Positions 1 to 64,000 of a stretch of DNA of 64,000 bases are shown here, one piece after another (position 1 is the stretch's first letter; each line of letters starts with the position of its first letter). Source of the DNA: Pyropia yezoensis (Eukaryota > Rhodophyta > Bangiophyceae > Bangiales > Bangiaceae). The DNA lies in assembly GCA_009829735.1 (NCBI GenBank), contig CM020618.1:7380627-7444626 (forward strand), read 5' to 3'. The notes beneath the pieces were generated by a model. That model was not told where the DNA came from. It made no database searches and saw nothing but the letters and a program-made list of their open reading frames with translations. The position numbers were made by a program, and so were the translations under genes.

Positions 1-287
1 CCGTGGCTTGCGCTCCAAGGACAGCAACCTTGGCCTCCCGGTGACGTTGGTGCCGATCCCCCTTGGTGAGTGTTCCCTGAGAGTGGACGTGCGACGGATT
101 CCTATTGTGCTACAATCCACCGCCGGCCAAGGTAGAACAACAAACCCCTCCCATTTGGGCTCCCATCTTGGTCCCGTGGCTTGCGCTCCAAGGACAGCAA
201 CCTTGGCCTCCCGGTGACGTTGGTGCCGATCCCCCTTGGTGAGTGTTCCCTGAGAGTGGACGTGCGACGGATCCCTATTGTGCTACA
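1..287 (+). repeat. C-family LTR fragment with internal 173-bp duplication
   Basis: The sequence matches the LTR of element C (33322-33684) in the opposite orientation. It runs to the LTR terminus GTGCTACA twice, at 114 and at 287. The second unit repeats bases 1-114 with a 173-bp period, so two LTR tails lie head to tail. Position 288 enters the pol sequence of element A abruptly and no primer-binding site follows. The simplest reading is the 3' LTR of a plus-strand C-type element that inserted into, and truncates, element A. The rest of that element lies outside the window. Confidence 0.8.
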
Positions 288-2348
288 CATAGTTCGCCAC
301 AAAGCGTCTGTATACGTTACACATACCCAGGAAGCTCCTGAGTTGTGTCTGCGTCTGGGGGAACTTCGCCCGACGGATGGCCATGAGGTTCTTCCCATTG
401 ACCAGAATGCGACCTGGCCGGGCTATATGGCCGAGGTACTCCACCTCATTACTAAAGAGGTGACACTTCGTAGGTTTGAGTGTTACTCCTGCTTCACCCA
501 ACAGGGTAAACACTCTGTCCAAGTGGGACAGGTGTTCTTCGGCAGTCCCGGAGAACACAATGATATCGTCCAGATATACCAGGGCGATCTGCCACTTGAC
601 TCCGGCAAGTATCAAGTCAATAACACGCTGGAAAGTCGCAGGTGCATTGCAAAGCCCGAAAGGGAGCCGTGTACACTGATAAACTCCACAGTGACACGTG
701 AAGGTGGTCAAGTGTCTGTCCTCCTTGCGGATGGGTATCTGCCAGTACCCCGCGTTGCAGTCCAACGTGGAAAAGTACTGTGCCTCACCGAGTGAGTCGA
801 GGCAATCGTCCATACGGGGTAAGGGGTAACTATCCCTTACCGTCCGCTCGTTCAGCTTACGATAATCGATGCAGAACCGCATCGTGCCGTCTGACTTGGG
901 CACCAAGACTATGGGACTGGCCCACTCACTTGAGCAAGGCTCAATGACACCCATGTCTTGCATCCGTTGGACCTGCTCTCGGGTGAGTCGGCGGGACTCA
1001 CACGCGACCTGGCCGGACTAAATGGCCGAGGTACTCCACCTCATTACTAAAGAGGTGACACTTCGTAGGTTTGAGTGTTACTCCTGCTTCACCCAACAGG
1101 GTAAACACTCTGTCCAAGTGGGACAGGTGTTCTTCGGCAGTCCCGGAGAACACAATGATATCGTCCAGATACACCAGGGCGATCTGCCACTTGACTCCGG
1201 CAAGTATCAAGTCAATAGCACGCTGGAAAGTCGCAGGTGCATTGCAAAGCCCGAAAGGGAGCCGTGTACACTGATAAACTCCACAGTGACACGTGAAGGT
1301 GGTCAAGTGTCTGTCCTCCTTGCGGATGGGTATCTGCCAGTACCCCGCGTTGCAGTCCAACGTGGAAAAGTACTGTGCCTCACCGAGTGAGTCGAGGCAA
1401 TCGTCCATACGGGGTAAGGGGTAACTATCCCTTACCGTCCGCTCGTTCAGCTTACGATAATCGATGCAGAACCGCATCGTGCCGTCTTACTTGGGCACCA
1501 AGACTATGGGACTGGCCCACTCACTTGAGCAAGGCTCAATGACACCCATGTCTTGCATCCGTTGGACCTGCTCTCGGGTGAGTCGGCGGGACTCACACGC
1601 GACCTGGCCGGACTATATGGCCGAGGTACTCCACCTCATTACTAAAGAGGTGACACTTCGTAGGTTTGAGTGTTACTCCTGCTTCACCCAACAGGGTAAA
1701 CACTCTGTCCAAGTGGGACAGGTGTTCTTCGGCAGTCCCGGAGAACACAATGATATCGTCCAGATACACCAGGGCGATCTGCCACTTGACTCCGGCAAGT
1801 ATCAAGTCAATAGCACGCTGGAAAGTCGCAGGTGCATTGCAAAGCCCGAAAGGGAGCCGTGTACACTGATAAACCCCACAGTGACACGTGAAGGTGGTCA
1901 AGTGTCTGTCCTCCTTGCGGATGGGTATCTGCCAGTACCCCGCGTTGCAGTCCAACGTGGAAAAGTACTGTGCCTCACCGAGTGAGTCGAGGCAATCGTC
2001 CATACGGGGTAAGGGGTAACTATCCCTTACCGTCCGCTCGTTTAGCTTACGATAATCGATGCAGAACCGCATCGTGCCGTCTTATTTGGGCACCAAGACT
2101 ATGGGACTGGCCCACTCACTTGAGCAAGGCTCAATGACACCAATGTCTTGCATCCGTTGGACCTGCTCTCGGGTGAGTTCCCGTGAGTCTGGTCCCATAC
2201 GGTAGGGACTCAGGCGAACTGGCCTAGCCCCTGGCTTCAACACGATTCTGTGTTCGGTGGCCTTGATGAGCTCAAGGTCACCATTCCACAACTTGTGATG
2301 CTTCTGGATTAACTCATCCAGTCGTCCATGTACACACTCCGGGATGTT
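288..2348 (-). pseudogene. pol: Element A pol, RT part, triplicated and truncated
   Basis: Gypsy reverse transcriptase sequence (FCIDYRKLNE, PLPRMDDCLDSLG, LPFGLCNAPATFQ, LVYLDD) appears three times as 595-bp tandem units starting near 409, 1004 and 1599. Because 595 is not a multiple of three, each junction shifts the frame. Stops also lie in the conserved VPK-DGT stretch of the middle and right units, whereas the leftmost unit still reads VPKSDGT. The leftmost unit alone continues into the connection domain (RSFLGMCNVYRRF) and is then cut at 288. A TAG at 2349-2351 already separates this part from the protease. No functional enzyme can be expected. Confidence 0.9.
409..2178. repeat. Three 595-bp tandem units inside the RT gene
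   Basis: Units are 409-1003, 1004-1598 and 1599-2178 (last one shorter). The exact 595-bp period is visible from the ATGG of ATGGCCGAGG at 427, 1022 and 1617. Each complete unit ends in about 15 bases, CGGCGGGACTCACAC, that are foreign to RT but closely match element A's own protease region near 3017-3032. Both places carry GGGTGAG just before the match, which suggests recombination at that microhomology followed by unequal exchange. Units differ by only a few substitutions. Confidence 0.9.
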
Positions 2349-3290
2349 CTACCGATGTACCGTCGGCGACTTAGCCGTCGATGAACTCGATTGGTCGGCA
2401 GAGCCTGCCGTTCCAATATCCTTCCATTGCTGTTGAGTCACAGCAACGACATTCCCCTCAAAGGTAGAGATCGACGCAATCTTCATGCCTCCAGGGAGTC
2501 GTCGAGGTTCCTCCGACGTGTTAAGGACCTCCACCCACCAGGTTTGGTCATCCCCACAAGTCATAGGGCCCCATGCAACTTGCACTTGGTGAGTACGATA
2601 GACTCGGTCCACGGGGGAAACGAGTCCATTCCCTCGAAGCCGTGTGCGTACTCGCACAAAGGTCCTTGATCGGGGCGGGACTACCGTACCCTTACATACT
2701 CGTACATGGGTTGTAGAGCCTCCACCCTTGGGAGCGTTTTCCCTAGGTTGATGAGTCGTAGGGGAAACAGTCCTCCCTTTACGCAATATGGGGACAGTCT
2801 CTCCATTACGCATTCGGATTACCCCTTCCGGTCCACAGACGGCCGGGACATGGAGGTCCAGATAGTCAGTTCCCAGGAGTACGGGAACTGACATATTGGA
2901 GACTACTCCAAAGTTCACCTGCGTCTGGTAGAACCCAATGCAAACAGTCAATGCAATAGACTCAACAATGGGGAGGAGTCCCCCATTGACATCAAACATA
3001 CGCCACTCGGGTGAGCCGGCGGGACTCACATCCGTCCCCTCTGGCAATAAGTCTTGCCTAATGAGAGAGGCAGCAGAGCCTGTGTCGACTATGACACGAG
3101 AGGTAAACTCATATCCATCCTGCAGCCAGATTCGAGCTGCGACCTGGTAGTTACTCCCTACCAGCACTGACACAATCCGACTCGGGTCGTGCTTCTGAGG
3201 AGGGACCTTGTCTCTAGGCCTCACCCCTGGAGGTCGAGTCAGGACCTTCACTCTCCCATGGGTCGGTGAGTGTGAAGCAACCCGCTTCAT
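2349..3290 (-). pseudogene. pol: Element A pol, protease and spacer part
   Basis: Retropepsin-type aspartic protease: VDTGSAASLIR holds the catalytic Asp in a DTG-Ser context, and VPVLLGTDYLDLHVP is the usual second conserved stretch. The reading frame lies -1 relative to gag and is open upstream of the ATG at 3290 to the gag heptamer at 3335-3341, so gag-pol frameshifting is the likely route of expression. The frame ends at TAG (2349-2351). Directly beyond it, in the same frame, comes the ordinary pre-RT linker, so the stop is a point mutation and not a natural end. Confidence 0.85.
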
Positions 3291-3328
3291 TACCGCTGGA
3301 GCCTTTGAGTCAGTCTTAGTCCCAGCGG

Positions 3329-5092
3329 CTAGGCGTTTCCCTCATCCGACTCGGATGATGGAGTATCCTTGCCACTTGAGCTGGGGGAAGAGGTTTCCCC
3401 CTTCTCAAGCGTGGACGCATCCTCTGACTTAGGTTGAGTCATGGCCGTCACCCGTGTGGTGCGCGGCCGGGTATCCGATTCAGTCCTCGGAATACCGAGC
3501 TTCCCAATACGAGCCAACAGGGCTCTCAGTCGAACGTCCAGAGTGAGGCATTGGGCTGCCCAGTGTCCCGACTTGGAACATTGCCAACACGGCCGATCAC
3601 TCATTGACGCCGATGGCCCCGCTTTTCCCTGTGACTTATCAGGGATAGCGGCCACCATACCTTCCGTCTCTCGAGTTGAGGACGAAGGTACTGCAGGGTA
3701 CGTCCGCGTGTAGGAAGGCACCCTTGCAGTTCTGCGGAAGCGACTTGCTTCCACTCCCTTAGCTTCTTTCTCTCGTTCCTTCCGCTGCTCAGACACGAGC
3801 CAGCGGTACTCATCACCCTTAGTCTGGGCGATGCGTTCCAACTCCGCCAGAGTCATGGTCGGAGTATTACGCTCTCGCACAGTCGCTCGAGCTGCTCGGT
3901 GCACACCCTCCACAAAGCGTCCCTTAATGACTCCTTGGGGATATAGGAATCCACAGAGGACGTTCAGCTGACGGAGTCGTTCAGCGAACTCCCGTTCCTC
4001 TTCACCCTTACTCTGGGTGGCGCGGTTGAACTCTTCAACCTGCACAGCCAAGGAAGCCTCGTCTGCGTGAAGACGAAGGATCCAATTAACCAACTCCAGG
4101 TAGGAGGTCACCTCACCCGGGTTCCCACCATGCCGACTTGGCATGACGTTCATCACCTCGGAGCGGAGTGGCTCCTTGGTGAAGTCGTGAAGCATGAAAA
4201 ACGCTTCAGCTTCAGAGACATCATTGTCATCGCAGGCTTTTGCGAACTTCCGCAAAAACTGGAAGACCTTCAGGGGTGGTGTCCCGTCCCATTCTGAACG
4301 GACCCCGAAGGATTGCGCAACGTGTTTCTTGCGCCGGCCCAGGGTACAGGCCTGACTATTCGAGTAGGTCAACGACTTGTTGACCAACCCATACGTCTCA
4401 CAGTCGAAGACATCCTTGAACAATGGATTATTCACCACTATCTTTCCTGGGACGACTCTAGTCCCAAAACGGTCCGTGTGAGTCACACGACCACGTCGGG
4501 TAAGATCCTCTTCACCCGACTTGCCACTTGTAGAGGACTCAGACTCTGAGTCCACCTCACGACGGAGAGCACGTCGAATCTCCCGTCGCTTCTGACGCCT
4601 CGAGGCCTGCTCAGGCGGAGGAATGTTCCCCTTCAACGCCTTCCCCACCTCCTCTCGCACGACTTGTGCGATGGCAGTCATCACCGAGTCATCCACGATA
4701 CCGGATGATCCAGGTGGAGCTTGACTCGAGCTCCCACCCGGTCCTTCCGACACCAGTCGTGGCGCGGACCCACAAACCCGGGGTACGGAACTCCCCGTCC
4801 TGTCACCTCTGCCGGTCGGCGGTCCCATACCGAAGTGAGTGTCGTCACTCCCCGAACAGGTTGCCGGAACCTGACGCTGGCTCGGCGCTCCCACCGGAGA
4901 AGGGCGAACTCCGCCCGTCTCTTCCGGGGACGGCCTGGGAAGGAACCTGGCCGACCGCCGTCGGGGTCCAACCTCTGGACCCACCACATCCGCACTGCCC
5001 GGCCTGGGTGGTACTCCGCCCGTCGGGGGAGGACTACGCTCCCCCTCCCCAGGTACACTCGGCGCAATGGGGGGGTCTCCTTCACCAGCCAT
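3329..5092 (-). CDS. gag: Element A Gag polyprotein
   Basis: A 587-residue open frame from the ATG at 5092; an upstream in-frame GTG at 5107 gives the longest frame but is an unlikely start. The N-terminal 150 residues are Pro/Gly/Ser-rich and low in complexity. A helical retrotransposon-gag domain follows (for example EWDGTPPLKVFQFLRKF and SYLELVNWILR). A single CCHC zinc knuckle, CWQCSKSGHWAAQC, sits about 86 residues from the end and would bind RNA during particle assembly. The tail is acidic and Ser-rich. It ends at TAG just after the heptamer GGGAAAC. It is clearly homologous to the B Gag. The frame is intact although the rest of the element is dead. Confidence 0.85.
   Translation of the reverse strand: MAGEGDPPIAPSVPGEGERSPPPTGGVPPRPGSADVVGPEVGPRRRSARFLPRPSPEETGGVRPSPVGAPSQRQVPATCSGSDDTHFGMGPPTGRGDRTGSSVPRVCGSAPRLVSEGPGGSSSQAPPGSSGIVDDSVMTAIAQVVREEVGKALKGNIPPPEQASRRQKRREIRRALRREVDSESESSTSGKSGEEDLTRRGRVTHTDRFGTRVVPGKIVVNNPLFKDVFDCETYGLVNKSLTYSNSQACTLGRRKKHVAQSFGVRSEWDGTPPLKVFQFLRKFAKACDDNDVSEAEAFFMLHDFTKEPLRSEVMNVMPSRHGGNPGEVTSYLELVNWILRLHADEASLAVQVEEFNRATQSKGEEEREFAERLRQLNVLCGFLYPQGVIKGRFVEGVHRAARATVRERNTPTMTLAELERIAQTKGDEYRWLVSEQRKEREKEAKGVEASRFRRTARVPSYTRTYPAVPSSSTRETEGMVAAIPDKSQGKAGPSASMSDRPCWQCSKSGHWAAQCLTLDVRLRALLARIGKLGIPRTESDTRPRTTRVTAMTQPKSEDASTLEKGETSSPSSSGKDTPSSESDEGNA
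3335..3341 (-). promoter_or_regulatory. Candidate -1 frameshift heptamer, element A
   Basis: The minus strand reads G GGA AAC in the gag frame, two codons before the gag TAG. This fits the X XXY YYZ rule for -1 frameshifting. After a slip at this point the pol frame is open through to the protease ATG at 3290. The same heptamer lies at the same place in family B. Confidence 0.6.
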
Positions 5093-5390
5093 CTCCACAA
5101 GAGTCACGTGGAGTCAACCAAAACGACCAAACCGTGTCCAGAGTCGGGGATCGTCGGCTAGGGAGTTCCTAGAGCACGTTCAACCCCTCCACCTACCTCA
5201 GGGAAGGCGGTGAGGTTTTCCGAAACTCCGGGTCTCCCACCAAGACTCACGGTGGCCAACCTCGTCACCCAGCGAACGCTCGGAACGTAGGCGAGTCGAT
5301 CGTGTCACCGGAAGTCTCGGTGCCGAAGGGGGAGAGGGGCCAACTTGGTCCAGTCTCCGGTCAAGGGAGGTACCAAAGTCCATATCCTCT

Positions 5391-5407
5391 CCCCCGCTGA
5401 TCCACCA
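5391..5407 (-). promoter_or_regulatory. Primer-binding site, element A
   Basis: The minus strand reads TGGTGGATCAGCGGGGG two bases inside the 5' LTR edge. It begins with TGG, complementary to a tRNA CCA end, and resembles the B/C site TGGTGGAGCAGCAGGGGAC. It is not the initiator-Met type. The tRNA is not identified. Confidence 0.65.
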
Positions 5408-5409
5408 AC

Positions 5410-5950
5410 TGTAGCAGTACTCCCAACCACCAACCCCGAGTCAGGGAAGGAAGAGGAGTATTGCCGATATCCCAACTTGGGACACCGGAAGCAAGCACCT
5501 CCACACAGCCGAACACGGAACTTGCGTGTGGTGAACGGGTCAGCTCACCAAGGCACGAACAAGATGTGTCGGAGCCAGACGGTGTTTGCTTGCTTGGCGA
5601 GCCAAGGTGGGCCCTCCCCGCCTTGCTGTCCCTCCTTATCAACCCTCCTCACACGCTCACGCAACCCCTCAAAACACTCAGAAAATGAACCCTCAAACAA
5701 ACCAATCATATCACACCACATGCAAAGCACTCAAAGCGAATAAATCCGTCTGGCTCCCGTGCAAAAATCCCAAGAAACAAATACCAGCAGCATTACCCTG
5801 CTCTAGTATGTCGGAAGTCCTAGTCGAATTTCCGTCCAGAAGTCAGAAGTTTCACCATCGTGGGTCGGGTGAATTTCGACTTCCGGTCAGGTCCACTTGA
5901 CCCGAATCTCCAAAATATTGGTGCCGAATTCCGGCCCAATCTCCCACAGG
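5410..5950 (-). repeat. Element A 5' LTR, truncated
   Basis: It begins on the plus strand with TGTAGCAGTACT directly after the primer-binding site. No matching TGCTACA end is visible before family-B antisense-gene sequence starts at about 5951, so the outer part of the LTR appears lost. The exact right boundary is uncertain by some tens of bases. It contains the palindrome CCCAACTTGGG at 5471-5481. Confidence 0.6.
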
Positions 5951-6815
5951 CGTTGCTGCCACGGTTGCTTGACCACTTCGGCTCCGTCTTGTTGACGGCT
6001 GCCCCTGATCACCTGGTGTGGGCCATGTTAGCCACCCAGTGGCTCCTCGAGGTCATGTCGACTTGGGTGTCCTGTGTTCAGCGGCGGGGGATGCTCTGGC
6101 ATCTCCCCCTCCGGATTATCCAAGGTTTGGAACAGCTCACCCCTCAGCTAGTTGCTGAGAGGTGCTCATCAGGACAACTCAATCTACTTGAGGAGATGCT
6201 CCGCCTCCACAAGTTTATCGAGTGGGAGGGCATTGAGCACAACTTGCACCGCCCCACTCGTGGGCCCAAGGACGATGGCGCACTTCGCCAGTTCGTGTGG
6301 GTCACTCGTGAACTTCACGACGGCCGTGTGGTCCTACGAGAGGGGTTGGGCATCGGGGACTACCCGTATGCCCCGGGAGTGGATCGCCACACTGCACCAC
6401 CCCCGGACAAGCACATAGTTATGGCCGTGCCGTCCTATGATGACCATATGACTCAACCCACTGCGGGGGCCCCAAGTCGGGGTCGCAGTTACACCCGGGT
6501 ACCGCCACCTCGGCGGGCCCCTCCGCTTCCTCCTGTCCCCTACCAGCCGCACGGGGACATCCGGATTAGCGTGGCCGTTGAGTCGTCCACCCCGGTGTCC
6601 CCCAACTTGGGGGCCACCCTCCTGACGGTATACCCCAAGTTGGTGTTGCCGCCCACGCCTCTAATCTCAGAGATGATGATCACCACGTTGGTGCGCACCA
6701 TTCCCTGGTAGGCCGCGTCGACCGCAACCCTACAGAGTTCCGAGACTCCTCAACTTGAGGAGCGCGTTCGTACTGCAGTGGCGACCGCGAGTTGCGAGTC
6801 GGTGGCGGAGTTTAT
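5951..6815 (+). pseudogene. Antisense accessory gene of older B element, first part
   Basis: An open frame on the plus strand runs in from upstream and reads through to TAG at 6709-6711. It corresponds to about 8297-9155 of the younger B copy. Here the codon that is TAG at 8410 in the younger copy is TGG (MSTWVSC), and the 7-base deletion near 8885 is absent, so this copy kept its reading frame longer. It begins abruptly at the A-element LTR and is interrupted at 6815 by the younger B element. The continuation is at 24853. Protein features are given under the copy at 7588. Confidence 0.75.
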
Positions 6816-7284
6816 TGTTGCAAAAACCACAAGCACACACGGCACCCAAGTTGGGGCGGTGTGCTAGGGCTGCCTCCCGTGTCGGGGGAACCGGAAGACG
6901 TGCAAGTCGCACACACTCTGTCCCTGTTGTGGGGCAAACCCCCCACGGACAAACAAGAGGATGGTGTGTGGTCCAACAGTTTCTTGGTTGGGACGGTGAC
7001 GCAGGGCCAAGCCCCGCTGTCCCTCCCCTTATCCCCCCAGGGTCCACTCAGAATCTCGCCACCCAGAATCTCCCACCCCAGCACCTGCCCACCGGGCCAC
7101 ACGAAAATTCAAGACGATAAATGCAGAAAACCCTCAAATCCAAGTTGGATTTACTACTAGGCTAACTATCCCAAACTTAGGGAATATGAACCCAAATGCA
7201 GGGGGAGGAATGGGTCAGGCTAGTGGCCTGCCGCCCCTTGCATGGCACGTGTTGCCCCCCTACCTGGGGGTCAATACTGCCACA
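6816..7284 (-). repeat. Younger B element, 3' LTR
   Basis: 469 bp, plus-strand TGTTGCAAAAACC...ACTGCCACA. It aligns along its whole length with 24384-24852; several substitutions cluster in the first 15 bases, and the rest differ at scattered sites. It contains the perfect palindrome AAATCCAAGTTGGATTT at 7136-7152. Adjacent at 7285 is the polypurine tract of the minus strand. Confidence 0.85.
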
Positions 7285-7297
7285 CTCCCCTCTCCTC
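7285..7297 (-). promoter_or_regulatory. Polypurine tract of B element
   Basis: The minus strand reads GAGGAGAGGGGAG immediately before the 3' LTR, the expected plus-strand DNA primer of an LTR retrotransposon. The same tract follows the partial LTR at 15954 and precedes the LTR of element D at 44108. Confidence 0.7.
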
Positions 7298-7587
7298 AGT
7301 TCCGACCGACCCGGTCGGCCCTGTGAGGGGGTGCGTAAACGCACGTCTCGGCGTTGGGGGCGCGACTTGCTGTCCCCCCCTTGAGTACGTAACGCGGATG
7401 TGGAGGCGGTCACGTTGACCGCCCCTCTCCTCAAGCTTGCCCACTCGGCTGCTCGCTCTCCTCAGTTCACACTTCACCATCACCAGCACCTCCCCTTCAC
7501 CTTCCACTGGGCCGCCCCACGCTGGGGAGGCCACCCGTATACCCATGATCCGAGTCCCCCTCAACTCGAGGCGGGTCTCGTGCTGCG

Positions 7588-9560
7588 ATGGCCAGAGCGT
7601 CTCTCCCCAACTTGGGGAGAGCCATGGCGACTCCGGGAGCGGAGACGGACTCTCTTGACGAGCGCATGGAGGACACCTCCTACGGGGCAGCACCCGCCGG
7701 GACTTCCGCCGGGGGCTCCGCGATCGCTCCGGGGGACGGGACTCCCGCGTCACCCGGCTTTGGGTTGACGGCGGGGTCTCCCCCGGAGGCGGGACAAGTT
7801 GTCCCGCGCGAGGCCTTGGGGCGGTGTTTTTACCCCGCTTGGCCTCTCTATGAGGAGGGGCTGACTGTTCTTCGCTGTGGCCGACTTGGCGCAGCGATGG
7901 GCCGGGTACGGGACCGCCTACGGGAGAAGTATCCCCGTAGGGTCGGGTTCCCTGCCGGCTTCAGGACGGACCAGTTTGCCTTCCTGGACGATGAGGAGGT
8001 TGAGGACGTTCAGCGGGCCAAGGCCATGGTGGACCGCGGGGGAACTATCCCGGGTCCCGGCGACTTGCCGACCTTCACGTGGGACGCTGTGGCAACTCGC
8101 CCACCGTACCTTCACGAGGCCGATCCGCACACTCATCACTTTGATGTGCGGATGGAGAAAGACTTTCGGCGAGGTCCCTACTTGGTGACCTCGGCTCAAC
8201 TTGAGTTCCCTCAGCAGTCTGCTGCCAGTAAGGAGCAGTACTATCCGAAGAAGCCCGAGTGGTGGCCTCAAGTTGAGGTCCCCTACCGGTTCCCGGCGTT
8301 GTTGCCACGGTTGCTTGACCACTTCGGCTCCGTCTTGTTGACGGCTGCCCCTGATCACCTGGTGTGGGCCATGTTGGCCACCCAGTGGCTCCTCGAGGTC
8401 ATGTCGACCTAGGTGTCCTGTGTTCAGCGGCGGGGGATGCTCTGGCATCTCCCCCTCCGGCTCATCCAAGGTTTGGAACAGCTCACCCCTCAGCTAGTTG
8501 CTGAGAGGTGCTCATCAGGACAACTCACTCTACTTGAGGAGATGCTCCGGCTCCATCAGTTTTTCGAGTGGGAGAGCATTGAGCACAAGTTGCGCCGCCA
8601 CACTCGTGGGCCCAAGGACGATGGCGCACTTCGCCAGTTCGTGTGGGTCGCTCGTGAACTTCACGACGGCCGTGTGGTCCTACGAGAGGGGTTGGGCATC
8701 GGGGACTACCCGTATGCCCCGGGGGTGGATCGCCACACTGCGCCACCCCCGGACAAGCCCACAGTTATGGCCGTGCCGTCCTATGATGACCATATGACTC
8801 AACCCACTGCGGGGGCCCCAAGTCGGGGTCGCAGTTACACCCGGGTACCGCCACCTCGGCGGGCCCCTCCGCTTCCTCCTGTTCCTTTCCCGGGAACATC
8901 CCGATCAGCGTGGCCGTTGAGTCGTCCACCCCGGTTTCCCCCAACTTGGGGGCCACCCTCCTGACGGTATACCCCAAGTTGGTGTTGCCGCCCACGCCTC
9001 TAATCTCAGAGATGATGATCACCACGTTGGTGCGCACCATTTCCTGGTAGGCCGCGTCGACCGCAACCCTACAGAGTTCCGAGACTCCTCAACTTGAGGA
9101 GCGCGTTCGTACTGCAGTGGCGACCGCGAGTTGCGAGTCGGTGGCGGAGTTCATGACAGCCGAGTTGCCTCGCATTGGGGCAATTATGCCCCAGCCAGCG
9201 CCACTTGGGCGTGGCAAACGTCGCGCGAGCCGGGCATACTCGCCTCCTCGCCGTCGTCGCCGACACTCGCGGCGCTCTCCTTCCGTATCAGAAGACGAGT
9301 TGTCTTACTCCGTTTCGGAGTCCTCTACCCCGTCGGAGACGGAGTCTGTCCAGCGTCTGCGTCGCAAACTGGCGCGCAAGACCAGGCAGAAGAGTGGCCA
9401 CAGTCGGCGCCACTTGCGCGACCGTGAGGGGCGCGACGGTTCCGACTTGGAGCCGCCGCCCCCTTTAACGAGTGGAGACCGTTATCGGCGTGGGTCTCGC
9501 CGCTCGCCTCCACGTGAGGGCGAGGGCCGTGGAGTGGGAGAGTCTAGCATGCGTGCCTAG
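7588..9560 (+). pseudogene. Antisense accessory gene, younger B element, left copy
   Basis: Lies between pol and the 3' LTR on the strand opposite to gag-pol. It starts at ATG 7588, inside the 21-base palindrome region. The N-terminal 70 residues are Gly/Pro/Ser-rich. A globular region follows (YPAWPLYEEGLTVLRCG, DHFGSVL, RRGMLWHLP, LRLHQFFEW), then a Pro-rich stretch and a very basic Arg/Ser-rich tail (RRRRRHSRRS) ending at 9560. Breaks: TAG at 8410-8412 in place of a Trp codon, a net 7-base deletion near 8885, and TAG at 9048-9050, which the older copy shares. The domain is homologous to the 742-codon antisense frame of element C. I recognise no known family; function unknown. Confidence 0.7.
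7601..7621. repeat. Perfect 21-base palindrome centred on CAACTTG
   Basis: CTCTCCCCAACTTGGGGAGAG overlaps codons 5-12 of the antisense gene. It is the longest of a set of odd palindromes with the same core in A and B elements. Others include 6599-6613, 6746-6762, 7136-7152, 8266-8278, 10845-10859 and 12635-12647. Confidence 0.85.
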
Positions 9561-9671
9561 TTGGCAGCTGCCTTTGTTGTGAGAGTGTGAGGGTTAGGGC
9601 TGTAGTTAAAAGCCACTCTGCGTACCACTTCGACTTGAAGCACTCTCTTGGCACTGTTACTCGGCCTTCCC

Positions 9672-12600
9672 TCACGTTGAGGGAGGGCTGTTAGGGTCTA
9701 TCTCATTCCGGGCACAGTACGCCCGGACCTTCTCAGCGGGAAGGTCCTCCACATACTCCCACGTATCATCCTTGGCTTTGTAGCCAAACCAACGCACCCT
9801 CAACATGAGGCGGTCAGTGTCCTCATCCCATCCGTGGTCGATGAACTTATCGAACACGTACTCCTGCGGGCCCTGTTTGGCCGCAGGCAGCGAGGGGAGG
9901 CGCCACGCTTCCAAAGCACGCGCCCAAGCTGGGTCGCCTGCAGGCGGTGGTGCAACTTTGACCACGTCCTGTCCGTTCACTGTGCGGACCCCATCGTCAC
10001 TTTCGATGGTGAAGCGCCGCCCATCAGTACGAAGGACCTGGTACGGTCCCTTCGTCTGGAATACCAGCTTACCCCCAGTTGGGGTGTGTGAGTGTACCAG
10101 CACCCAGTCACCCTGCTCGGGGACATGCTTAGCATTGCGCACCTTTTTGTCAAAGGGACGCTTGTAGCGCTTTTGTGCTTTGTCCATCTCAGCCCTGACT
10201 TTAGGGATGAGGTTTTCAAGCCTAGCAGCGAACTCCGCCTTACTCTCAGTAGGAGTAGGCGTACTGCCACCATCCTCCCTAGTTGGGAGCGACCGCCGCA
10301 CGGCAATAGACCGCACACGACGGGGGGTTACAAAAGCGAGGGGTACTTCCCCTGTAGATGAGTGAACCTGCGAATTGTAGGCAGTGGTAAGAATAGAAAT
10401 GTATTGGTCCCACGTTTGCACATGCTCACTCACATAGTGGCGCAGCTGCCGAATAATAGTTTTGTTGAAGCGCTCCACCTGCCCGTTGGTTTGCGGGTGG
10501 TAGGGGGTAGCATAGTTTGCCTTAACCCCCAACATATCCAGCACTCCCTGAAACAGTACAGACGCAAATTGCGGTCCATTGTCCGATAGTGTACTATCCG
10601 GAATGCCATACGCGGCAACCCAGTGATCTAGGAAGGCTGACACGACCGACATGGCCGTGATCTCTGCCAGTGGGATCGCTCGCGTAAGTTTCGTGAAGCG
10701 GTCACAGATGACCAGGAGGTACTGGTTGCCCTCCTCGGTCACGGGCAGTGGTCCAAGGATGTCCATCGCCAACGCGGCGAAGGGCTCCTTGGCCGGGAAC
10801 AATAGCATAGCCGTAGTAGGCCGCCGTTCCATCAGACGGTTCTGTGCACAACTTGTGCAGGCAGCCACCCAACTGTAGATGTCCACCACCATGGACGGCC
10901 AGTAGTACCTGGTCCTCAGGGTCTGGTACAGTTTACTAGACCCCAGGTGTCCACCCGTGGGAGCGTTGTGCTCCCTCTCAAGGATACTGTCCTTTAGGGA
11001 TGCGGGGACGACAAGTTGTTCGGTCCCCTGGAATACCCCCGTCCTCATGAGGAGGCCATCGTCTCCCACAAAGAAACGCGTCTCCGCCACTGTATTCAGT
11101 GTATCCCTCTGCGACTTGCAGAAGGGATCCTCGGCCTGGGCCTTCACCACCTCGTCCAGGGACAGGGGCAAGTACTTCTTGTTCCCTGGCGCCTCGGGGT
11201 TCAACGCCTGACCCGAGCGCGTGACTACCCCCCCGATGGGGATGTCCTCATCGACTGGGTTAGTGTCCAGCCCCTCGGTAGGTACCCGAGAGAGGCCGTC
11301 GGCAAGGGCATGTTGCCAGCCAGGTCGGTACTCAATGTCAAATTTGAAGGGTGCCAGTCGCACCCTCCACCGGTTGAGACGAGTGTTCGTACAGTCCGTC
11401 TTAAAGATGAACTGCAGCGCGCGGTGGTCACAGCGGATGAGGAACTTCTCACCCTCCAGGTAGTGACGAAGTGACGTCACCGCCCACACCACTGCGAGTC
11501 CTTCCAACTCGGTGACTCCGTAGTTCTTCTCGGCCGAGTTCAGCCCCTTACTAAAGTATCCCACCGGCAAGTACTCCTTGTCCGGCTGCTGCTGAAGCAA
11601 CACACAACCAAGTTGGTCGTAGCTAGCGTCCACATCCAGGATGTAGTGGCCTCCCAACCTGGGAATAGCCAGGATGGGGGGCTTCAACAGAAGGTCCCGA
11701 AGAGTCTCAAAGGATTCCTGCTCCACCCGACTTGGGGGAGGCAGGTTCTTCGGTAGCGTTGAGCTCACTAGCTCATTCAACGGCTTCGCCACCTTGGCGA
11801 AGCCCTTGGTGAAACGTCGGTACACGTTACACATCCCGAGGAAGCTCCTCATCTGGGTCTGGGTCCGGGGGTACTGAGCCTTACGAATGGCCCTCAAGTT
11901 CTTCTCGCTGACACTGAGACGCCCCGGACGGACAACATGTCCCAAGTACTCCACCTCTTGAGTAAAGAGGTGGCACTTACTCGCCTTCAGTGACACACCG
12001 GCGTCAGCAAGTAGCTTGATCACCTGGCCAAGATGGCCAATGTGTTCCTCCGGACTTCGGGAGAACACAATGATATCGTCTAGGTACACGAGACAGATCT
12101 GCCACCGTACTCCGGCCAGAATCATGTCCATAGCGCGCTGGAAAGTTGCCGGCGCGTTACACAGACTAAACGGTAGACGCTTGCACTGGTAGGTACCACA
12201 GTGACAGGTAAAGGTAGTTTTATGCCTGTCCTCCGGGGCAATGGGAATTTGCCAGTACCCCGCGTTACAGTCCAGGGTAGAGAACACGTTTGCCTCCCCC
12301 AGAGAGTCCAGACAATCATCCATCCTAGGTAGGGGATAACTGTCCTTCACCGTGCTCTCGTTGAGCTTACGGTAGTCGATACAGAACCGGGGGGTCCCAT
12401 CAACTTTGGGGACGATAACCACCGGACTCGCCCACTCGGCGTTGCTGGCCTCGATCACATCGAGGGCCTCCATGCGAGCAACTTGCTCCTTAACGAGGGC
12501 CCTTGAACGAGGTCCTCCCCTATACGGTTGTTGGCGTATAGGGGGTGCACCGGGCTTCAACTCGATCCGGTGTTGGGTGGCTCTCATGAGTCCCAATTGA

Positions 12601-13655
12601 CCATCCCACAACTTGTGATATTGGTCCAAGAGGCGTTCAACTTGAACCCTCAACCTGGGTGGAACACCCTCCATGTTCACATGTGGCCGAGGAGAGGCGG
12701 CCGACTTGGCTTGATGCTTCTCCTTTCCGGGTTTCGGGTCACTACTTGCGCCCGCGTTGAGGGTGACCGCTACTACCGGTCCCTCGTGTTGGTCGATATA
12801 GCCGAACTTGGCTCCCGACTTGAAGTACTTGGGCGTCGGGCTCAGGTTCATCACCTGGATCCTCCACGGGACTCCGGCTTTGGAGTCCATCGTGCCAAGG
12901 GCAACATGCACTTGGTGCTTACGAGCAAGACGGGGGTTAGGGTGCACCAACCCGTTCCCCGTAAAATCAGTTACAACATCAACGTGCGCCACCGAGTTGG
13001 GGGGCAACGTGACTTTGCGGGCCAAACGCAGGGTAGCAGTAAACCCTTCCCTCACCGAACAAACAGGCTTCGACTGTGAGACTGTCACAGGAGCCACAGA
13101 CTTTCCCTTACCAAGGATGGGGATAGTCTCCCCATTCATCAACTTGACCCAGTACTTAGGGCCACAAATCAAAGGCACTTGTGTAACAACATAAGGGGTA
13201 CCCAGAAGCAGGGGTACCGATATATTCTCAACTACACCATAGGTCACGTCGACCTCATGGGTCCCCAACCTAGTTGGTAGGGTCACGGCACCAACGATGG
13301 GAAGTACCCCACCATTGATGTCAATCATATGGTCAGCTTTGGACCTCCAGTGTTGGAGCCTCACCTCCTTTGGTAATAGCGACATGCGAATGAAGGAGGC
13401 TCCTGACCCGGTATCAAGAACGATACGGGTACAGCATGCACGGCCGGGGGCAAGTTGCACCCGTCCAGCCACCTGGAAGTTCTCACCCGTCAGCACCGCG
13501 ATGACCCAACGTGGGTTTACGTTCTTGGGGAGTCCTACCCGAGGTGGGCGGACTCCCTTAGGTCGCCGCAGTATCCGGCACGGTTGGTTCGTCCTCCTGG
13601 CCCACTTGGCCGAGGCTGCCGTTGTGAGCTTCGGACGACCAGCCCCAACGGTCAT
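9672..13655 (-). CDS. pol: B-element Pol polyprotein, left copy
   Basis: 1327 residues, intact. Domains in order: retropepsin with DTGSG at 81-85; reverse transcriptase about 400-580 with YLDD at 524-527; RNase H about 670-790 with D676, E716 and D743; integrase zinc domain H896, H903, C933, C936; integrase core D964, D1025, E1061 (D-35-E spacing); C-terminal chromodomain about 1264-1315 (YVFDKFIDHG...LRVRWFGYKAKDDTWEYVEDL). This makes it a chromodomain-bearing gypsy (chromovirus-like) Pol, which copies element RNA and inserts the cDNA. The RT has LPFSLCN where A has LPFGLCN; all B copies share this. The ATG overlaps the gag TGA as ATGA. The translation is identical to 18338-22321, probably the same locus assembled twice. 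Confidence 0.93.
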   Translation of the reverse strand: MTVGAGRPKLTTAASAKWARRTNQPCRILRRPKGVRPPRVGLPKNVNPRWVIAVLTGENFQVAGRVQLAPGRACCTRIVLDTGSGASFIRMSLLPKEVRLQHWRSKADHMIDINGGVLPIVGAVTLPTRLGTHEVDVTYGVVENISVPLLLGTPYVVTQVPLICGPKYWVKLMNGETIPILGKGKSVAPVTVSQSKPVCSVREGFTATLRLARKVTLPPNSVAHVDVVTDFTGNGLVHPNPRLARKHQVHVALGTMDSKAGVPWRIQVMNLSPTPKYFKSGAKFGYIDQHEGPVVAVTLNAGASSDPKPGKEKHQAKSAASPRPHVNMEGVPPRLRVQVERLLDQYHKLWDGQLGLMRATQHRIELKPGAPPIRQQPYRGGPRSRALVKEQVARMEALDVIEASNAEWASPVVIVPKVDGTPRFCIDYRKLNESTVKDSYPLPRMDDCLDSLGEANVFSTLDCNAGYWQIPIAPEDRHKTTFTCHCGTYQCKRLPFSLCNAPATFQRAMDMILAGVRWQICLVYLDDIIVFSRSPEEHIGHLGQVIKLLADAGVSLKASKCHLFTQEVEYLGHVVRPGRLSVSEKNLRAIRKAQYPRTQTQMRSFLGMCNVYRRFTKGFAKVAKPLNELVSSTLPKNLPPPSRVEQESFETLRDLLLKPPILAIPRLGGHYILDVDASYDQLGCVLLQQQPDKEYLPVGYFSKGLNSAEKNYGVTELEGLAVVWAVTSLRHYLEGEKFLIRCDHRALQFIFKTDCTNTRLNRWRVRLAPFKFDIEYRPGWQHALADGLSRVPTEGLDTNPVDEDIPIGGVVTRSGQALNPEAPGNKKYLPLSLDEVVKAQAEDPFCKSQRDTLNTVAETRFFVGDDGLLMRTGVFQGTEQLVVPASLKDSILEREHNAPTGGHLGSSKLYQTLRTRYYWPSMVVDIYSWVAACTSCAQNRLMERRPTTAMLLFPAKEPFAALAMDILGPLPVTEEGNQYLLVICDRFTKLTRAIPLAEITAMSVVSAFLDHWVAAYGIPDSTLSDNGPQFASVLFQGVLDMLGVKANYATPYHPQTNGQVERFNKTIIRQLRHYVSEHVQTWDQYISILTTAYNSQVHSSTGEVPLAFVTPRRVRSIAVRRSLPTREDGGSTPTPTESKAEFAARLENLIPKVRAEMDKAQKRYKRPFDKKVRNAKHVPEQGDWVLVHSHTPTGGKLVFQTKGPYQVLRTDGRRFTIESDDGVRTVNGQDVVKVAPPPAGDPAWARALEAWRLPSLPAAKQGPQEYVFDKFIDHGWDEDTDRLMLRVRWFGYKAKDDTWEYVEDLPAEKVRAYCARNEIDPNSPPST

Positions 13656-15301
13656 TCGTTTCCCGCCGACTTGGCGTCCGAATCTGAGGGCGGGGAGGAA
13701 GACGACGAGTCCGAAGACGACGTGTCTGCCTCCTCCGCCGAGGGTGTGGCGACCGCGACGACCGGTCGAGACCCACCCTCGCGGCGTGAACGTACTTCGC
13801 TCGTAGCCGACTTCTTACTCGCATTCCCAACAAGTTGTTGGATGCGTTTACTCAACTTGGGGCAATCATATGCCCAGTGTCCATCGGAGTTGCAGTTCCA
13901 ACACCGATGGTCCGTTCCGGGAGGGGTCTTCCCAACTGGGGAAGACGAAGGGATACCCTGGGAAGTTCCCACGGTAGCTACCACCCTCTCTTTGCGGATT
14001 CGGCGTGCCTCTCTCAACTCTCTGGCCTGGCGCGCCTCCTCCCGTTCCTTGGCCAACTCGGCCTGACGCTCCTGGCGTTGTTCCTCCCCGCAACTTGCGG
14101 TAGGCCTCGCCTCTGCGATAGGCGAACCTGTCCAACTCGGCCAGGGTCGCCCGGGCAGTGTTATGCTCCCGGGTCTCCATCCGGACTGACCAATGGAGTC
14201 CCTCCACAAACCGACTCTTCACCACAGCTTGTGGATGAAGAAACCCACAAAGATTGTTGAGCTTACGGACTCGCTCCGCAAAGAACAACTCGTCCTCCGC
14301 CTCTTCCTGATGGGCTTGCGTAAACTCCCTCGACTTGAGAAGCCAGCGCCGCTTCATCAACCATGGCCCTCAACAACCAGTTGACGAGCTCCAAATAGGA
14401 CGTCACCTCCCCAGCGCCTCCACTTGAGGAGCTGGGCATGACAGACATAAGTTCTGTCCGTAGGTCGCCTTTCGTAAACTCCTGTAGCATGTAAAAAGCC
14501 ATGCCTTCACTTATGGCATTGTCGTCACAGGCTTTTTGTGAAACGACGTAGGAACTCAAAGACACGGAGGGGGGAGTTCCATCCCACTCCGCTTTGTGCC
14601 CAAAGAGTGAAGTGCATTCTTCTTGGCACGGCCCATGGCTCGGGCCTGGTCAGGACCATACGCCACCGACTTGTTGTGGAGGGCGTAGGTCTCACAGTCA
14701 AAGATCCTCTGGTAGAGGTTGGCTACCTGGATCTGGGCCGGCACGTTGAGGGAACAGCCGCTGTGGCACTGGGGTAAGTTCCCTCAGTGCCTGTAGTCCG
14801 GCGGCGGGCTTGGTGTGCGCCCGGGGGGGAACTCCCCCATAAAGGGCGTATGCCCCACCGAGTATGGTGTGGCTCCCTCGTTGGGAGTCACAGGTGTCGC
14901 CCCCTGTTCGGGGCGACCAGAGGTAGGCGTCAGGAGGGATTCCCCCGGCGCCTGCGGGTTCGAAAGCCCCGATCCGGTCTGGACATTAAGGCCATCTGGC
15001 AAACTCGCCACAATCTGATTCAGAATAGTATTCGTCATCGTGACCACCAGGTCCGGCAAAGTCTGCCGCAACACATTGGTCGCCTCCCGACGGACTTTTC
15101 CGCGAGGAGTGGATTGACGACTCCAGTTAAGTCTCGGTCCGCCTCCGGGAGTCCACCTGAGGGGTAACCACGTTCCTCAGGGGTCTCAACCGGGGGCATG
15201 GGCGCGAGCCCATCGCCGACCAACGGAGGTCCGCCGTCCTCCGAAAGCCTAGTTGGCGACGGCTCCAAGCCAAAGCTGGCTCCAACCCGAGTAGAACCCG
15301 C
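13652..15301 (-). pseudogene. gag: B-element gag, left copy, frameshifted, runs into gap
   Basis: Same gene as 22318-24264 but broken by single-base changes mostly in homopolymers (near 14085, 14325, 14535, 14570 and 14605) and by larger losses at 14720-14830. Errors become denser toward the N gap at 15302. That distribution is what an unpolished contig end gives, so the frameshifts may not be biological. The zinc knuckle CWNCNSDGHWAYDC is readable near 13900. Confidence 0.75.
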
Positions 15302-15801
15302 NNNNNNNNNNNNNNNNNNNNNNNNNNNNNNNNNNNNNNNNNNNNNNNNNNNNNNNNNNNNNNNNNNNNNNNNNNNNNNNNNNNNNNNNNNNNNNNNNNN
15401 NNNNNNNNNNNNNNNNNNNNNNNNNNNNNNNNNNNNNNNNNNNNNNNNNNNNNNNNNNNNNNNNNNNNNNNNNNNNNNNNNNNNNNNNNNNNNNNNNNNN
15501 NNNNNNNNNNNNNNNNNNNNNNNNNNNNNNNNNNNNNNNNNNNNNNNNNNNNNNNNNNNNNNNNNNNNNNNNNNNNNNNNNNNNNNNNNNNNNNNNNNNN
15601 NNNNNNNNNNNNNNNNNNNNNNNNNNNNNNNNNNNNNNNNNNNNNNNNNNNNNNNNNNNNNNNNNNNNNNNNNNNNNNNNNNNNNNNNNNNNNNNNNNNN
15701 NNNNNNNNNNNNNNNNNNNNNNNNNNNNNNNNNNNNNNNNNNNNNNNNNNNNNNNNNNNNNNNNNNNNNNNNNNNNNNNNNNNNNNNNNNNNNNNNNNNN
15801 N
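15302..15801. other. Assembly gap, 500 N
   Basis: Exactly 500 N, so a placeholder size. From the intact copy it should hold the N-terminal part of gag, the leader, the primer-binding site and most of an LTR if the duplication is real. If the flanks are the same DNA assembled twice, it holds nothing extra. Confidence 0.95.
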
Positions 15802-15953
15802 CAAATCCAAGTTGGATTTACTACTAGGCTAACTATCCCAAACTTAGGGAAATATGAACCCAAATGCAGGGGGAGGAATGGGTCAGGCTAGTGGCCTGCC
15901 GCCCCTTGCATGGCACGTGTTGCCCCCCCTACCTGGGGGTCAATACTGCCACA
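15802..15953 (-). repeat. Partial B-type LTR at right edge of gap
   Basis: Matches the last 150 bases of the LTR at 6816-7284 almost exactly (shares AAACTTAGGG and GAATGGGTCAGG) and differs from the LTR at 24384-24852 at those places. This supports it being the same locus as the left LTR and not an independent middle LTR. Confidence 0.8.
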
Positions 15954-16253
15954 CTCCCCTCTCCTCAGTTCCGACCGACCCGGTCGGCCCTGTGAGGGGT
16001 GCGTAAACGCACGTCTCGGCGTTGGGGGCGCGACTTGCTGTCCCCCCCTTGAGTACGTAACGCGGATGTGGAGGCGGTCACGTTGACCGCCCCTCTCCTC
16101 AAGCTTGCCCACTCGGCTGCTCGCTCTCCTCAGTTCACACTTCACCATCACCAGCACCTCCCCTTCACCTTCCACTGGGCCGCCCCACGCTGGGGAGGCC
16201 ACCCGTATACCCATGATCCGAGTCCCCCTCAACTCGAGGCGGGTCTCGTGCTG

Positions 16254-18226
16254 CGATGGCCCAGAGCGTCTCTCCCCAACTTGGGGAGAGCCATGGCGAC
16301 TCCGGGAGCGGGAGACGGACTCTCTTGACGAGCGCATGGAGGACACCTCCTACGGGGCAGCACCCGCCGGGACTTCCGCCGGGGCTCCGCGATCGCTCCG
16401 GGGACGGGACTCCCCGCGTCACCCCGGCTTTGGGTTGACGGCGGGGTCTCCCCCGGAGGCGGACAAGTTGTCCCGCGCGAGGCCTTGGGCGGTGTTTTTA
16501 CCCCGCTTGGCCTCTCTATGAGGAGGGGCTGACTGTTCTTCGCTGTGGCCGACTTGGCGCAGCGATGGGCCGGGTACGGGACCGCCTACGGGAGAAGTAT
16601 CCCCGTAGGGTCGGGTTCCCTGCCGGCTTCAGGACGGACCAGTTTGCCTTCCTGGACGATGAGGAGGTTTGAGGACGTTCAGCGGGCCAAGGCCATGGTG
16701 GACCGCGGGGGAACTATCCCGGGTCCCGGCGACTTGCCGACCTTCACGTGGGACGCTGTGGCAACTCGCCCACCGTACCTTCACGAGGCCGATCCGCACA
16801 CTCATCACTTTGATGTGCGGATGGAGAAAGACTTTCGGCGAGGTCCCTACTTGGTGACCTCGGCTCAACTTGAGTTCCCTCAGCAGTCTGCTGCCAGTAA
16901 GGAGCAGTACTATCCGAAGAAGCCCGAGTGGTGGCCTCAAGTTGAGGTCCCCTACCGGTTCCCGGCGTTGTTGCCACGGTTGCTTGACCACTTCGGTCCG
17001 TCTTGTTGACGGCTGCCCCTGATCACCTGGTGTGGGCCATGTTGGCCACCCAGTGGCTCCTCGAGGTCATGTCGACCTAGGTGTCCTGTGTTCAGCGGCG
17101 GGGGATGCTCTGGCATCTCCCCCTCCGGCTCATCCAAGGTTTGGAACAGCTCACCCCTCAGCTAGTTGCTGAGAGGTGCTCATCAGGACAACTCACTCTA
17201 CTTGAGGAGATGCTCCGGCTCCATCAGTTTTTTCGAGTGGGAGAGCATTGAGCACAAGTTGCGCCGCCACACTCGTGGGCCCAAGGACGATGGCGCACTT
17301 CGCCAGTTCGTGTGGGTCGCTCGTGAACTTCACGACGGCCGTGTGGTCCTACGAGAGGGTTGGGCATCGGGGACTACCCGTATGCCCCGGGGGTGGATCG
17401 CCACACTGCGCCACCCCCGACAAGCCCACAGTTATGGCCGTGCCGTCCTATGATGACCATATGACTCAACCCACTGCGGGGGCCCCAAGTCGGGGTCGCA
17501 GTTACACCCGGGTACCGCCACCTCGGCGGGCCCCTCCGCTTCCTCCTGTTCCTTTCCCGGGAACATCCCGATCAGCGTGGCCGTTGAGTCGTCCACCCCG
17601 GTTTCCCCCAACTTGGGGGCCACCCTCCTGACGGTATACCCCAAGTTGGTGTTGCCGCCCACGCCTCTAATCTCAGAGATGATGATCACCACGTTGGTGC
17701 GCACCATTTCCTGGTAGGCCGCGTCGACCGCAACCCTACAGAGTTCCGAGACTCCTCAACTTGAGGAGCGCGTTCGTACTGCAGTGGCGACCGCGAGTTG
17801 CGAGTCGGTGGCGGAGTTCATGACAGCCGAGTTGCCTCGCATTGGGGCAATTATGCCCCAGCCAGCGCCACTTGGGCGTGGCAAACGTCGCGCGAGCCGG
17901 GCATACTCGCCTCCTCGCCGTCGTCGCGACACTCGCGGCGCTCTCCTTCCGTATCAGAAGACGAGTTGTCTTACTCCGTTTCGGAGTCCTCTACCCCGTC
18001 GGAGACGGAGTCTGTCCAGCGTCTGCGTCGCAAACTGGCGCGCAAGACCAGGCAGAAGAGTGGCCACAGTCGGCGCCACTTGCGCGACCGTGAGGGGCGC
18101 GACGGTTCCGACTTGGAGCCGCCGCCCCCTTTAACGAGTGGAGACCGTTATCGGCGTGGGTCTCGCCGCTCGCCTCCACGTGAGGGCGAGGGCCGTGGAG
18201 TGGGAGAGTCTAGCATGCGTGCCTAG
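16254..18226 (+). pseudogene. Antisense accessory gene, right copy of the duplicated block
   Basis: Same sequence as 7588-9560, including the shared TAG (8410 equivalent) and the 7-base deletion. It also has about ten extra single-base indels in homopolymer runs (for example at 16260, 16385, 16465, 16490, 16668, 16997, 17226, 17359 and 17927). They fade out away from the gap. Most likely sequencing errors at a contig start. Confidence 0.75.
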
Positions 18227-18337
18227 TTGGCAGCTGCCTTTGTTGTGAGAGTGTGAGGGTTAGGGCTGTAGTTAAAAGCCACTCTGCGTACCACTTCGAC
18301 TTGAAGCACTCTCTTGGCACTGTTACTCGGCCTTCCC

Positions 18338-21300
18338 TCACGTTGAGGGAGGGCTGTTAGGGTCTATCTCATTCCGGGCACAGTACGCCCGGACCTTCTC
18401 AGCGGGAAGGTCCTCCACATACTCCCACGTATCATCCTTGGCTTTGTAGCCAAACCAACGCACCCTCAACATGAGGCGGTCAGTGTCCTCATCCCATCCG
18501 TGGTCGATGAACTTATCGAACACGTACTCCTGCGGGCCCTGTTTGGCCGCAGGCAGCGAGGGGAGGCGCCACGCTTCCAAAGCACGCGCCCAAGCTGGGT
18601 CGCCTGCAGGCGGTGGTGCAACTTTGACCACGTCCTGTCCGTTCACTGTGCGGACCCCATCGTCACTTTCGATGGTGAAGCGCCGCCCATCAGTACGAAG
18701 GACCTGGTACGGTCCCTTCGTCTGGAATACCAGCTTACCCCCAGTTGGGGTGTGTGAGTGTACCAGCACCCAGTCACCCTGCTCGGGGACATGCTTAGCA
18801 TTGCGCACCTTTTTGTCAAAGGGACGCTTGTAGCGCTTTTGTGCTTTGTCCATCTCAGCCCTGACTTTAGGGATGAGGTTTTCAAGCCTAGCAGCGAACT
18901 CCGCCTTACTCTCAGTAGGAGTAGGCGTACTGCCACCATCCTCCCTAGTTGGGAGCGACCGCCGCACGGCAATAGACCGCACACGACGGGGGGTTACAAA
19001 AGCGAGGGGTACTTCCCCTGTAGATGAGTGAACCTGCGAATTGTAGGCAGTGGTAAGAATAGAAATGTATTGGTCCCACGTTTGCACATGCTCACTCACA
19101 TAGTGGCGCAGCTGCCGAATAATAGTTTTGTTGAAGCGCTCCACCTGCCCGTTGGTTTGCGGGTGGTAGGGGGTAGCATAGTTTGCCTTAACCCCCAACA
19201 TATCCAGCACTCCCTGAAACAGTACAGACGCAAATTGCGGTCCATTGTCCGATAGTGTACTATCCGGAATGCCATACGCGGCAACCCAGTGATCTAGGAA
19301 GGCTGACACGACCGACATGGCCGTGATCTCTGCCAGTGGGATCGCTCGCGTAAGTTTCGTGAAGCGGTCACAGATGACCAGGAGGTACTGGTTGCCCTCC
19401 TCGGTCACGGGCAGTGGTCCAAGGATGTCCATCGCCAACGCGGCGAAGGGCTCCTTGGCCGGGAACAATAGCATAGCCGTAGTAGGCCGCCGTTCCATCA
19501 GACGGTTCTGTGCACAACTTGTGCAGGCAGCCACCCAACTGTAGATGTCCACCACCATGGACGGCCAGTAGTACCTGGTCCTCAGGGTCTGGTACAGTTT
19601 ACTAGACCCCAGGTGTCCACCCGTGGGAGCGTTGTGCTCCCTCTCAAGGATACTGTCCTTTAGGGATGCGGGGACGACAAGTTGTTCGGTCCCCTGGAAT
19701 ACCCCCGTCCTCATGAGGAGGCCATCGTCTCCCACAAAGAAACGCGTCTCCGCCACTGTATTCAGTGTATCCCTCTGCGACTTGCAGAAGGGATCCTCGG
19801 CCTGGGCCTTCACCACCTCGTCCAGGGACAGGGGCAAGTACTTCTTGTTCCCTGGCGCCTCGGGGTTCAACGCCTGACCCGAGCGCGTGACTACCCCCCC
19901 GATGGGGATGTCCTCATCGACTGGGTTAGTGTCCAGCCCCTCGGTAGGTACCCGAGAGAGGCCGTCGGCAAGGGCATGTTGCCAGCCAGGTCGGTACTCA
20001 ATGTCAAATTTGAAGGGTGCCAGTCGCACCCTCCACCGGTTGAGACGAGTGTTCGTACAGTCCGTCTTAAAGATGAACTGCAGCGCGCGGTGGTCACAGC
20101 GGATGAGGAACTTCTCACCCTCCAGGTAGTGACGAAGTGACGTCACCGCCCACACCACTGCGAGTCCTTCCAACTCGGTGACTCCGTAGTTCTTCTCGGC
20201 CGAGTTCAGCCCCTTACTAAAGTATCCCACCGGCAAGTACTCCTTGTCCGGCTGCTGCTGAAGCAACACACAACCAAGTTGGTCGTAGCTAGCGTCCACA
20301 TCCAGGATGTAGTGGCCTCCCAACCTGGGAATAGCCAGGATGGGGGGCTTCAACAGAAGGTCCCGAAGAGTCTCAAAGGATTCCTGCTCCACCCGACTTG
20401 GGGGAGGCAGGTTCTTCGGTAGCGTTGAGCTCACTAGCTCATTCAACGGCTTCGCCACCTTGGCGAAGCCCTTGGTGAAACGTCGGTACACGTTACACAT
20501 CCCGAGGAAGCTCCTCATCTGGGTCTGGGTCCGGGGGTACTGAGCCTTACGAATGGCCCTCAAGTTCTTCTCGCTGACACTGAGACGCCCCGGACGGACA
20601 ACATGTCCCAAGTACTCCACCTCTTGAGTAAAGAGGTGGCACTTACTCGCCTTCAGTGACACACCGGCGTCAGCAAGTAGCTTGATCACCTGGCCAAGAT
20701 GGCCAATGTGTTCCTCCGGACTTCGGGAGAACACAATGATATCGTCTAGGTACACGAGACAGATCTGCCACCGTACTCCGGCCAGAATCATGTCCATAGC
20801 GCGCTGGAAAGTTGCCGGCGCGTTACACAGACTAAACGGTAGACGCTTGCACTGGTAGGTACCACAGTGACAGGTAAAGGTAGTTTTATGCCTGTCCTCC
20901 GGGGCAATGGGAATTTGCCAGTACCCCGCGTTACAGTCCAGGGTAGAGAACACGTTTGCCTCCCCCAGAGAGTCCAGACAATCATCCATCCTAGGTAGGG
21001 GATAACTGTCCTTCACCGTGCTCTCGTTGAGCTTACGGTAGTCGATACAGAACCGGGGGGTCCCATCAACTTTGGGGACGATAACCACCGGACTCGCCCA
21101 CTCGGCGTTGCTGGCCTCGATCACATCGAGGGCCTCCATGCGAGCAACTTGCTCCTTAACGAGGGCCCTTGAACGAGGTCCTCCCCTATACGGTTGTTGG
21201 CGTATAGGGGGTGCACCGGGCTTCAACTCGATCCGGTGTTGGGTGGCTCTCATGAGTCCCAATTGACCATCCCACAACTTGTGATATTGGTCCAAGAGGC

Positions 21301-22321
21301 GTTCAACTTGAACCCTCAACCTGGGTGGAACACCCTCCATGTTCACATGTGGCCGAGGAGAGGCGGCCGACTTGGCTTGATGCTTCTCCTTTCCGGGTTT
21401 CGGGTCACTACTTGCGCCCGCGTTGAGGGTGACCGCTACTACCGGTCCCTCGTGTTGGTCGATATAGCCGAACTTGGCTCCCGACTTGAAGTACTTGGGC
21501 GTCGGGCTCAGGTTCATCACCTGGATCCTCCACGGGACTCCGGCTTTGGAGTCCATCGTGCCAAGGGCAACATGCACTTGGTGCTTACGAGCAAGACGGG
21601 GGTTAGGGTGCACCAACCCGTTCCCCGTAAAATCAGTTACAACATCAACGTGCGCCACCGAGTTGGGGGGCAACGTGACTTTGCGGGCCAAACGCAGGGT
21701 AGCAGTAAACCCTTCCCTCACCGAACAAACAGGCTTCGACTGTGAGACTGTCACAGGAGCCACAGACTTTCCCTTACCAAGGATGGGGATAGTCTCCCCA
21801 TTCATCAACTTGACCCAGTACTTAGGGCCACAAATCAAAGGCACTTGTGTAACAACATAAGGGGTACCCAGAAGCAGGGGTACCGATATATTCTCAACTA
21901 CACCATAGGTCACGTCGACCTCATGGGTCCCCAACCTAGTTGGTAGGGTCACGGCACCAACGATGGGAAGTACCCCACCATTGATGTCAATCATATGGTC
22001 AGCTTTGGACCTCCAGTGTTGGAGCCTCACCTCCTTTGGTAATAGCGACATGCGAATGAAGGAGGCTCCTGACCCGGTATCAAGAACGATACGGGTACAG
22101 CATGCACGGCCGGGGGCAAGTTGCACCCGTCCAGCCACCTGGAAGTTCTCACCCGTCAGCACCGCGATGACCCAACGTGGGTTTACGTTCTTGGGGAGTC
22201 CTACCCGAGGTGGGCGGACTCCCTTAGGTCGCCGCAGTATCCGGCACGGTTGGTTCGTCCTCCTGGCCCACTTGGCCGAGGCTGCCGTTGTGAGCTTCGG
22301 ACGACCAGCCCCAACGGTCAT
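18338..22321 (-). CDS. pol: B-element Pol polyprotein, right copy
   Basis: 1327 residues, same translation as 9672-13655: protease (DTGSG), reverse transcriptase (YLDD), RNase H, integrase (HHCC and D,D35E) and chromodomain. It starts at ATG 22321, overlapping the gag stop by ATGA and lying -1 relative to gag. With the intact gag beside it, this is the best representative of the family. A frame of 1327 codons with every catalytic residue present suggests recent activity. Confidence 0.93.
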   Translation of the reverse strand: MTVGAGRPKLTTAASAKWARRTNQPCRILRRPKGVRPPRVGLPKNVNPRWVIAVLTGENFQVAGRVQLAPGRACCTRIVLDTGSGASFIRMSLLPKEVRLQHWRSKADHMIDINGGVLPIVGAVTLPTRLGTHEVDVTYGVVENISVPLLLGTPYVVTQVPLICGPKYWVKLMNGETIPILGKGKSVAPVTVSQSKPVCSVREGFTATLRLARKVTLPPNSVAHVDVVTDFTGNGLVHPNPRLARKHQVHVALGTMDSKAGVPWRIQVMNLSPTPKYFKSGAKFGYIDQHEGPVVAVTLNAGASSDPKPGKEKHQAKSAASPRPHVNMEGVPPRLRVQVERLLDQYHKLWDGQLGLMRATQHRIELKPGAPPIRQQPYRGGPRSRALVKEQVARMEALDVIEASNAEWASPVVIVPKVDGTPRFCIDYRKLNESTVKDSYPLPRMDDCLDSLGEANVFSTLDCNAGYWQIPIAPEDRHKTTFTCHCGTYQCKRLPFSLCNAPATFQRAMDMILAGVRWQICLVYLDDIIVFSRSPEEHIGHLGQVIKLLADAGVSLKASKCHLFTQEVEYLGHVVRPGRLSVSEKNLRAIRKAQYPRTQTQMRSFLGMCNVYRRFTKGFAKVAKPLNELVSSTLPKNLPPPSRVEQESFETLRDLLLKPPILAIPRLGGHYILDVDASYDQLGCVLLQQQPDKEYLPVGYFSKGLNSAEKNYGVTELEGLAVVWAVTSLRHYLEGEKFLIRCDHRALQFIFKTDCTNTRLNRWRVRLAPFKFDIEYRPGWQHALADGLSRVPTEGLDTNPVDEDIPIGGVVTRSGQALNPEAPGNKKYLPLSLDEVVKAQAEDPFCKSQRDTLNTVAETRFFVGDDGLLMRTGVFQGTEQLVVPASLKDSILEREHNAPTGGHLGSSKLYQTLRTRYYWPSMVVDIYSWVAACTSCAQNRLMERRPTTAMLLFPAKEPFAALAMDILGPLPVTEEGNQYLLVICDRFTKLTRAIPLAEITAMSVVSAFLDHWVAAYGIPDSTLSDNGPQFASVLFQGVLDMLGVKANYATPYHPQTNGQVERFNKTIIRQLRHYVSEHVQTWDQYISILTTAYNSQVHSSTGEVPLAFVTPRRVRSIAVRRSLPTREDGGSTPTPTESKAEFAARLENLIPKVRAEMDKAQKRYKRPFDKKVRNAKHVPEQGDWVLVHSHTPTGGKLVFQTKGPYQVLRTDGRRFTIESDDGVRTVNGQDVVKVAPPPAGDPAWARALEAWRLPSLPAAKQGPQEYVFDKFIDHGWDEDTDRLMLRVRWFGYKAKDDTWEYVEDLPAEKVRAYCARNEIDPNSPPST

Positions 22322-24264
22322 TCGTTTCCCGCCGACTTGGCGTCCGAATCTGAGGGCGGGGAGGAAGACGACGAGTCCGAAGACGACGTGTCTGCCTCCT
22401 CCGCCGAGGGTGTGGCGACCGCGACGACCGGTCGAGACCCACCCTCGCGGCGTGAACGTACTTCGCTCGTAGCCGACTTCTTACTCGCATTCCCAACAAG
22501 TTGTTGGATGCGTTTACTCAACTTGGGGCAATCATATGCCCAGTGTCCATCGGAGTTGCAGTTCCAACACCGATGGTCCGTTCCGGGAGGGGTCTTCCCA
22601 ACTGGGGAAGACGAAGGGATACCCTGGGAAGTTCCCACGGTAGCTACCACCCTCTCTTTGCGGATTCGGCGTGCCTCTCTCAACTCTCTGGCCTGGCGCG
22701 CCTCCTCCCGTTCCTTGGCCAACTCGGCCTGACGCTCCTGGCGTTGTTCCTCCCGCAACTTGCGGTAGGCCTCGCCTCTGCGATAGGCGAACCTGTCCAA
22801 CTCGGCCAGGGTCGCCCGGGCAGTGTTATGCTCCCGGGTCTCCATCCGGACTGACCAATGGAGTCCCTCCACAAACCGACTCTTCACCACAGCTTGTGGA
22901 TGAAGAAACCCACAAAGATTGTTGAGCTTACGGACTCGCTCCGCAAAGAACAACTCGTCCTCCGCCTCTTCCTGATGGGCTTGCGTAAACTCCTCGACTT
23001 GAGAAGCCAGCGCCGCTTCATCAACCATGGCCCTCAACAACCAGTTGACGAGCTCCAAATAGGACGTCACCTCCCCAGCGCCTCCACTTGAGGAGCTGGG
23101 CATGACAGACATAAGTTCTGTCCGTAGGTCGCCTTTCGTAAACTCCTGTAGCATGTAAAAAGCCATGCCTTCACTTATGGCATTGTCGTCACAGGCTTTT
23201 GTGAAACGACGTAGGAACTCAAAGACACGGAGGGGGGGAGTTCCATCCCACTCCGCTTTGTGCCCAAAAGAGTGAAGTGCATTCTTCTTGGCACGGCCCA
23301 TGGCTCGGGCCTGGTCAGGACCATACGCCACCGACTTGTTGTGGAGGGCGTAGGTCTCACAGTCAAAGATCCTCTGGTAGACCGGGTTGGCTACCTGGAT
23401 CTTGGGCGGCACCTCACGTTGAGGGAACAGCCGCTGTGGCACTGGGGTAAGTTCACCCTCAGTGCCTGTAGTCCGGCGCGGCGCGCTTGGTGTAGCCGCC
23501 GGCGTTGCCGGGGGGAACTCCCCCATAAAGGGCGTATGCCCCACCGAGTATGGTGTGGCTCCCTCGTTGGGAGTCACAGGTGTCGCCCCCTGTTCGGGGC
23601 GACCAGAGGTAGGCGTCAGGAGGGATTCCCCCGGCGCCTGCGGGTTCGAAAGCCCCGATCCGGTCTGGACATTAAGGCCATCTGGCAAACTCGCCACAAT
23701 CTGATTCAGAATAGTATTCGTCATCGTGACCACCAGGTCCGGCAAAGTCTGCCGCAACACATTGGTCGCCTCCCGACGGACAGTTTCCGCGAGGAGTGGA
23801 TTGACGACTCCAGTTAAGTCTCGGTCCGCCTCCGGGAGTCCACCTGAGGGGTAACCACGTTCCTCAGGGGTCTCAACCGGGGGCATGGGCGCGAGCCCAT
23901 CGCCGACCAACGGAGGTCCGCCGTCCTCCGAAAGCCTAGTTGGCGACGGCTCCAAGCCAAAGCTGGCTCCAACCCGAGTAGAACCCGCGGGGACAGTCCT
24001 CACCCCTTGGGACGTTCCCGTTGAGTACACCACGCGGTGGCCAGACTTCGGCCCACCCACATCAGAAGTGTCACCCGAGTGAACTCCCGACTGAGTCGGG
24101 GTGGCTTGTTGCCCGCCCGTACTTCCAGTCCTGCTGGCTTGAGGGACCTCCAGTCCCTCTGCGACCCCAGGTAAACCCACCTGTGTCTCACCAGTATTCA
24201 AAGGCACTGAAGTACGTGCGTCACCCGTGTACTCCCCGGACGACGGGGGGTCCGAGCTAGCCAT
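22318..24264 (-). CDS. gag: B-element Gag polyprotein
   Basis: 648 residues from ATG 24264; an in-frame GTG lies 24 bases upstream. The N-terminal 230 residues are Ser/Gly/Pro/Thr-rich. A gag capsid-like domain follows (FDCETYALHNKS, EWDGTPPLRVFEFLRRF, SYLELVNWLLR, FAERVRKLNNLCGFLHP), then a charged helical stretch (REEQRQERQAELAKEREEAR, likely coiled coil). A CCHC knuckle CWNCNSDGHWAYDC lies about 83 residues from the end, and the tail is Ser/Asp-rich. It would package element RNA into particles. It ends in GGA AAC GAA TGA, with pol overlapping in the -1 frame. Confidence 0.92.
   Translation of the reverse strand: MASSDPPSSGEYTGDARTSVPLNTGETQVGLPGVAEGLEVPQASRTGSTGGQQATPTQSGVHSGDTSDVGGPKSGHRVVYSTGTSQGVRTVPAGSTRVGASFGLEPSPTRLSEDGGPPLVGDGLAPMPPVETPEERGYPSGGLPEADRDLTGVVNPLLAETVRREATNVLRQTLPDLVVTMTNTILNQIVASLPDGLNVQTGSGLSNPQAPGESLLTPTSGRPEQGATPVTPNEGATPYSVGHTPFMGEFPPATPAATPSAPRRTTGTEGELTPVPQRLFPQREVPPKIQVANPVYQRIFDCETYALHNKSVAYGPDQARAMGRAKKNALHSFGHKAEWDGTPPLRVFEFLRRFTKACDDNAISEGMAFYMLQEFTKGDLRTELMSVMPSSSSGGAGEVTSYLELVNWLLRAMVDEAALASQVEEFTQAHQEEAEDELFFAERVRKLNNLCGFLHPQAVVKSRFVEGLHWSVRMETREHNTARATLAELDRFAYRRGEAYRKLREEQRQERQAELAKEREEARQARELREARRIRKERVVATVGTSQGIPSSSPVGKTPPGTDHRCWNCNSDGHWAYDCPKLSKRIQQLVGNASKKSATSEVRSRREGGSRPVVAVATPSAEEADTSSSDSSSSSPPSDSDAKSAGNE
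22324..22330 (-). promoter_or_regulatory. Candidate -1 frameshift heptamer, B family
   Basis: G GGA AAC in the gag frame, one codon before the TGA. A slip here leads straight into the pol frame (CGA ATG ACC). Identical sites lie at 13658-13664 and 29361-29367. The ATGA overlap would also allow termination-reinitiation; the sequence does not decide between them. Confidence 0.6.
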
Positions 24265-24362
24265 GTTGGCTGACGATCCGTATGACACGGTCCAAGACCA
24301 CCGTTCCTCTGAGACAGAGGGCCCCCTACACCCGGGTGCACCCGGAGGTAAAGTTTACCTCT

Positions 24363-24381
24363 GTCCCCTGCTGCTCCACCA
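24363..24381 (-). promoter_or_regulatory. Primer-binding site, younger B element
   Basis: The minus strand reads TGGTGGAGCAGCAGGGGAC two bases inside the 5' LTR. Identical at 31400-31418 and, in element C, at 43663-43681. It would pair with a tRNA ending GUCCCCUGCUGCUCCACCA. Confidence 0.75.
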
Positions 24382-24383
24382 AA

Positions 24384-24852
24384 TGTGGTAGGAACCACTT
24401 GCACACACGACACCCAAGTTGGGGCGGTGTACAAGGGCTGCCTCCCGTGTCGGGGGAACCGGAAGAAGTGCAAGTCGCACACACTCTGTCCCTGTTGTGG
24501 GGCAAAGCCCCCACGGACAAACAAGAGGATGGTGTGTGGTCCAACAGTTTCTTGGTCGGGAAAGGGACGCAGGGCCAAGCCCCACTGTCCCTCCCCTTAT
24601 CCCCCCAGGGTCCACTCAGAATCTCGCCACCCAGAATCTCCCACCCCAGCACCTGCCCACCGGGCCACACGAAAATTCAAGACGATAAATGCAGAAAACC
24701 CTCAAATCCAAGTTGGATTTACTACTAGGCTAACTATCCCAAACTAAGGAAATTTGAACCCAAATGCAGGGGGAGGAACGGATCAGGCTAGTGGCCTGCC
24801 GCCCCTTGCATGGCACGTGTTGCCCCCCTACCTGGGGGTCAATACTGCCACA
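24384..24852 (-). repeat. Younger B element, 5' LTR
   Basis: 469 bp, plus strand TGTGGTAGGAACC...ACTGCCACA, directly next to the primer-binding site. Right flank CTTAT. In places it looks more like the older element's LTR at 31421 (AACGGATCAGG) than like its own partner at 6816. Confidence 0.85.
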
Positions 24853-25262
24853 CTTATGACGGCCGAGTTGGCTCGCATTGGGGCTATTATGCCCCAGCCA
24901 GCCCCACTTGGGCGTGGCAAACGTCGAGCGAGTCGGGCATCCTCGCCTCCTCGCCGTCGTCGCCGACACTCGCGGCGCTCTCCCCCCGTGTCGGAAGACG
25001 AGTTGTCTTACTCCGTCTCGGAGTCCTCGACTCCGTCAGAGTCGCAGTCGGTCCGGCGTCTGCGTCGCCAACTTGCGCGCAAGACTAAACAGAAGGGCAG
25101 CCGCGGTCGTCGCCACTTGCGCGACCGTGAGGGGCGCGGCGGTTCCGACTTGGAGCCGCCGGCTCCGCCGACTGGTGGGGAGCGTTATCGCCGTGGGTGT
25201 CGCCGCTCGCCTCCTCGTGATGGCGAGGGCCGTGGGGTTGGAGAGTCTAGCATGCATGCCTA
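24853..25262 (+). pseudogene. Antisense accessory gene of older B element, second part
   Basis: Continues the gene interrupted at 6815. It encodes the basic Arg/Ser-rich tail (GKRRASRASSPPRRRRRHSR; LRRQLARKTKQK; RDREGRGGSD) and ends at TAG 25260-25262. Compared with the younger copy (9152-9560), I counted by eye about 20 silent and about 20 replacing codon differences over some 135 codons, against roughly 1:3 expected without constraint. The tail therefore looks protein-coding and selected. An ATG at the junction (MTAEL) could also start a separate 136-residue frame. Confidence 0.7.
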
Positions 25263-25374
25263 GTTGGCAGCTGCCTTTGTTGTGAGAGTGTGAGGGTTAG
25301 GGCTGTAGTTAAAAGCCACTCTGCGTACCACTTCGACTTGAAGCACTCTCTTGGCACTGTTACTCGGCCTTCCC

Positions 25375-28300
25375 TCACGTTGAGGGAGGGCTGTTAGGGT
25401 CTATCTCATTCCGGGCACAGTACGCCCGGACCTTCTCAGCGGGAAGGTCCTCCACATACTCCCACGTATCATCCTTGGCTTTGTAGCCAAACCAACGCAC
25501 CCTCAACATGAGGCGGTCAGTGTCCTCATCCCATCCGTGGTCGATGAACTTATCGAACACGTACTCCTGCGGGCCCTGTTTGGCCGCAGGCAGCGAGGGG
25601 AGGCGCCACGCTTCCAAAGCACGCGCCCAAGCTGGGTCGCCTGCAGGCGGTGGTGCAACTTTGACCACGTCCTGTCCGTTCACTGTGCGGACCCCATCGT
25701 CACTTTCGATGGTGAAGCGCCGCCCATCAGTACGAAGGACCTGGTACGGTCCCTTCGTCTGGAATACCAGCTTACCCCCAGTTGGGGTGTGTGAGTGTAC
25801 CAGCACCCAGTCACCCTGCTCGGGGACATGCTTAGCATTGCGCACCTTTTTGTCAAAGGGACGCTTGTAGCGCTTTTGTGCTTTGTCCATCTCAGCCCTG
25901 ACTTTAGGGATGAGGTTTTCAAGCCTAGCAGCGAACTCCGCCTTACTCTCAGTAGGAGTAGGCGTACTGCCACCATCCTCCCTAGTTGGGAGCGACCGCC
26001 GCACGGCAATAGACCGCACACGACGGGGGGTTACAAAAGCGAGGGGTACTTCCCCTGTAGATGAGTGAACCTGCGAATTGTAGGCAGTGGTAAGAATAGA
26101 AATGTATTGGTCCCACGTTTGCACATGCTCACTCACATAGTGGCGCAGCTGCCGAACAATAGTTTTGTTGAAGCGCTCCACCTGCCCGTTGGTTTGCGGG
26201 TGGTAGGGGGTAGCATAGTTTGCCTTAACCCCCAACATATCCAGCACTCCCTGAAACAGTACAGACGCAAATTGCGGTCCATTGTCCGATAGTGTACTAT
26301 CCGGAATGCCATACGCGGCAACCCAGTGATCTAGGAAGGCTGACACGACCGACATGGCCGTGATCTCTGCCAGTGGGATCGCTCGCGTAAGTTTCGTGAA
26401 GCGGTCACAGATGACCAGGAGGTACTGGTTGCCCTCCTCGGTCACGGGCAGTGGTCCAAGGATGTCCATCGCCAACGCGGCGAAGGGCTCCTTGGCCGGG
26501 AACAATAGCATAGCCGTAGTAGGCCGCCGTTCCATCAGACGGTTCTGTGCACAACTTGTGCAGGCAGCCACCCAACTGTAGATGTCCACCACCATGGACG
26601 GCCAGTAGTACCTGGTCCTCAGGGTCTGGTACAGTTTACTAGACCCCAGGTGTCCACCCGTGGGAGCGTTGTGCTCCCTCTCAAGGATACTGTCCTTTAG
26701 GGATGCGGGGACGACAAGTTGTTCGGTCCCCTGGAATACCCCCGTCCTCATGAGGAGGCCATCGTCTCCCAGAAAGAAACGCGTCTCCGCCACTGTATTC
26801 AGTGTATCCCTCTGCGACTTGCAGAAGGGATCCTCGGCCTGGGCCTTCACCACCTCGTCCAGGGACAGGGGCAAGTACTTCTTGTTCCCTGGCGCCTCGG
26901 GGTTCAACGCCTGACCCGAGCGCGTGACTACCCCCACGATGGGGATGTCCTCATCGACTGGGTTAGTGTCCAGCCCCTCGGTAGGTCCCCGAGAGAGGCC
27001 GTCGACAAGGGCATGTTGCCTGCCAGGTCGGTACTCAATATCAAAGTTGAAGGGTGCCAGTCGCACCCTCCACCGGTTGAGACGAGTGTTCGTACAGTCC
27101 GTCTTAAAGATGAACTGCAGCGCGCGGTGGTCACAGCGGATGAGGAACTTCTCACCCTCCAGGTAGTGACGAAGTGACGTCACCGCCCACACCACTGCGA
27201 GTCCTTCCAACTCGGTGACTCCGTAGTTCTTCTCGGCCGAGTTCAGCCCCTTACTAAAGTATCCCACCGGCAAGTACTCCTTGTCCGGCTGCTGCTGAAG
27301 CAACACACAACCAAGTTGGTCGTAGCTAGCGTCCACATCCAGGATGTAGTGGCCTCCCAACCTGGGAATAGCCAGGATGGGGGGCTTCAACAGAAGGTCC
27401 CGAAGAGTCTCAAAGGATTCCTGCTCCACCCGACTTGGGGGAGGCAGGTTCTTCGGTAGCGTTGAGCTCACTAGCTCATTCAACGGCTTCGCCACCTTGG
27501 CGAAGCCCTTGGTGAAACGTCGGTACACGTTACACATCCCGAGGAAGCTCCTCATCTGGGTCTGGGTCCGGGGGTACTGAGCCTTACGAATGGCCCTCAA
27601 GTTCTTCTCGCTGACACTGAGACGCCCCGGACGGACAACATGTCCCAAGTACTCCACCTCTTGAGTGAAGAGGTGGCACTTACTCGCCTTCAGTGACACA
27701 CCGGCGTCAGCAAGTAGCTTGAACACCTGGCCAAGATGGCCAATGTGTTCCTCCGGACTTCGGGAGAACACAATGATATCGTCTAGGTACACAAGACAGA
27801 TCTGCCACCGTACTCCGGCCAGAATCATGTCCATAGCGCGCTGGAAAGTTGCCGGCGCGTTACACAGACTAAACGGTAGACGCTTGCACTGGTAGGTACC
27901 ACAGTGACAGGTAAAGGTAGTTTTATGCCTGTCCTCCGGGGCAATGGGAATTTGCCAGTACCCCGCGTTACAGTCCAGGGTAGAGAACACGTTTGCCTCC
28001 CCCAGAGAGTCCAGACAATCATCCATCCTAGGTAGGGGATAACTGTCCTTCACCGTGCTCTCGTTGAGCTTACGGTAGTCGATACAGAACCGGGGGGTCC
28101 CATCAACTTTGGGGACGATAACCACCGGACTCGCCCACTCGGCGTTGCTGGCCTCGATCACATCGAGGGCCTCCATGCGAGCAACTTGCTCCTTAACGAG
28201 GGCCCTTGAACGAGGTCCTCCCCTATACGGTTGTTGGCGTATAGGGGGTGCACCGGGCTTCAACTCGATCCGGTGTTGGGTGGCTCTCATGAGTCCCAAT

Positions 28301-29358
28301 TGACCATCCCACAACTTGTGATATTGGTCCAAGAGGCGTTCAACTTGAACCCTCAACCTGGGTGGAACACCCTCCATGTTCACATGTGGCCGAGGAGAGG
28401 CGGCCGACTTGGCTTGATGCTTCTCCTTTCCGGGTTTCGGGTCACTACTTGCGCCCGCGTTGAGGGTGACCGCTACTACCGGTCCCTCGTGTTGGTCGAT
28501 ATAGCCGAACTTGGCTCCCGACTTGAAGTACGTGGGCGTCGGGCTCAGGGTCATCACCTGGATCCTCCACGGGACTCCGGCTTTGGAGTCCATCGTGCCA
28601 AGGGCAACATGCACTTGGTGCTTACGAGCAAGACGGGGGTTAGGGTGCACCAACCCGTTCCCCGTATAATCAGATACAACATCAACTTGCGCCACCGAGT
28701 TGGGGGGCAACGTGACTTTGCGGGCCAAACGCAGGGTAGCAGTAAACCCTTCCCTCACCGAACAAACAGGCTTCGACTGTGAGACTGTCACAGGAGCCAC
28801 AGACTTTCCCTTACCAAGGATGGGGATAGTCTCCCCATTCATCAACTTGACCCAGTACTTAGGGCCACAAATCAAAGGCACTTGTGTAACAACATAAGGG
28901 GTACCCAGAAGCAGGGGTACCGATATATTCTCAACTACACCATAGGTCACGTCGACCTCATGAGTCCCCAACCTAGTTGGTAGGGTCACGGCACCAACGA
29001 TGGGAAGTACCCCGCCAGTGATATCGATCAGGTGGTCAGCTTTAGACTTCCAGCGTTGGAGCTTCATCTCCTTTGGTAATAGCGACTTGCGTATCAAGGA
29101 GGCTCCTGACCCGGTATCAAGTACGATACGGGCACAACAGGCGCGGCCGGGGGCAAGTTGCACCCGTCCAGCCACCTGGAAGTTCTCACCCGTCAGCACC
29201 GCGATGACCCAACGTGGGTTTACGTTCTTGGGGAGTCCTACCCGAGGTGGGCGGACTCCCTTAGGTCGCCGCAGTATCCGGCACGGTTGATTCGTCCTCT
29301 TGAACCACTTGGCAGAGGCTGCCGTTGTGAGCTTCGGACGTCCAGCTCCAACGGTCAT
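25375..29358 (-). CDS. pol: Older B element Pol polyprotein
   Basis: 1327 residues, uninterrupted, with a few dozen substitutions from the younger copy (for example GASLIRKSLLPKEMKLQRWKS around the protease). All catalytic landmarks are kept: DTGSG, YLDD, HHCC zinc domain, D,D35E integrase and chromodomain. Intact although its element has been split and has lost its 3' LTR, so it cannot transpose as it stands. The protein could in principle still act in trans if transcribed from the LTR at 31421. Confidence 0.92.
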   Translation of the reverse strand: MTVGAGRPKLTTAASAKWFKRTNQPCRILRRPKGVRPPRVGLPKNVNPRWVIAVLTGENFQVAGRVQLAPGRACCARIVLDTGSGASLIRKSLLPKEMKLQRWKSKADHLIDITGGVLPIVGAVTLPTRLGTHEVDVTYGVVENISVPLLLGTPYVVTQVPLICGPKYWVKLMNGETIPILGKGKSVAPVTVSQSKPVCSVREGFTATLRLARKVTLPPNSVAQVDVVSDYTGNGLVHPNPRLARKHQVHVALGTMDSKAGVPWRIQVMTLSPTPTYFKSGAKFGYIDQHEGPVVAVTLNAGASSDPKPGKEKHQAKSAASPRPHVNMEGVPPRLRVQVERLLDQYHKLWDGQLGLMRATQHRIELKPGAPPIRQQPYRGGPRSRALVKEQVARMEALDVIEASNAEWASPVVIVPKVDGTPRFCIDYRKLNESTVKDSYPLPRMDDCLDSLGEANVFSTLDCNAGYWQIPIAPEDRHKTTFTCHCGTYQCKRLPFSLCNAPATFQRAMDMILAGVRWQICLVYLDDIIVFSRSPEEHIGHLGQVFKLLADAGVSLKASKCHLFTQEVEYLGHVVRPGRLSVSEKNLRAIRKAQYPRTQTQMRSFLGMCNVYRRFTKGFAKVAKPLNELVSSTLPKNLPPPSRVEQESFETLRDLLLKPPILAIPRLGGHYILDVDASYDQLGCVLLQQQPDKEYLPVGYFSKGLNSAEKNYGVTELEGLAVVWAVTSLRHYLEGEKFLIRCDHRALQFIFKTDCTNTRLNRWRVRLAPFNFDIEYRPGRQHALVDGLSRGPTEGLDTNPVDEDIPIVGVVTRSGQALNPEAPGNKKYLPLSLDEVVKAQAEDPFCKSQRDTLNTVAETRFFLGDDGLLMRTGVFQGTEQLVVPASLKDSILEREHNAPTGGHLGSSKLYQTLRTRYYWPSMVVDIYSWVAACTSCAQNRLMERRPTTAMLLFPAKEPFAALAMDILGPLPVTEEGNQYLLVICDRFTKLTRAIPLAEITAMSVVSAFLDHWVAAYGIPDSTLSDNGPQFASVLFQGVLDMLGVKANYATPYHPQTNGQVERFNKTIVRQLRHYVSEHVQTWDQYISILTTAYNSQVHSSTGEVPLAFVTPRRVRSIAVRRSLPTREDGGSTPTPTESKAEFAARLENLIPKVRAEMDKAQKRYKRPFDKKVRNAKHVPEQGDWVLVHSHTPTGGKLVFQTKGPYQVLRTDGRRFTIESDDGVRTVNGQDVVKVAPPPAGDPAWARALEAWRLPSLPAAKQGPQEYVFDKFIDHGWDEDTDRLMLRVRWFGYKAKDDTWEYVEDLPAEKVRAYCARNEIDPNSPPST

Positions 29359-31301
29359 TCGTTTCCCGCCGACTTGGCGTCCGAATCCGAGGACGAAGGG
29401 GAAGACGACGAGTCCGAGGACGACGTGTCCGCCCCCTTTGCGGGGGGTGTGGCGACCGCCACCACCGGTCGAAAGCCACCCTCGCGGCGTGAACGTACTT
29501 CGCTCGTAGCCGACTTCTTACTCGCATTCCTAACAAGTTGTTGGATGCGTTTACTCAACTTGGGGCAATCATATGCCCAGTGTCCATCGGAGTTGCAGTT
29601 CCAACACCGATTGTCAGTTCCCGGAGGGGTCCTCCCAGCTGGGGAAGACGAAGAGATACCCTGGGAAGTTCCCACGGTAGCTACCACCCTCTCCTTGCGG
29701 ATTCGGCGTGCCTCTCTCAACTCTCTGGCCTGGCGCGCCTCCTCCCGATCCTTGGCCAACTCGGCTTGACGCTCCTGGCGTTGTTCCTCCCGCAACTGGC
29801 GGTACGCCTCGCCTCTGCGGTAGGCGAACCTGTCCAACTCGGCCAGGATCGCCTGGGCAGTGTTATGCTCCCGGGTCTCCATCCGGACTGACCAATGGAG
29901 TCCCTCCACAAACCGACTCTTCACCACAGCTTGTGGATGAAGAAACCCGCAAAGATTGTTGAGCTTACGGACTCGCTCCGCAAAGAACAACTCGTCCTCC
30001 GCCTCTTCCTGATGGGCTTGCGTAAACTCCCCGACTTGAGAAGCCAGCGCCGCTTCATCAACCATGGCCCTCAACAACCAGTTGACGAGCTCCAAATAGG
30101 ACGTCACCTCCCCAGCGCCTCCACTTGAGGAGCTGGGCATGACAGACATAAGTTCTGTCCGTAGGTCGCCTTTCGTAAACTCCTGTAGCATGTAAAAAGC
30201 CATGCCTTCACTTATGGCATTGTCGTCACAGGCTTTTGTGAAACGACGTAGGAACTCAAAGACACGGAGGGGGGGAGTTCCATCCCACTCCGCTTTGTGC
30301 CCAAAAGAGTGAAGTGCATTCTTCTTGGCACGGCCCATGGCTCGGGCCTGGTCAGGACCATACGCCACCGACTTGTTGTGGAGGGCGTAGGTCTCACAGT
30401 CAAAGATCCTCTGGTAGACCGGGTTGGCTACCTGGATCTTGGGCGGCACCTCACGTTGAGGGAACAGCCGCTGTGGCACTGGGGTAAGTTCACCCTCAGT
30501 GCCTGTAGTCCGGCGCGGCGCGCTTGGTGTAGCCGCCGGCGTTGCCGGGGGGAACTCCCCCATAAAGGGCGTATGCCCCACCGAGTATGGTGTGGCTCCC
30601 TCGTTGGGAGTCACAGGTGTCGCCCCCTGTTCGGGGCGACCAGAGGTAGGCGTCAGGAGGGATTCCCCCGGCGCCTGCGGGTTCGAAAGCCCCGATCCGG
30701 TCTGGACATTAAGGCCATCTGGCAAACTCGCCACAATCTGATTCAGAATAGTATTCGTCATCGTGACCACCAGGTCCGGCAAAGTCTGCCGCAACACATT
30801 GGTCGCCTCCCGACGGACAGTTTCCGCGAGGAGTGGATTGACGACTCCAGTTGAGTCTCGGTCCGCCTCCGGGAGTCCACCTGAGGGGTAACCACGTTCC
30901 TCAGGGGTCTCAACCGGGGGCATGGGCGCGAGCCGATCGCCGACCAACGGAGGTCCGCCGTCCTCCGAAAGCCTAGTTGGCGACGGCTCCAAGCCAAAGC
31001 TGGCTCCAACCCGAGTAGAACCCGCGGGGACAGTCCTCACCCCTTGGGACGTTCCCGTTCAGTGTACCACACGGTGGCCAGACTTCGGCCCACCCACATC
31101 AGAAGTGTCACCCGAGTGAACTCCCGACTGAGTCGGGGTGGCTTGTTGCCCGCCCGTACTTCCAGTCCTGCTGGCTTGAGGGACCTCCAGTCCCTCTGCG
31201 ACCCCAGGTAAACCCACCTGTGTCTCACCAGTGTTCAAAGGCACTGAAGTACGTGCGTCACCCGTGTACTCCCCGGACGACGGGGGGTCCGAGCTAGCCA
31301 T
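29355..31301 (-). pseudogene. gag: Older B element gag with one in-frame stop
   Basis: 648 codons from ATG 31301 (MASSDPPSSG...), broken only by TGA at 31059-31061 where the younger copy has TCA (Ser). The frame is the same on both sides of it. The capsid-like domain, coiled-coil stretch and zinc knuckle CWNCNSDGHWAYDC are intact after the stop. The C-terminal Ser/Asp tail differs slightly from the younger copy. The heptamer GGGAAAC and ATGA overlap with pol are kept. Confidence 0.85.
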
Positions 31302-31399
31302 GTTGGCTGACGATCCGTATTACACGGTCCAAGTCCGCCGTTCCTCTGAGACAGAGGGCCCCCTACACCCGGGTGCACCCGGAGGTAAAGTTTACCTCT

Positions 31400-31418
31400 G
31401 TCCCCTGCTGCTCCACCA
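31400..31418 (-). promoter_or_regulatory. Primer-binding site, older B element
   Basis: Same 19 bases, TGGTGGAGCAGCAGGGGAC on the minus strand, two bases inside the LTR at 31421. Confidence 0.75.
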
Positions 31419-31420
31419 AA

Positions 31421-31883
31421 TGTGGTAGGAACCACTTGCACACACGACACCCAAGTTGGGGCGGTGTACAAGGGCTGCCTCCCGTGTCGGGGGAACCGGA
31501 AGAAGTGCAAGTCGCACACACTCTGTCCCTGTTGTGGGGCAAAGCCCCCACGGACAAACAAGAGGATGGTGTGTGGTCCAACAGGGTCGGGACGGGGACG
31601 CAGGGCCAAGCCCCGCTGTCCATTCCCTTATCCCCCCAGGGTCCCCTCAGAATCTCGCCACCCAGAACCTCCTACCCCAGCACCTGCCCACCGGGCCACA
31701 CGAAAATTCAAGACGATAAATGCAGAAAACCCTCAAATCCAAGTTGGATATACTACTAAGCTAACTATCCCAAACTTAGGGAATATGGACCCAAATGCAG
31801 GGGGAGGAACGGATCAGGCTAGTGGCCTGCCGCCCCTTGCATGGCACGTGTTGCCCCCCAACCTGAGGGTCAATACTGCCACA
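31421..31883 (-). repeat. Older B element, 5' LTR
   Basis: 463 bp, TGTGGTAGGAACC...ATACTGCCACA, with a short internal deletion relative to 24384-24852 (CAACAGGGTCGGGAC). No partner LTR is identifiable because the other end of the element is lost. Confidence 0.85.
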
Positions 31884-33321
31884 GTACACTTGGCGCGTCA
31901 CCACGCCAATCACGGTCTTCTTGTCCAGGGTTGGCGCAGTGTGGCGTTCCACCCCCGGCGCATACGGGTAGTCCCCGATGCGGAGCCCCTCCTTGAGTAC
32001 CACGCAGCCGTCGTGAAGTTCACGGCCGACCTAGACGAGCAAGCGAAGGGTGCCATAGACCTTGGACCCACGGGAGGGTCGGCGCAACTTGTGCTCGATG
32101 CTCTCCCACTCGATGAGCTTTTGAAGCCTCAGCATCTCCTCAAGTAGAGTGAGACGGCCCGACGGGCAACCCTCAGATACTAGCCGAGGGGTGAGCTGCT
32201 CCAAACTTTGGATCAGGAGGAGCAACAAGTGCCAAAACATCTTGCGTCGCTGTACGCATACTACCCAGGTCGACATGATCTCGAGATGCCACAGTGTTGC
32301 CAACATGGCGAACACTAGATGGTCCGGTCTAGCCGTCAACATGACGGAGCCATAATGGTCAACCAACCGCGGCAACAATGCCGGGAATCCATCGGGGATC
32401 TCAACTTGATGCCACCACTCAGGCTTCTTGGGGTAGAGTTGCTCCTAGTTCGCCGGCGCTTGTTGCGCACACTCAAGTTGAGCTGAGGTCACCATGTAGG
32501 GACCTCGCCGGATGTCCCTCTCCATCCGTGCATCACGATGATGCAGTTGGGGGTCAGTCGTACGTAGGTACGCGGGGTGAGTTGCCACCGCGTCCCAGGT
32601 GAATGTCGGCATGTTGCCGGGGCCCTCCATAGTAACCCCGCGGTTCAACAAGTTCTTTATCCGCTACACGTCTTCGACCTCCTCCTCGTTGAAGAAAGGC
32701 GAACTGGTCCGTCTTGCAGTCATGACGGACACTGACCCTGCGACAGAACTTCTCCCGTAGGCGCCCCCAGACGCGTTCCATTGCTGTACCAACTCGTCCA
32801 CAGCGGATAACCGTCAAGCAGTCCTCATACAGAGGCCAGGGCGGATGAAACCACATTCCCAGGCCCTCCCGTTGAGTTACGGGGCCTGCCTCCGGGGGAG
32901 AGCCCGCCGCCAACCCAGAGTCGGGTGGCGCTGGCACCCCATCCCCCGATGCAACCGAGGGGCTCCCGCCGGAAGTCCCGACGGGTCCTACGACGTAGGA
33001 TGCATCCTCCATACGCTGGTCCAGGGAGTCAGAGTCCAACCCAGGACTCACCTTGGCTCTCCTTAAGCTGGGGAGAGACAACTTGGTCACAGCTTCCCGA
33101 GGTCCACCTCGAGTTGAGGGGGACCTTGGTCGAGGGTAGACTAGGGGCCTCCCCAACGTGAAATGGCCCCGGGTAAGGTGAAGGAGATGTGTTGGTGCTG
33201 AAGAGGTAAGTGCAAGCTGCCAAGTGGGCAAGCTTTAGAAGAAGGGTGGTCGACGAGACCGCCTCCTCGTCAACGTGACGTACCGGGGGATCGCAAGTCG
33301 CGCCCCCGGGGAGCGCAACAC
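31884..33321 (-). pseudogene. Element D antisense accessory gene, degenerate
   Basis: B-like antisense gene in inverted orientation, meaning that D itself is a plus-strand element. Recognisable pieces: WPLYEDCLTVIRCGRVGTAM, DQRMEDASYVVGP, DHYGSVML, WHLLLLLIQSLEQLTPRLV and EMLRLQKLIEWESIEH. It is broken by several frameshifts and stops, and ends where the older B element begins at 31884. More diverged than any other copy. Element C is inserted into its 5' flank. The 21-base palindrome of the younger copy has decayed here (33061-33080), so D is old. Confidence 0.7.
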
Positions 33322-33684
33322 TGTAGCACAATAGGGATCCGTCGCACGTCCACTCTCAGGGAACACTCACCAAGGGGGATCGGCACCAACGTCACCGGGA
33401 GGCCAAGGTTGCTGTCCTTGGAGCGCAAGCCACGGGACCAAGATGGGAGCCCAAATGGGAGGGGTTTGTTGTTTTACCTTGGCCGGCGGTGGATTCGCCA
33501 CCGGCCCCCTCGTTATAAACCCTCGGAGACACTACTAACTACCCTCCACCCAAAGATGCAAGTCCCTCTAGTCCTACGTAACTTATAGATACCGTGACCA
33601 GTACGGACTCTCAAATTGAAAGCCAAGGATTAGAAGTAGCCCCACTAATATTAGGGTCACAATACGGACAACCATATTGCTACA
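33322..33684 (-). repeat. Element C 3' LTR
   Basis: 363 bp, flanked outside by AACAC and inside by the polypurine tract. It contains the TATA-like GTTTATAACG (minus strand, 33512-33521) and, just downstream of it on the minus strand, a GC-rich hairpin (CCGGTGGCGAATCCACCGCCGG). Confidence 0.95.
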
Positions 33685-33697
33685 TATCCCCCCCTTA
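33685..33697 (-). promoter_or_regulatory. Polypurine tract of element C
   Basis: The minus strand reads AAGGGGGGGATA directly before the 3' LTR start TGTAGCAATATGG. Confidence 0.8.
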
Positions 33698-34275
33698 GAT
33701 TCGGCCCGTCTTCGGGTCGAGTTGCATTCGGGTTACCGAATGTAAGTGGGTCGCGTGACCGTTTACCAGTCGGGTGGGGCTTTGCGCCCCGTCGCGACAG
33801 ACACCCCTTTTCGAGGTTGTCTGAGGGGGGTGCCCCCCTTTGTGTGGTACACACACGATCCGTTTTCCGGACCGTTAGATTCCCGATGCGGGTTTCTGTT
33901 CACGACCCCCCTTTCCGAGGGGTGGTGCAAGCGGATCCGCCACCAGGTGCCTGGTGGTAGGGGGGCCCCTCTCGTGTGGACGATTGAGTGGGGGGCGGGG
34001 GCTGCCCGCGTTACGTGGGGGCGGTTGGGGGTGACCCCCCCTCGATTACCCCGTGTGGGGGGGGGCGTGGCCCCGCCCCAGGTGCCTGGCGGGAGCGCCC
34101 TCGTAGGTCGGCTGGCGCGGGTCGTCCCGCGCTTCCCTATCGCTGGTGCCCAGCTGTGTGGTTATAAGCGCGGGTGCCCGCGCTTCCCTGGCTCGTCTGT
34201 GCGAGCGTTCTCTGTACCGGGTCGAGCCGGCCTCGGCTTTTCTGCAAGGGGCGCCCCTGCCACCCCGGTTGCACC
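33698..34275 (+). promoter_or_regulatory. Leader or promoter region of the antisense gene of element C
   Basis: About 580 bases between polypurine tract and antisense gene with no credible frame. It is GC-rich with several direct runs of C and G. A TATA-like TTATAAGC lies at 34162-34169, about 107 bases before the first ATG of the antisense gene (34276). The LTR also has a nearly symmetric TATA (TTATAAAC at 33513-33520 on the plus strand) that could fire toward the antisense gene. Promoter activity is inference. Confidence 0.35.
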
Positions 34276-36644
34276 ATGTCGGACCCCCAGGTACCCGGGG
34301 GCGAGGACGACCTCCTGCCTGAAGAGGGGGAAGAGGTGATGGTGGACGACGTTCCCGTCTCCGCCACCGTGGCGATTGCTTCCTAGCGAGCTCGTCGGAG
34401 GACGAGGACGACCGGGTGACCGTTCGTGTGGCCCCGGACGGTGCTCCGGGCGGTTTGTCGTCCGTGTGCAGCGGCACGACGGCTCCGTCGGGTGGCGGGC
34501 AACCGCGGGTAGCTGCTGCGTCTACCCCTACTCCTCCGGCGGCCCGGATGGCTTCTATCGCCGGTGCCGGCGCGGCTCAACCTCAAGACGGCGTCGCCGG
34601 CGTGTCGGGCGGTTATGGTGGCACCCCGACCGGGACGGCGGGTCAAGACGGCGCGGGTGCCCGCCCGGGTGGTTCATCCGCGGCTGCGGGTGGCGGGTCT
34701 ACCCCTGCTGCCCCCGAGGTGCCCCCGACGGGCTCGGATGGCGGCGTTGCTCTGGCCGCGGTGCCGCGGGCGTCTGGCGGTCAAGGTGGGTCTACACCGA
34801 TGGCAGTGGACTCCGGTAGTTACTCCGGGCGGGCGCCCGCCCTTCTTCATCCTCCTCGGCCGCGTGCGACTCCGGCGCCGGCCCCTCTTCCGGTGGGGCA
34901 TCCCCCGGCGCCCCCTATTCTTCCTGGTCCTGCCCGGGTTGCCCCGTTGGGTGGCGGCGTCGCCGTGGCGGCGGGTCAACCCGCCATGTCGATGTTCGAC
35001 TTGGTGGCTCGGGTTCGAGGCCTGACTGTACAAGAGTCAATGGAGTCCGATGGGCGGATGCGGGTGGACTTCCACCTGCCACATCCCCGTGGAGAGCCCT
35101 CCCGGCGCGTCAAGGTGGACCCGAATTGGGAGCGGGAGTTGATGCGGCTGGTCAACCAGCCGAACGCGGTGCGAGTGGAACACCATTGGATCCTGAGTCA
35201 GCCGGACGACCGGCATGCGCAGCTCTGGCGTACTCGGGTGGGACGGGGTGAGGTCTACCTCGACCCCGCCTTCGGGGTATGCGACCTGATTGCTCCCGCG
35301 TTGCCGCGGGAGATTGACTACCCGGCTAGTGCTCGGGGGATTGCGGCGGCGGCGGAGCCGGTTGCGTTTGGGGAGACGGTGGGCGGTACCGGTCGGTATC
35401 CCGAATTTGATTACTACCCGGGGGTATCCCCGTATCTGTCGTTGACGGCTCCCTACCCGCCTATGGCGGGGTTGAGGTCGGCGTCGAGCTGGCGACGTAA
35501 CCATGGTGTCATGGCGGATGCGTTTCGCACGGATATAACGTGTGCGTTGCAGACCGGCAACGGTCGTGCGCCGGTATACACTCCCGTGCGCCCGCCGCTA
35601 TGGCAGGAGGGGTGGGAACCCGCCCCTGCTTTCCGGTTTGACACCGGCTCCTGTCTCCGATACTTCGGGAGTGTATTGGCCTCCCGGCCGGTCCACCCGT
35701 TGCAGGGTACCTTCACCCTTGAGGTTACCCTCGGGCAGGCGTCCTCCTTCTTGCTGTCCGTCCGCCGGCAGGGGCGCCTGTTTCATCTTCCGACGGGTGT
35801 CCGTCGGCACATCGCGCAGTTGGGCGTGGACCTGATAGCTGCCAAGACCGGGTTGGCCCGGGAGTTCGAGGCCCTGCTGGCTGTTCACGATGCCGTGAAC
35901 TGGGCTGGGGTGTTGGCCCTTCCCCCGTACCGGGACCCGCAGGCTGGGGCTACCCCCTTGCCTCGTCACTCGTTGCGTATCCGGCGTACTCAGCCGGGTG
36001 AGCCTAGTTGCCATGGGTGGGCGTCCACCGAGGCCGTTCCTGACCTGGGTATTCCCATGGTTATCCATGACCCTCTTCAGGTCCTTGCCCCGTGGTTCGG
36101 TAACCCGATACCGGCGGCGGTTGGCCGTCGTCCCCGAGAGTGGGGCTCTGCGGGTGGGGAGCGTGAGGTGTCCCGTCGTCGGGCGGAGCCCCGCCGGGGT
36201 TACGGTGGAGCCCCTTCGGTAGGGTCCTACCGAGCCTCGTATCAGGGGCCACCGGCTCCGGTGGTAGCCGTGTCGGCTCTTGTGGCTCCTCTGGCTGCGC
36301 CAGTGTCATCTCCCGCCCCTGCCCTACATGACGGGGGTCCCCGTCTCTGGTACGAGGGCGTTGACGCCCTTGTTGCCCGCGCAATGCGGGAGGGTCTCTC
36401 TGTTAGCTGGGGGGATATCCCCCCAGGTGCTGCGCTAGTTGGGTCAGCGCGTTGCTTCGGTGGCGTGCTGGACCGCCTCCAGAAAGCTCTGGAGGACGTG
36501 GAGGCTGGCCGCAGCACCCTCGTCCAGCTATGCACCGAGGTAACTCGGGTGATTGACCGTCGTGAGATTGCCGACCGGTGGAGCACGGAGGTATACGCGC
36601 TTACGCGTGAGTGGCCTCCCTCGGGCAGTGGGTCTACACACTGA
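34276..36644 (+). CDS. Antisense accessory gene of element C
   Basis: An open frame of 742 codons (34416-36644), open from 34323, lies opposite to gag-pol between pol and the 3' LTR. The start is unclear. An ATG at 34276 opens an acidic 36-codon frame ending at 34386, one base out of phase, so a one-base indel or small intron may join them. The first in-frame ATG is 34548 (698 residues). Residues 1-190 are Ala/Gly/Pro-rich. A globular part at about 200-530 includes YFGSVL, RRQGRLFHLP and AVHDAVNW, which match the B antisense protein in order and spacing. A helical C-terminus follows. No transmembrane segment or catalytic motif is apparent. Function unknown. Confidence 0.75.
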
Positions 36645-37098
36645 GGAGCGCTATTGTTAGTGCGGGAGAGGGCCCCGGTGACCCTTATGGTGGCCGGGTA
36701 GTAGTCAGTATAAACTCATCCACTTTGGGGGCATTGCTTGCCTCTGTTTGCTGCCCTGGGGAGTACCCCTTCTGGCTCAGTGGTGCCTTGCCTCCCGCCC
36801 AACTTCTTCCGGTTGGTTCATGCTTGGGGAGGTCATCCTCCCTCACTGTGTGTCTTGGCTAGGGGAGGTCATCCTCCCGTGTAAGCCCCCTAGTTACTTC
36901 GATATTATCGAAGTTAGCCTTTACCTTTAAGTTAACTTATTAAGGTTCAGGTTTTACTTAGTTACCTAAGCTTGACTCTACTTAGTTGCCTAAGCTTGGT
37001 TCGACTCAGAAACCTAAGTCTGCCGTAACCATGTCACACCCTACTTAGTAGGTATAAGCCTCACCCCCCAACAGCCGAAGTCGGTGTCGGTTGGGTTG
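36645..37098. terminator. Convergent intergenic spacer of element C, rich in hairpins
   Basis: Lies between the 3' ends of the antisense gene (plus) and pol (minus). AT-rich in a GC-rich element. It holds two GGGGAGGTCATCCTCCC hairpins (about 36826 and 36862), a near-perfect 19-base palindrome ACTTCGATATTATCGAAGT at 36896-36914, TAAGTTAACTTA, and two copies of CTTAG-TT(A/G)-CCTAAGCTTG. It is placed to end both transcripts. Terminator or polyadenylation role is inferred from position. Confidence 0.4.
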
Positions 37099-40000
37099 TT
37101 ACAGTAGGCGTCGTCGCCTCATGAAAGGCATGAGGAGTTGGCGGGGCATATTCGCCGCCTGTTCCCAGGTGGGTGAGTCGTATCCGACCCACATAACCTT
37201 GACGTACCAGGGTCCTGGTAGGTTCGGGTGGGTGTGTCCGACCACGCTCTCTACTTGGTATGGAATCCCATCCGGTCCCACCGGGTCATCTGACCGGTGG
37301 GTTGTAAGAGCTTCATGTAGCAACCCAGCCGGTGCCGGCTGAGGCTGTTCCGGCTTCGGAGCAGGTGTGACATCATTCACACTGATGCGTTGGATCTCCG
37401 TATCGGAGTGTAAGATAACAGAGTGGTCATCTCTGTGGAGAATCTGGTACGGTCCCTTGACCGGTTGCATGAGCTTGTTCCCCCGGAACTTCTGGTGTCT
37501 GATGTAGACCCAGTCACCTGTTACCAGGGTAGCGTTGCGCACCCGTAGTCGGGCGTCGAAGTTCTTCTTGTAACGAAGTTGTGTTCTGTCAAGGGCACCC
37601 TTGAGCTTCGGTATCATCCACGATAGCTTGGCCAACCAAGCTAGGTGGATACGTTCGGCCGGTCGGCCTTTCGGTGTATCATACCGAGTGCACCTGCCTG
37701 GCGGCAGCGTCAGGTTACCGACGCCTAGTGGCATGACCCACTCCAGCGGAGCGATGTTCGTGCTCCGATGTGGCCTGGCATTGTATGCCAGGGTGAGTAC
37801 GGACAGAAGCCTGTCCCAAGTGTTCGTGTGCTCGGCCACGTAGCACTGTAGCATCTTGACGATGGTGCGGTTGAACCGCTCCACCTGCCCGTTGGTTTGC
37901 GGGTGGTAGTCGGATGCCCGACGTGGTTCGATGCCGAACATGCCCAGGACCTTAGTGCAGAATGCTGACGTAAGGTTTGCTCCGTTGTCGGAGAGGAGTT
38001 GCTTCATGACTCCGTATGCACTGATCCAGTGGTCAACCACTGCGTTCATGATGGTGTATGCCGTATCATTCGGGATGGCTGCCGCTCGTGACAGCTTAGT
38101 GAAGCGGTCAGACATGACCAGGATATACCTGTTCCCTTCTTCCGTTACCGGAAGTGGCCCGAGTATGTCGATAGCGACTTGCTCGTTGGGCCCATCGGGT
38201 GGGAATAGCTTCATGGCAGACGCCTGCCTATGTAGACTCATGCGGTTACGCGCACAGGGGTGGCATCCCCTTACGTGGTCGACCACGTCGACGGCCATTG
38301 CTGGCCAGTAGAAGAACCTTCGCATTGCTGCGAACATACGTGAACCCCCCGGGTGTCCGGCTGTGGGGTTCTCGTGTTCTCGTTCCATGACGGCTTGCGG
38401 TAAGGACACGGGAACCACGACTTGATGTCGTCCATCAGCGGGTGCCCGCCGGTATATGAGTCCGTCTTCGTTCTCGGAGAAGATGCCGGCCGTACCGGCC
38501 AGGAGGTTAGCGCGATGACGTCTACAGTCGTCGTCATTGGCTTGTGCCTCGCGGAAGTCCGCGAGGGTTAGTGGGCATGCTCGGTGTGCCATGGTATGGT
38601 CAACCATACCTTGGGTAGCGTTACCCACCATGCAGACCGGTACCACCGGGATGTCCTCGTCCACCGGGCGGGTATCCCCGCTTGGGGTGTCGAGTCGAGA
38701 CAATGCGTCTCCGAGATCGTGGGTTGACCCAGCCTTATACACGGTACGGTAGTCGTGCTCGGCCATCTTTAGCCTCCATCGGGCTAGCCTCCCATGGCTA
38801 TCGGAATCCTTGTCACCAAGGTTGAGGAGCCATCGTAGGGGTTCGTGGTCGGACCTCACGATGAACCTGGAGCCCTCCAGGTATGGACGGAGCAGTTGCA
38901 CTGCCCATATAACTCCGAGGCATTCACGCTCGGTGGCACTATAGTTACGCTCAGCCGGGTTGAGTGTCAGGCTGAAGTATCCTACCGGACGTAGGTCCGG
39001 GATAACGTTATCGGTACCGATCAACGTCTCCCCCTGTAGCAGGGTGCATCCCACTTGGGTGTCGCACGCATCGACATCGATGACGAAGGTACCCCGTCGG
39101 TGCGGTAACGCAAGGACGGGTGGGGATAGTAGGGCTCGCTTCAGTGACTCGAATGCCTCCTCTTCGCTAGGCGAAGGGGGTTGGAGTACCTTGGGCAGGG
39201 TACTGCCCGTAAGAACCGTTAACGGTCTAGCTATCCGAGCGAAGTCCTTGACGAACCGTCGGTATACATTGCACATTCCCAGGAAGCTCTTGAGCTGCGT
39301 CTGGGTGTTAGGGAACCGGGCATCCCGGAGTGCCCGGGTATTGGCTTCGAGTACCCCTAGTTTACGAGGGGTTATCTGGTGGCCCAGATACTCGACCGTC
39401 TGTTGGAAGAAGGCGCACTTCTTCAGACGCAGGGTTACCCCGGCGTTCCGCAAGAGGGTGAGTACCTCGTCCACATGTTGCACATGGTCATCCATGTTAC
39501 GCGAGAAGACGATAACGTCATCGAGGTACACTAGGCAGTTACGCCACTTCACCCCCGACAGTATAATGTCGATAGCCCGCTGGAATGTAGCGGGGGCGTT
39601 GGACAATCCGAAGGGCATCCTTAGGAACTCGTACACTCCACTGTGACAGACGAATGCCGTCTTGGGGATATCCTCGTCCGCCACCGGGATCTGCCAGTAT
39701 CCGGCATTGCAGTCGATGGTGGTAAACACCGTAGCTTCCCCCAGGGAGTCGATGCTTTCATCCATCCTTGGTAAAGGGTAGGAGTCCTTCTTGGTAACCA
39801 AGTTGAGGCGTCGATAATCGATGCAAAACCGAGGGGTTTGATCCTTCTTCGGTACAATAACGACTGGGGCACCCCACTCCGACATCGAAGGTCGTATCAC
39901 CTTCGGTTCACTCATCCTCTTCACTTCTCCATCAACGATCTCTCGTTGCATAGGTCCCGCTCGGTGCGGTTGTGACCGGGCGGGGCGTGCGCCTGGTACC

Positions 40001-41265
40001 AGGTCAATACGATTTTGGGTTGCCCCAATGGTACCCAGGGCTCCGCCTGTCCACATGACGTCATGCTTTCTTAACATCCGTCGTACCCCTTCGGCTACGG
40101 AAGGGGGAAGGTGGTCGAGGTCAGCCTCGGCCAGTGCCTTCAATGCTTCTTGGTCCTTCGGCGGAATATCCGCCGGTAATGATGGTCGACTAGGCTTCCC
40201 GTCATCGGGTTGCTGTCGCTCGGTGGTCTCGGCGACCGCCAGCACCTCAAGTGGGTCCACTTGACCTTCCTTGTCAGGGGTAAGGATATCTCCTTCGTAG
40301 AGCTCGGCAATCCCGAGGATAGTTCCCTTCGGGAGGGTGACTGCCTTACGGCGGTAGTTCGCCATCACTAGGAGGGACGACCCTCCTGCTGGGAGGTCTA
40401 TGAGACCGTTGGCCATGGTCAACCCATGGCGCTTGTACGTCCGCAAGTTGGACTTGACTCTGCAGATGCCTGCGAGGTCACAGTTAACCGGGAGGACTGT
40501 CTCCGACAACGGCTCAAAGCGAGTTCGCTTGGCCAACCGAAGTGTTTTCGGCTCGACACTTGCGTACACCTCAGCCACGTTAACGTGGCTCCCTTGTAGC
40601 GTCAGGTCTCTGACGATAGCCGTGTGTCCTCGCTTCGTCCCGTCGGCTTCTTGAAGCTCGACGATCCTCCGGCCTGGCCGGATTGCATCCACGTGAACGT
40701 TGATGAAGGTGCACCCCAGTATGCAGGGCACCGATAGGGTCTCACACACCAGGAAGTCGACTTCCGTAGTGAGTTCCCCGATGGTAACCCGCAGCGACAT
40801 CGCCGCGGTCGTACGAATGAGGCGACCATTCGCATCCTTGATGGTGGGTCCCCGAGTCACTCTGACTCGCGGAAGCCACTTGTCCGGGAGGGTATCCTTC
40901 CTGATAAGGTTGGGTCCAGCCCCTGTATCCAGTACAGGGTAGTACGATCGTGTCGACTGGGGGTCAACCCCCAGTGTGGCTGATACCTTGAAGTTCTCCA
41001 AGGTAAACAGCACGTGGCCTACACCGATATCCGGTGTAGCTCGGGCATCCTGAACAGGGCCCTTGTCTGGTTCCATGTGACGGGGCTTCCCGTCCTCTCC
41101 TCCCAACCTTGGTGGTTGGTCATCAATCCCCTGACGCCGTGTCGTCGGGGCCGGAAGGTGTACCCGGGGGTTGATGCGGCGTCGGCTCAACCGCGCTCTC
41201 CGTGGGGCTTTCCCCGCGGTACTCCGGGGTGGCTTGCCTGGGTTACCCCAGCGCCGCCCGGTCAT
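37099..41265 (-). CDS. pol: Element C Pol polyprotein
   Basis: 1388 residues from ATG 41265. Protease DTGAG at 113-117; reverse transcriptase about 455-640 with YLDD at 580-583; RNase H with D732, E779 and D806; integrase zinc domain H964, H971, C1001, C1004; integrase core D1033, D1093, E1129 (D-35-E). The C-terminal about 50 residues (YQVESVVGHTH...WYVKVMWVGYDSPTWEQ) look like a chromodomain. All catalytic residues are present and no stop interrupts it. Unlike B, the gag TAA lies 8 bases before this ATG, and the -1 frame meets TGA at 41278-41280. Frameshifting from gag would therefore fail, and reinitiation or a recent mutation must be considered. Confidence 0.93.
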   Translation of the reverse strand: MTGRRWGNPGKPPRSTAGKAPRRARLSRRRINPRVHLPAPTTRRQGIDDQPPRLGGEDGKPRHMEPDKGPVQDARATPDIGVGHVLFTLENFKVSATLGVDPQSTRSYYPVLDTGAGPNLIRKDTLPDKWLPRVRVTRGPTIKDANGRLIRTTAAMSLRVTIGELTTEVDFLVCETLSVPCILGCTFINVHVDAIRPGRRIVELQEADGTKRGHTAIVRDLTLQGSHVNVAEVYASVEPKTLRLAKRTRFEPLSETVLPVNCDLAGICRVKSNLRTYKRHGLTMANGLIDLPAGGSSLLVMANYRRKAVTLPKGTILGIAELYEGDILTPDKEGQVDPLEVLAVAETTERQQPDDGKPSRPSLPADIPPKDQEALKALAEADLDHLPPSVAEGVRRMLRKHDVMWTGGALGTIGATQNRIDLVPGARPARSQPHRAGPMQREIVDGEVKRMSEPKVIRPSMSEWGAPVVIVPKKDQTPRFCIDYRRLNLVTKKDSYPLPRMDESIDSLGEATVFTTIDCNAGYWQIPVADEDIPKTAFVCHSGVYEFLRMPFGLSNAPATFQRAIDIILSGVKWRNCLVYLDDVIVFSRNMDDHVQHVDEVLTLLRNAGVTLRLKKCAFFQQTVEYLGHQITPRKLGVLEANTRALRDARFPNTQTQLKSFLGMCNVYRRFVKDFARIARPLTVLTGSTLPKVLQPPSPSEEEAFESLKRALLSPPVLALPHRRGTFVIDVDACDTQVGCTLLQGETLIGTDNVIPDLRPVGYFSLTLNPAERNYSATERECLGVIWAVQLLRPYLEGSRFIVRSDHEPLRWLLNLGDKDSDSHGRLARWRLKMAEHDYRTVYKAGSTHDLGDALSRLDTPSGDTRPVDEDIPVVPVCMVGNATQGMVDHTMAHRACPLTLADFREAQANDDDCRRHRANLLAGTAGIFSENEDGLIYRRAPADGRHQVVVPVSLPQAVMEREHENPTAGHPGGSRMFAAMRRFFYWPAMAVDVVDHVRGCHPCARNRMSLHRQASAMKLFPPDGPNEQVAIDILGPLPVTEEGNRYILVMSDRFTKLSRAAAIPNDTAYTIMNAVVDHWISAYGVMKQLLSDNGANLTSAFCTKVLGMFGIEPRRASDYHPQTNGQVERFNRTIVKMLQCYVAEHTNTWDRLLSVLTLAYNARPHRSTNIAPLEWVMPLGVGNLTLPPGRCTRYDTPKGRPAERIHLAWLAKLSWMIPKLKGALDRTQLRYKKNFDARLRVRNATLVTGDWVYIRHQKFRGNKLMQPVKGPYQILHRDDHSVILHSDTEIQRISVNDVTPAPKPEQPQPAPAGLLHEALTTHRSDDPVGPDGIPYQVESVVGHTHPNLPGPWYVKVMWVGYDSPTWEQAANMPRQLLMPFMRRRRLL

Positions 41266-41273
41266 CCTTCCTC

Positions 41274-43457
41274 TTACTCATTTCCCGCCCTTGGTAGGGT
41301 GCTGTCCGCCGGGCCATCCGGCTGAGGAGGTGCCTCCTCGACGGCCAGTACTCCACCTGGAGCTGGCTGCCTACCCGGTGCGGGTCCGGGTGCTCTGGCG
41401 GGATACCCCCCTGGGGATGCCTTGCGTTGCGCCGCTGCCCTCCGAGACTCCTCGGGGATAAGTGGGCAGGAAGACACCCAGTGCTGGGGATCCCCGCACA
41501 ACATACATCCGGACGTGCCGGTCCCCCCTTGAGTTCGCATCGGGGTAGCCCCGTAGCTGCGGTTGCCTCCCTCGGGCGCCCGAGTGCCTGCTCCCTGGTA
41601 GGCCTTGGGTCCTTGGGTCAACCGGAACATGGACTCCCCCAACCGGTTGGGTCGGCCCGCAATCTGCGGAGGTGCCTCCGTGCGCACCGCCCATGTTGGC
41701 AAGGGTTGGTGAGGGTTACCCGTCACCGGGGAGTACCCCGTAGTCCGCACATACGGGACGCGCCGTCCCGTTCCTTCGTTGACCTGGAACTGGGTTCCAG
41801 CCGGGGCGATGTACGCTACCGTACCATGTTCATCAATCACCGGCGTCGCCGGTAGCAACAGGTGGCCCTGTTGGTCGACTAGAGGTTCATCCTCACCAAT
41901 AGGGGTATGTTCGGTCGCCACCAGTACTGGTGCGGCCTTACGTTCCACCTTCTCTTGCCTCGGTACCGGGGTAAGACTGGGTTTGCCTCCCTCACCCTTG
42001 GGCTTCGGGGCCAAGGTACATTCCGGGTGTAGAACCCGGTAGGCGTCCCCTAGGGACTTGCACATGTGCATCAGTCGACTGAAGTTCGTCCGGGCCGTAT
42101 TGGCTCCCCGTGCGGATATCCGCACGTAGTTGGGTACTCCTGCGAACAGGATGGCCCGTAGTTCCCCTTCTCCGAGGAGCTTCCCCAGCTCGTAGTCGAG
42201 CTCTTGGATCCGGCGTCCAAACATCTCCTCATCCTCCCAGCTCTGGGCGGTGCCAGTGCGCAGGGCCCGGTAGTGGTCCTCGCCCTTGTCCTCACTGAGG
42301 TAACTGCTCAGCAGCTCCTTGAGGATCCCACGGTAATCCATGGGGGTGGCCGCGACCCTCATTCCCGGCATCGGGGATGCCTGGCGAAGAATGCCTCGCA
42401 CCCGTTCATCAACAAAGAACGGGAGGATCTCCAGCGCCAGCCCCTCGTTGACGAGCGCCTTGTCTGCGGCTGCCTTGAAGCTAGTCAAGAAGCCGATGAC
42501 TGCCAACGGGCGTCCGTTCGGCCCCCCGAACATCGGGACTCCCTTCATAAGGGTCTGCATAGAGCGGATCGCCCGATGCGACGTATTACGCATCGATTCC
42601 GATACGGTGGTAGAGCGGTCCTCCAAACGATAACGTTCGGGAGTCAGTACCGACCGGAAGACCTCGTTGACGATCTCCGTGTCGGCGTCCTGGATATCCA
42701 GTCGCTTAGCCAGTTGATGAGCAAACTCATCGGACTCCATCCGCTTCAGTAAGCTCGCAGTTACCTGCGCGGTCATAGCTTCCACCACTGAAGATGGTAC
42801 TTCAGGCGTCGGCACCTCGGGAACCCGAGTTGCCTGGCCTTCGTCGTCGAGGGGATACTGTGAGAGGGTACCCCCTCCCCCAATAACCGACTCTCCACCG
42901 GCGTAAGTATCCGCCGGGTCGGGTCCGCGGAGTCCGCTTCGGGTGCTCCGAGCGTATCGCTCCGTGTGACTCCGTTCCAACTCTGCCGACGAGTCGGATC
43001 CATACCCCATTGTGTCCGGGGGTTATCCAGGAGTAGCAACACCGGGGTTGACCCTGGTGGACTCCGAAAGTAGTCCGGCCGGTTCGAACCGTACCGGTGT
43101 GGGAGGAACACGTCGGGGTCCCGTCGTGTGGCGTGTTGACATCAACACTGCCATTGCGTCCTCCGTCCGATCTTGACGGGCGTCGAGTCCGGAGAACCGG
43201 GCCTCGATGCGGGCCAATGATGCCATCAGGGAATCCCCTGGTGAAGGAGGCGGCGGAGTGAGGTCGGTCGATGACAGTTGAGGCGGGCCCCCGCCTCCTG
43301 CCGTCCGAGCCGTGCCAAACGTCGATCCGGCGCCGGAAAGCATTGGCGTCTCAATGTTGTCGGTCGGGTTCCCGATCCCAGTTCCCGTAGTCACCTCCGG
43401 GGTCGGCGTCGACGCCGATCCGTCATCTTGAACGTTCCCCGTCTCTTGGGTAGACAT
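41274..43457 (-). pseudogene. gag: Element C gag with one in-frame TAA
   Basis: The likely start is ATG 43457 (MSTQETGNVQDD), giving 144 codons, then TAA at 43023-43025, then the same frame continues with ATG 43010 for 578 codons. The second part holds the capsid-like domain and a CCHC knuckle, CMLCGDPQHWVSSC, about 77 residues from the end, followed by a Pro-rich tail. The N-terminal Ser/Thr/Pro-rich segment resembles in composition the N-termini of the A and B Gag proteins, so one interrupted gene is more likely than two. Translation of the downstream part alone (578 residues) remains possible. Confidence 0.8.
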
Positions 43458-43662
43458 GGTCACAATCAATCAACCGACGTAACAATCACCACGAATAAGA
43501 GAGCGAGGGGGTAGATTGGGGAGAGTAACAGTAGATCACAGTCAAAGGTAAAAACTCAACACAATCGATCAGGTCGCAACACCACGAGTACAAGAAAAGG
43601 ACCGGATCCCTATCCGTGTGCCAGGGCCGAAGACGGCGTCACCACAAGGGTGACGGAAACCC

Positions 43663-43681
43663 GTCCCCTGCTGCTCCACCA
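43663..43681 (-). promoter_or_regulatory. Primer-binding site, element C
   Basis: TGGTGGAGCAGCAGGGGAC on the minus strand, one base inside the 5' LTR. Identical to the B-family site although the LTRs are unrelated. Confidence 0.8.
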
Positions 43682-43682
43682 A

Positions 43683-44045
43683 TGTAGCACAATAGGGATC
43701 CGTCGCACATCCACTCTCAGGGAACACTCACCAAGGGGGATCGGCACCAACGTCACCGGGAGGCCAAGGTTGCTGTCCTTGGAGCGCAAGCCACGGGACC
43801 AAGATGGGAGCCCAAATGGGAGGGGTTTGTTGTTCTACCTTGGCCGGCGGTGGATTCGCCACCGGCCCCCTCGTTATAAACCCTCGGAGACACTACTAAC
43901 TACCCTCCACCCCAAGATGCAAGTCCCTCTGGTCATACGTAACTTATAGATACCGTGACCAGTACGGACTCTCAAATTGAAAGCCAAGGATTAGAAGTAG
44001 CCCCCCTAATATTAGGGTCACAATACGGACAACCATATTGCTACA
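43683..44045 (-). repeat. Element C 5' LTR
   Basis: 363 bp, same termini as 33322-33684. It drives gag-pol on the minus strand, with TATA-like TTTATAAC at 43873-43880. Right flank AACAC. Confidence 0.95.
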
Positions 44046-44506
44046 AACACGCGCTCCTATACCCCTCGCAGGGCCGACCGGGTCGGTCGGAACTGAGGAG
44101 AGGGGAGTGTGGCAGTATTGATCCCAGGCAGGGGGCTAGACGTGCCATACGAGGGGCGGCAGACAGCTAGTCTGACCCGTTTCTCCCCATGCATATGGGT
44201 CCATATTCCCCAAGTTAGAGATAGTTTGCTTAGTAGTAAGTCCAAATTGGACTTGAGGGTTTTCTGCATTTTATCGTCTTGAATTTTCGTGTGGCCCGGT
44301 GGGCAGGTGCTGGGGTGGGAGATTCGGAGTGGCGAAATTTCGAGGGACCCTGGGGGGATAAGGGGAGGGACAGCGGGGCTTGGCCTCGCTTCCCCGTCCC
44401 GACCAAGAAACTGTTGGCCCACACATCATTCTCTTGTTTCGTGGTGGGGGGATTGCCCCACAGCAGGGACAGCGTGGGTGCGGCTTGCACTTCTTCCGGT
44501 TCTCAA
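44046..44506 (+). repeat. Element D: polypurine tract and truncated 3' LTR
   Basis: 44046-44107 continues D after the C insertion and ends in the purine tract GAGGAGAGGGGAG. The LTR starts at 44108 (TGTGGCAGTATTG) in plus orientation. Homology to B LTRs stops near 44506 (CTTCCGGTTC), so its outer end is lost. Diverged from the other LTRs throughout. Confidence 0.8.
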
Positions 44507-46340
44507 CGTTACGAGAGGCACCCTCACCGTTGCCACCAACTTAGTGGAGGTCACTGTGAGCGCCTTTTGCCACAGCCCCTGCCGGTCGTCCCCCCCCCGC
44601 CTCCCCCTCGGCGGCGGCCGCCCCCGCCGTAGCCGCCGCCTCCTTTTGGCTGGTTAATGCCCGTCTCCTGATCGGCGGGCGGTCGTGGGCGGAGAGTCGC
44701 ACTTTTTTCTGGACTGGTACTGACTGGCGCATTCGTCTTCCTGCCCGTTCTTCCTGCTTTTCTGTGTATGTGGCTCGCTGCGTCGCAGATTGTACGGCAC
44801 GTCTCTGGCAAAGTGCTTACGTTCTCTTGCTCCCCTTGCGGTGTGCATTTTTTGAAGCGAGGCTTGGCGCTCCAAGCTTGGTGGAAAGATATCAGCGAGA
44901 ACCCACCGACGGCCACAGCCACCGCTGTGGCAGCACTGCGCGTCACGCAGTTCAAACGAAGCCCGGGGGTTGTCGGCGGTGGGCTAGCTATACGGGTTTG
45001 TGAAAAATGCTACCGCTCGGCCAGGCGGCCCGCTCTCCCCATACCCCCCCCCCCCGCAAGAGCTCAGCCTTCCACCGTTGGTTTTCTCTCTCCCACCCCA
45101 CCCACGCCTCTCCCCCGAACCGTTCCCTGCCTACAATGTCAACATATATTGGAAACCCTGCAGAAACGGACGGCCAGGGCTGAGCGTCTGCTCGCACGGG
45201 TACACGCGCGGGTTAGAGCCTTCAGCGAAGAGCTCGCCACCGCGCGGGCCGCGTCACCTTCCTCGTTGCCTCAGCAAACTGCTCTGGCGGTGGGCGAGAG
45301 CCGCAACAACGGGTCCCTCACGGTTGCCGAATTTCTTCGGGAAGTACGTGCTGGGAATCATTGGAGCGACGAGGATCAAGTGAACCTGTAGTCAGTCGTG
45401 GGCACGATACAGCTCAAGACAATTCCGAGAGAGATTCGTCTGGGGCACATCAACTTTCGCGGAGTTCACTACGCACAGGCGATAGTCCCCCAAAAGAAGG
45501 AGGTGAGCAAGCAGCAGGAGTACCTGCGGTTGTTTCAGGTCAAGCGGGTGCTCGCACTCGCTGGAGTGGATGCGAGCTCTGTATTTGAGCGATCGCCAAA
45601 GGCATGGCGGCTGGACCCACCTGCTCGGCTCTCCGTGGACCAGCAGGTCTAGATGATTGCCGATGTAGGATTGAGCTCGTCACAGTACAAAGATCCGCTC
45701 GGGCTTTCGCAGCTTCAAGAGCAGCATGGCGAGCCTACCCAAGCTACGCGCGAAGCGGCGCCGGCAGAAAGACATGGACTCAAATGAATTAGAGGTCAAT
45801 CAGACTTGTTTCCACCTCACAAAACCTCGTGATGTGGTTTAGGAACGAGCAGCAGCTCTGTGGGACTCTGGCGCCTTTGTTCAGCAGCTTGTTCTGGACG
45901 AGGAGTCCAAGCCGAATCCACAAATGAAAGATTTTGAGTTTCAATAGCAGGCCTGGACGAGCCCGTGGGCCGAGGTCCATCCTCCTCTAGTGAAGGATAT
46001 CCAAGTAATGGTTGGACTGAAGAAAGGCGGCTATTCAACCTCGGTCAAGATCGTCTCGTCGGTCATCAACCACCGGCAGCCGGACAAGCTTGCCAACACC
46101 ACTCTTGTCGCTGTCTGCCCGGCAAGGAAAGACGACCACAAACCGGCCTCTGCTATGCCGAGAATCTACCTTCAGCAACAGGAGCTGCTTATGCGGGAAG
46201 GGGGTTACCGTTGGTGGCAGTCGGCGAGCCGTGCGTCTCTTCGTACCAAGCGATTACGACGCTCCGTGCACTCTGCAAGGCCATAAGGGCCCAAGCTCGA
46301 CCATGCCCTGCCTCTGGTGCTTCAGCAGAGGAGCTCCGAG
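44507..46340 (+). pseudogene. Degenerate DNA-transposon transposase-like region
   Basis: Open pieces on the plus strand. 44768-45391 has CxxC pairs (CSPC, CEKC, CLQC) and a helical stretch (LQKRTARAERLLARVHARVR). 45398-45652 gives LKTIPREIRLGHINFRGVHY. Near 45990 come LVKDIQVMVGLKKGGYSTSVKI and NTTLVAVCPARKDDH, and near 46240 VRLFVPSDYDAPCTLQGHKG followed by PCLWCFS. The order (GG.ST, NT...KDDH, DYD.PC..GH.GPSS..PC.WC) recalls transposase-like repeats of many eukaryotes, from memory and without a named superfamily. Stops and frameshifts (for example 45653, 45838, 45944) make it inactive. A solo LTR is inserted at its 3' part. Confidence 0.45.
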
Positions 46341-46810
46341 TGTGGCAAGAACCACTCGCACACGCAGCACCCAAGTTGGGGCAGTACACAAGGGCTTCCT
46401 CCCGTGTCTGAGGAACCGGAAGAAGTGCAAGTCGCACACACGCTATCCCTGTTGTAGGGCCAATCCCCCCACGACGCAACAAGAGGATGGTGTGTTGGCC
46501 AACAGTTTCTTGGTCGGGACGGGGAAGCGAGGCCAAGCCCCGCTGTCCCTCCCCTTATCCCCCCGGGGTCCCCTCAGAGTCTCGCCACTCAGAATCTCCC
46601 ACCCCAGCACCTGCCCACCGGGCCACACGAAAACCCTAGACGATATAATGCAGAAAGCCCTCAAATCCATATTGGATTTACTATCCAGCAAAGTATCCCT
46701 GACTTCGGGAAATTCGGGATCAAATGCAAAGGGGGGAACGGGTCAGACAAGTTGTCTCCCGCCCCAGTATGGCGCGCCCTGCCCCCCTGTGTGGGGCCAG
46801 GTCTGGCACA
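46341..46810 (-). repeat. Solo B-type LTR with target duplication
   Basis: 470 bp, TGTGGCAAGAACC...GTCTGGCACA, flanked by perfect CCGAG direct repeats (46336-46340 and 46811-46815). No internal sequence, primer-binding site or polypurine tract on either side. This is the product expected from LTR-LTR recombination. More diverged than the LTRs at 6816-31883. Contains CCCAAGTTGGG. Confidence 0.9.
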
Positions 46811-49800
46811 CCGAGCACTAAAAACGCTTCATAACGTACTAGAGAACGCACCAACGCTTCGTTGTTTGACGAATAAAGCGACCATCAGGATGCGCTCCGA
46901 TCACTTTCGCTCGATGTGCGTTCATGTTTCGTCCGTCACAACGTTATTGCTCCAATCGCACCACGTTGACCTGGATTTCCAGCGAGTACCACCCTCAGTG
47001 CACAAGAGAAAATGCATCTGCGTGGAATGTGCTCCCTAGGTGGCCACTGATTTCGTAGAGAAGTTCGGGCAGAAGCACTTCTCAAGTTCGAACATAGCGA
47101 CGTCGTGCTAGCGTACTGAAGACGCGACAAAGGTGAGGGCGTACGCAAGTGAACAGTATTTCTGTTCTCCCAATTTTGGCCGATCCGGACAAATACAACA
47201 CTGCATGAACAACTGTGTGAGCCAATCGCGTGCTGGCAGCTGAGGGCGTGCCAATCGCGTGCTCTTCGGGCCCGATGGCCAATAGCTGGTGATTGGCTGC
47301 AGCCACAGTGGGCCTTGTGCCGAACGCTGATTGGTCGAAACACTGTTGCTCTCTCGGATGGGATCGCCGGAGATTCCCCTCACCTCGTCTCGTTCCTCTT
47401 CAGAATAGTTGTGCAGCTTACCTCGGGTATCTGTCCACTCGGATTCTTCCCTCCAGGTGCTCGGAGGCCCAGGAACGGCGCAGATCATACTGTTTGCACG
47501 ACAATGGAGGCTGATGCGGAACTCTCATTGGTCAGAGAGGCATCCTGTGAGGCATGTCATTGGTCCGTGGACTGTTGTTCTTGTCCTTGTCCAGATCCGC
47601 CAAATTTGGGAGAACAGCGATATGTCCTCTTCTATTTGTTCTAACTGGGTTATGCAGTGGTATAGCGCCGACGCCTGCAGTATCAATTCATCCATGTGCG
47701 GTCTGTACCAGTGAAAAGTTACCCTGCCGGACGGAACTTGCGTGTTCGTCTGAGCATGATGTCCACAGGAGCTTCAATTTCGTGCCAATTGTGTTAATAA
47801 ATCATGAGTATCTTGTTCTTCCAGGATCTATAGTTGAGAGCGACTGTGTAGATGAGCGCGACTCGCCTCGAGATAACTTCATGGATTGAATCAGTCTTGA
47901 CCCCTGAGTATGTGCTTGTCTGTTTAGAACATGAAGAAGTCAACCCAATTACGAGCAGTGCTCGTTGATCAGAAGTAGTTTGTCCAAGAATGACACAAAA
48001 CTTTTCATCGCCTCGCTTCGCACGGCCTGTTGATTCCAGAGACGTCTTTGGAAGTTTAAGTGGACGCCTCAGTCACCATCCCCGAATGTCATCGACCTCA
48101 TCACTTACCACGCGACGATATAGACGACGACGCGAGCGGGACGGGGACTAGGAAACTGATTCCACCAAGTGCAACTCACTGGGCCACCTCAACCCGGGAC
48201 CCTCGTAACCGCCACAACCAGCACAGGCTGCGTCGACAGATCACATTACCGCAAGTCCGCCTGTCGCCAGACTGCCCCGCGAGACCCCCGAAAGGCAATC
48301 CCCGGCTCACATCCAAAGTGACCTGCGTGCCACACCAGCTTTTTTCTTTGAAAGCCACTTTGCACTGTTCCGTTGAGACTGCTTCGAAATTTAAAGTCGC
48401 TCTATCGTATGAAGCAGTTCTTCAAAAAGCTTTGGTGAACGTTCACAGACCAGCTTGCACAGCCGTTCAAGTATTTTATATGATTACATGATGGCGGGCA
48501 TGCTGTCATTTGTTAGTTCACTCACTTTCAGTCACTCCAAGCACTTCGCTGCCCTAAGTTCAAGAAATTTTTGAGACTTGTCTACATGTCAGCGCACTGA
48601 ACAGAATCAGTTTTAGGCAGACGCCACGCAAGAGATACGGGCCGTTGAAGACTATTAGCTCTAAATCTCTCTGGGCCAGAGTGGCCTTCGCCAGGAACGA
48701 AACGAGTATCGGTAGCGACCGGACATGGCCTTTGTGGGGCATTCGACACGCTAACTCGGATGAAGCCTCCAGTACTGGGAGGAGCACGATCCAAGGCGAC
48801 CCACCAAAGTCCTTGCGGCCGTAGCTGGTGAAGAGTTTGCAGGCTGATATCGATGGCGAGCACTCCGGTAGCGTGGAAAAAACACGTCGCGCCGGGAAGT
48901 ACCACATCTAAATTACAATGTGCTCGACACTTTCCGCAAGTCCGTTGAATCGTACGTGGCGTTCAAATTAATGTCCACAAGAACTGCAAACAGACAGCCA
49001 AGAACAGAAGGTGGATAGAATAGAGCTTGAACAGAAAGAGCTCTACCAATTACATCGATTGTACTACGAGAATGAGAAGCTCGGTTGCGTGAAAAAAATA
49101 ATCTTGTACACAGAATCGTCACCTGCGCGGCTCGTCACGATTGAATATTCACTAGGTTTGGCTTTTAATACTTTCTACTCATGCACATGACCACGTCCGC
49201 CTCTTCGACTTCTGTCATTTGATGTACTTTTTCTTTTTTTAGCAGTGTGTCGGTTTACTATAGAGGACCCCTTTTTTTACGCAACCATCCTTCCTATTTG
49301 CTTATATCAGTCTATGCGAATCGACGAGCTCTTTCTGCTCATGCTCTTTGTTTTCCACCTCCTCAACTTGGCTGTCTCTTACTGCCGATTTTGTGAAAAA
49401 AAAATGCCACATACTTCCCAACAGATATGAGAAGAACTTCGATTACTATATCGTTCTGGATGGCCACATCCCAGGGCAAATGTTGAACTCACGGTGCTGG
49501 CGTGCCCGACATACGCATCAGTCATCAAATTCGTACGCCAGCTGGGGCCACGGTGCTTTTGACTGGACGCTATGCTTTGTGCCGTTCGAAGTGCTGGAGT
49601 TTTCTGTCGTGCGAGGGTGTCTGAATTCACCAGAAAGCCCCTACCGCATGGTAGGCGGTACTCACTTCGCTGCTGGTGGAGGCTACTCTTGTCCCGAGTA
49701 CTAAAAAGCTAACTATCTTCCGGAGCCCTTATCTCTGGTGGGGCTTCCGGAAACTTTTTAGTCTTCTAAGGTTAGCCGCCAAAAGTGCTGTGAATCCGAC

Positions 49801-52475
49801 ACATGATATTTAGTGTAAGTTAGTTAACTATTTAATTTATTGAAGAGAACAACAACTTTGGCGTGGCTGCACATTTTTCGCGCCATGTTCTTGGTCGCGC
49901 TCGCCCATGACGTTGGTGTCGGTTCTCAGTGTAAGCACGCCGCTCGCTACCACAGCCGTCTGGGCCGCTTGCGTGCACGTGAGGCTTCGCGAGAGCGAAG
50001 GATGAGACCCGGAGACTTTAAAATGCACATACATTTCCATCGAGGCTATCTCCGCTCCGCGGGCCCCAGAAAAGAAGTCGGTTTCTATCACCACCCGCCA
50101 CATACGTGGCCGGTGACGATAGAATAGTAATTGTCTTTTGAGAACGCCCGAACACAGCTAGCACCCTTTGAAAACTGGGCGTTATCGTAATGTCCCAGAT
50201 CTAACTGGCAGCTGCCAGTGATCAGAAACGATTGGAGTGAGCTCTGTTCAGGAAGCGTGCCTGAGCTCGCGCTTGATGTGGTGGGCACAGACCTGCGCAC
50301 GAACCTCACGCTGGGTGCCCACAAGAGGGCCTAGGAGGCTTCTGGGTGAAGTAGCCCCCCGTCTTTTCTCGCAACTGGTTCTCACTGATGATTGCCAACG
50401 GGCGAGCAAAGAGAGTGCAAATCACTCCTGAAAATTGATTCACAAAACTGCAGGGAAGATGACCGTCGGGCGTGACGCGTGAGCTATGAGCCCACCCATC
50501 CTGAGCAATTAAGTCTGCACTCGTTTCAAGGCCAGCCTCGTGATTGTGTTGACCAACCATATGCTGGACAAGTTTGCTCGGGCTGCCGGAAAAGCCTGCA
50601 ATCAACACTTCCGGCCGCAATCAGCACTGAAAGACCTGGCCCTGTATCACCGACCTGGATCCGCCTCTCTAATTCGAAACTTGATTGACCATGACTGCCT
50701 TCAGCAGTCGTGAAGCCATATGATTGGCAAACCGGAACTCGCATTAGCAACCCGCTCTGGAACCACCTGGGAAATTTCCCAGTCCATTGCAACTGCAACC
50801 CGGGACACGGTGGTTCCCGAATGCGGCCATGAGGCCCGCGACACCGCTGCTACTTTCCTAGAATGTACCCGTCATACTCTTTGCGCTGTGTCGTAAGGGT
50901 AAGGAACTTAATTCTAAACCACTAACTCTTCAGCGTGGCAGTCGAGCGCGAGAAGAGTTTTCGGGTCCATCCAACGCGAACTAGCATCTTCCATGCTCTT
51001 CGGTGTCACAAAGAAACAGAGGGTAGTTCTCTGCAAGTCAATCCCACACCAGAGTCTTCCTAAGCTTCCTCTGCGATTCTAAATTCTTCCTAACCTCGTC
51101 ATATCAATTAGATACGTGCGCTTTCTTACTCGTTTGAGTCATTCTGGGGACGTACCTGTGGGTCGTGGTTAGGCAGGGCTTCTACGTTCAGCTGGACCCA
51201 TGAGCTCCGCAGTGGTAATCCCAAAACATCAACAAATGAGACACGTCCGACCCTGATGCTCATACCCACGGTCGGAACAAAGTCACAATGCCGTACAGAT
51301 GACCTAAGACGGTACCCTGGATCAGGCCTGATCAATAGTGTCAAGAAGCCAGCCACACAGAAAGGTAAATTACGGCATTTAGAATTTGATTCAAGTCTCA
51401 CATGCTGGATACTATTGAAGTAGATCTGGCGCGTCTCATAAGAAAGAGATCTGAGGGAAGAGCGCCATGCATGTCACAGCATGTCTTCGCCGAAATACGC
51501 GTAATCCTCGCCCTCCCCTTTGCTCCCGCGGTCGCATATGAGAAGGCAGCAGCATGAATCGCAAACGTTTCCTCTGATTTGGTACTCATGCCGCGACCCT
51601 TTTACTTTCCTTCGGAGACTTGTGCAGGTCTCTGGCCCGAGTGCCTCGTTTTTCGCCACGACAGGAATTACTTGCCAGCGTCCTCTGCTTGGGCCGTTCC
51701 GAGCATATCAGAGCAGCTGGCAGACGGCGGAAGCCGTTCAGGAATCGCAAGCTGCTTGTTATCGATCAATCAGAGAGCCGCAATCCGTTCAGTGACTCTG
51801 TTTGGGGCTTCGATGCAGGTCCAAGCACTCCTGTACAGGTCACAGTAGTCCTGACGCATGAAAAATAGTGGTACGCTGGACAGCCCCTGGTTCACTGGGA
51901 CTCCTTGCAGGTGGCCGTTTTCGGCTTTCAGGGAGATCAATCAACAGCATGTGAGAAAGGCAGAGCTTGATATAACGCTGGCAAAATTAACAGCCTTGCA
52001 CACGGTGGTCGCAGGTTTCAATCATTGATGTTCAATGGAGCCGGTTGTTTCACTGATCTGGCTTCATTGAGGCTATGGCCTGAAAATCAATGACGCTGGC
52101 GGCTTCACTGAAGCCGAATTCATATTAATCTGGATCAGTTCTTGGCCGAAGAGTCTTGGGGCTTGTAAATACTCTCGACCATGTCTTCACGGCGGAGCGT
52201 CCTGTGGTGACAGCCATGCTGTTTCGTCTTGAGCATTCGTCAGCGGGAGCAGCGTGCACCGAGCAGTAAAGGAACGGAATGTTCACGACCGCGCCACGGC
52301 GAAGCTTGTCGCAACGCGTCGCGATAATCCAGCAGTACCGGTAAGGCAAGTCAACCGTTTTCCGGGCACCCCATTTCTGCCATCTCCGCCTCAAAACATG
52401 TTTGCACTGTTTGCTCGCGACCGGTCACCTCGTCCACACCCTCCACCGCTCCCCCCCCCCGCCCCACGCCCACAC
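46811..52475. other. Intergenic DNA without recognisable gene
   Basis: Lower GC than its surroundings and no open frame longer than about 145 codons; none carries a domain I recognise. The first 230 bases may be the tail of the transposase-like region. Visible details: two GCCAATCGCGTGCT copies near 47220 and 47252, and a hairpin with CTAAAAAG/CTTTTTAG ends at 49701-49761. I cannot exclude small spliced genes. Confidence 0.5.
49701..49761. repeat. 61-base imperfect inverted repeat
   Basis: CTAAAAAG...TTCCGGAGCCC pairs with GGGGCTTCCGGAA...CTTTTTAG around an 11-base loop. Could be a small MITE-like relic or an RNA hairpin. No flanking duplication is evident. Confidence 0.5.
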
Positions 52476-53150
52476 TCAATTCTCTGGAGGCAGTCCCTCC
52501 ATAAACGCGTTCACCCGGCACACAACATCTACAAACTCGCGGTACTCAGGCTCAGTGATCTGCTGGCGGCCAAAGCGGGCGCGCTCGTAGGTGGACACCA
52601 GCAACGCCCAGTCCGCATCGGACACCCCACCCCCAACGGCACCTGTAGCCACCCCATCCAGCCGCCCCCGCAGGTGCGCCACGTACGACCGGACGGTCAA
52701 GACGGTACGGTCTGCCCCCGAGGCGGCACCGCCATAGCCGCCGCCGCACCCAACACCGCCCTTGGCCCCGTAATATCCCCCCCTTCGATCCACCTCGTCC
52801 GCCTGCTCCTGAAGCGCGGCCGCCACGGTCAGCCGCCCCCCCCCCCCACGCGCCAGCAGGCCGAGCGCGCTGCTGACCGCTGATGCAAAATGTACGCCCG
52901 CATACTCCCCCCCAGCCTCCCCCGACCCGTCCACAGGTGGGGGCGCCACAACGGTCCGGGGCGCGGCTGCGAGGAGCGACCGCGCAGCTGGCGTCAGTGC
53001 ACCCGCTGGCAGCTCCGCGGGGGTGGTGGGCAGGCGCTCTAATAGGGCAGCCAGGTGACGGCGACGGAACGCCGCGCGAGCCGCGGCGGCGATAAGGAGG
53101 GCTACCAAAAAAACGGCGATGATGGTCAGCTGCGCGGCTGATAGGGCCAT
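52476..53150 (-). CDS. Single-pass membrane protein, possible C1orf43/NICE-3 relative
   Basis: 224 residues from ATG 53150; a longer frame uses a GTG at 53180. Residues 1-7 are followed by a strong hydrophobic segment at about 7-30 (LTIIAVFLVALLIAAAARAA) and then basic FRRRH, giving a signal anchor with a cytoplasmic C-terminus. Around 115-150 the protein is Gly-rich. The C-terminal part (RSYVAHLRGRL; STYERARFGRQQITEPEYREF) resembles in order and spacing the conserved end of C1orf43/NICE-3 proteins (SYLLDLR, then YETARYG...EYLRY), an assignment made from memory. Single exon. It faces away from the coiled-coil gene at 55034. The family assignment is tentative; the frame itself looks genuine. 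Confidence 0.6.
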   Translation of the reverse strand: MALSAAQLTIIAVFLVALLIAAAARAAFRRRHLAALLERLPTTPAELPAGALTPAARSLLAAAPRTVVAPPPVDGSGEAGGEYAGVHFASAVSSALGLLARGGGGRLTVAAALQEQADEVDRRGGYYGAKGGVGCGGGYGGAASGADRTVLTVRSYVAHLRGRLDGVATGAVGGGVSDADWALLVSTYERARFGRQQITEPEYREFVDVVCRVNAFMEGLPPEN

Positions 53151-53180
53151 CCGAACCAGGGAGGAGAACCGGGTTGACAC

Positions 53181-55033
53181 CCGTGACGCCGAATGCGTCG
53201 AGAGGTCGCAAGAAATACAGAGTAAAAAGTGTGACGAGGCCAGGGGGGCAACGCCGAAGAGACGCTAGTGCCGAGAAGGCGCTCGTTGTGGAAGGGAACG
53301 ACGGACGTGGATGGCGGCATCCTGTGGGGTGAGCGCTGTGACAAGGCCAGCCGGCCAAGTACCAGGTACATCAAGTTACGCTCTCGACAATTATGAAAAG
53401 TGCATATTTAGTCAGTCAGACAATCAGATGGGCAGATAGTCAGACAATCAAACAATTACACAGCAGCCGTTGGCGGTACCCGTCTTGGTAGATTGTGCAG
53501 CGGGGGCGTCGCTCTAGGCGTCGTTTCTCTGGGCGCCATCCCCCCCATCGGCGGTACTTTTCTGGCGGCCGGCCCACCCCGGCATCTTCACCGGTTGTAC
53601 AGTACCCTGGCCGATCAGTGGGCGAGGCCGTGTGTGTGAGATGGGGTAGGGCTGGGGGGGGGGGGGGGGGGGCAGGAGGGAGGGGGGACTGACGCCACGG
53701 CTTTATTCAAACCCGGCCAAGAGAAGCCGCCGCTTCATTTATTGGGTAGTCACGCCCCCCCCACCCCACCCAGCCTGGCTCAGAGGCGGCCGTGGGTAGA
53801 GGGCGTTGCTTTGGCGCTGGATGCTCTTGCTGGTGGTGTGGGACGTCAAGCTGCCACCGATGAAACGGCTGGCCACCACCTCCTCAGCCACTCATTCCCT
53901 GATGCTGTCGCTGGGGCGTTAGCTCTCTGCGGTGGACGCTATCGCGGGCATTCCCGCTGTCGCGTCAGGTCTGTGGCGCATCGACCGTTCGAATGTATGC
54001 CGGCGGGGGGTCGCCGGCAACGGCCGCCCGCCTCGTCGGCAGCGGCAGACGGGAGCTCACTGCAACGTTCCTCTCATAGCGTACCTTTTCCTATCTCACG
54101 GCAGCGGTGTGTGGCGGCAGAGGCGTCGTCTGGAAAGGGAGTATGGTGCTGAACGACTGTTGCGGTGGGGAGGGGCGGGGCTCTGAAGGCGGCGACGGCG
54201 GTTACGGGGGGGAGGGTCGTAACGTCTGTGGTGAAGTTTGCTGAGAGAGGGGGGGAGAGGTTGCAGCTGGCCTTGCATCGGTGGTGATGGAGGAGGTGGG
54301 TGCCATGCTGCAGCTGGGCAGAAGCGGGCAGTCCCATGCCTCTTTCTTGTCCGAGCTTGACTTTTGGAAATTTCCCCCAAGCGAACAGTCAGATCATTGA
54401 TCTTTTACCGGTGTGACTTTTGCACAAACTTGTTTCGTTTTCTTCGGAAGCGTGCTGCGTCTCTTGAGATCCGCGCCTCACGTGCCGGGCCTGAAAAAGA
54501 CCTGAAATACATGATGAGCATCCAAGGGTCCAGAGGATGAGAAAGACAGCGTACAAACTGGGTTGGCACCCTACAATCCTGATCAAGAGGACGACCAGAC
54601 CAAGTGTTACCGACGAGTACCACTACGATCCAGATTGACTAAAGCCGGGTCGCTGACCGCGAGAGAGCCCGGCTGGCACACGCTTGGTTCTTTGCACGCT
54701 GCGGGGGGTGCAAAGAGTGGCTCTTTCATGGCACTCCACAGTGGCCGCGCCATGACGCGGTCAGCGTCTGGAGCTGCGGCTGTGGCGCCTCGGGTGCCAG
54801 CAGCGGAAGCGCCGGGCCAGCTAGGTTTTGTCGTCGGGGAGAGGGGGACCCGATGGGAGGAGGGTGGCCTTTGGCCAATAAGACCGCCCGGCAGGGTGCA
54901 AGCACGCTGCGGCGCCATAGGGTGACGACCGTGGCAACGACCGTCTGCGCTCCATCCACTCCCATCACCATCTCTGCCGCTCGCGTGCTCCTGCTTCTCA
55001 CTCTCGCTGCTTCCCCCCGCATCATCTGCCAGC
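53181..55033. other. Divergent intergenic region with G-homopolymer tract
   Basis: Separates two divergently transcribed genes and presumably holds both promoters. A run of about 18 G near 53656-53674 followed by further G blocks could form quadruplexes and may be unreliable in length. Open frames here are short, repeat-like and unconvincing. Confidence 0.5.
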
Positions 55034-56218
55034 ATGGCGACAGGAAAGACCAGGGCGGTGACCAAAGAGGTGACGGTTACTGCGCCTGGCGCCACCGCCA
55101 CCATTGACTCCATTGAGAAGGCGGCCGAGAGGCAAAAGGATGTGGTGCACCAGCTGACCGAGTCCCTCAAAGCCAAGCTCGCCTCCCTCACCGCGCGCCT
55201 CGAGCAGGTCAAGAGCACCAACGCCTCCCTCGAGGAATCCAACGAGGGGCTGGCCGCCAAGGTGATGGCCCAAGAGGGCGCCCAACTGGCACTCACCGCG
55301 GCACAGAAGGAGGCCGACCGCCTCAAGGCGGAGCTGATACAGGCAACCACCCAGGCAGAGCGCAACTTTGACGCCTCCCGCGCGGCCGAGGCGGCCCAGG
55401 TTGAGGCCGACCGCCTGCGGGAGGAGCTCAAGCTGGCGTCGACCCAGGCGGCGCGCAACTTTGATGTCACCAAGGATCTGGAAGCGCAGCAGCAGCGGGT
55501 GCTGGCCGACATGGAGGCGCTTAAGAGCGCGGACGCGGCCACCGTGGAGCGCCTCTCTGCCGAGCTCCGCGCCAGGGAGGAAGCCGACGCGGCGGTGATT
55601 GGGGAGCTTGAGTCACGGGTGGGCCAGCTGACCGCCGAGAAGGTGGATGCCCGCGCGGACGCGTCTGCCACTCGTGCACGTCTGGACGCGCTGACGGCTC
55701 AGATGGCGACGCTGGCGACGGAGCGCTCTGCGCTGCAAGATGAGCTCAACGACGAGGCTGCCCGCACCGCCGACCTGCAGGGCACCACCGCCGCCCTGGT
55801 CGGCCAAAAAACCGCCCTCCGGACGGCCAAGGCGGACGTAGAGGCCGCCCTGTCGGCTGAGGAGGTGGCCAAGGCGGCTGCGCAGGAGGAGGTGGCGGCG
55901 CTCAAGCGCCGCATCGCCGAGCTGGAGAGCGACCTCGTCGCCGCAAAGGCCGACGCGGCTGGCGTGGCGGCAGAGAAAGACGGCTTTCTTGCCGCCGTGA
56001 CTGCGGACAAGGCAGACTTGAAGGCGGAGCTGGTGGAAACGCAGTCCAAGTTGACGGCTCTGTCCGAGACGCGCCTCGGCGACCTGGAAGCGGAACGCCA
56101 AAAAGCGGCTGCGCTGGCCAAGAGCCTCGAGGCGGACGTGGTTCAGGCCGAGAGGACGGTGCAGAGCGTCAAGCAAGAGACGGAACAAACGACCATCAAG
56201 ATGTCACTGGACGTGTAA
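55034..56218 (+). CDS. Long coiled-coil protein
   Basis: 394 residues, single exon, ATG in good context (AGCATGG). The first 20 residues are Thr/Ala/Val-rich. From about 25 to 385 it is almost one continuous heptad-like helix rich in Ala, Glu, Lys, Leu, Arg and Gln without prolines (ESLKAKLASLTARLEQVKS; EVAALKRRIAELESDLVAAK). Partial internal repeats are visible (EADRLKAELIQATTQAERNF and EADRLREELKLASTQAARNF). No motor, kinase or membrane segment, so a structural or scaffold protein is likely. The family cannot be named because coiled coils match many unrelated proteins. Strong third-position GC supports real coding. Confidence 0.75.
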   Translation: MATGKTRAVTKEVTVTAPGATATIDSIEKAAERQKDVVHQLTESLKAKLASLTARLEQVKSTNASLEESNEGLAAKVMAQEGAQLALTAAQKEADRLKAELIQATTQAERNFDASRAAEAAQVEADRLREELKLASTQAARNFDVTKDLEAQQQRVLADMEALKSADAATVERLSAELRAREEADAAVIGELESRVGQLTAEKVDARADASATRARLDALTAQMATLATERSALQDELNDEAARTADLQGTTAALVGQKTALRTAKADVEAALSAEEVAKAAAQEEVAALKRRIAELESDLVAAKADAAGVAAEKDGFLAAVTADKADLKAELVETQSKLTALSETRLGDLEAERQKAAALAKSLEADVVQAERTVQSVKQETEQTTIKMSLDV

Positions 56219-56681
56219 GAGTGGGATGGCAGCGGTCGTCGCGTTCCGCTGTTGATGGGGTGTATACAAGTATCATGGGAGGCGATCGGTCGCCAAGGCG
56301 TTTGCTTTTTCGGTCCCCCGAGAATAGGTATGTCTATGTGTGACATGCACCTTACAGTACGTGACAGAGTGGGAAACTCATCAAGAAGAGAGAGCATCCC
56401 GAGAAAGAGCTAGTCGAGCTGTATGCACTGTTATGAAAAGACCGCGACCACTCAGTTGCTTCATTCAAAGAGTCTTCCATTGTGTACCGTCGCACCTGCG
56501 TAGTATAACAGCTCGAGTCCCGTGTGAAGCACAAGGGTTTGAAACGGCTCTCGTTTCTCTTGTTACTGCACCATCTCAATACACCACACACAGGAGAGGT
56601 AAGGTCGCGTGACCCCCCCCCTTCTACCGTATCTCCCCACCACCGTCCACCCACCAGCCCGAGTCTCCTCCGCCCTGCGGT
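56219..56681. other. Convergent spacer
   Basis: 463 bases between the 3' ends of the coiled-coil gene and the secreted-protein gene. It must contain both transcript ends. I see no frame or repeat. Confidence 0.5.
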
Positions 56682-58976
56682 TTAGTTCCACTCGGACACG
56701 CCCAGCTCGATGTTCTCAAACCCGCCGTCCTCGTCGCCGGCGGCCACCTGCTGGTACATCCCATACCAGCTCTCAACGCTGCCGTACTTGCCACCGAGGA
56801 AGCCCTTCCACCCCGGCTTGAGGACCTGCCGCACCGAGTTGGGGCCGGGCCCAGACCGCACCTCTTTGCAGAACGGGTCGGTGTAAAAGACGCTCGAGCC
56901 GCCAGTGTCACCGGCCAGGCTGCACTGGCCCCGACTGATGGAGACCGAGTCAAAGAGGGCGTCCCGCCGCAGCGCCCGGTTGGGCGTAAACACCCCCTGG
57001 CTCACGTCCACCACTGGCGCCAGCCGGGTGAGCGGCGCCGACACGGGGCACTCCCGGGTCGGACACGCCGTGAGGGAGTCCTTGATGTCCACCGTCATCC
57101 CCCGCTTGTGGACTGACCTCGCACACAGGCCGAGGCCCCCTTCCCACACCTCGTACCGGCCCCGCGGCAGGTCCGTCAGGTCCACGCTCCGGTCCGTGTC
57201 GGGGCCGCCCGACCACACGTTGACTCGCTTTGCGTTCTTGGGGCGCCGCTCAAAGGGGGTCTTTGCCACCTCATTGTACAGCCGCTGCTGGGATGTGCCG
57301 CCGACGGTGAGGATGTTGGTGGGGTTGGTGCGGAAGTTGGCAGCCAGCGCAAAGGTGAAGCCTGTGGTGGGGATACGAGAATTGGATAGCGGGCAACACA
57401 CAAACACACAACATGGGCGGCAGGCGAGGGGACGCCATTGGCCAGGTATCCAGGTTAGACGCCATGCAGTGGGGTAACAAGGGAGAACGCCACGGGAGCG
57501 TACGCACCAGTCAACAGCAAACGAACAGGCGGCACCCGGCGCCTGTCTCTCGCCTCCCTCTACCCCGACAGAGGTTACGGCGGCTGAACGCACCAAAGTC
57601 CCCCTTGCATGAAAGGTCTGCTACTATCTCGCCCGATGCCGACGTGGCCGCAAGCGTGACCGTGTGGAAGCGCTCACGGACACGGCGCACCAGCGTCGTG
57701 TCAATGTGGGAAGTAATGTAGTACTTGTCTGGGCCTGACCAAAAGCCGTAGCCCTTGAAGCCAATGTGGGACTCATCCTGGCGACCATTCTTCCAGGCCG
57801 TGTACCCAAAGCGTGGGGGCACCGACTGGAACTGCGGTGCCGTCCCGTGGTCATGGCCATAGTAGCTGTGGGTGGAGAGCAGGGTGGGTGGGGGGGAAGC
57901 GGGAGGAGCCAGCCATTGTCAACAGACGAGTGGCCGGCAACCAGCGGCGGGTGAGACGACTGGGGCAGCAGACAGCGAGAGGAAACCGGAGCACGCGCGG
58001 GCCCCCGGGTGAGTGCGCCCGCGGGCCCCCACGTGGGGGACACCCGCCACCCCACCCAACGCACCCGCCGGCGCATGCACACCCCCCACAAAGCAGATCA
58101 GCAGCCCAAGAGGCGCGTACAGACTTACCACCAGTAGATGGGGTCCACCTGTGGGTGCCACGTCCGCCACGTCTTCCACGACGTGTCCCCGTCGGTCGAG
58201 TCGTGGCTGCCCGTCCGCCACAGCTCGTGGAGGCGGTCGGGGCAGCGAGTGTTGGGGTAAATGGTCCCCACCCCCGGCGGGGGGGGTGGCCGCTGCGGCC
58301 ACCTCCCCCCCTTCTCCGCGAGGATGACGTCGTAGCCAAACGGGCCGGCGATGCCCAGCAGCGTCGCCCGCGGGAGCGTCAGCACCCCCGCCGACACGTC
58401 CTTGCAAAAGAGGCCCACCTTGTTGGGCGGCGGCCCCCCGTCAATGGTCACCCCCGCCCCCGCCGGCAGGACCGCCACCCCCGCCCGTTCGTAGCCGGCG
58501 ACGCGCAGCCACGGCTCGACGCGGTCACCCAGCGCGAGGCACAGCCGCGCGTCCCGGTGGAGCGCCACCTCTGCCCAGTCGTACACGTCGAGGCCATAGT
58601 AGGGCAGCCGCAGCAGGTCCCAGCCGGCAAAGCCGCCGGCGGCGTCGCCGCCCAGGACGGGGTTGGGGAAGGTGTCGGACGCGCGGAGGAAGCGGGAGCC
58701 GCCGGGGAGGTAGCGGGAGGAGCGGGTGTAGCGGCGGCCGGGGCGGGACGCCTCCACCTTGACCCCATAGTACCGCACCAGCGCGGGCGGCGGCCGCGGG
58801 GCGCCCGCCCCGCGCCACAGCGGGTGGTGGGCGTAGACGTTAAAGGCGGCGTCGGCGGGGGAGGCAAAGTTGGCGCCCGCGGGGGCGGGGGCGGCCACCG
58901 TCGCCGCCACCGCCGCGGCGGTGGCGGCCAGACAGGCGGCGGCCACGCGGCGGGCCAACGGCCGGGAGTGGTCCAT
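56682..58976 (-). CDS. Secreted protein of unknown function, three exons
   Basis: Exons 58976-58129, 57865-57594 and 57361-56682 join to 1800 bases, 599 residues. Introns of 263 and 232 bases have GTAAGT...CCACAG and GTGCGT...CCACAG borders and keep frame exactly. The N-terminus (MDHSRPLARRVAAACL, then an Ala/Val stretch ending APAGA) is a likely signal peptide. Exon 1 carries GLFCKD, paired Cys and a TWHPQVDPIYW stretch that runs across intron 1 into C-YYGHDHG, a Cys/His-rich motif like that of some uncharacterised secreted proteins. Exon 3 adds more Cys (CPTRECP, CSLAGDTGG, DPFCKEV), suggesting disulfides. Likely extracellular or wall-associated. No enzyme class can be assigned. Confidence 0.75.
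57362..57593 (-). other. Intron 2 of the secreted-protein gene
   Basis: Donor TTTG|GTGCGT, acceptor CCACCACAG|GC. The codon GGC is split after its first base. The intron frame runs open for some distance, which makes an unspliced reading look falsely plausible. Confidence 0.7.
57866..58128 (-). other. Intron 1 of the secreted-protein gene
   Basis: Donor TGGTG|GTAAGT, acceptor CCACCCACAG|CTACTATGG. Splicing joins TG and C into a Cys codon within the HPQVDPIYW-C-YYGHDHG stretch. Confidence 0.75.
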
Positions 58977-61883
58977 CGAGGGGAGGGCAGGGGGGGGGGG
59001 GGGGGGGGGCGGGGGAGTGTAGGGTTGGTATGGGCGGGGGGGAAAAGGGGGGGGATGGGGTGAGGGCGGGGGTGGGGTGCTGTTGGCGTAGGCTGCGCAA
59101 GGGTGGCGGGGGGAAGGGAAGCGGCGAGCCCCACCGGCGGGACGCCCGTCGGCAGCAGCGGCCACAGCCCACAGCGGCGGGGAGATGCGGGCGATGGAGG
59201 GGGGGATGAGCAGAGGGGTAGCGTACGGGGTTCCGGGGGAAGGGGACGGGCGGGGAAGGATGGGGAGCGGCCGAGCCACAGCCGCCGGATGGCCACGGCA
59301 GCAGCGACCACCGCGGCGTCAGGGCGGTGAGGGCGGGGGTGTAGGCACGGATGCACCGCCGCACCAGTGCCGGGAGGGGGAGGGTGGTGGCCCCGAGCGC
59401 CCCCACACGCCCGCCAGACGCCCGCCGGCGGGGAAGCAGGCGACCAGCGCCCCGGGGCGGCGGCGGCGGCGGCGGCTGCTGCTGCTGCTGCTGACCAGGC
59501 GGCCGCGGACGGCGGCGGCGCTGCCGGTCGGGCGGGGTGGGCGGGCGGTGCGGTGCAGCGAGCGAGCGTCTCCACCCGCCGCCCCCCCCCGCGCGGCTAA
59601 TGAGCGCCCGTCGGTGGGCGGCCCGCCCGCCGCGGCGACGGCGCAGCCGCTGCCACCATCCCCCCCCCACCCCCCCACCCCTCTCAGCGCCCGCTGCTGC
59701 TGCTGCTGCCGCACCCCGCTGCCGCGGCCGCTGCCGCACCTTGCACCCGCTGCCCCGCTGCCGCCCGCGGCCTGCCGGCGGGGCGGTGGGCCCTTGCCGC
59801 CAACGGGCGTGCCGACCCCCACCCCCCCACCCCCCCCCCCCCCCCTCTGCGCTCCTCCATCGCTCCCTCCCCCACCCACTGCGACCCCCCCCCCCCTCGG
59901 GCCGGCCGACGCAGTGTCCCACCCCGCGCGGGGCAGTCACTGCCGGGGGGGGACCGCCGCAGCGGCAGCTGCGGCAGTGGGCAGTAGATCCAAGGGGCGG
60001 CGGCGGGCAGGCAGACAACAAGACCCCCCCACCCCCCCCCCCCTCCCCCCCCTCCCAATTTTCTTCTCTCCCCTCTGGCAAGTGTAGGCGCGGCCTTGCC
60101 ACTGCCCCCCTACATCCATCCCCCCCCCCACCCACCACCCCCCCCCCCCCCCCCCCCGGGGTCACCTCTGGAGAGCAGCGCCGTCCATACCCACAGCGGG
60201 CAGTGTGTCGCCCTTGTCACCCAGCCGCGCGGTGCCCCCCCCTCAGCGGCATTGCTCAGGGACCCACCTCACCCCCCCCGGTCACTGCCGATTCGGGGTG
60301 ACGGCTTCGGTAGTGTACATCCATACATACCTACATACATACCCCCCCCACGGCCGCCCACTCACCCCCCCCCCCCCCGACACCCCGCTTTCCCCCCGCT
60401 GTGGCTGTACCCTCCCACTGACGGCGCCCCACCTCCCCACCCCACCCCACCCCATCCCCTCACCCCCCATCCCCCACCACACCACCACCACCTCATCCCA
60501 CCACCCCATCCCACCACCCCATCCCACCACCCCATCCCCCACCCCCCCATCCCCCACCACACCACCACCACCTCATCCCACCACCGCCGCCACTGCCCCC
60601 CTGCCGGGTGTGCACCGCCACTGACCGGCCGGCCGGCCGGCCAGCCGGCCGGCCCGCCAGCCAGTCCCCCCCATCCGCCGTGGCAGTAGCGGTGGCCGCC
60701 GCCGCCGCCGCGCGTGCCGGCGTCCCCCCCCCCCCCGGCGCCCCCCGTCTGGCCGGCCGCCCTCCCACCCGCCGTCCCCTGCCACAACAACCCCCCACCC
60801 CCCACTCCCCACACCCCCACCCACCCCCCCACCACCACCCGCTCCCCCCACCCTCCCCCCGCACTGGTGGTGCACGGCGCCACGGGGGGGGGGGGGAAGG
60901 CAGGCGGCCTGGTGGCGGCGGGTGGGCGGGAAAACGGGGGCGCCCAGCCGGCAGGCACCCCCGCGGGCGGCGGCCGCGGGCCCCACTGGCCAGCGGGGGT
61001 GGCAGCAGCGGCAGCAGCGGCAGCAGCGGCGACAGCGGCAGCGGCAGCAGCGGCGACAGCGGCAGCGGCAGCAGCAGCAGCCCGCAGCGGGTGGGTGGGA
61101 AGGGGGGAGCCACCCGCCTCCCAGTGGCGGCCGTCCTGGGCGGCAGCACCCCCCCCGGACACGCACACCCCCCCCCCCCCCTCCCAGGAGGAAACGGCCC
61201 CCACTCTTCCCCCCCCGCCCACCCCCCCCCCCCCCCCCCCCCCCCCCCACCCCCCCCAGCTGGGGCCCGGCCCCCCACGCCGCAGACGGCACAACAGTGG
61301 CCACCCGGCACGTTGCGTTTTTGGGGGTGGAAGCGGGAGCAGCAGCAGCAGTGGTGGTGGCGGCCGGGGGGGGGGGGGTGGCAAGGCCACAGCGGAGTGG
61401 GGCAGAGCGGGGGGGGGGGGGGGGGAAACATTGGTGGGTCCACCCCCCCTCCCCCCTCCCACCCCCCCCCCCCCCCCCCTCCCACCCCCCCCCCCCCCCC
61501 CCTCCTGCCTTCCTGCCTGCCACTCCCACCCACCCGCGTTTGGACCGCACCAAATCAACACCCCACAAACCGCGGCAGCCGCCCAGGTGAGTCGGGGGGG
61601 GTGAGTCGGCGGGGTGAGTCGGCGGCACGGGCGGGTGGGCGGGTGGGTGGGCGGGCGGGCGGGTGGGCGGGCGGGCGGGCGGGCGGGGGCATCCACGCAC
61701 CTTCTTCCCCCCCCCCCCCCCCCCCCACCCCCCCACGCAACACCCACCGCCCCCGCCCCGGCCGTCGGCCTCGGCCCCGCGGCTCGGCGGGACAGCGGGC
61801 AGCGTGCGCGCCGGCGCGTCGCGCATGCGCAACGGGGGCGGCGCAGACGGGTGGGTGGTGGGGGGGGTGGGTGGTGGCGGCGA

Positions 61884-61926
<43 letters not shown>

Positions 61927-62430
61927 CGCCGCCCGCCGCTGCCGCCCGCCGGGCGGCGGGCGCCACGAGCATCAGCAGCACCCCCCCACCCCCCCCCCCC
62001 CCCACCCCACCCCACAACCACCGTACGACGGGTTCCTAAAACGGGAGGCCAGCCACCCACCGTGGGGGACCCAGTCCCCCCCCCCCCCCCCCCCCCTTCC
62101 GCCCCCCCCCCCCCCCCTGCCTCTCACTCACTGTCCCCCCCCTCTCTCCACTGCAGGGCGGTGGCGACGGCGGTGGCGGCCAGCCGGCCGTTGTGGTTGG
62201 TGGGGGGTGCAGTGGCGGCGCGCTACGGCGGTCTCGGGAGGTCCCCAGCTGCGGTGCGCACGGGGGGGGGGGGGGCGGTATTGGTACGCGGCAAGGCCGG
62301 CAGGGAGGAGGGGGGGGGGGGGGCAGACACGGCCGGCGGCCATCTCCCCTGTGGGACGGGGTGGCCACCGCAAGACAGGTGGGCGGGGCGGGAGGGGGGG
62401 GGGGGGGGGACGTCCCTACTAGCTAGTCTG
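58977..62430. repeat. GC-rich low-complexity tract with C and G homopolymers
   Basis: 3.4 kb dominated by C runs on the plus strand, G runs at 61600-61690 and near 62260-62410, (AGC/GGC)-type repeats at 61001-61080, a GGGC/GGGT array at 61630-61690, a (GCC)n run at 61886-61926, and a C/A-rich minisatellite near 60465-60585. Both strands carry long spurious open frames of Pro, Gly, Ala and Arg, which follow from composition alone. Splice-like signals at 61587 and 62156 are treated under findings. Confidence 0.8.
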
Positions 62431-64000
62431 TTTGCAATGTCGACCACTGTCCAAAATGTTGACCACACCAGGGTCTCCTGGAGGCCCCCATGAGGCTGAC
62501 TCGTGACCGAAGTATTTTCTTTTCTTTTTGTCTGCTACTTGCAAGTCAAGAACAAGAGAAGCACACATGGCCTGGGCATCAGGCCTTCCAAAAATGGATA
62601 CACATAGCCGTTGTTGTTTTTCTTGTCATGCATCAAGACCTGAGCCTCAACTCTCTTTTTGCTGTGCTTGTTTCACTGCCACAGAGTGTATTATTCTCAG
62701 AGACAGTCGGCACCCTTGTGCCACCAAAGGGGTGGTCGGGCCACACTCAGCAAGAATGATTCGCTTGCAGCGCACCGCAGCCCGCGCCGGTGAGCAGACC
62801 GGGTGCCCCCATTGGCCCCAAGACGTGGTCGACATTAGTGAGCAGATAACTGACACTACTTTTGCCTTCTCTCCTCATAGCTCAGAGAGAACAAGAGCAC
62901 TCAGAAAATAAAAAATACCATCTGGCTCCCCTCAGTCTCCTCTACACTGTACAAAGTGGTATGTCGTGCATCTCATGCAGTACACAGAGACCAAGGATCT
63001 CATCGAGAATGGTCGACATTAGGTCCAGACTGGCCACTGTAGAGTAGGGATCTACGCCGGGCACGCCTAAATGAGTCAAGGCGGCCCAAAAGCGGGCACG
63101 TGTCTGTGGCTTGCTACCCCGTGAAGCAGCGTGAAGCACAAACGGCCAAGACACAAAAAAAAAGGAGCGTAAGAGAGATCAGCTCATAGGTCTAGGGCGT
63201 TTCATGGTCCATGCCTATCTAGCCTGTCCACCCCCTGCCTGTCTGGCCACAGGTGCCTCGTTTGTGGCCCTCTTGGCGCGCTCTCTACACCCCATTTCTG
63301 GGCGTCTGCCGGGGTTGTCAACCAGTCAAGTGCGGCAGCTCAGACCCGCAAGACCGCCCTTAAACGAGGCGTGTGCGGGGTGGGGTGGGTGGGCGGCGGG
63401 GGGGCGGGTCAGCGGTGTGCGGCAGCACCGCGCAGTCCACGATCCCGGGCGTGCCGCGCGCAGACCCCTGTCTGTAGGACGCTGGCGGGGCGCGGGGCGC
63501 GCGCGCGCGAGGACTGCGGGTTGGCATGGGGGGGTGCAAGAGCAGTGAGGGCGAGAGGGGGGTGTTTGGTGATGGGCGGGCGCGAAGGGTGCCCGCAGTG
63601 GCGACCCCGCACCGTGTGCGCGGGGGGCATCAAGATGCTGGGGAGGGGGGTTGCCTGGCAGTGGCCGTCGGCGAGACCGCCCCGCCGCGGCGCGCTGCCA
63701 GGGTGGCCGGCGTCACGCCCCCGCACGGGGCCCCGCCTTCTCGCTGAGCAACTCACGCGTGCAGTCTACACTTGGCCAATGGATCTGATCCAGTGGCCAA
63801 CGCTTGGCCAATGGATCTGATCCAGTGGCCAAGCGTCTGTGGACCACCTCCCGCCTTACAAGGGCAGTTGATTCGTTCTTTTCAAGTCGGACAGCCAAGT
63901 AGTTACGAATGACGACCAACTACCTCGCTGTCTCACGAGTCACGAGGTATGGCCATATGTGATTCATGCCGCGGCTTTGGTAGCTGTATTTTCATTGTAC
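62431..64000. other. Intergenic DNA to the window edge
   Basis: Abrupt return to moderate GC. No frame above about 150 codons and none with a recognised domain; those at 63371-63820 are composition-driven. Contains the paired palindromes at 63771-63833. Confidence 0.5.
63771..63833. repeat. Two tandem 30-base near-palindromes
   Basis: CTTGGCCAATGGATC-T-GATCCAGTGGCCAA occurs at 63771 and again at 63803, separated by CG. Each copy folds on itself with one mismatch. Contains CCAAT-like boxes on either strand. Function unknown. Confidence 0.75.

Follow-up and report, generated by a model that had tools for sequence, protein, structure and literature searches.

The window, by which we mean the whole stretch of 64,000 nucleotides analysed here, comes from the genome of nori, in which repeats are reported to be predicted over 48% of the sequence, LTR elements above all (PMC7423979). 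It contains element C, a Ty3/gypsy element whose gag (41274..43010) and pol (37099..41265) lie on the minus strand between a 5' LTR (43677..44045, minus) and a 3' LTR (33316..33684, minus). The two LTRs are 97.8% identical, and next to the 3' LTR on the plus strand comes a pyrimidine run, which reads as purine on the sense strand. A long frame runs on the plus strand, antisense to gag-pol, in the interval from pol to the 3' LTR. This arrangement is as the earlier note on this DNA had described it; the extent is not, for positions 34276..36644, taken there as a single gene, are not one open frame in the window copy. A frame break near 34374 splits the ATG at 34276 from the remainder, and the open frame, of 773 codons, is 34323..36644. 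Reading 20 genome copies of the C gene showed a frame of at least 824 codons without a break in 14, of exactly 825 in nine, and the same in-frame start motif inside the frame in 16. Counted from the ATG of this motif the C protein has 789 residues (copy L006). The 825 codons of the intact region can be set against its first-order Markov versions, whose longest open frame had a mean of 252 and a maximum of 565 codons in 500 trials.

Three parts of the encoded protein can be placed on the plus strand of the window. The conserved core, which runs from FGSVL through HLP to H...NW and holds the columns common with family B, is at 35640..35915 (residues 409-500 of P0001). Behind it an Arg-rich stretch occupies 36123..36203, and a C-terminal helical segment is predicted at 36333..36608 (block pLDDT from 37 to 80, the model as a whole being of low confidence). 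Upstream of the gene and adjoining the 3' LTR lies a low-diversity block (33686..33976, plus strand), a candidate promoter or leader. In 20 C copies, the roughly 300 bases beside the 3' LTR (from about -600 to about -300 relative to the ATG) differ at only 0.015-0.030 pairwise per 60-base block, which is below the diversity of the gene's third codon positions (0.050). The corresponding values are 0.070-0.153 for -300 to -120 and 0.056 for the whole 600 bases. This pattern fits a promoter or leader, or some other role of that end of the element.

Elements B and D, to which the earlier note had also assigned an antisense gene, are separate elements of one family, being 99.39% identical across 8.2 kb of DNA. 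The place and strand of their gene are as claimed, with the qualification that the copies of B, D and C in the window are all broken. In element B the gene (7624..9557, plus) is interrupted by a stop, located between FGSVL and HLP, and shifts frame near 8890; in element D (16312..18223, plus) it matches only as pieces in different frames. The pol of element B is at 9672..13655 on the minus strand, with more copies at 18338-22321 and 25375-29358, and the first two of the window pol copies have zero classifiable differences. The region 6825-31883 as a whole consists of three tandem B-type units with common LTRs, spaced by about 8668 and 7037 bases. The third of these units is without most of the antisense gene, only the last 140 codons being present (24841..25260, plus). 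We considered a gene-less B derivative that had multiplied and sought it through the junction in the third unit. None was found among 40 scored genome matches, where both sides of the junction are covered by the window's own match only and the longest other match stops about 10 bases past it. Two further pieces of the gene are a partial copy with a 295-codon open frame that contains the core (5824..6711, plus) and a diverged B-like fragment (31902..33231, minus) with a DNA identity to B of about 75%. Seven divergent B-like genes (L071-L077) have 58-67% protein identity to the latter, so that B is better seen as a group of subfamilies.

Element A, with its gag at 3329..5107 on the minus strand, wrongly looked gene-free, two gag copies being only 6474 bases apart. 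This reading was rejected, since a run of N lies in between and both of the two gap-free genome copies that were read carry a 665-codon antisense frame downstream of pol. For family A the position of the gene is thus given as behind pol, while the LTRs were mapped for B and C. The claim that the gene is common to two gypsy families therefore stands as far as the sharing is concerned, and the count has to be raised to at least three. Two more details concern the family-A pol in the window: a 595-base stretch of it is present in three tandem copies about 99% identical at 409-2178, and inverted C LTR fragments at 1-287 flank the broken family-A pol.

The arrangement in family A was followed across the genome. 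When the best 69 copies of the gene were scored (one of the 70 A rows, the second piece of one locus, being left out of the placement test), 40 of 74 family-A gag hits had a match within 20 kb downstream, and the other 34 had none nearby among these copies. In all 40 linked cases the nearest match is on the opposite strand. The distance between gag and the gene falls at 5.5-6.5 kb in 26 of the 40, where 1000 random placements yielded 0.03 cases on average and never more than 1. Stop-free copies make up 47 of 60 in family C, all 133 in family B (matched part) and 59 of 70 rows in family A; only the best-scoring copies were listed, which inflates the fractions, and the copy counts are to be read as at least these values.

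The antisense proteins of the three families are related, although not to the same degree. The C and B proteins match in BLASTP at E 2e-11 with 25% identity across 230 residues, and a profile comparison with hhalign gives a probability of 87% and E 3.7e-6. A second, differently built profile comparison gives E 1e-4 and 58%, and the core alignment scores 51 bits, while none of 100 shuffles exceeded 27. The alignment in order of FGSV, HLP and H...NW/EW, which the earlier note had seen, is therefore significant, and the profile match between B and C on which the note had made its claim depend was found. The A and B proteins are closer (37% identity, BLASTP E 2.5e-46, tblastn 1.8e-45). Between A and C the direct similarity is weak (21%, BLASTP 0.001; hhalign 6.8%, E 0.005), so their link depends mainly on B. 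Invariant columns in nine B and C sequences include FGSV, HLP and the following His. As a common motif HLP is aligned in C and B but is not strict, being absent from three of five B-type proteins checked (the divergent L071-L073). Relatives of the protein are also present in Pyropia vietnamensis.

The earlier note left it open whether the families had inherited or exchanged the gene. Identity of the antisense protein decreases from A-B (37%) through B-C (25%) to A-C (21%). The order is alike in pol, with 65% for A-B (C-terminal piece), 40% across 1315 residues for B-C and 38% for A-C (again the C-terminal piece). It is the same in gag where this is resolved (A-B 49% over about 350 residues, B-C 24%, no significant match between A and C). 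The agreement narrows the choice: it favours joint inheritance of the gene from a common ancestor of these related families, and exchange is less favoured.

To what extent is the protein itself maintained? Of 40 C copies fetched, 25 passed the filter, with a mean dN/dS of 0.34; for B, 20 of 37 passed, and the mean is 0.12. These sets are without 15 C and 17 B loci, some of which are open but have other start or end motifs or N. Five divergent B-type copies, with L071-L073 added, give pairwise values of 0.18-0.36. Copies were picked by protein score and open frames alone were counted; because of this selection, stretches outside the query were measured too, as uncorrected ratios. For C the ratio is 0.19 outside the query (codons 0-47) and 0.37 inside (25 copies); for 19 close B copies it is 0.10 (codons 0-222) and 0.20 (480 to end) outside and 0.07 inside. 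A single A pair, with 38 differences, has an uncorrected ratio of 0.42. The constraint is not uniform along the protein. Within the C protein, the Ala/Gly/Pro linker evolves almost without constraint (dN/dS 0.92, codons 60-150). The core, by contrast, is strongly constrained, at 0.14 over codons 430-530 of the intact frame, corresponding to residues about 383-483 of P0001.

Constraint shows in the positions of the differences as well. In 12 disjoint C pairs they are distributed over the three codon positions as 250/227/525, and 486 of 1001 classified differences (49%) are nonsynonymous. Redistributing these changes over random sites that match in base and CpG context gives an expected share of 0.700 (sd 0.014). 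The picture is alike for two B pairs, with 106/79/252 by codon position and a nonsynonymous share of 0.455 against 0.705 expected. Of the other five frames in C, four show a nonsynonymous excess, not a deficit. The fifth, on the minus strand and using the same wobble positions, has a deficit too (0.74 versus 0.69 in the gene's frame), and 43 differences there involve stop codons. The antisense protein is thus under purifying selection in the gene's own frame, and a dN/dS near 1, which would have spoken against a gene, was not found in C or B. The gene is real, with A-B and B-C homology and a common place and strand, and the view that a conserved accessory protein is common to distinct gypsy families is supported by both homology and selection.

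The C protein starts with 50 acidic residues (net charge -13 to -15), followed by the Ala/Gly/Pro linker, the core, the Arg-rich stretch and a helical end. In B a mildly acidic start (-4 to -7) and the core are followed by an Arg/Ser-rich tail (net +13 per 40 residues). The acidic start is absent from A (+2, -1), where the core is followed by an Arg-rich stretch (+7 per 40). An Arg-rich stretch behind the core, of +6 or +7 per 40 residues (+13 in the tail of B), is common to A, B, C and the P. vietnamensis proteins P0004 and P0005. The basic Arg/Ser tail to which the earlier note had drawn attention is present in B as described; in its strong form it belongs to the B family alone, and A and C have the weaker stretch only. 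In AlphaFold models the whole C protein has a mean pLDDT of 32.7, with C-terminal helices reaching a block of 80, and the C core has a mean of 45.6, with blocks of 53-66. A fold search with the core gave just three PDB matches, at E 7.6 to 9.6 and probability 0.03 or less. Given this low confidence and a fold search empty of meaning we claim no fold, and the helicity is weakly predicted.

Searches for known families agree with the statement of the earlier note that none is recognised. In Pfam the C protein has no match over the cut-off; DUF6214 appears at E 0.062, and its best E, 0.014, seen in 2 of 15 aligned members, is likewise below the cut-off. Ten proteins from A, B, C and relatives gave zero Pfam matches at E 10, and no DNA- or RNA-binding domain was recognised in the Pfam searches of the antisense proteins. 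Four proteins were without a match in PHROGs, a PDB sequence search returned nothing notable (best E 0.36 and 0.84), and Rfam had 0 matches within the window. We also considered an origin of the antisense protein from gag and rejected it, the best E of the B and C proteins against three gags being 0.10.

Antisense ORFs at the same place have been described in the land-plant gypsy elements Grande, RIRE2, Retand and PvRetro13 (PMC7264820). The closest known parallel in arrangement is the aORF-3R or eORF-3'R of plant Tat/Retand elements such as Grande, RIRE2 and Retand, reported as antisense, at the same place, in many copies and in several families (PMC7264820, PMC11963269, PMC6317226). The host of the nori gene is, however, a red alga and not a flowering plant. 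In addition, the pol ends of the nori elements may be chromodomain-like (Chromo profile at E 5.9e-5 in B, 0.0013 in A and 0.073 in C, all below the cut-off), whereas Retand is a non-chromovirus lineage. Transposase_28, encoded in 97% of recently active Retand clusters according to PMC11963269, has 0 matches at E 10 in ten nori-type proteins (PF04195) and 0 in a six-frame search of the genome that was run without a positive control. At most four of six conserved TRP28 positions are found in any of 14 proteins, at scattered sites. A likeness of the core to land-plant domains, considered at one point, is not claimed after the profile searches and this count. The plant mobile domain ORFs of Ogre (PF10536) are also extra proteins of a gypsy element (PMC6317226), and PF10536 is without a match at E 10 in the same ten proteins. 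In land plants the extra-ORF proteins as a whole are described as many unrelated groups, 314 for gypsy, and any function of extra ORFs in general has been questioned (PMC6317226).

A second parallel is offered by retroviruses, since the genes for HBZ of HTLV and APH-2/3/4 likewise run antisense at an LTR element's 3' end (PMC10186651). The basic stretches of the nori proteins would fit a nuclear regulator such as HBZ/APH, as would the acidic start found in B and C. Unlike HTLV HBZ, the ten nori-type proteins have no bZIP match in Pfam at E 10; APH-2 is likewise described as being without a bZIP domain (PMC10186651). The nori gene differs from HBZ/APH in host, element family and size, and it is by Pfam rather than by direct alignment that the two are set apart. 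For Grande, the GENE23 protein is reported to be nuclear and its gene to be transcribed from its own upstream promoter (PMC7264820).

What might the protein do? Since selection keeps it intact, it likely helps or regulates the element. Selection on the protein together with the Arg-rich stretch that follows the core in all three families makes a nuclear, nucleic-acid-binding regulator of the element, made from an antisense mRNA, the likeliest role, and we put it forward tentatively. The start of the mRNA would lie within the element's 3' LTR end or a little inward of it, and the mRNA would encode roughly 640-790 residues, with a Pro/Ala/Gly-rich linker (in C), a probably helical core and the Arg-rich stretch behind it. 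The product would enter the nucleus, bind element DNA or RNA or a partner, and regulate expression of the element independently of the sense transcript. Our best guess is that its mode would resemble that of HBZ/APH or Grande gene23 as these are thought to work, with no kinship implied. The promoter of its own and the roles that the earlier note had put forward for the gene are likewise conjectural. Because the antisense gene is untranslatable from genomic RNA, a separate transcript of the integrated copy would be needed, and such a transcript could be made even when the sense promoter is silent.

This last feature would also suit a protein that lifts or prevents the silencing of its own family by host chromatin or small RNAs, as such a gene would be needed at times when the sense promoter is shut down. 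In its effect the protein would then be comparable to VANC of Arabidopsis VANDAL elements. We regard an anti-silencing factor as the next in order, on the unlikely side but well worth keeping in mind: protein constraint and many copies are compatible with it without being specific, and Pfam provides no link to any known protein. Somewhat less probable again is a post-transcriptional role, in which the Arg-rich stretch would serve to bind element RNA for export, packaging or translation. The Arg/Ser tail of B is indeed constrained in the five divergent copies (dN/dS 0.17 for codons 520-600 and 0.12 for 600-648; L071 is without the tail), and the Arg-rich stretch behind the core occurs in A and C as well. 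However, constraint in the 19 close B copies is weaker over the C-terminal part than elsewhere (0.20 versus 0.10 and 0.07), the strong tail is confined to one family, and Pfam gives no RNA-binding signature for the core.

Returning to the nuclear regulator as the preferred reading, three other explanations have to be compared with it. The gene occupies the env position behind pol, which could suggest a structural or envelope-like particle protein. Yet it lies on the opposite strand and is not made from genomic RNA, no strong membrane segment was found in 14 proteins, and the B or C protein has no significant match to three gags; we consider such a role improbable. The 19-residue hydropathy maxima of these 14 proteins are 1.23-1.56, the usual threshold for a membrane segment being 1.6. 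About equally improbable is that the antisense RNA rather than a protein is the functional product. In favour of this, other elements are reported to have antisense transcripts that can work at the RNA level (PMC7264820, PMC10186651). The constraint follows the codon frame, which is unexpected for an RNA-only role and contradicts RNA as the sole function; an RNA role beside that of the protein could exist. Finally, with a GC content of about 60% and many long overlapping frames in the window, one might think of a chance open frame, or of a passenger gene without selection. The frame test, dN/dS, length and homology across both families and species contradict this, and we give it hardly any credence.

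Reports of gypsy antisense accessory genes concern mainly flowering plants among the literature matches listed, and in open-licence literature, at the level of titles and abstract starts, a red-algal gypsy antisense gene appears in none of the matches listed. Being selected within families and alignable across them, the nori protein makes a good test case for the role of such genes. It is possible, although we would lean the other way if pressed, that a red-algal gypsy lineage independently evolved an antisense regulator or anti-silencing protein of a new protein family and has kept it since before the element families A, B and C split. If true, antisense control genes would have had separate origins in retroviruses, in land-plant Tat elements and in the gypsy elements of red algae.

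Elsewhere in the window, a 394-codon frame at 55034-56218 has a weak DUF4407 match (E 5.8e-6, below the cut-off) and is surrounded by many overlapping long frames.
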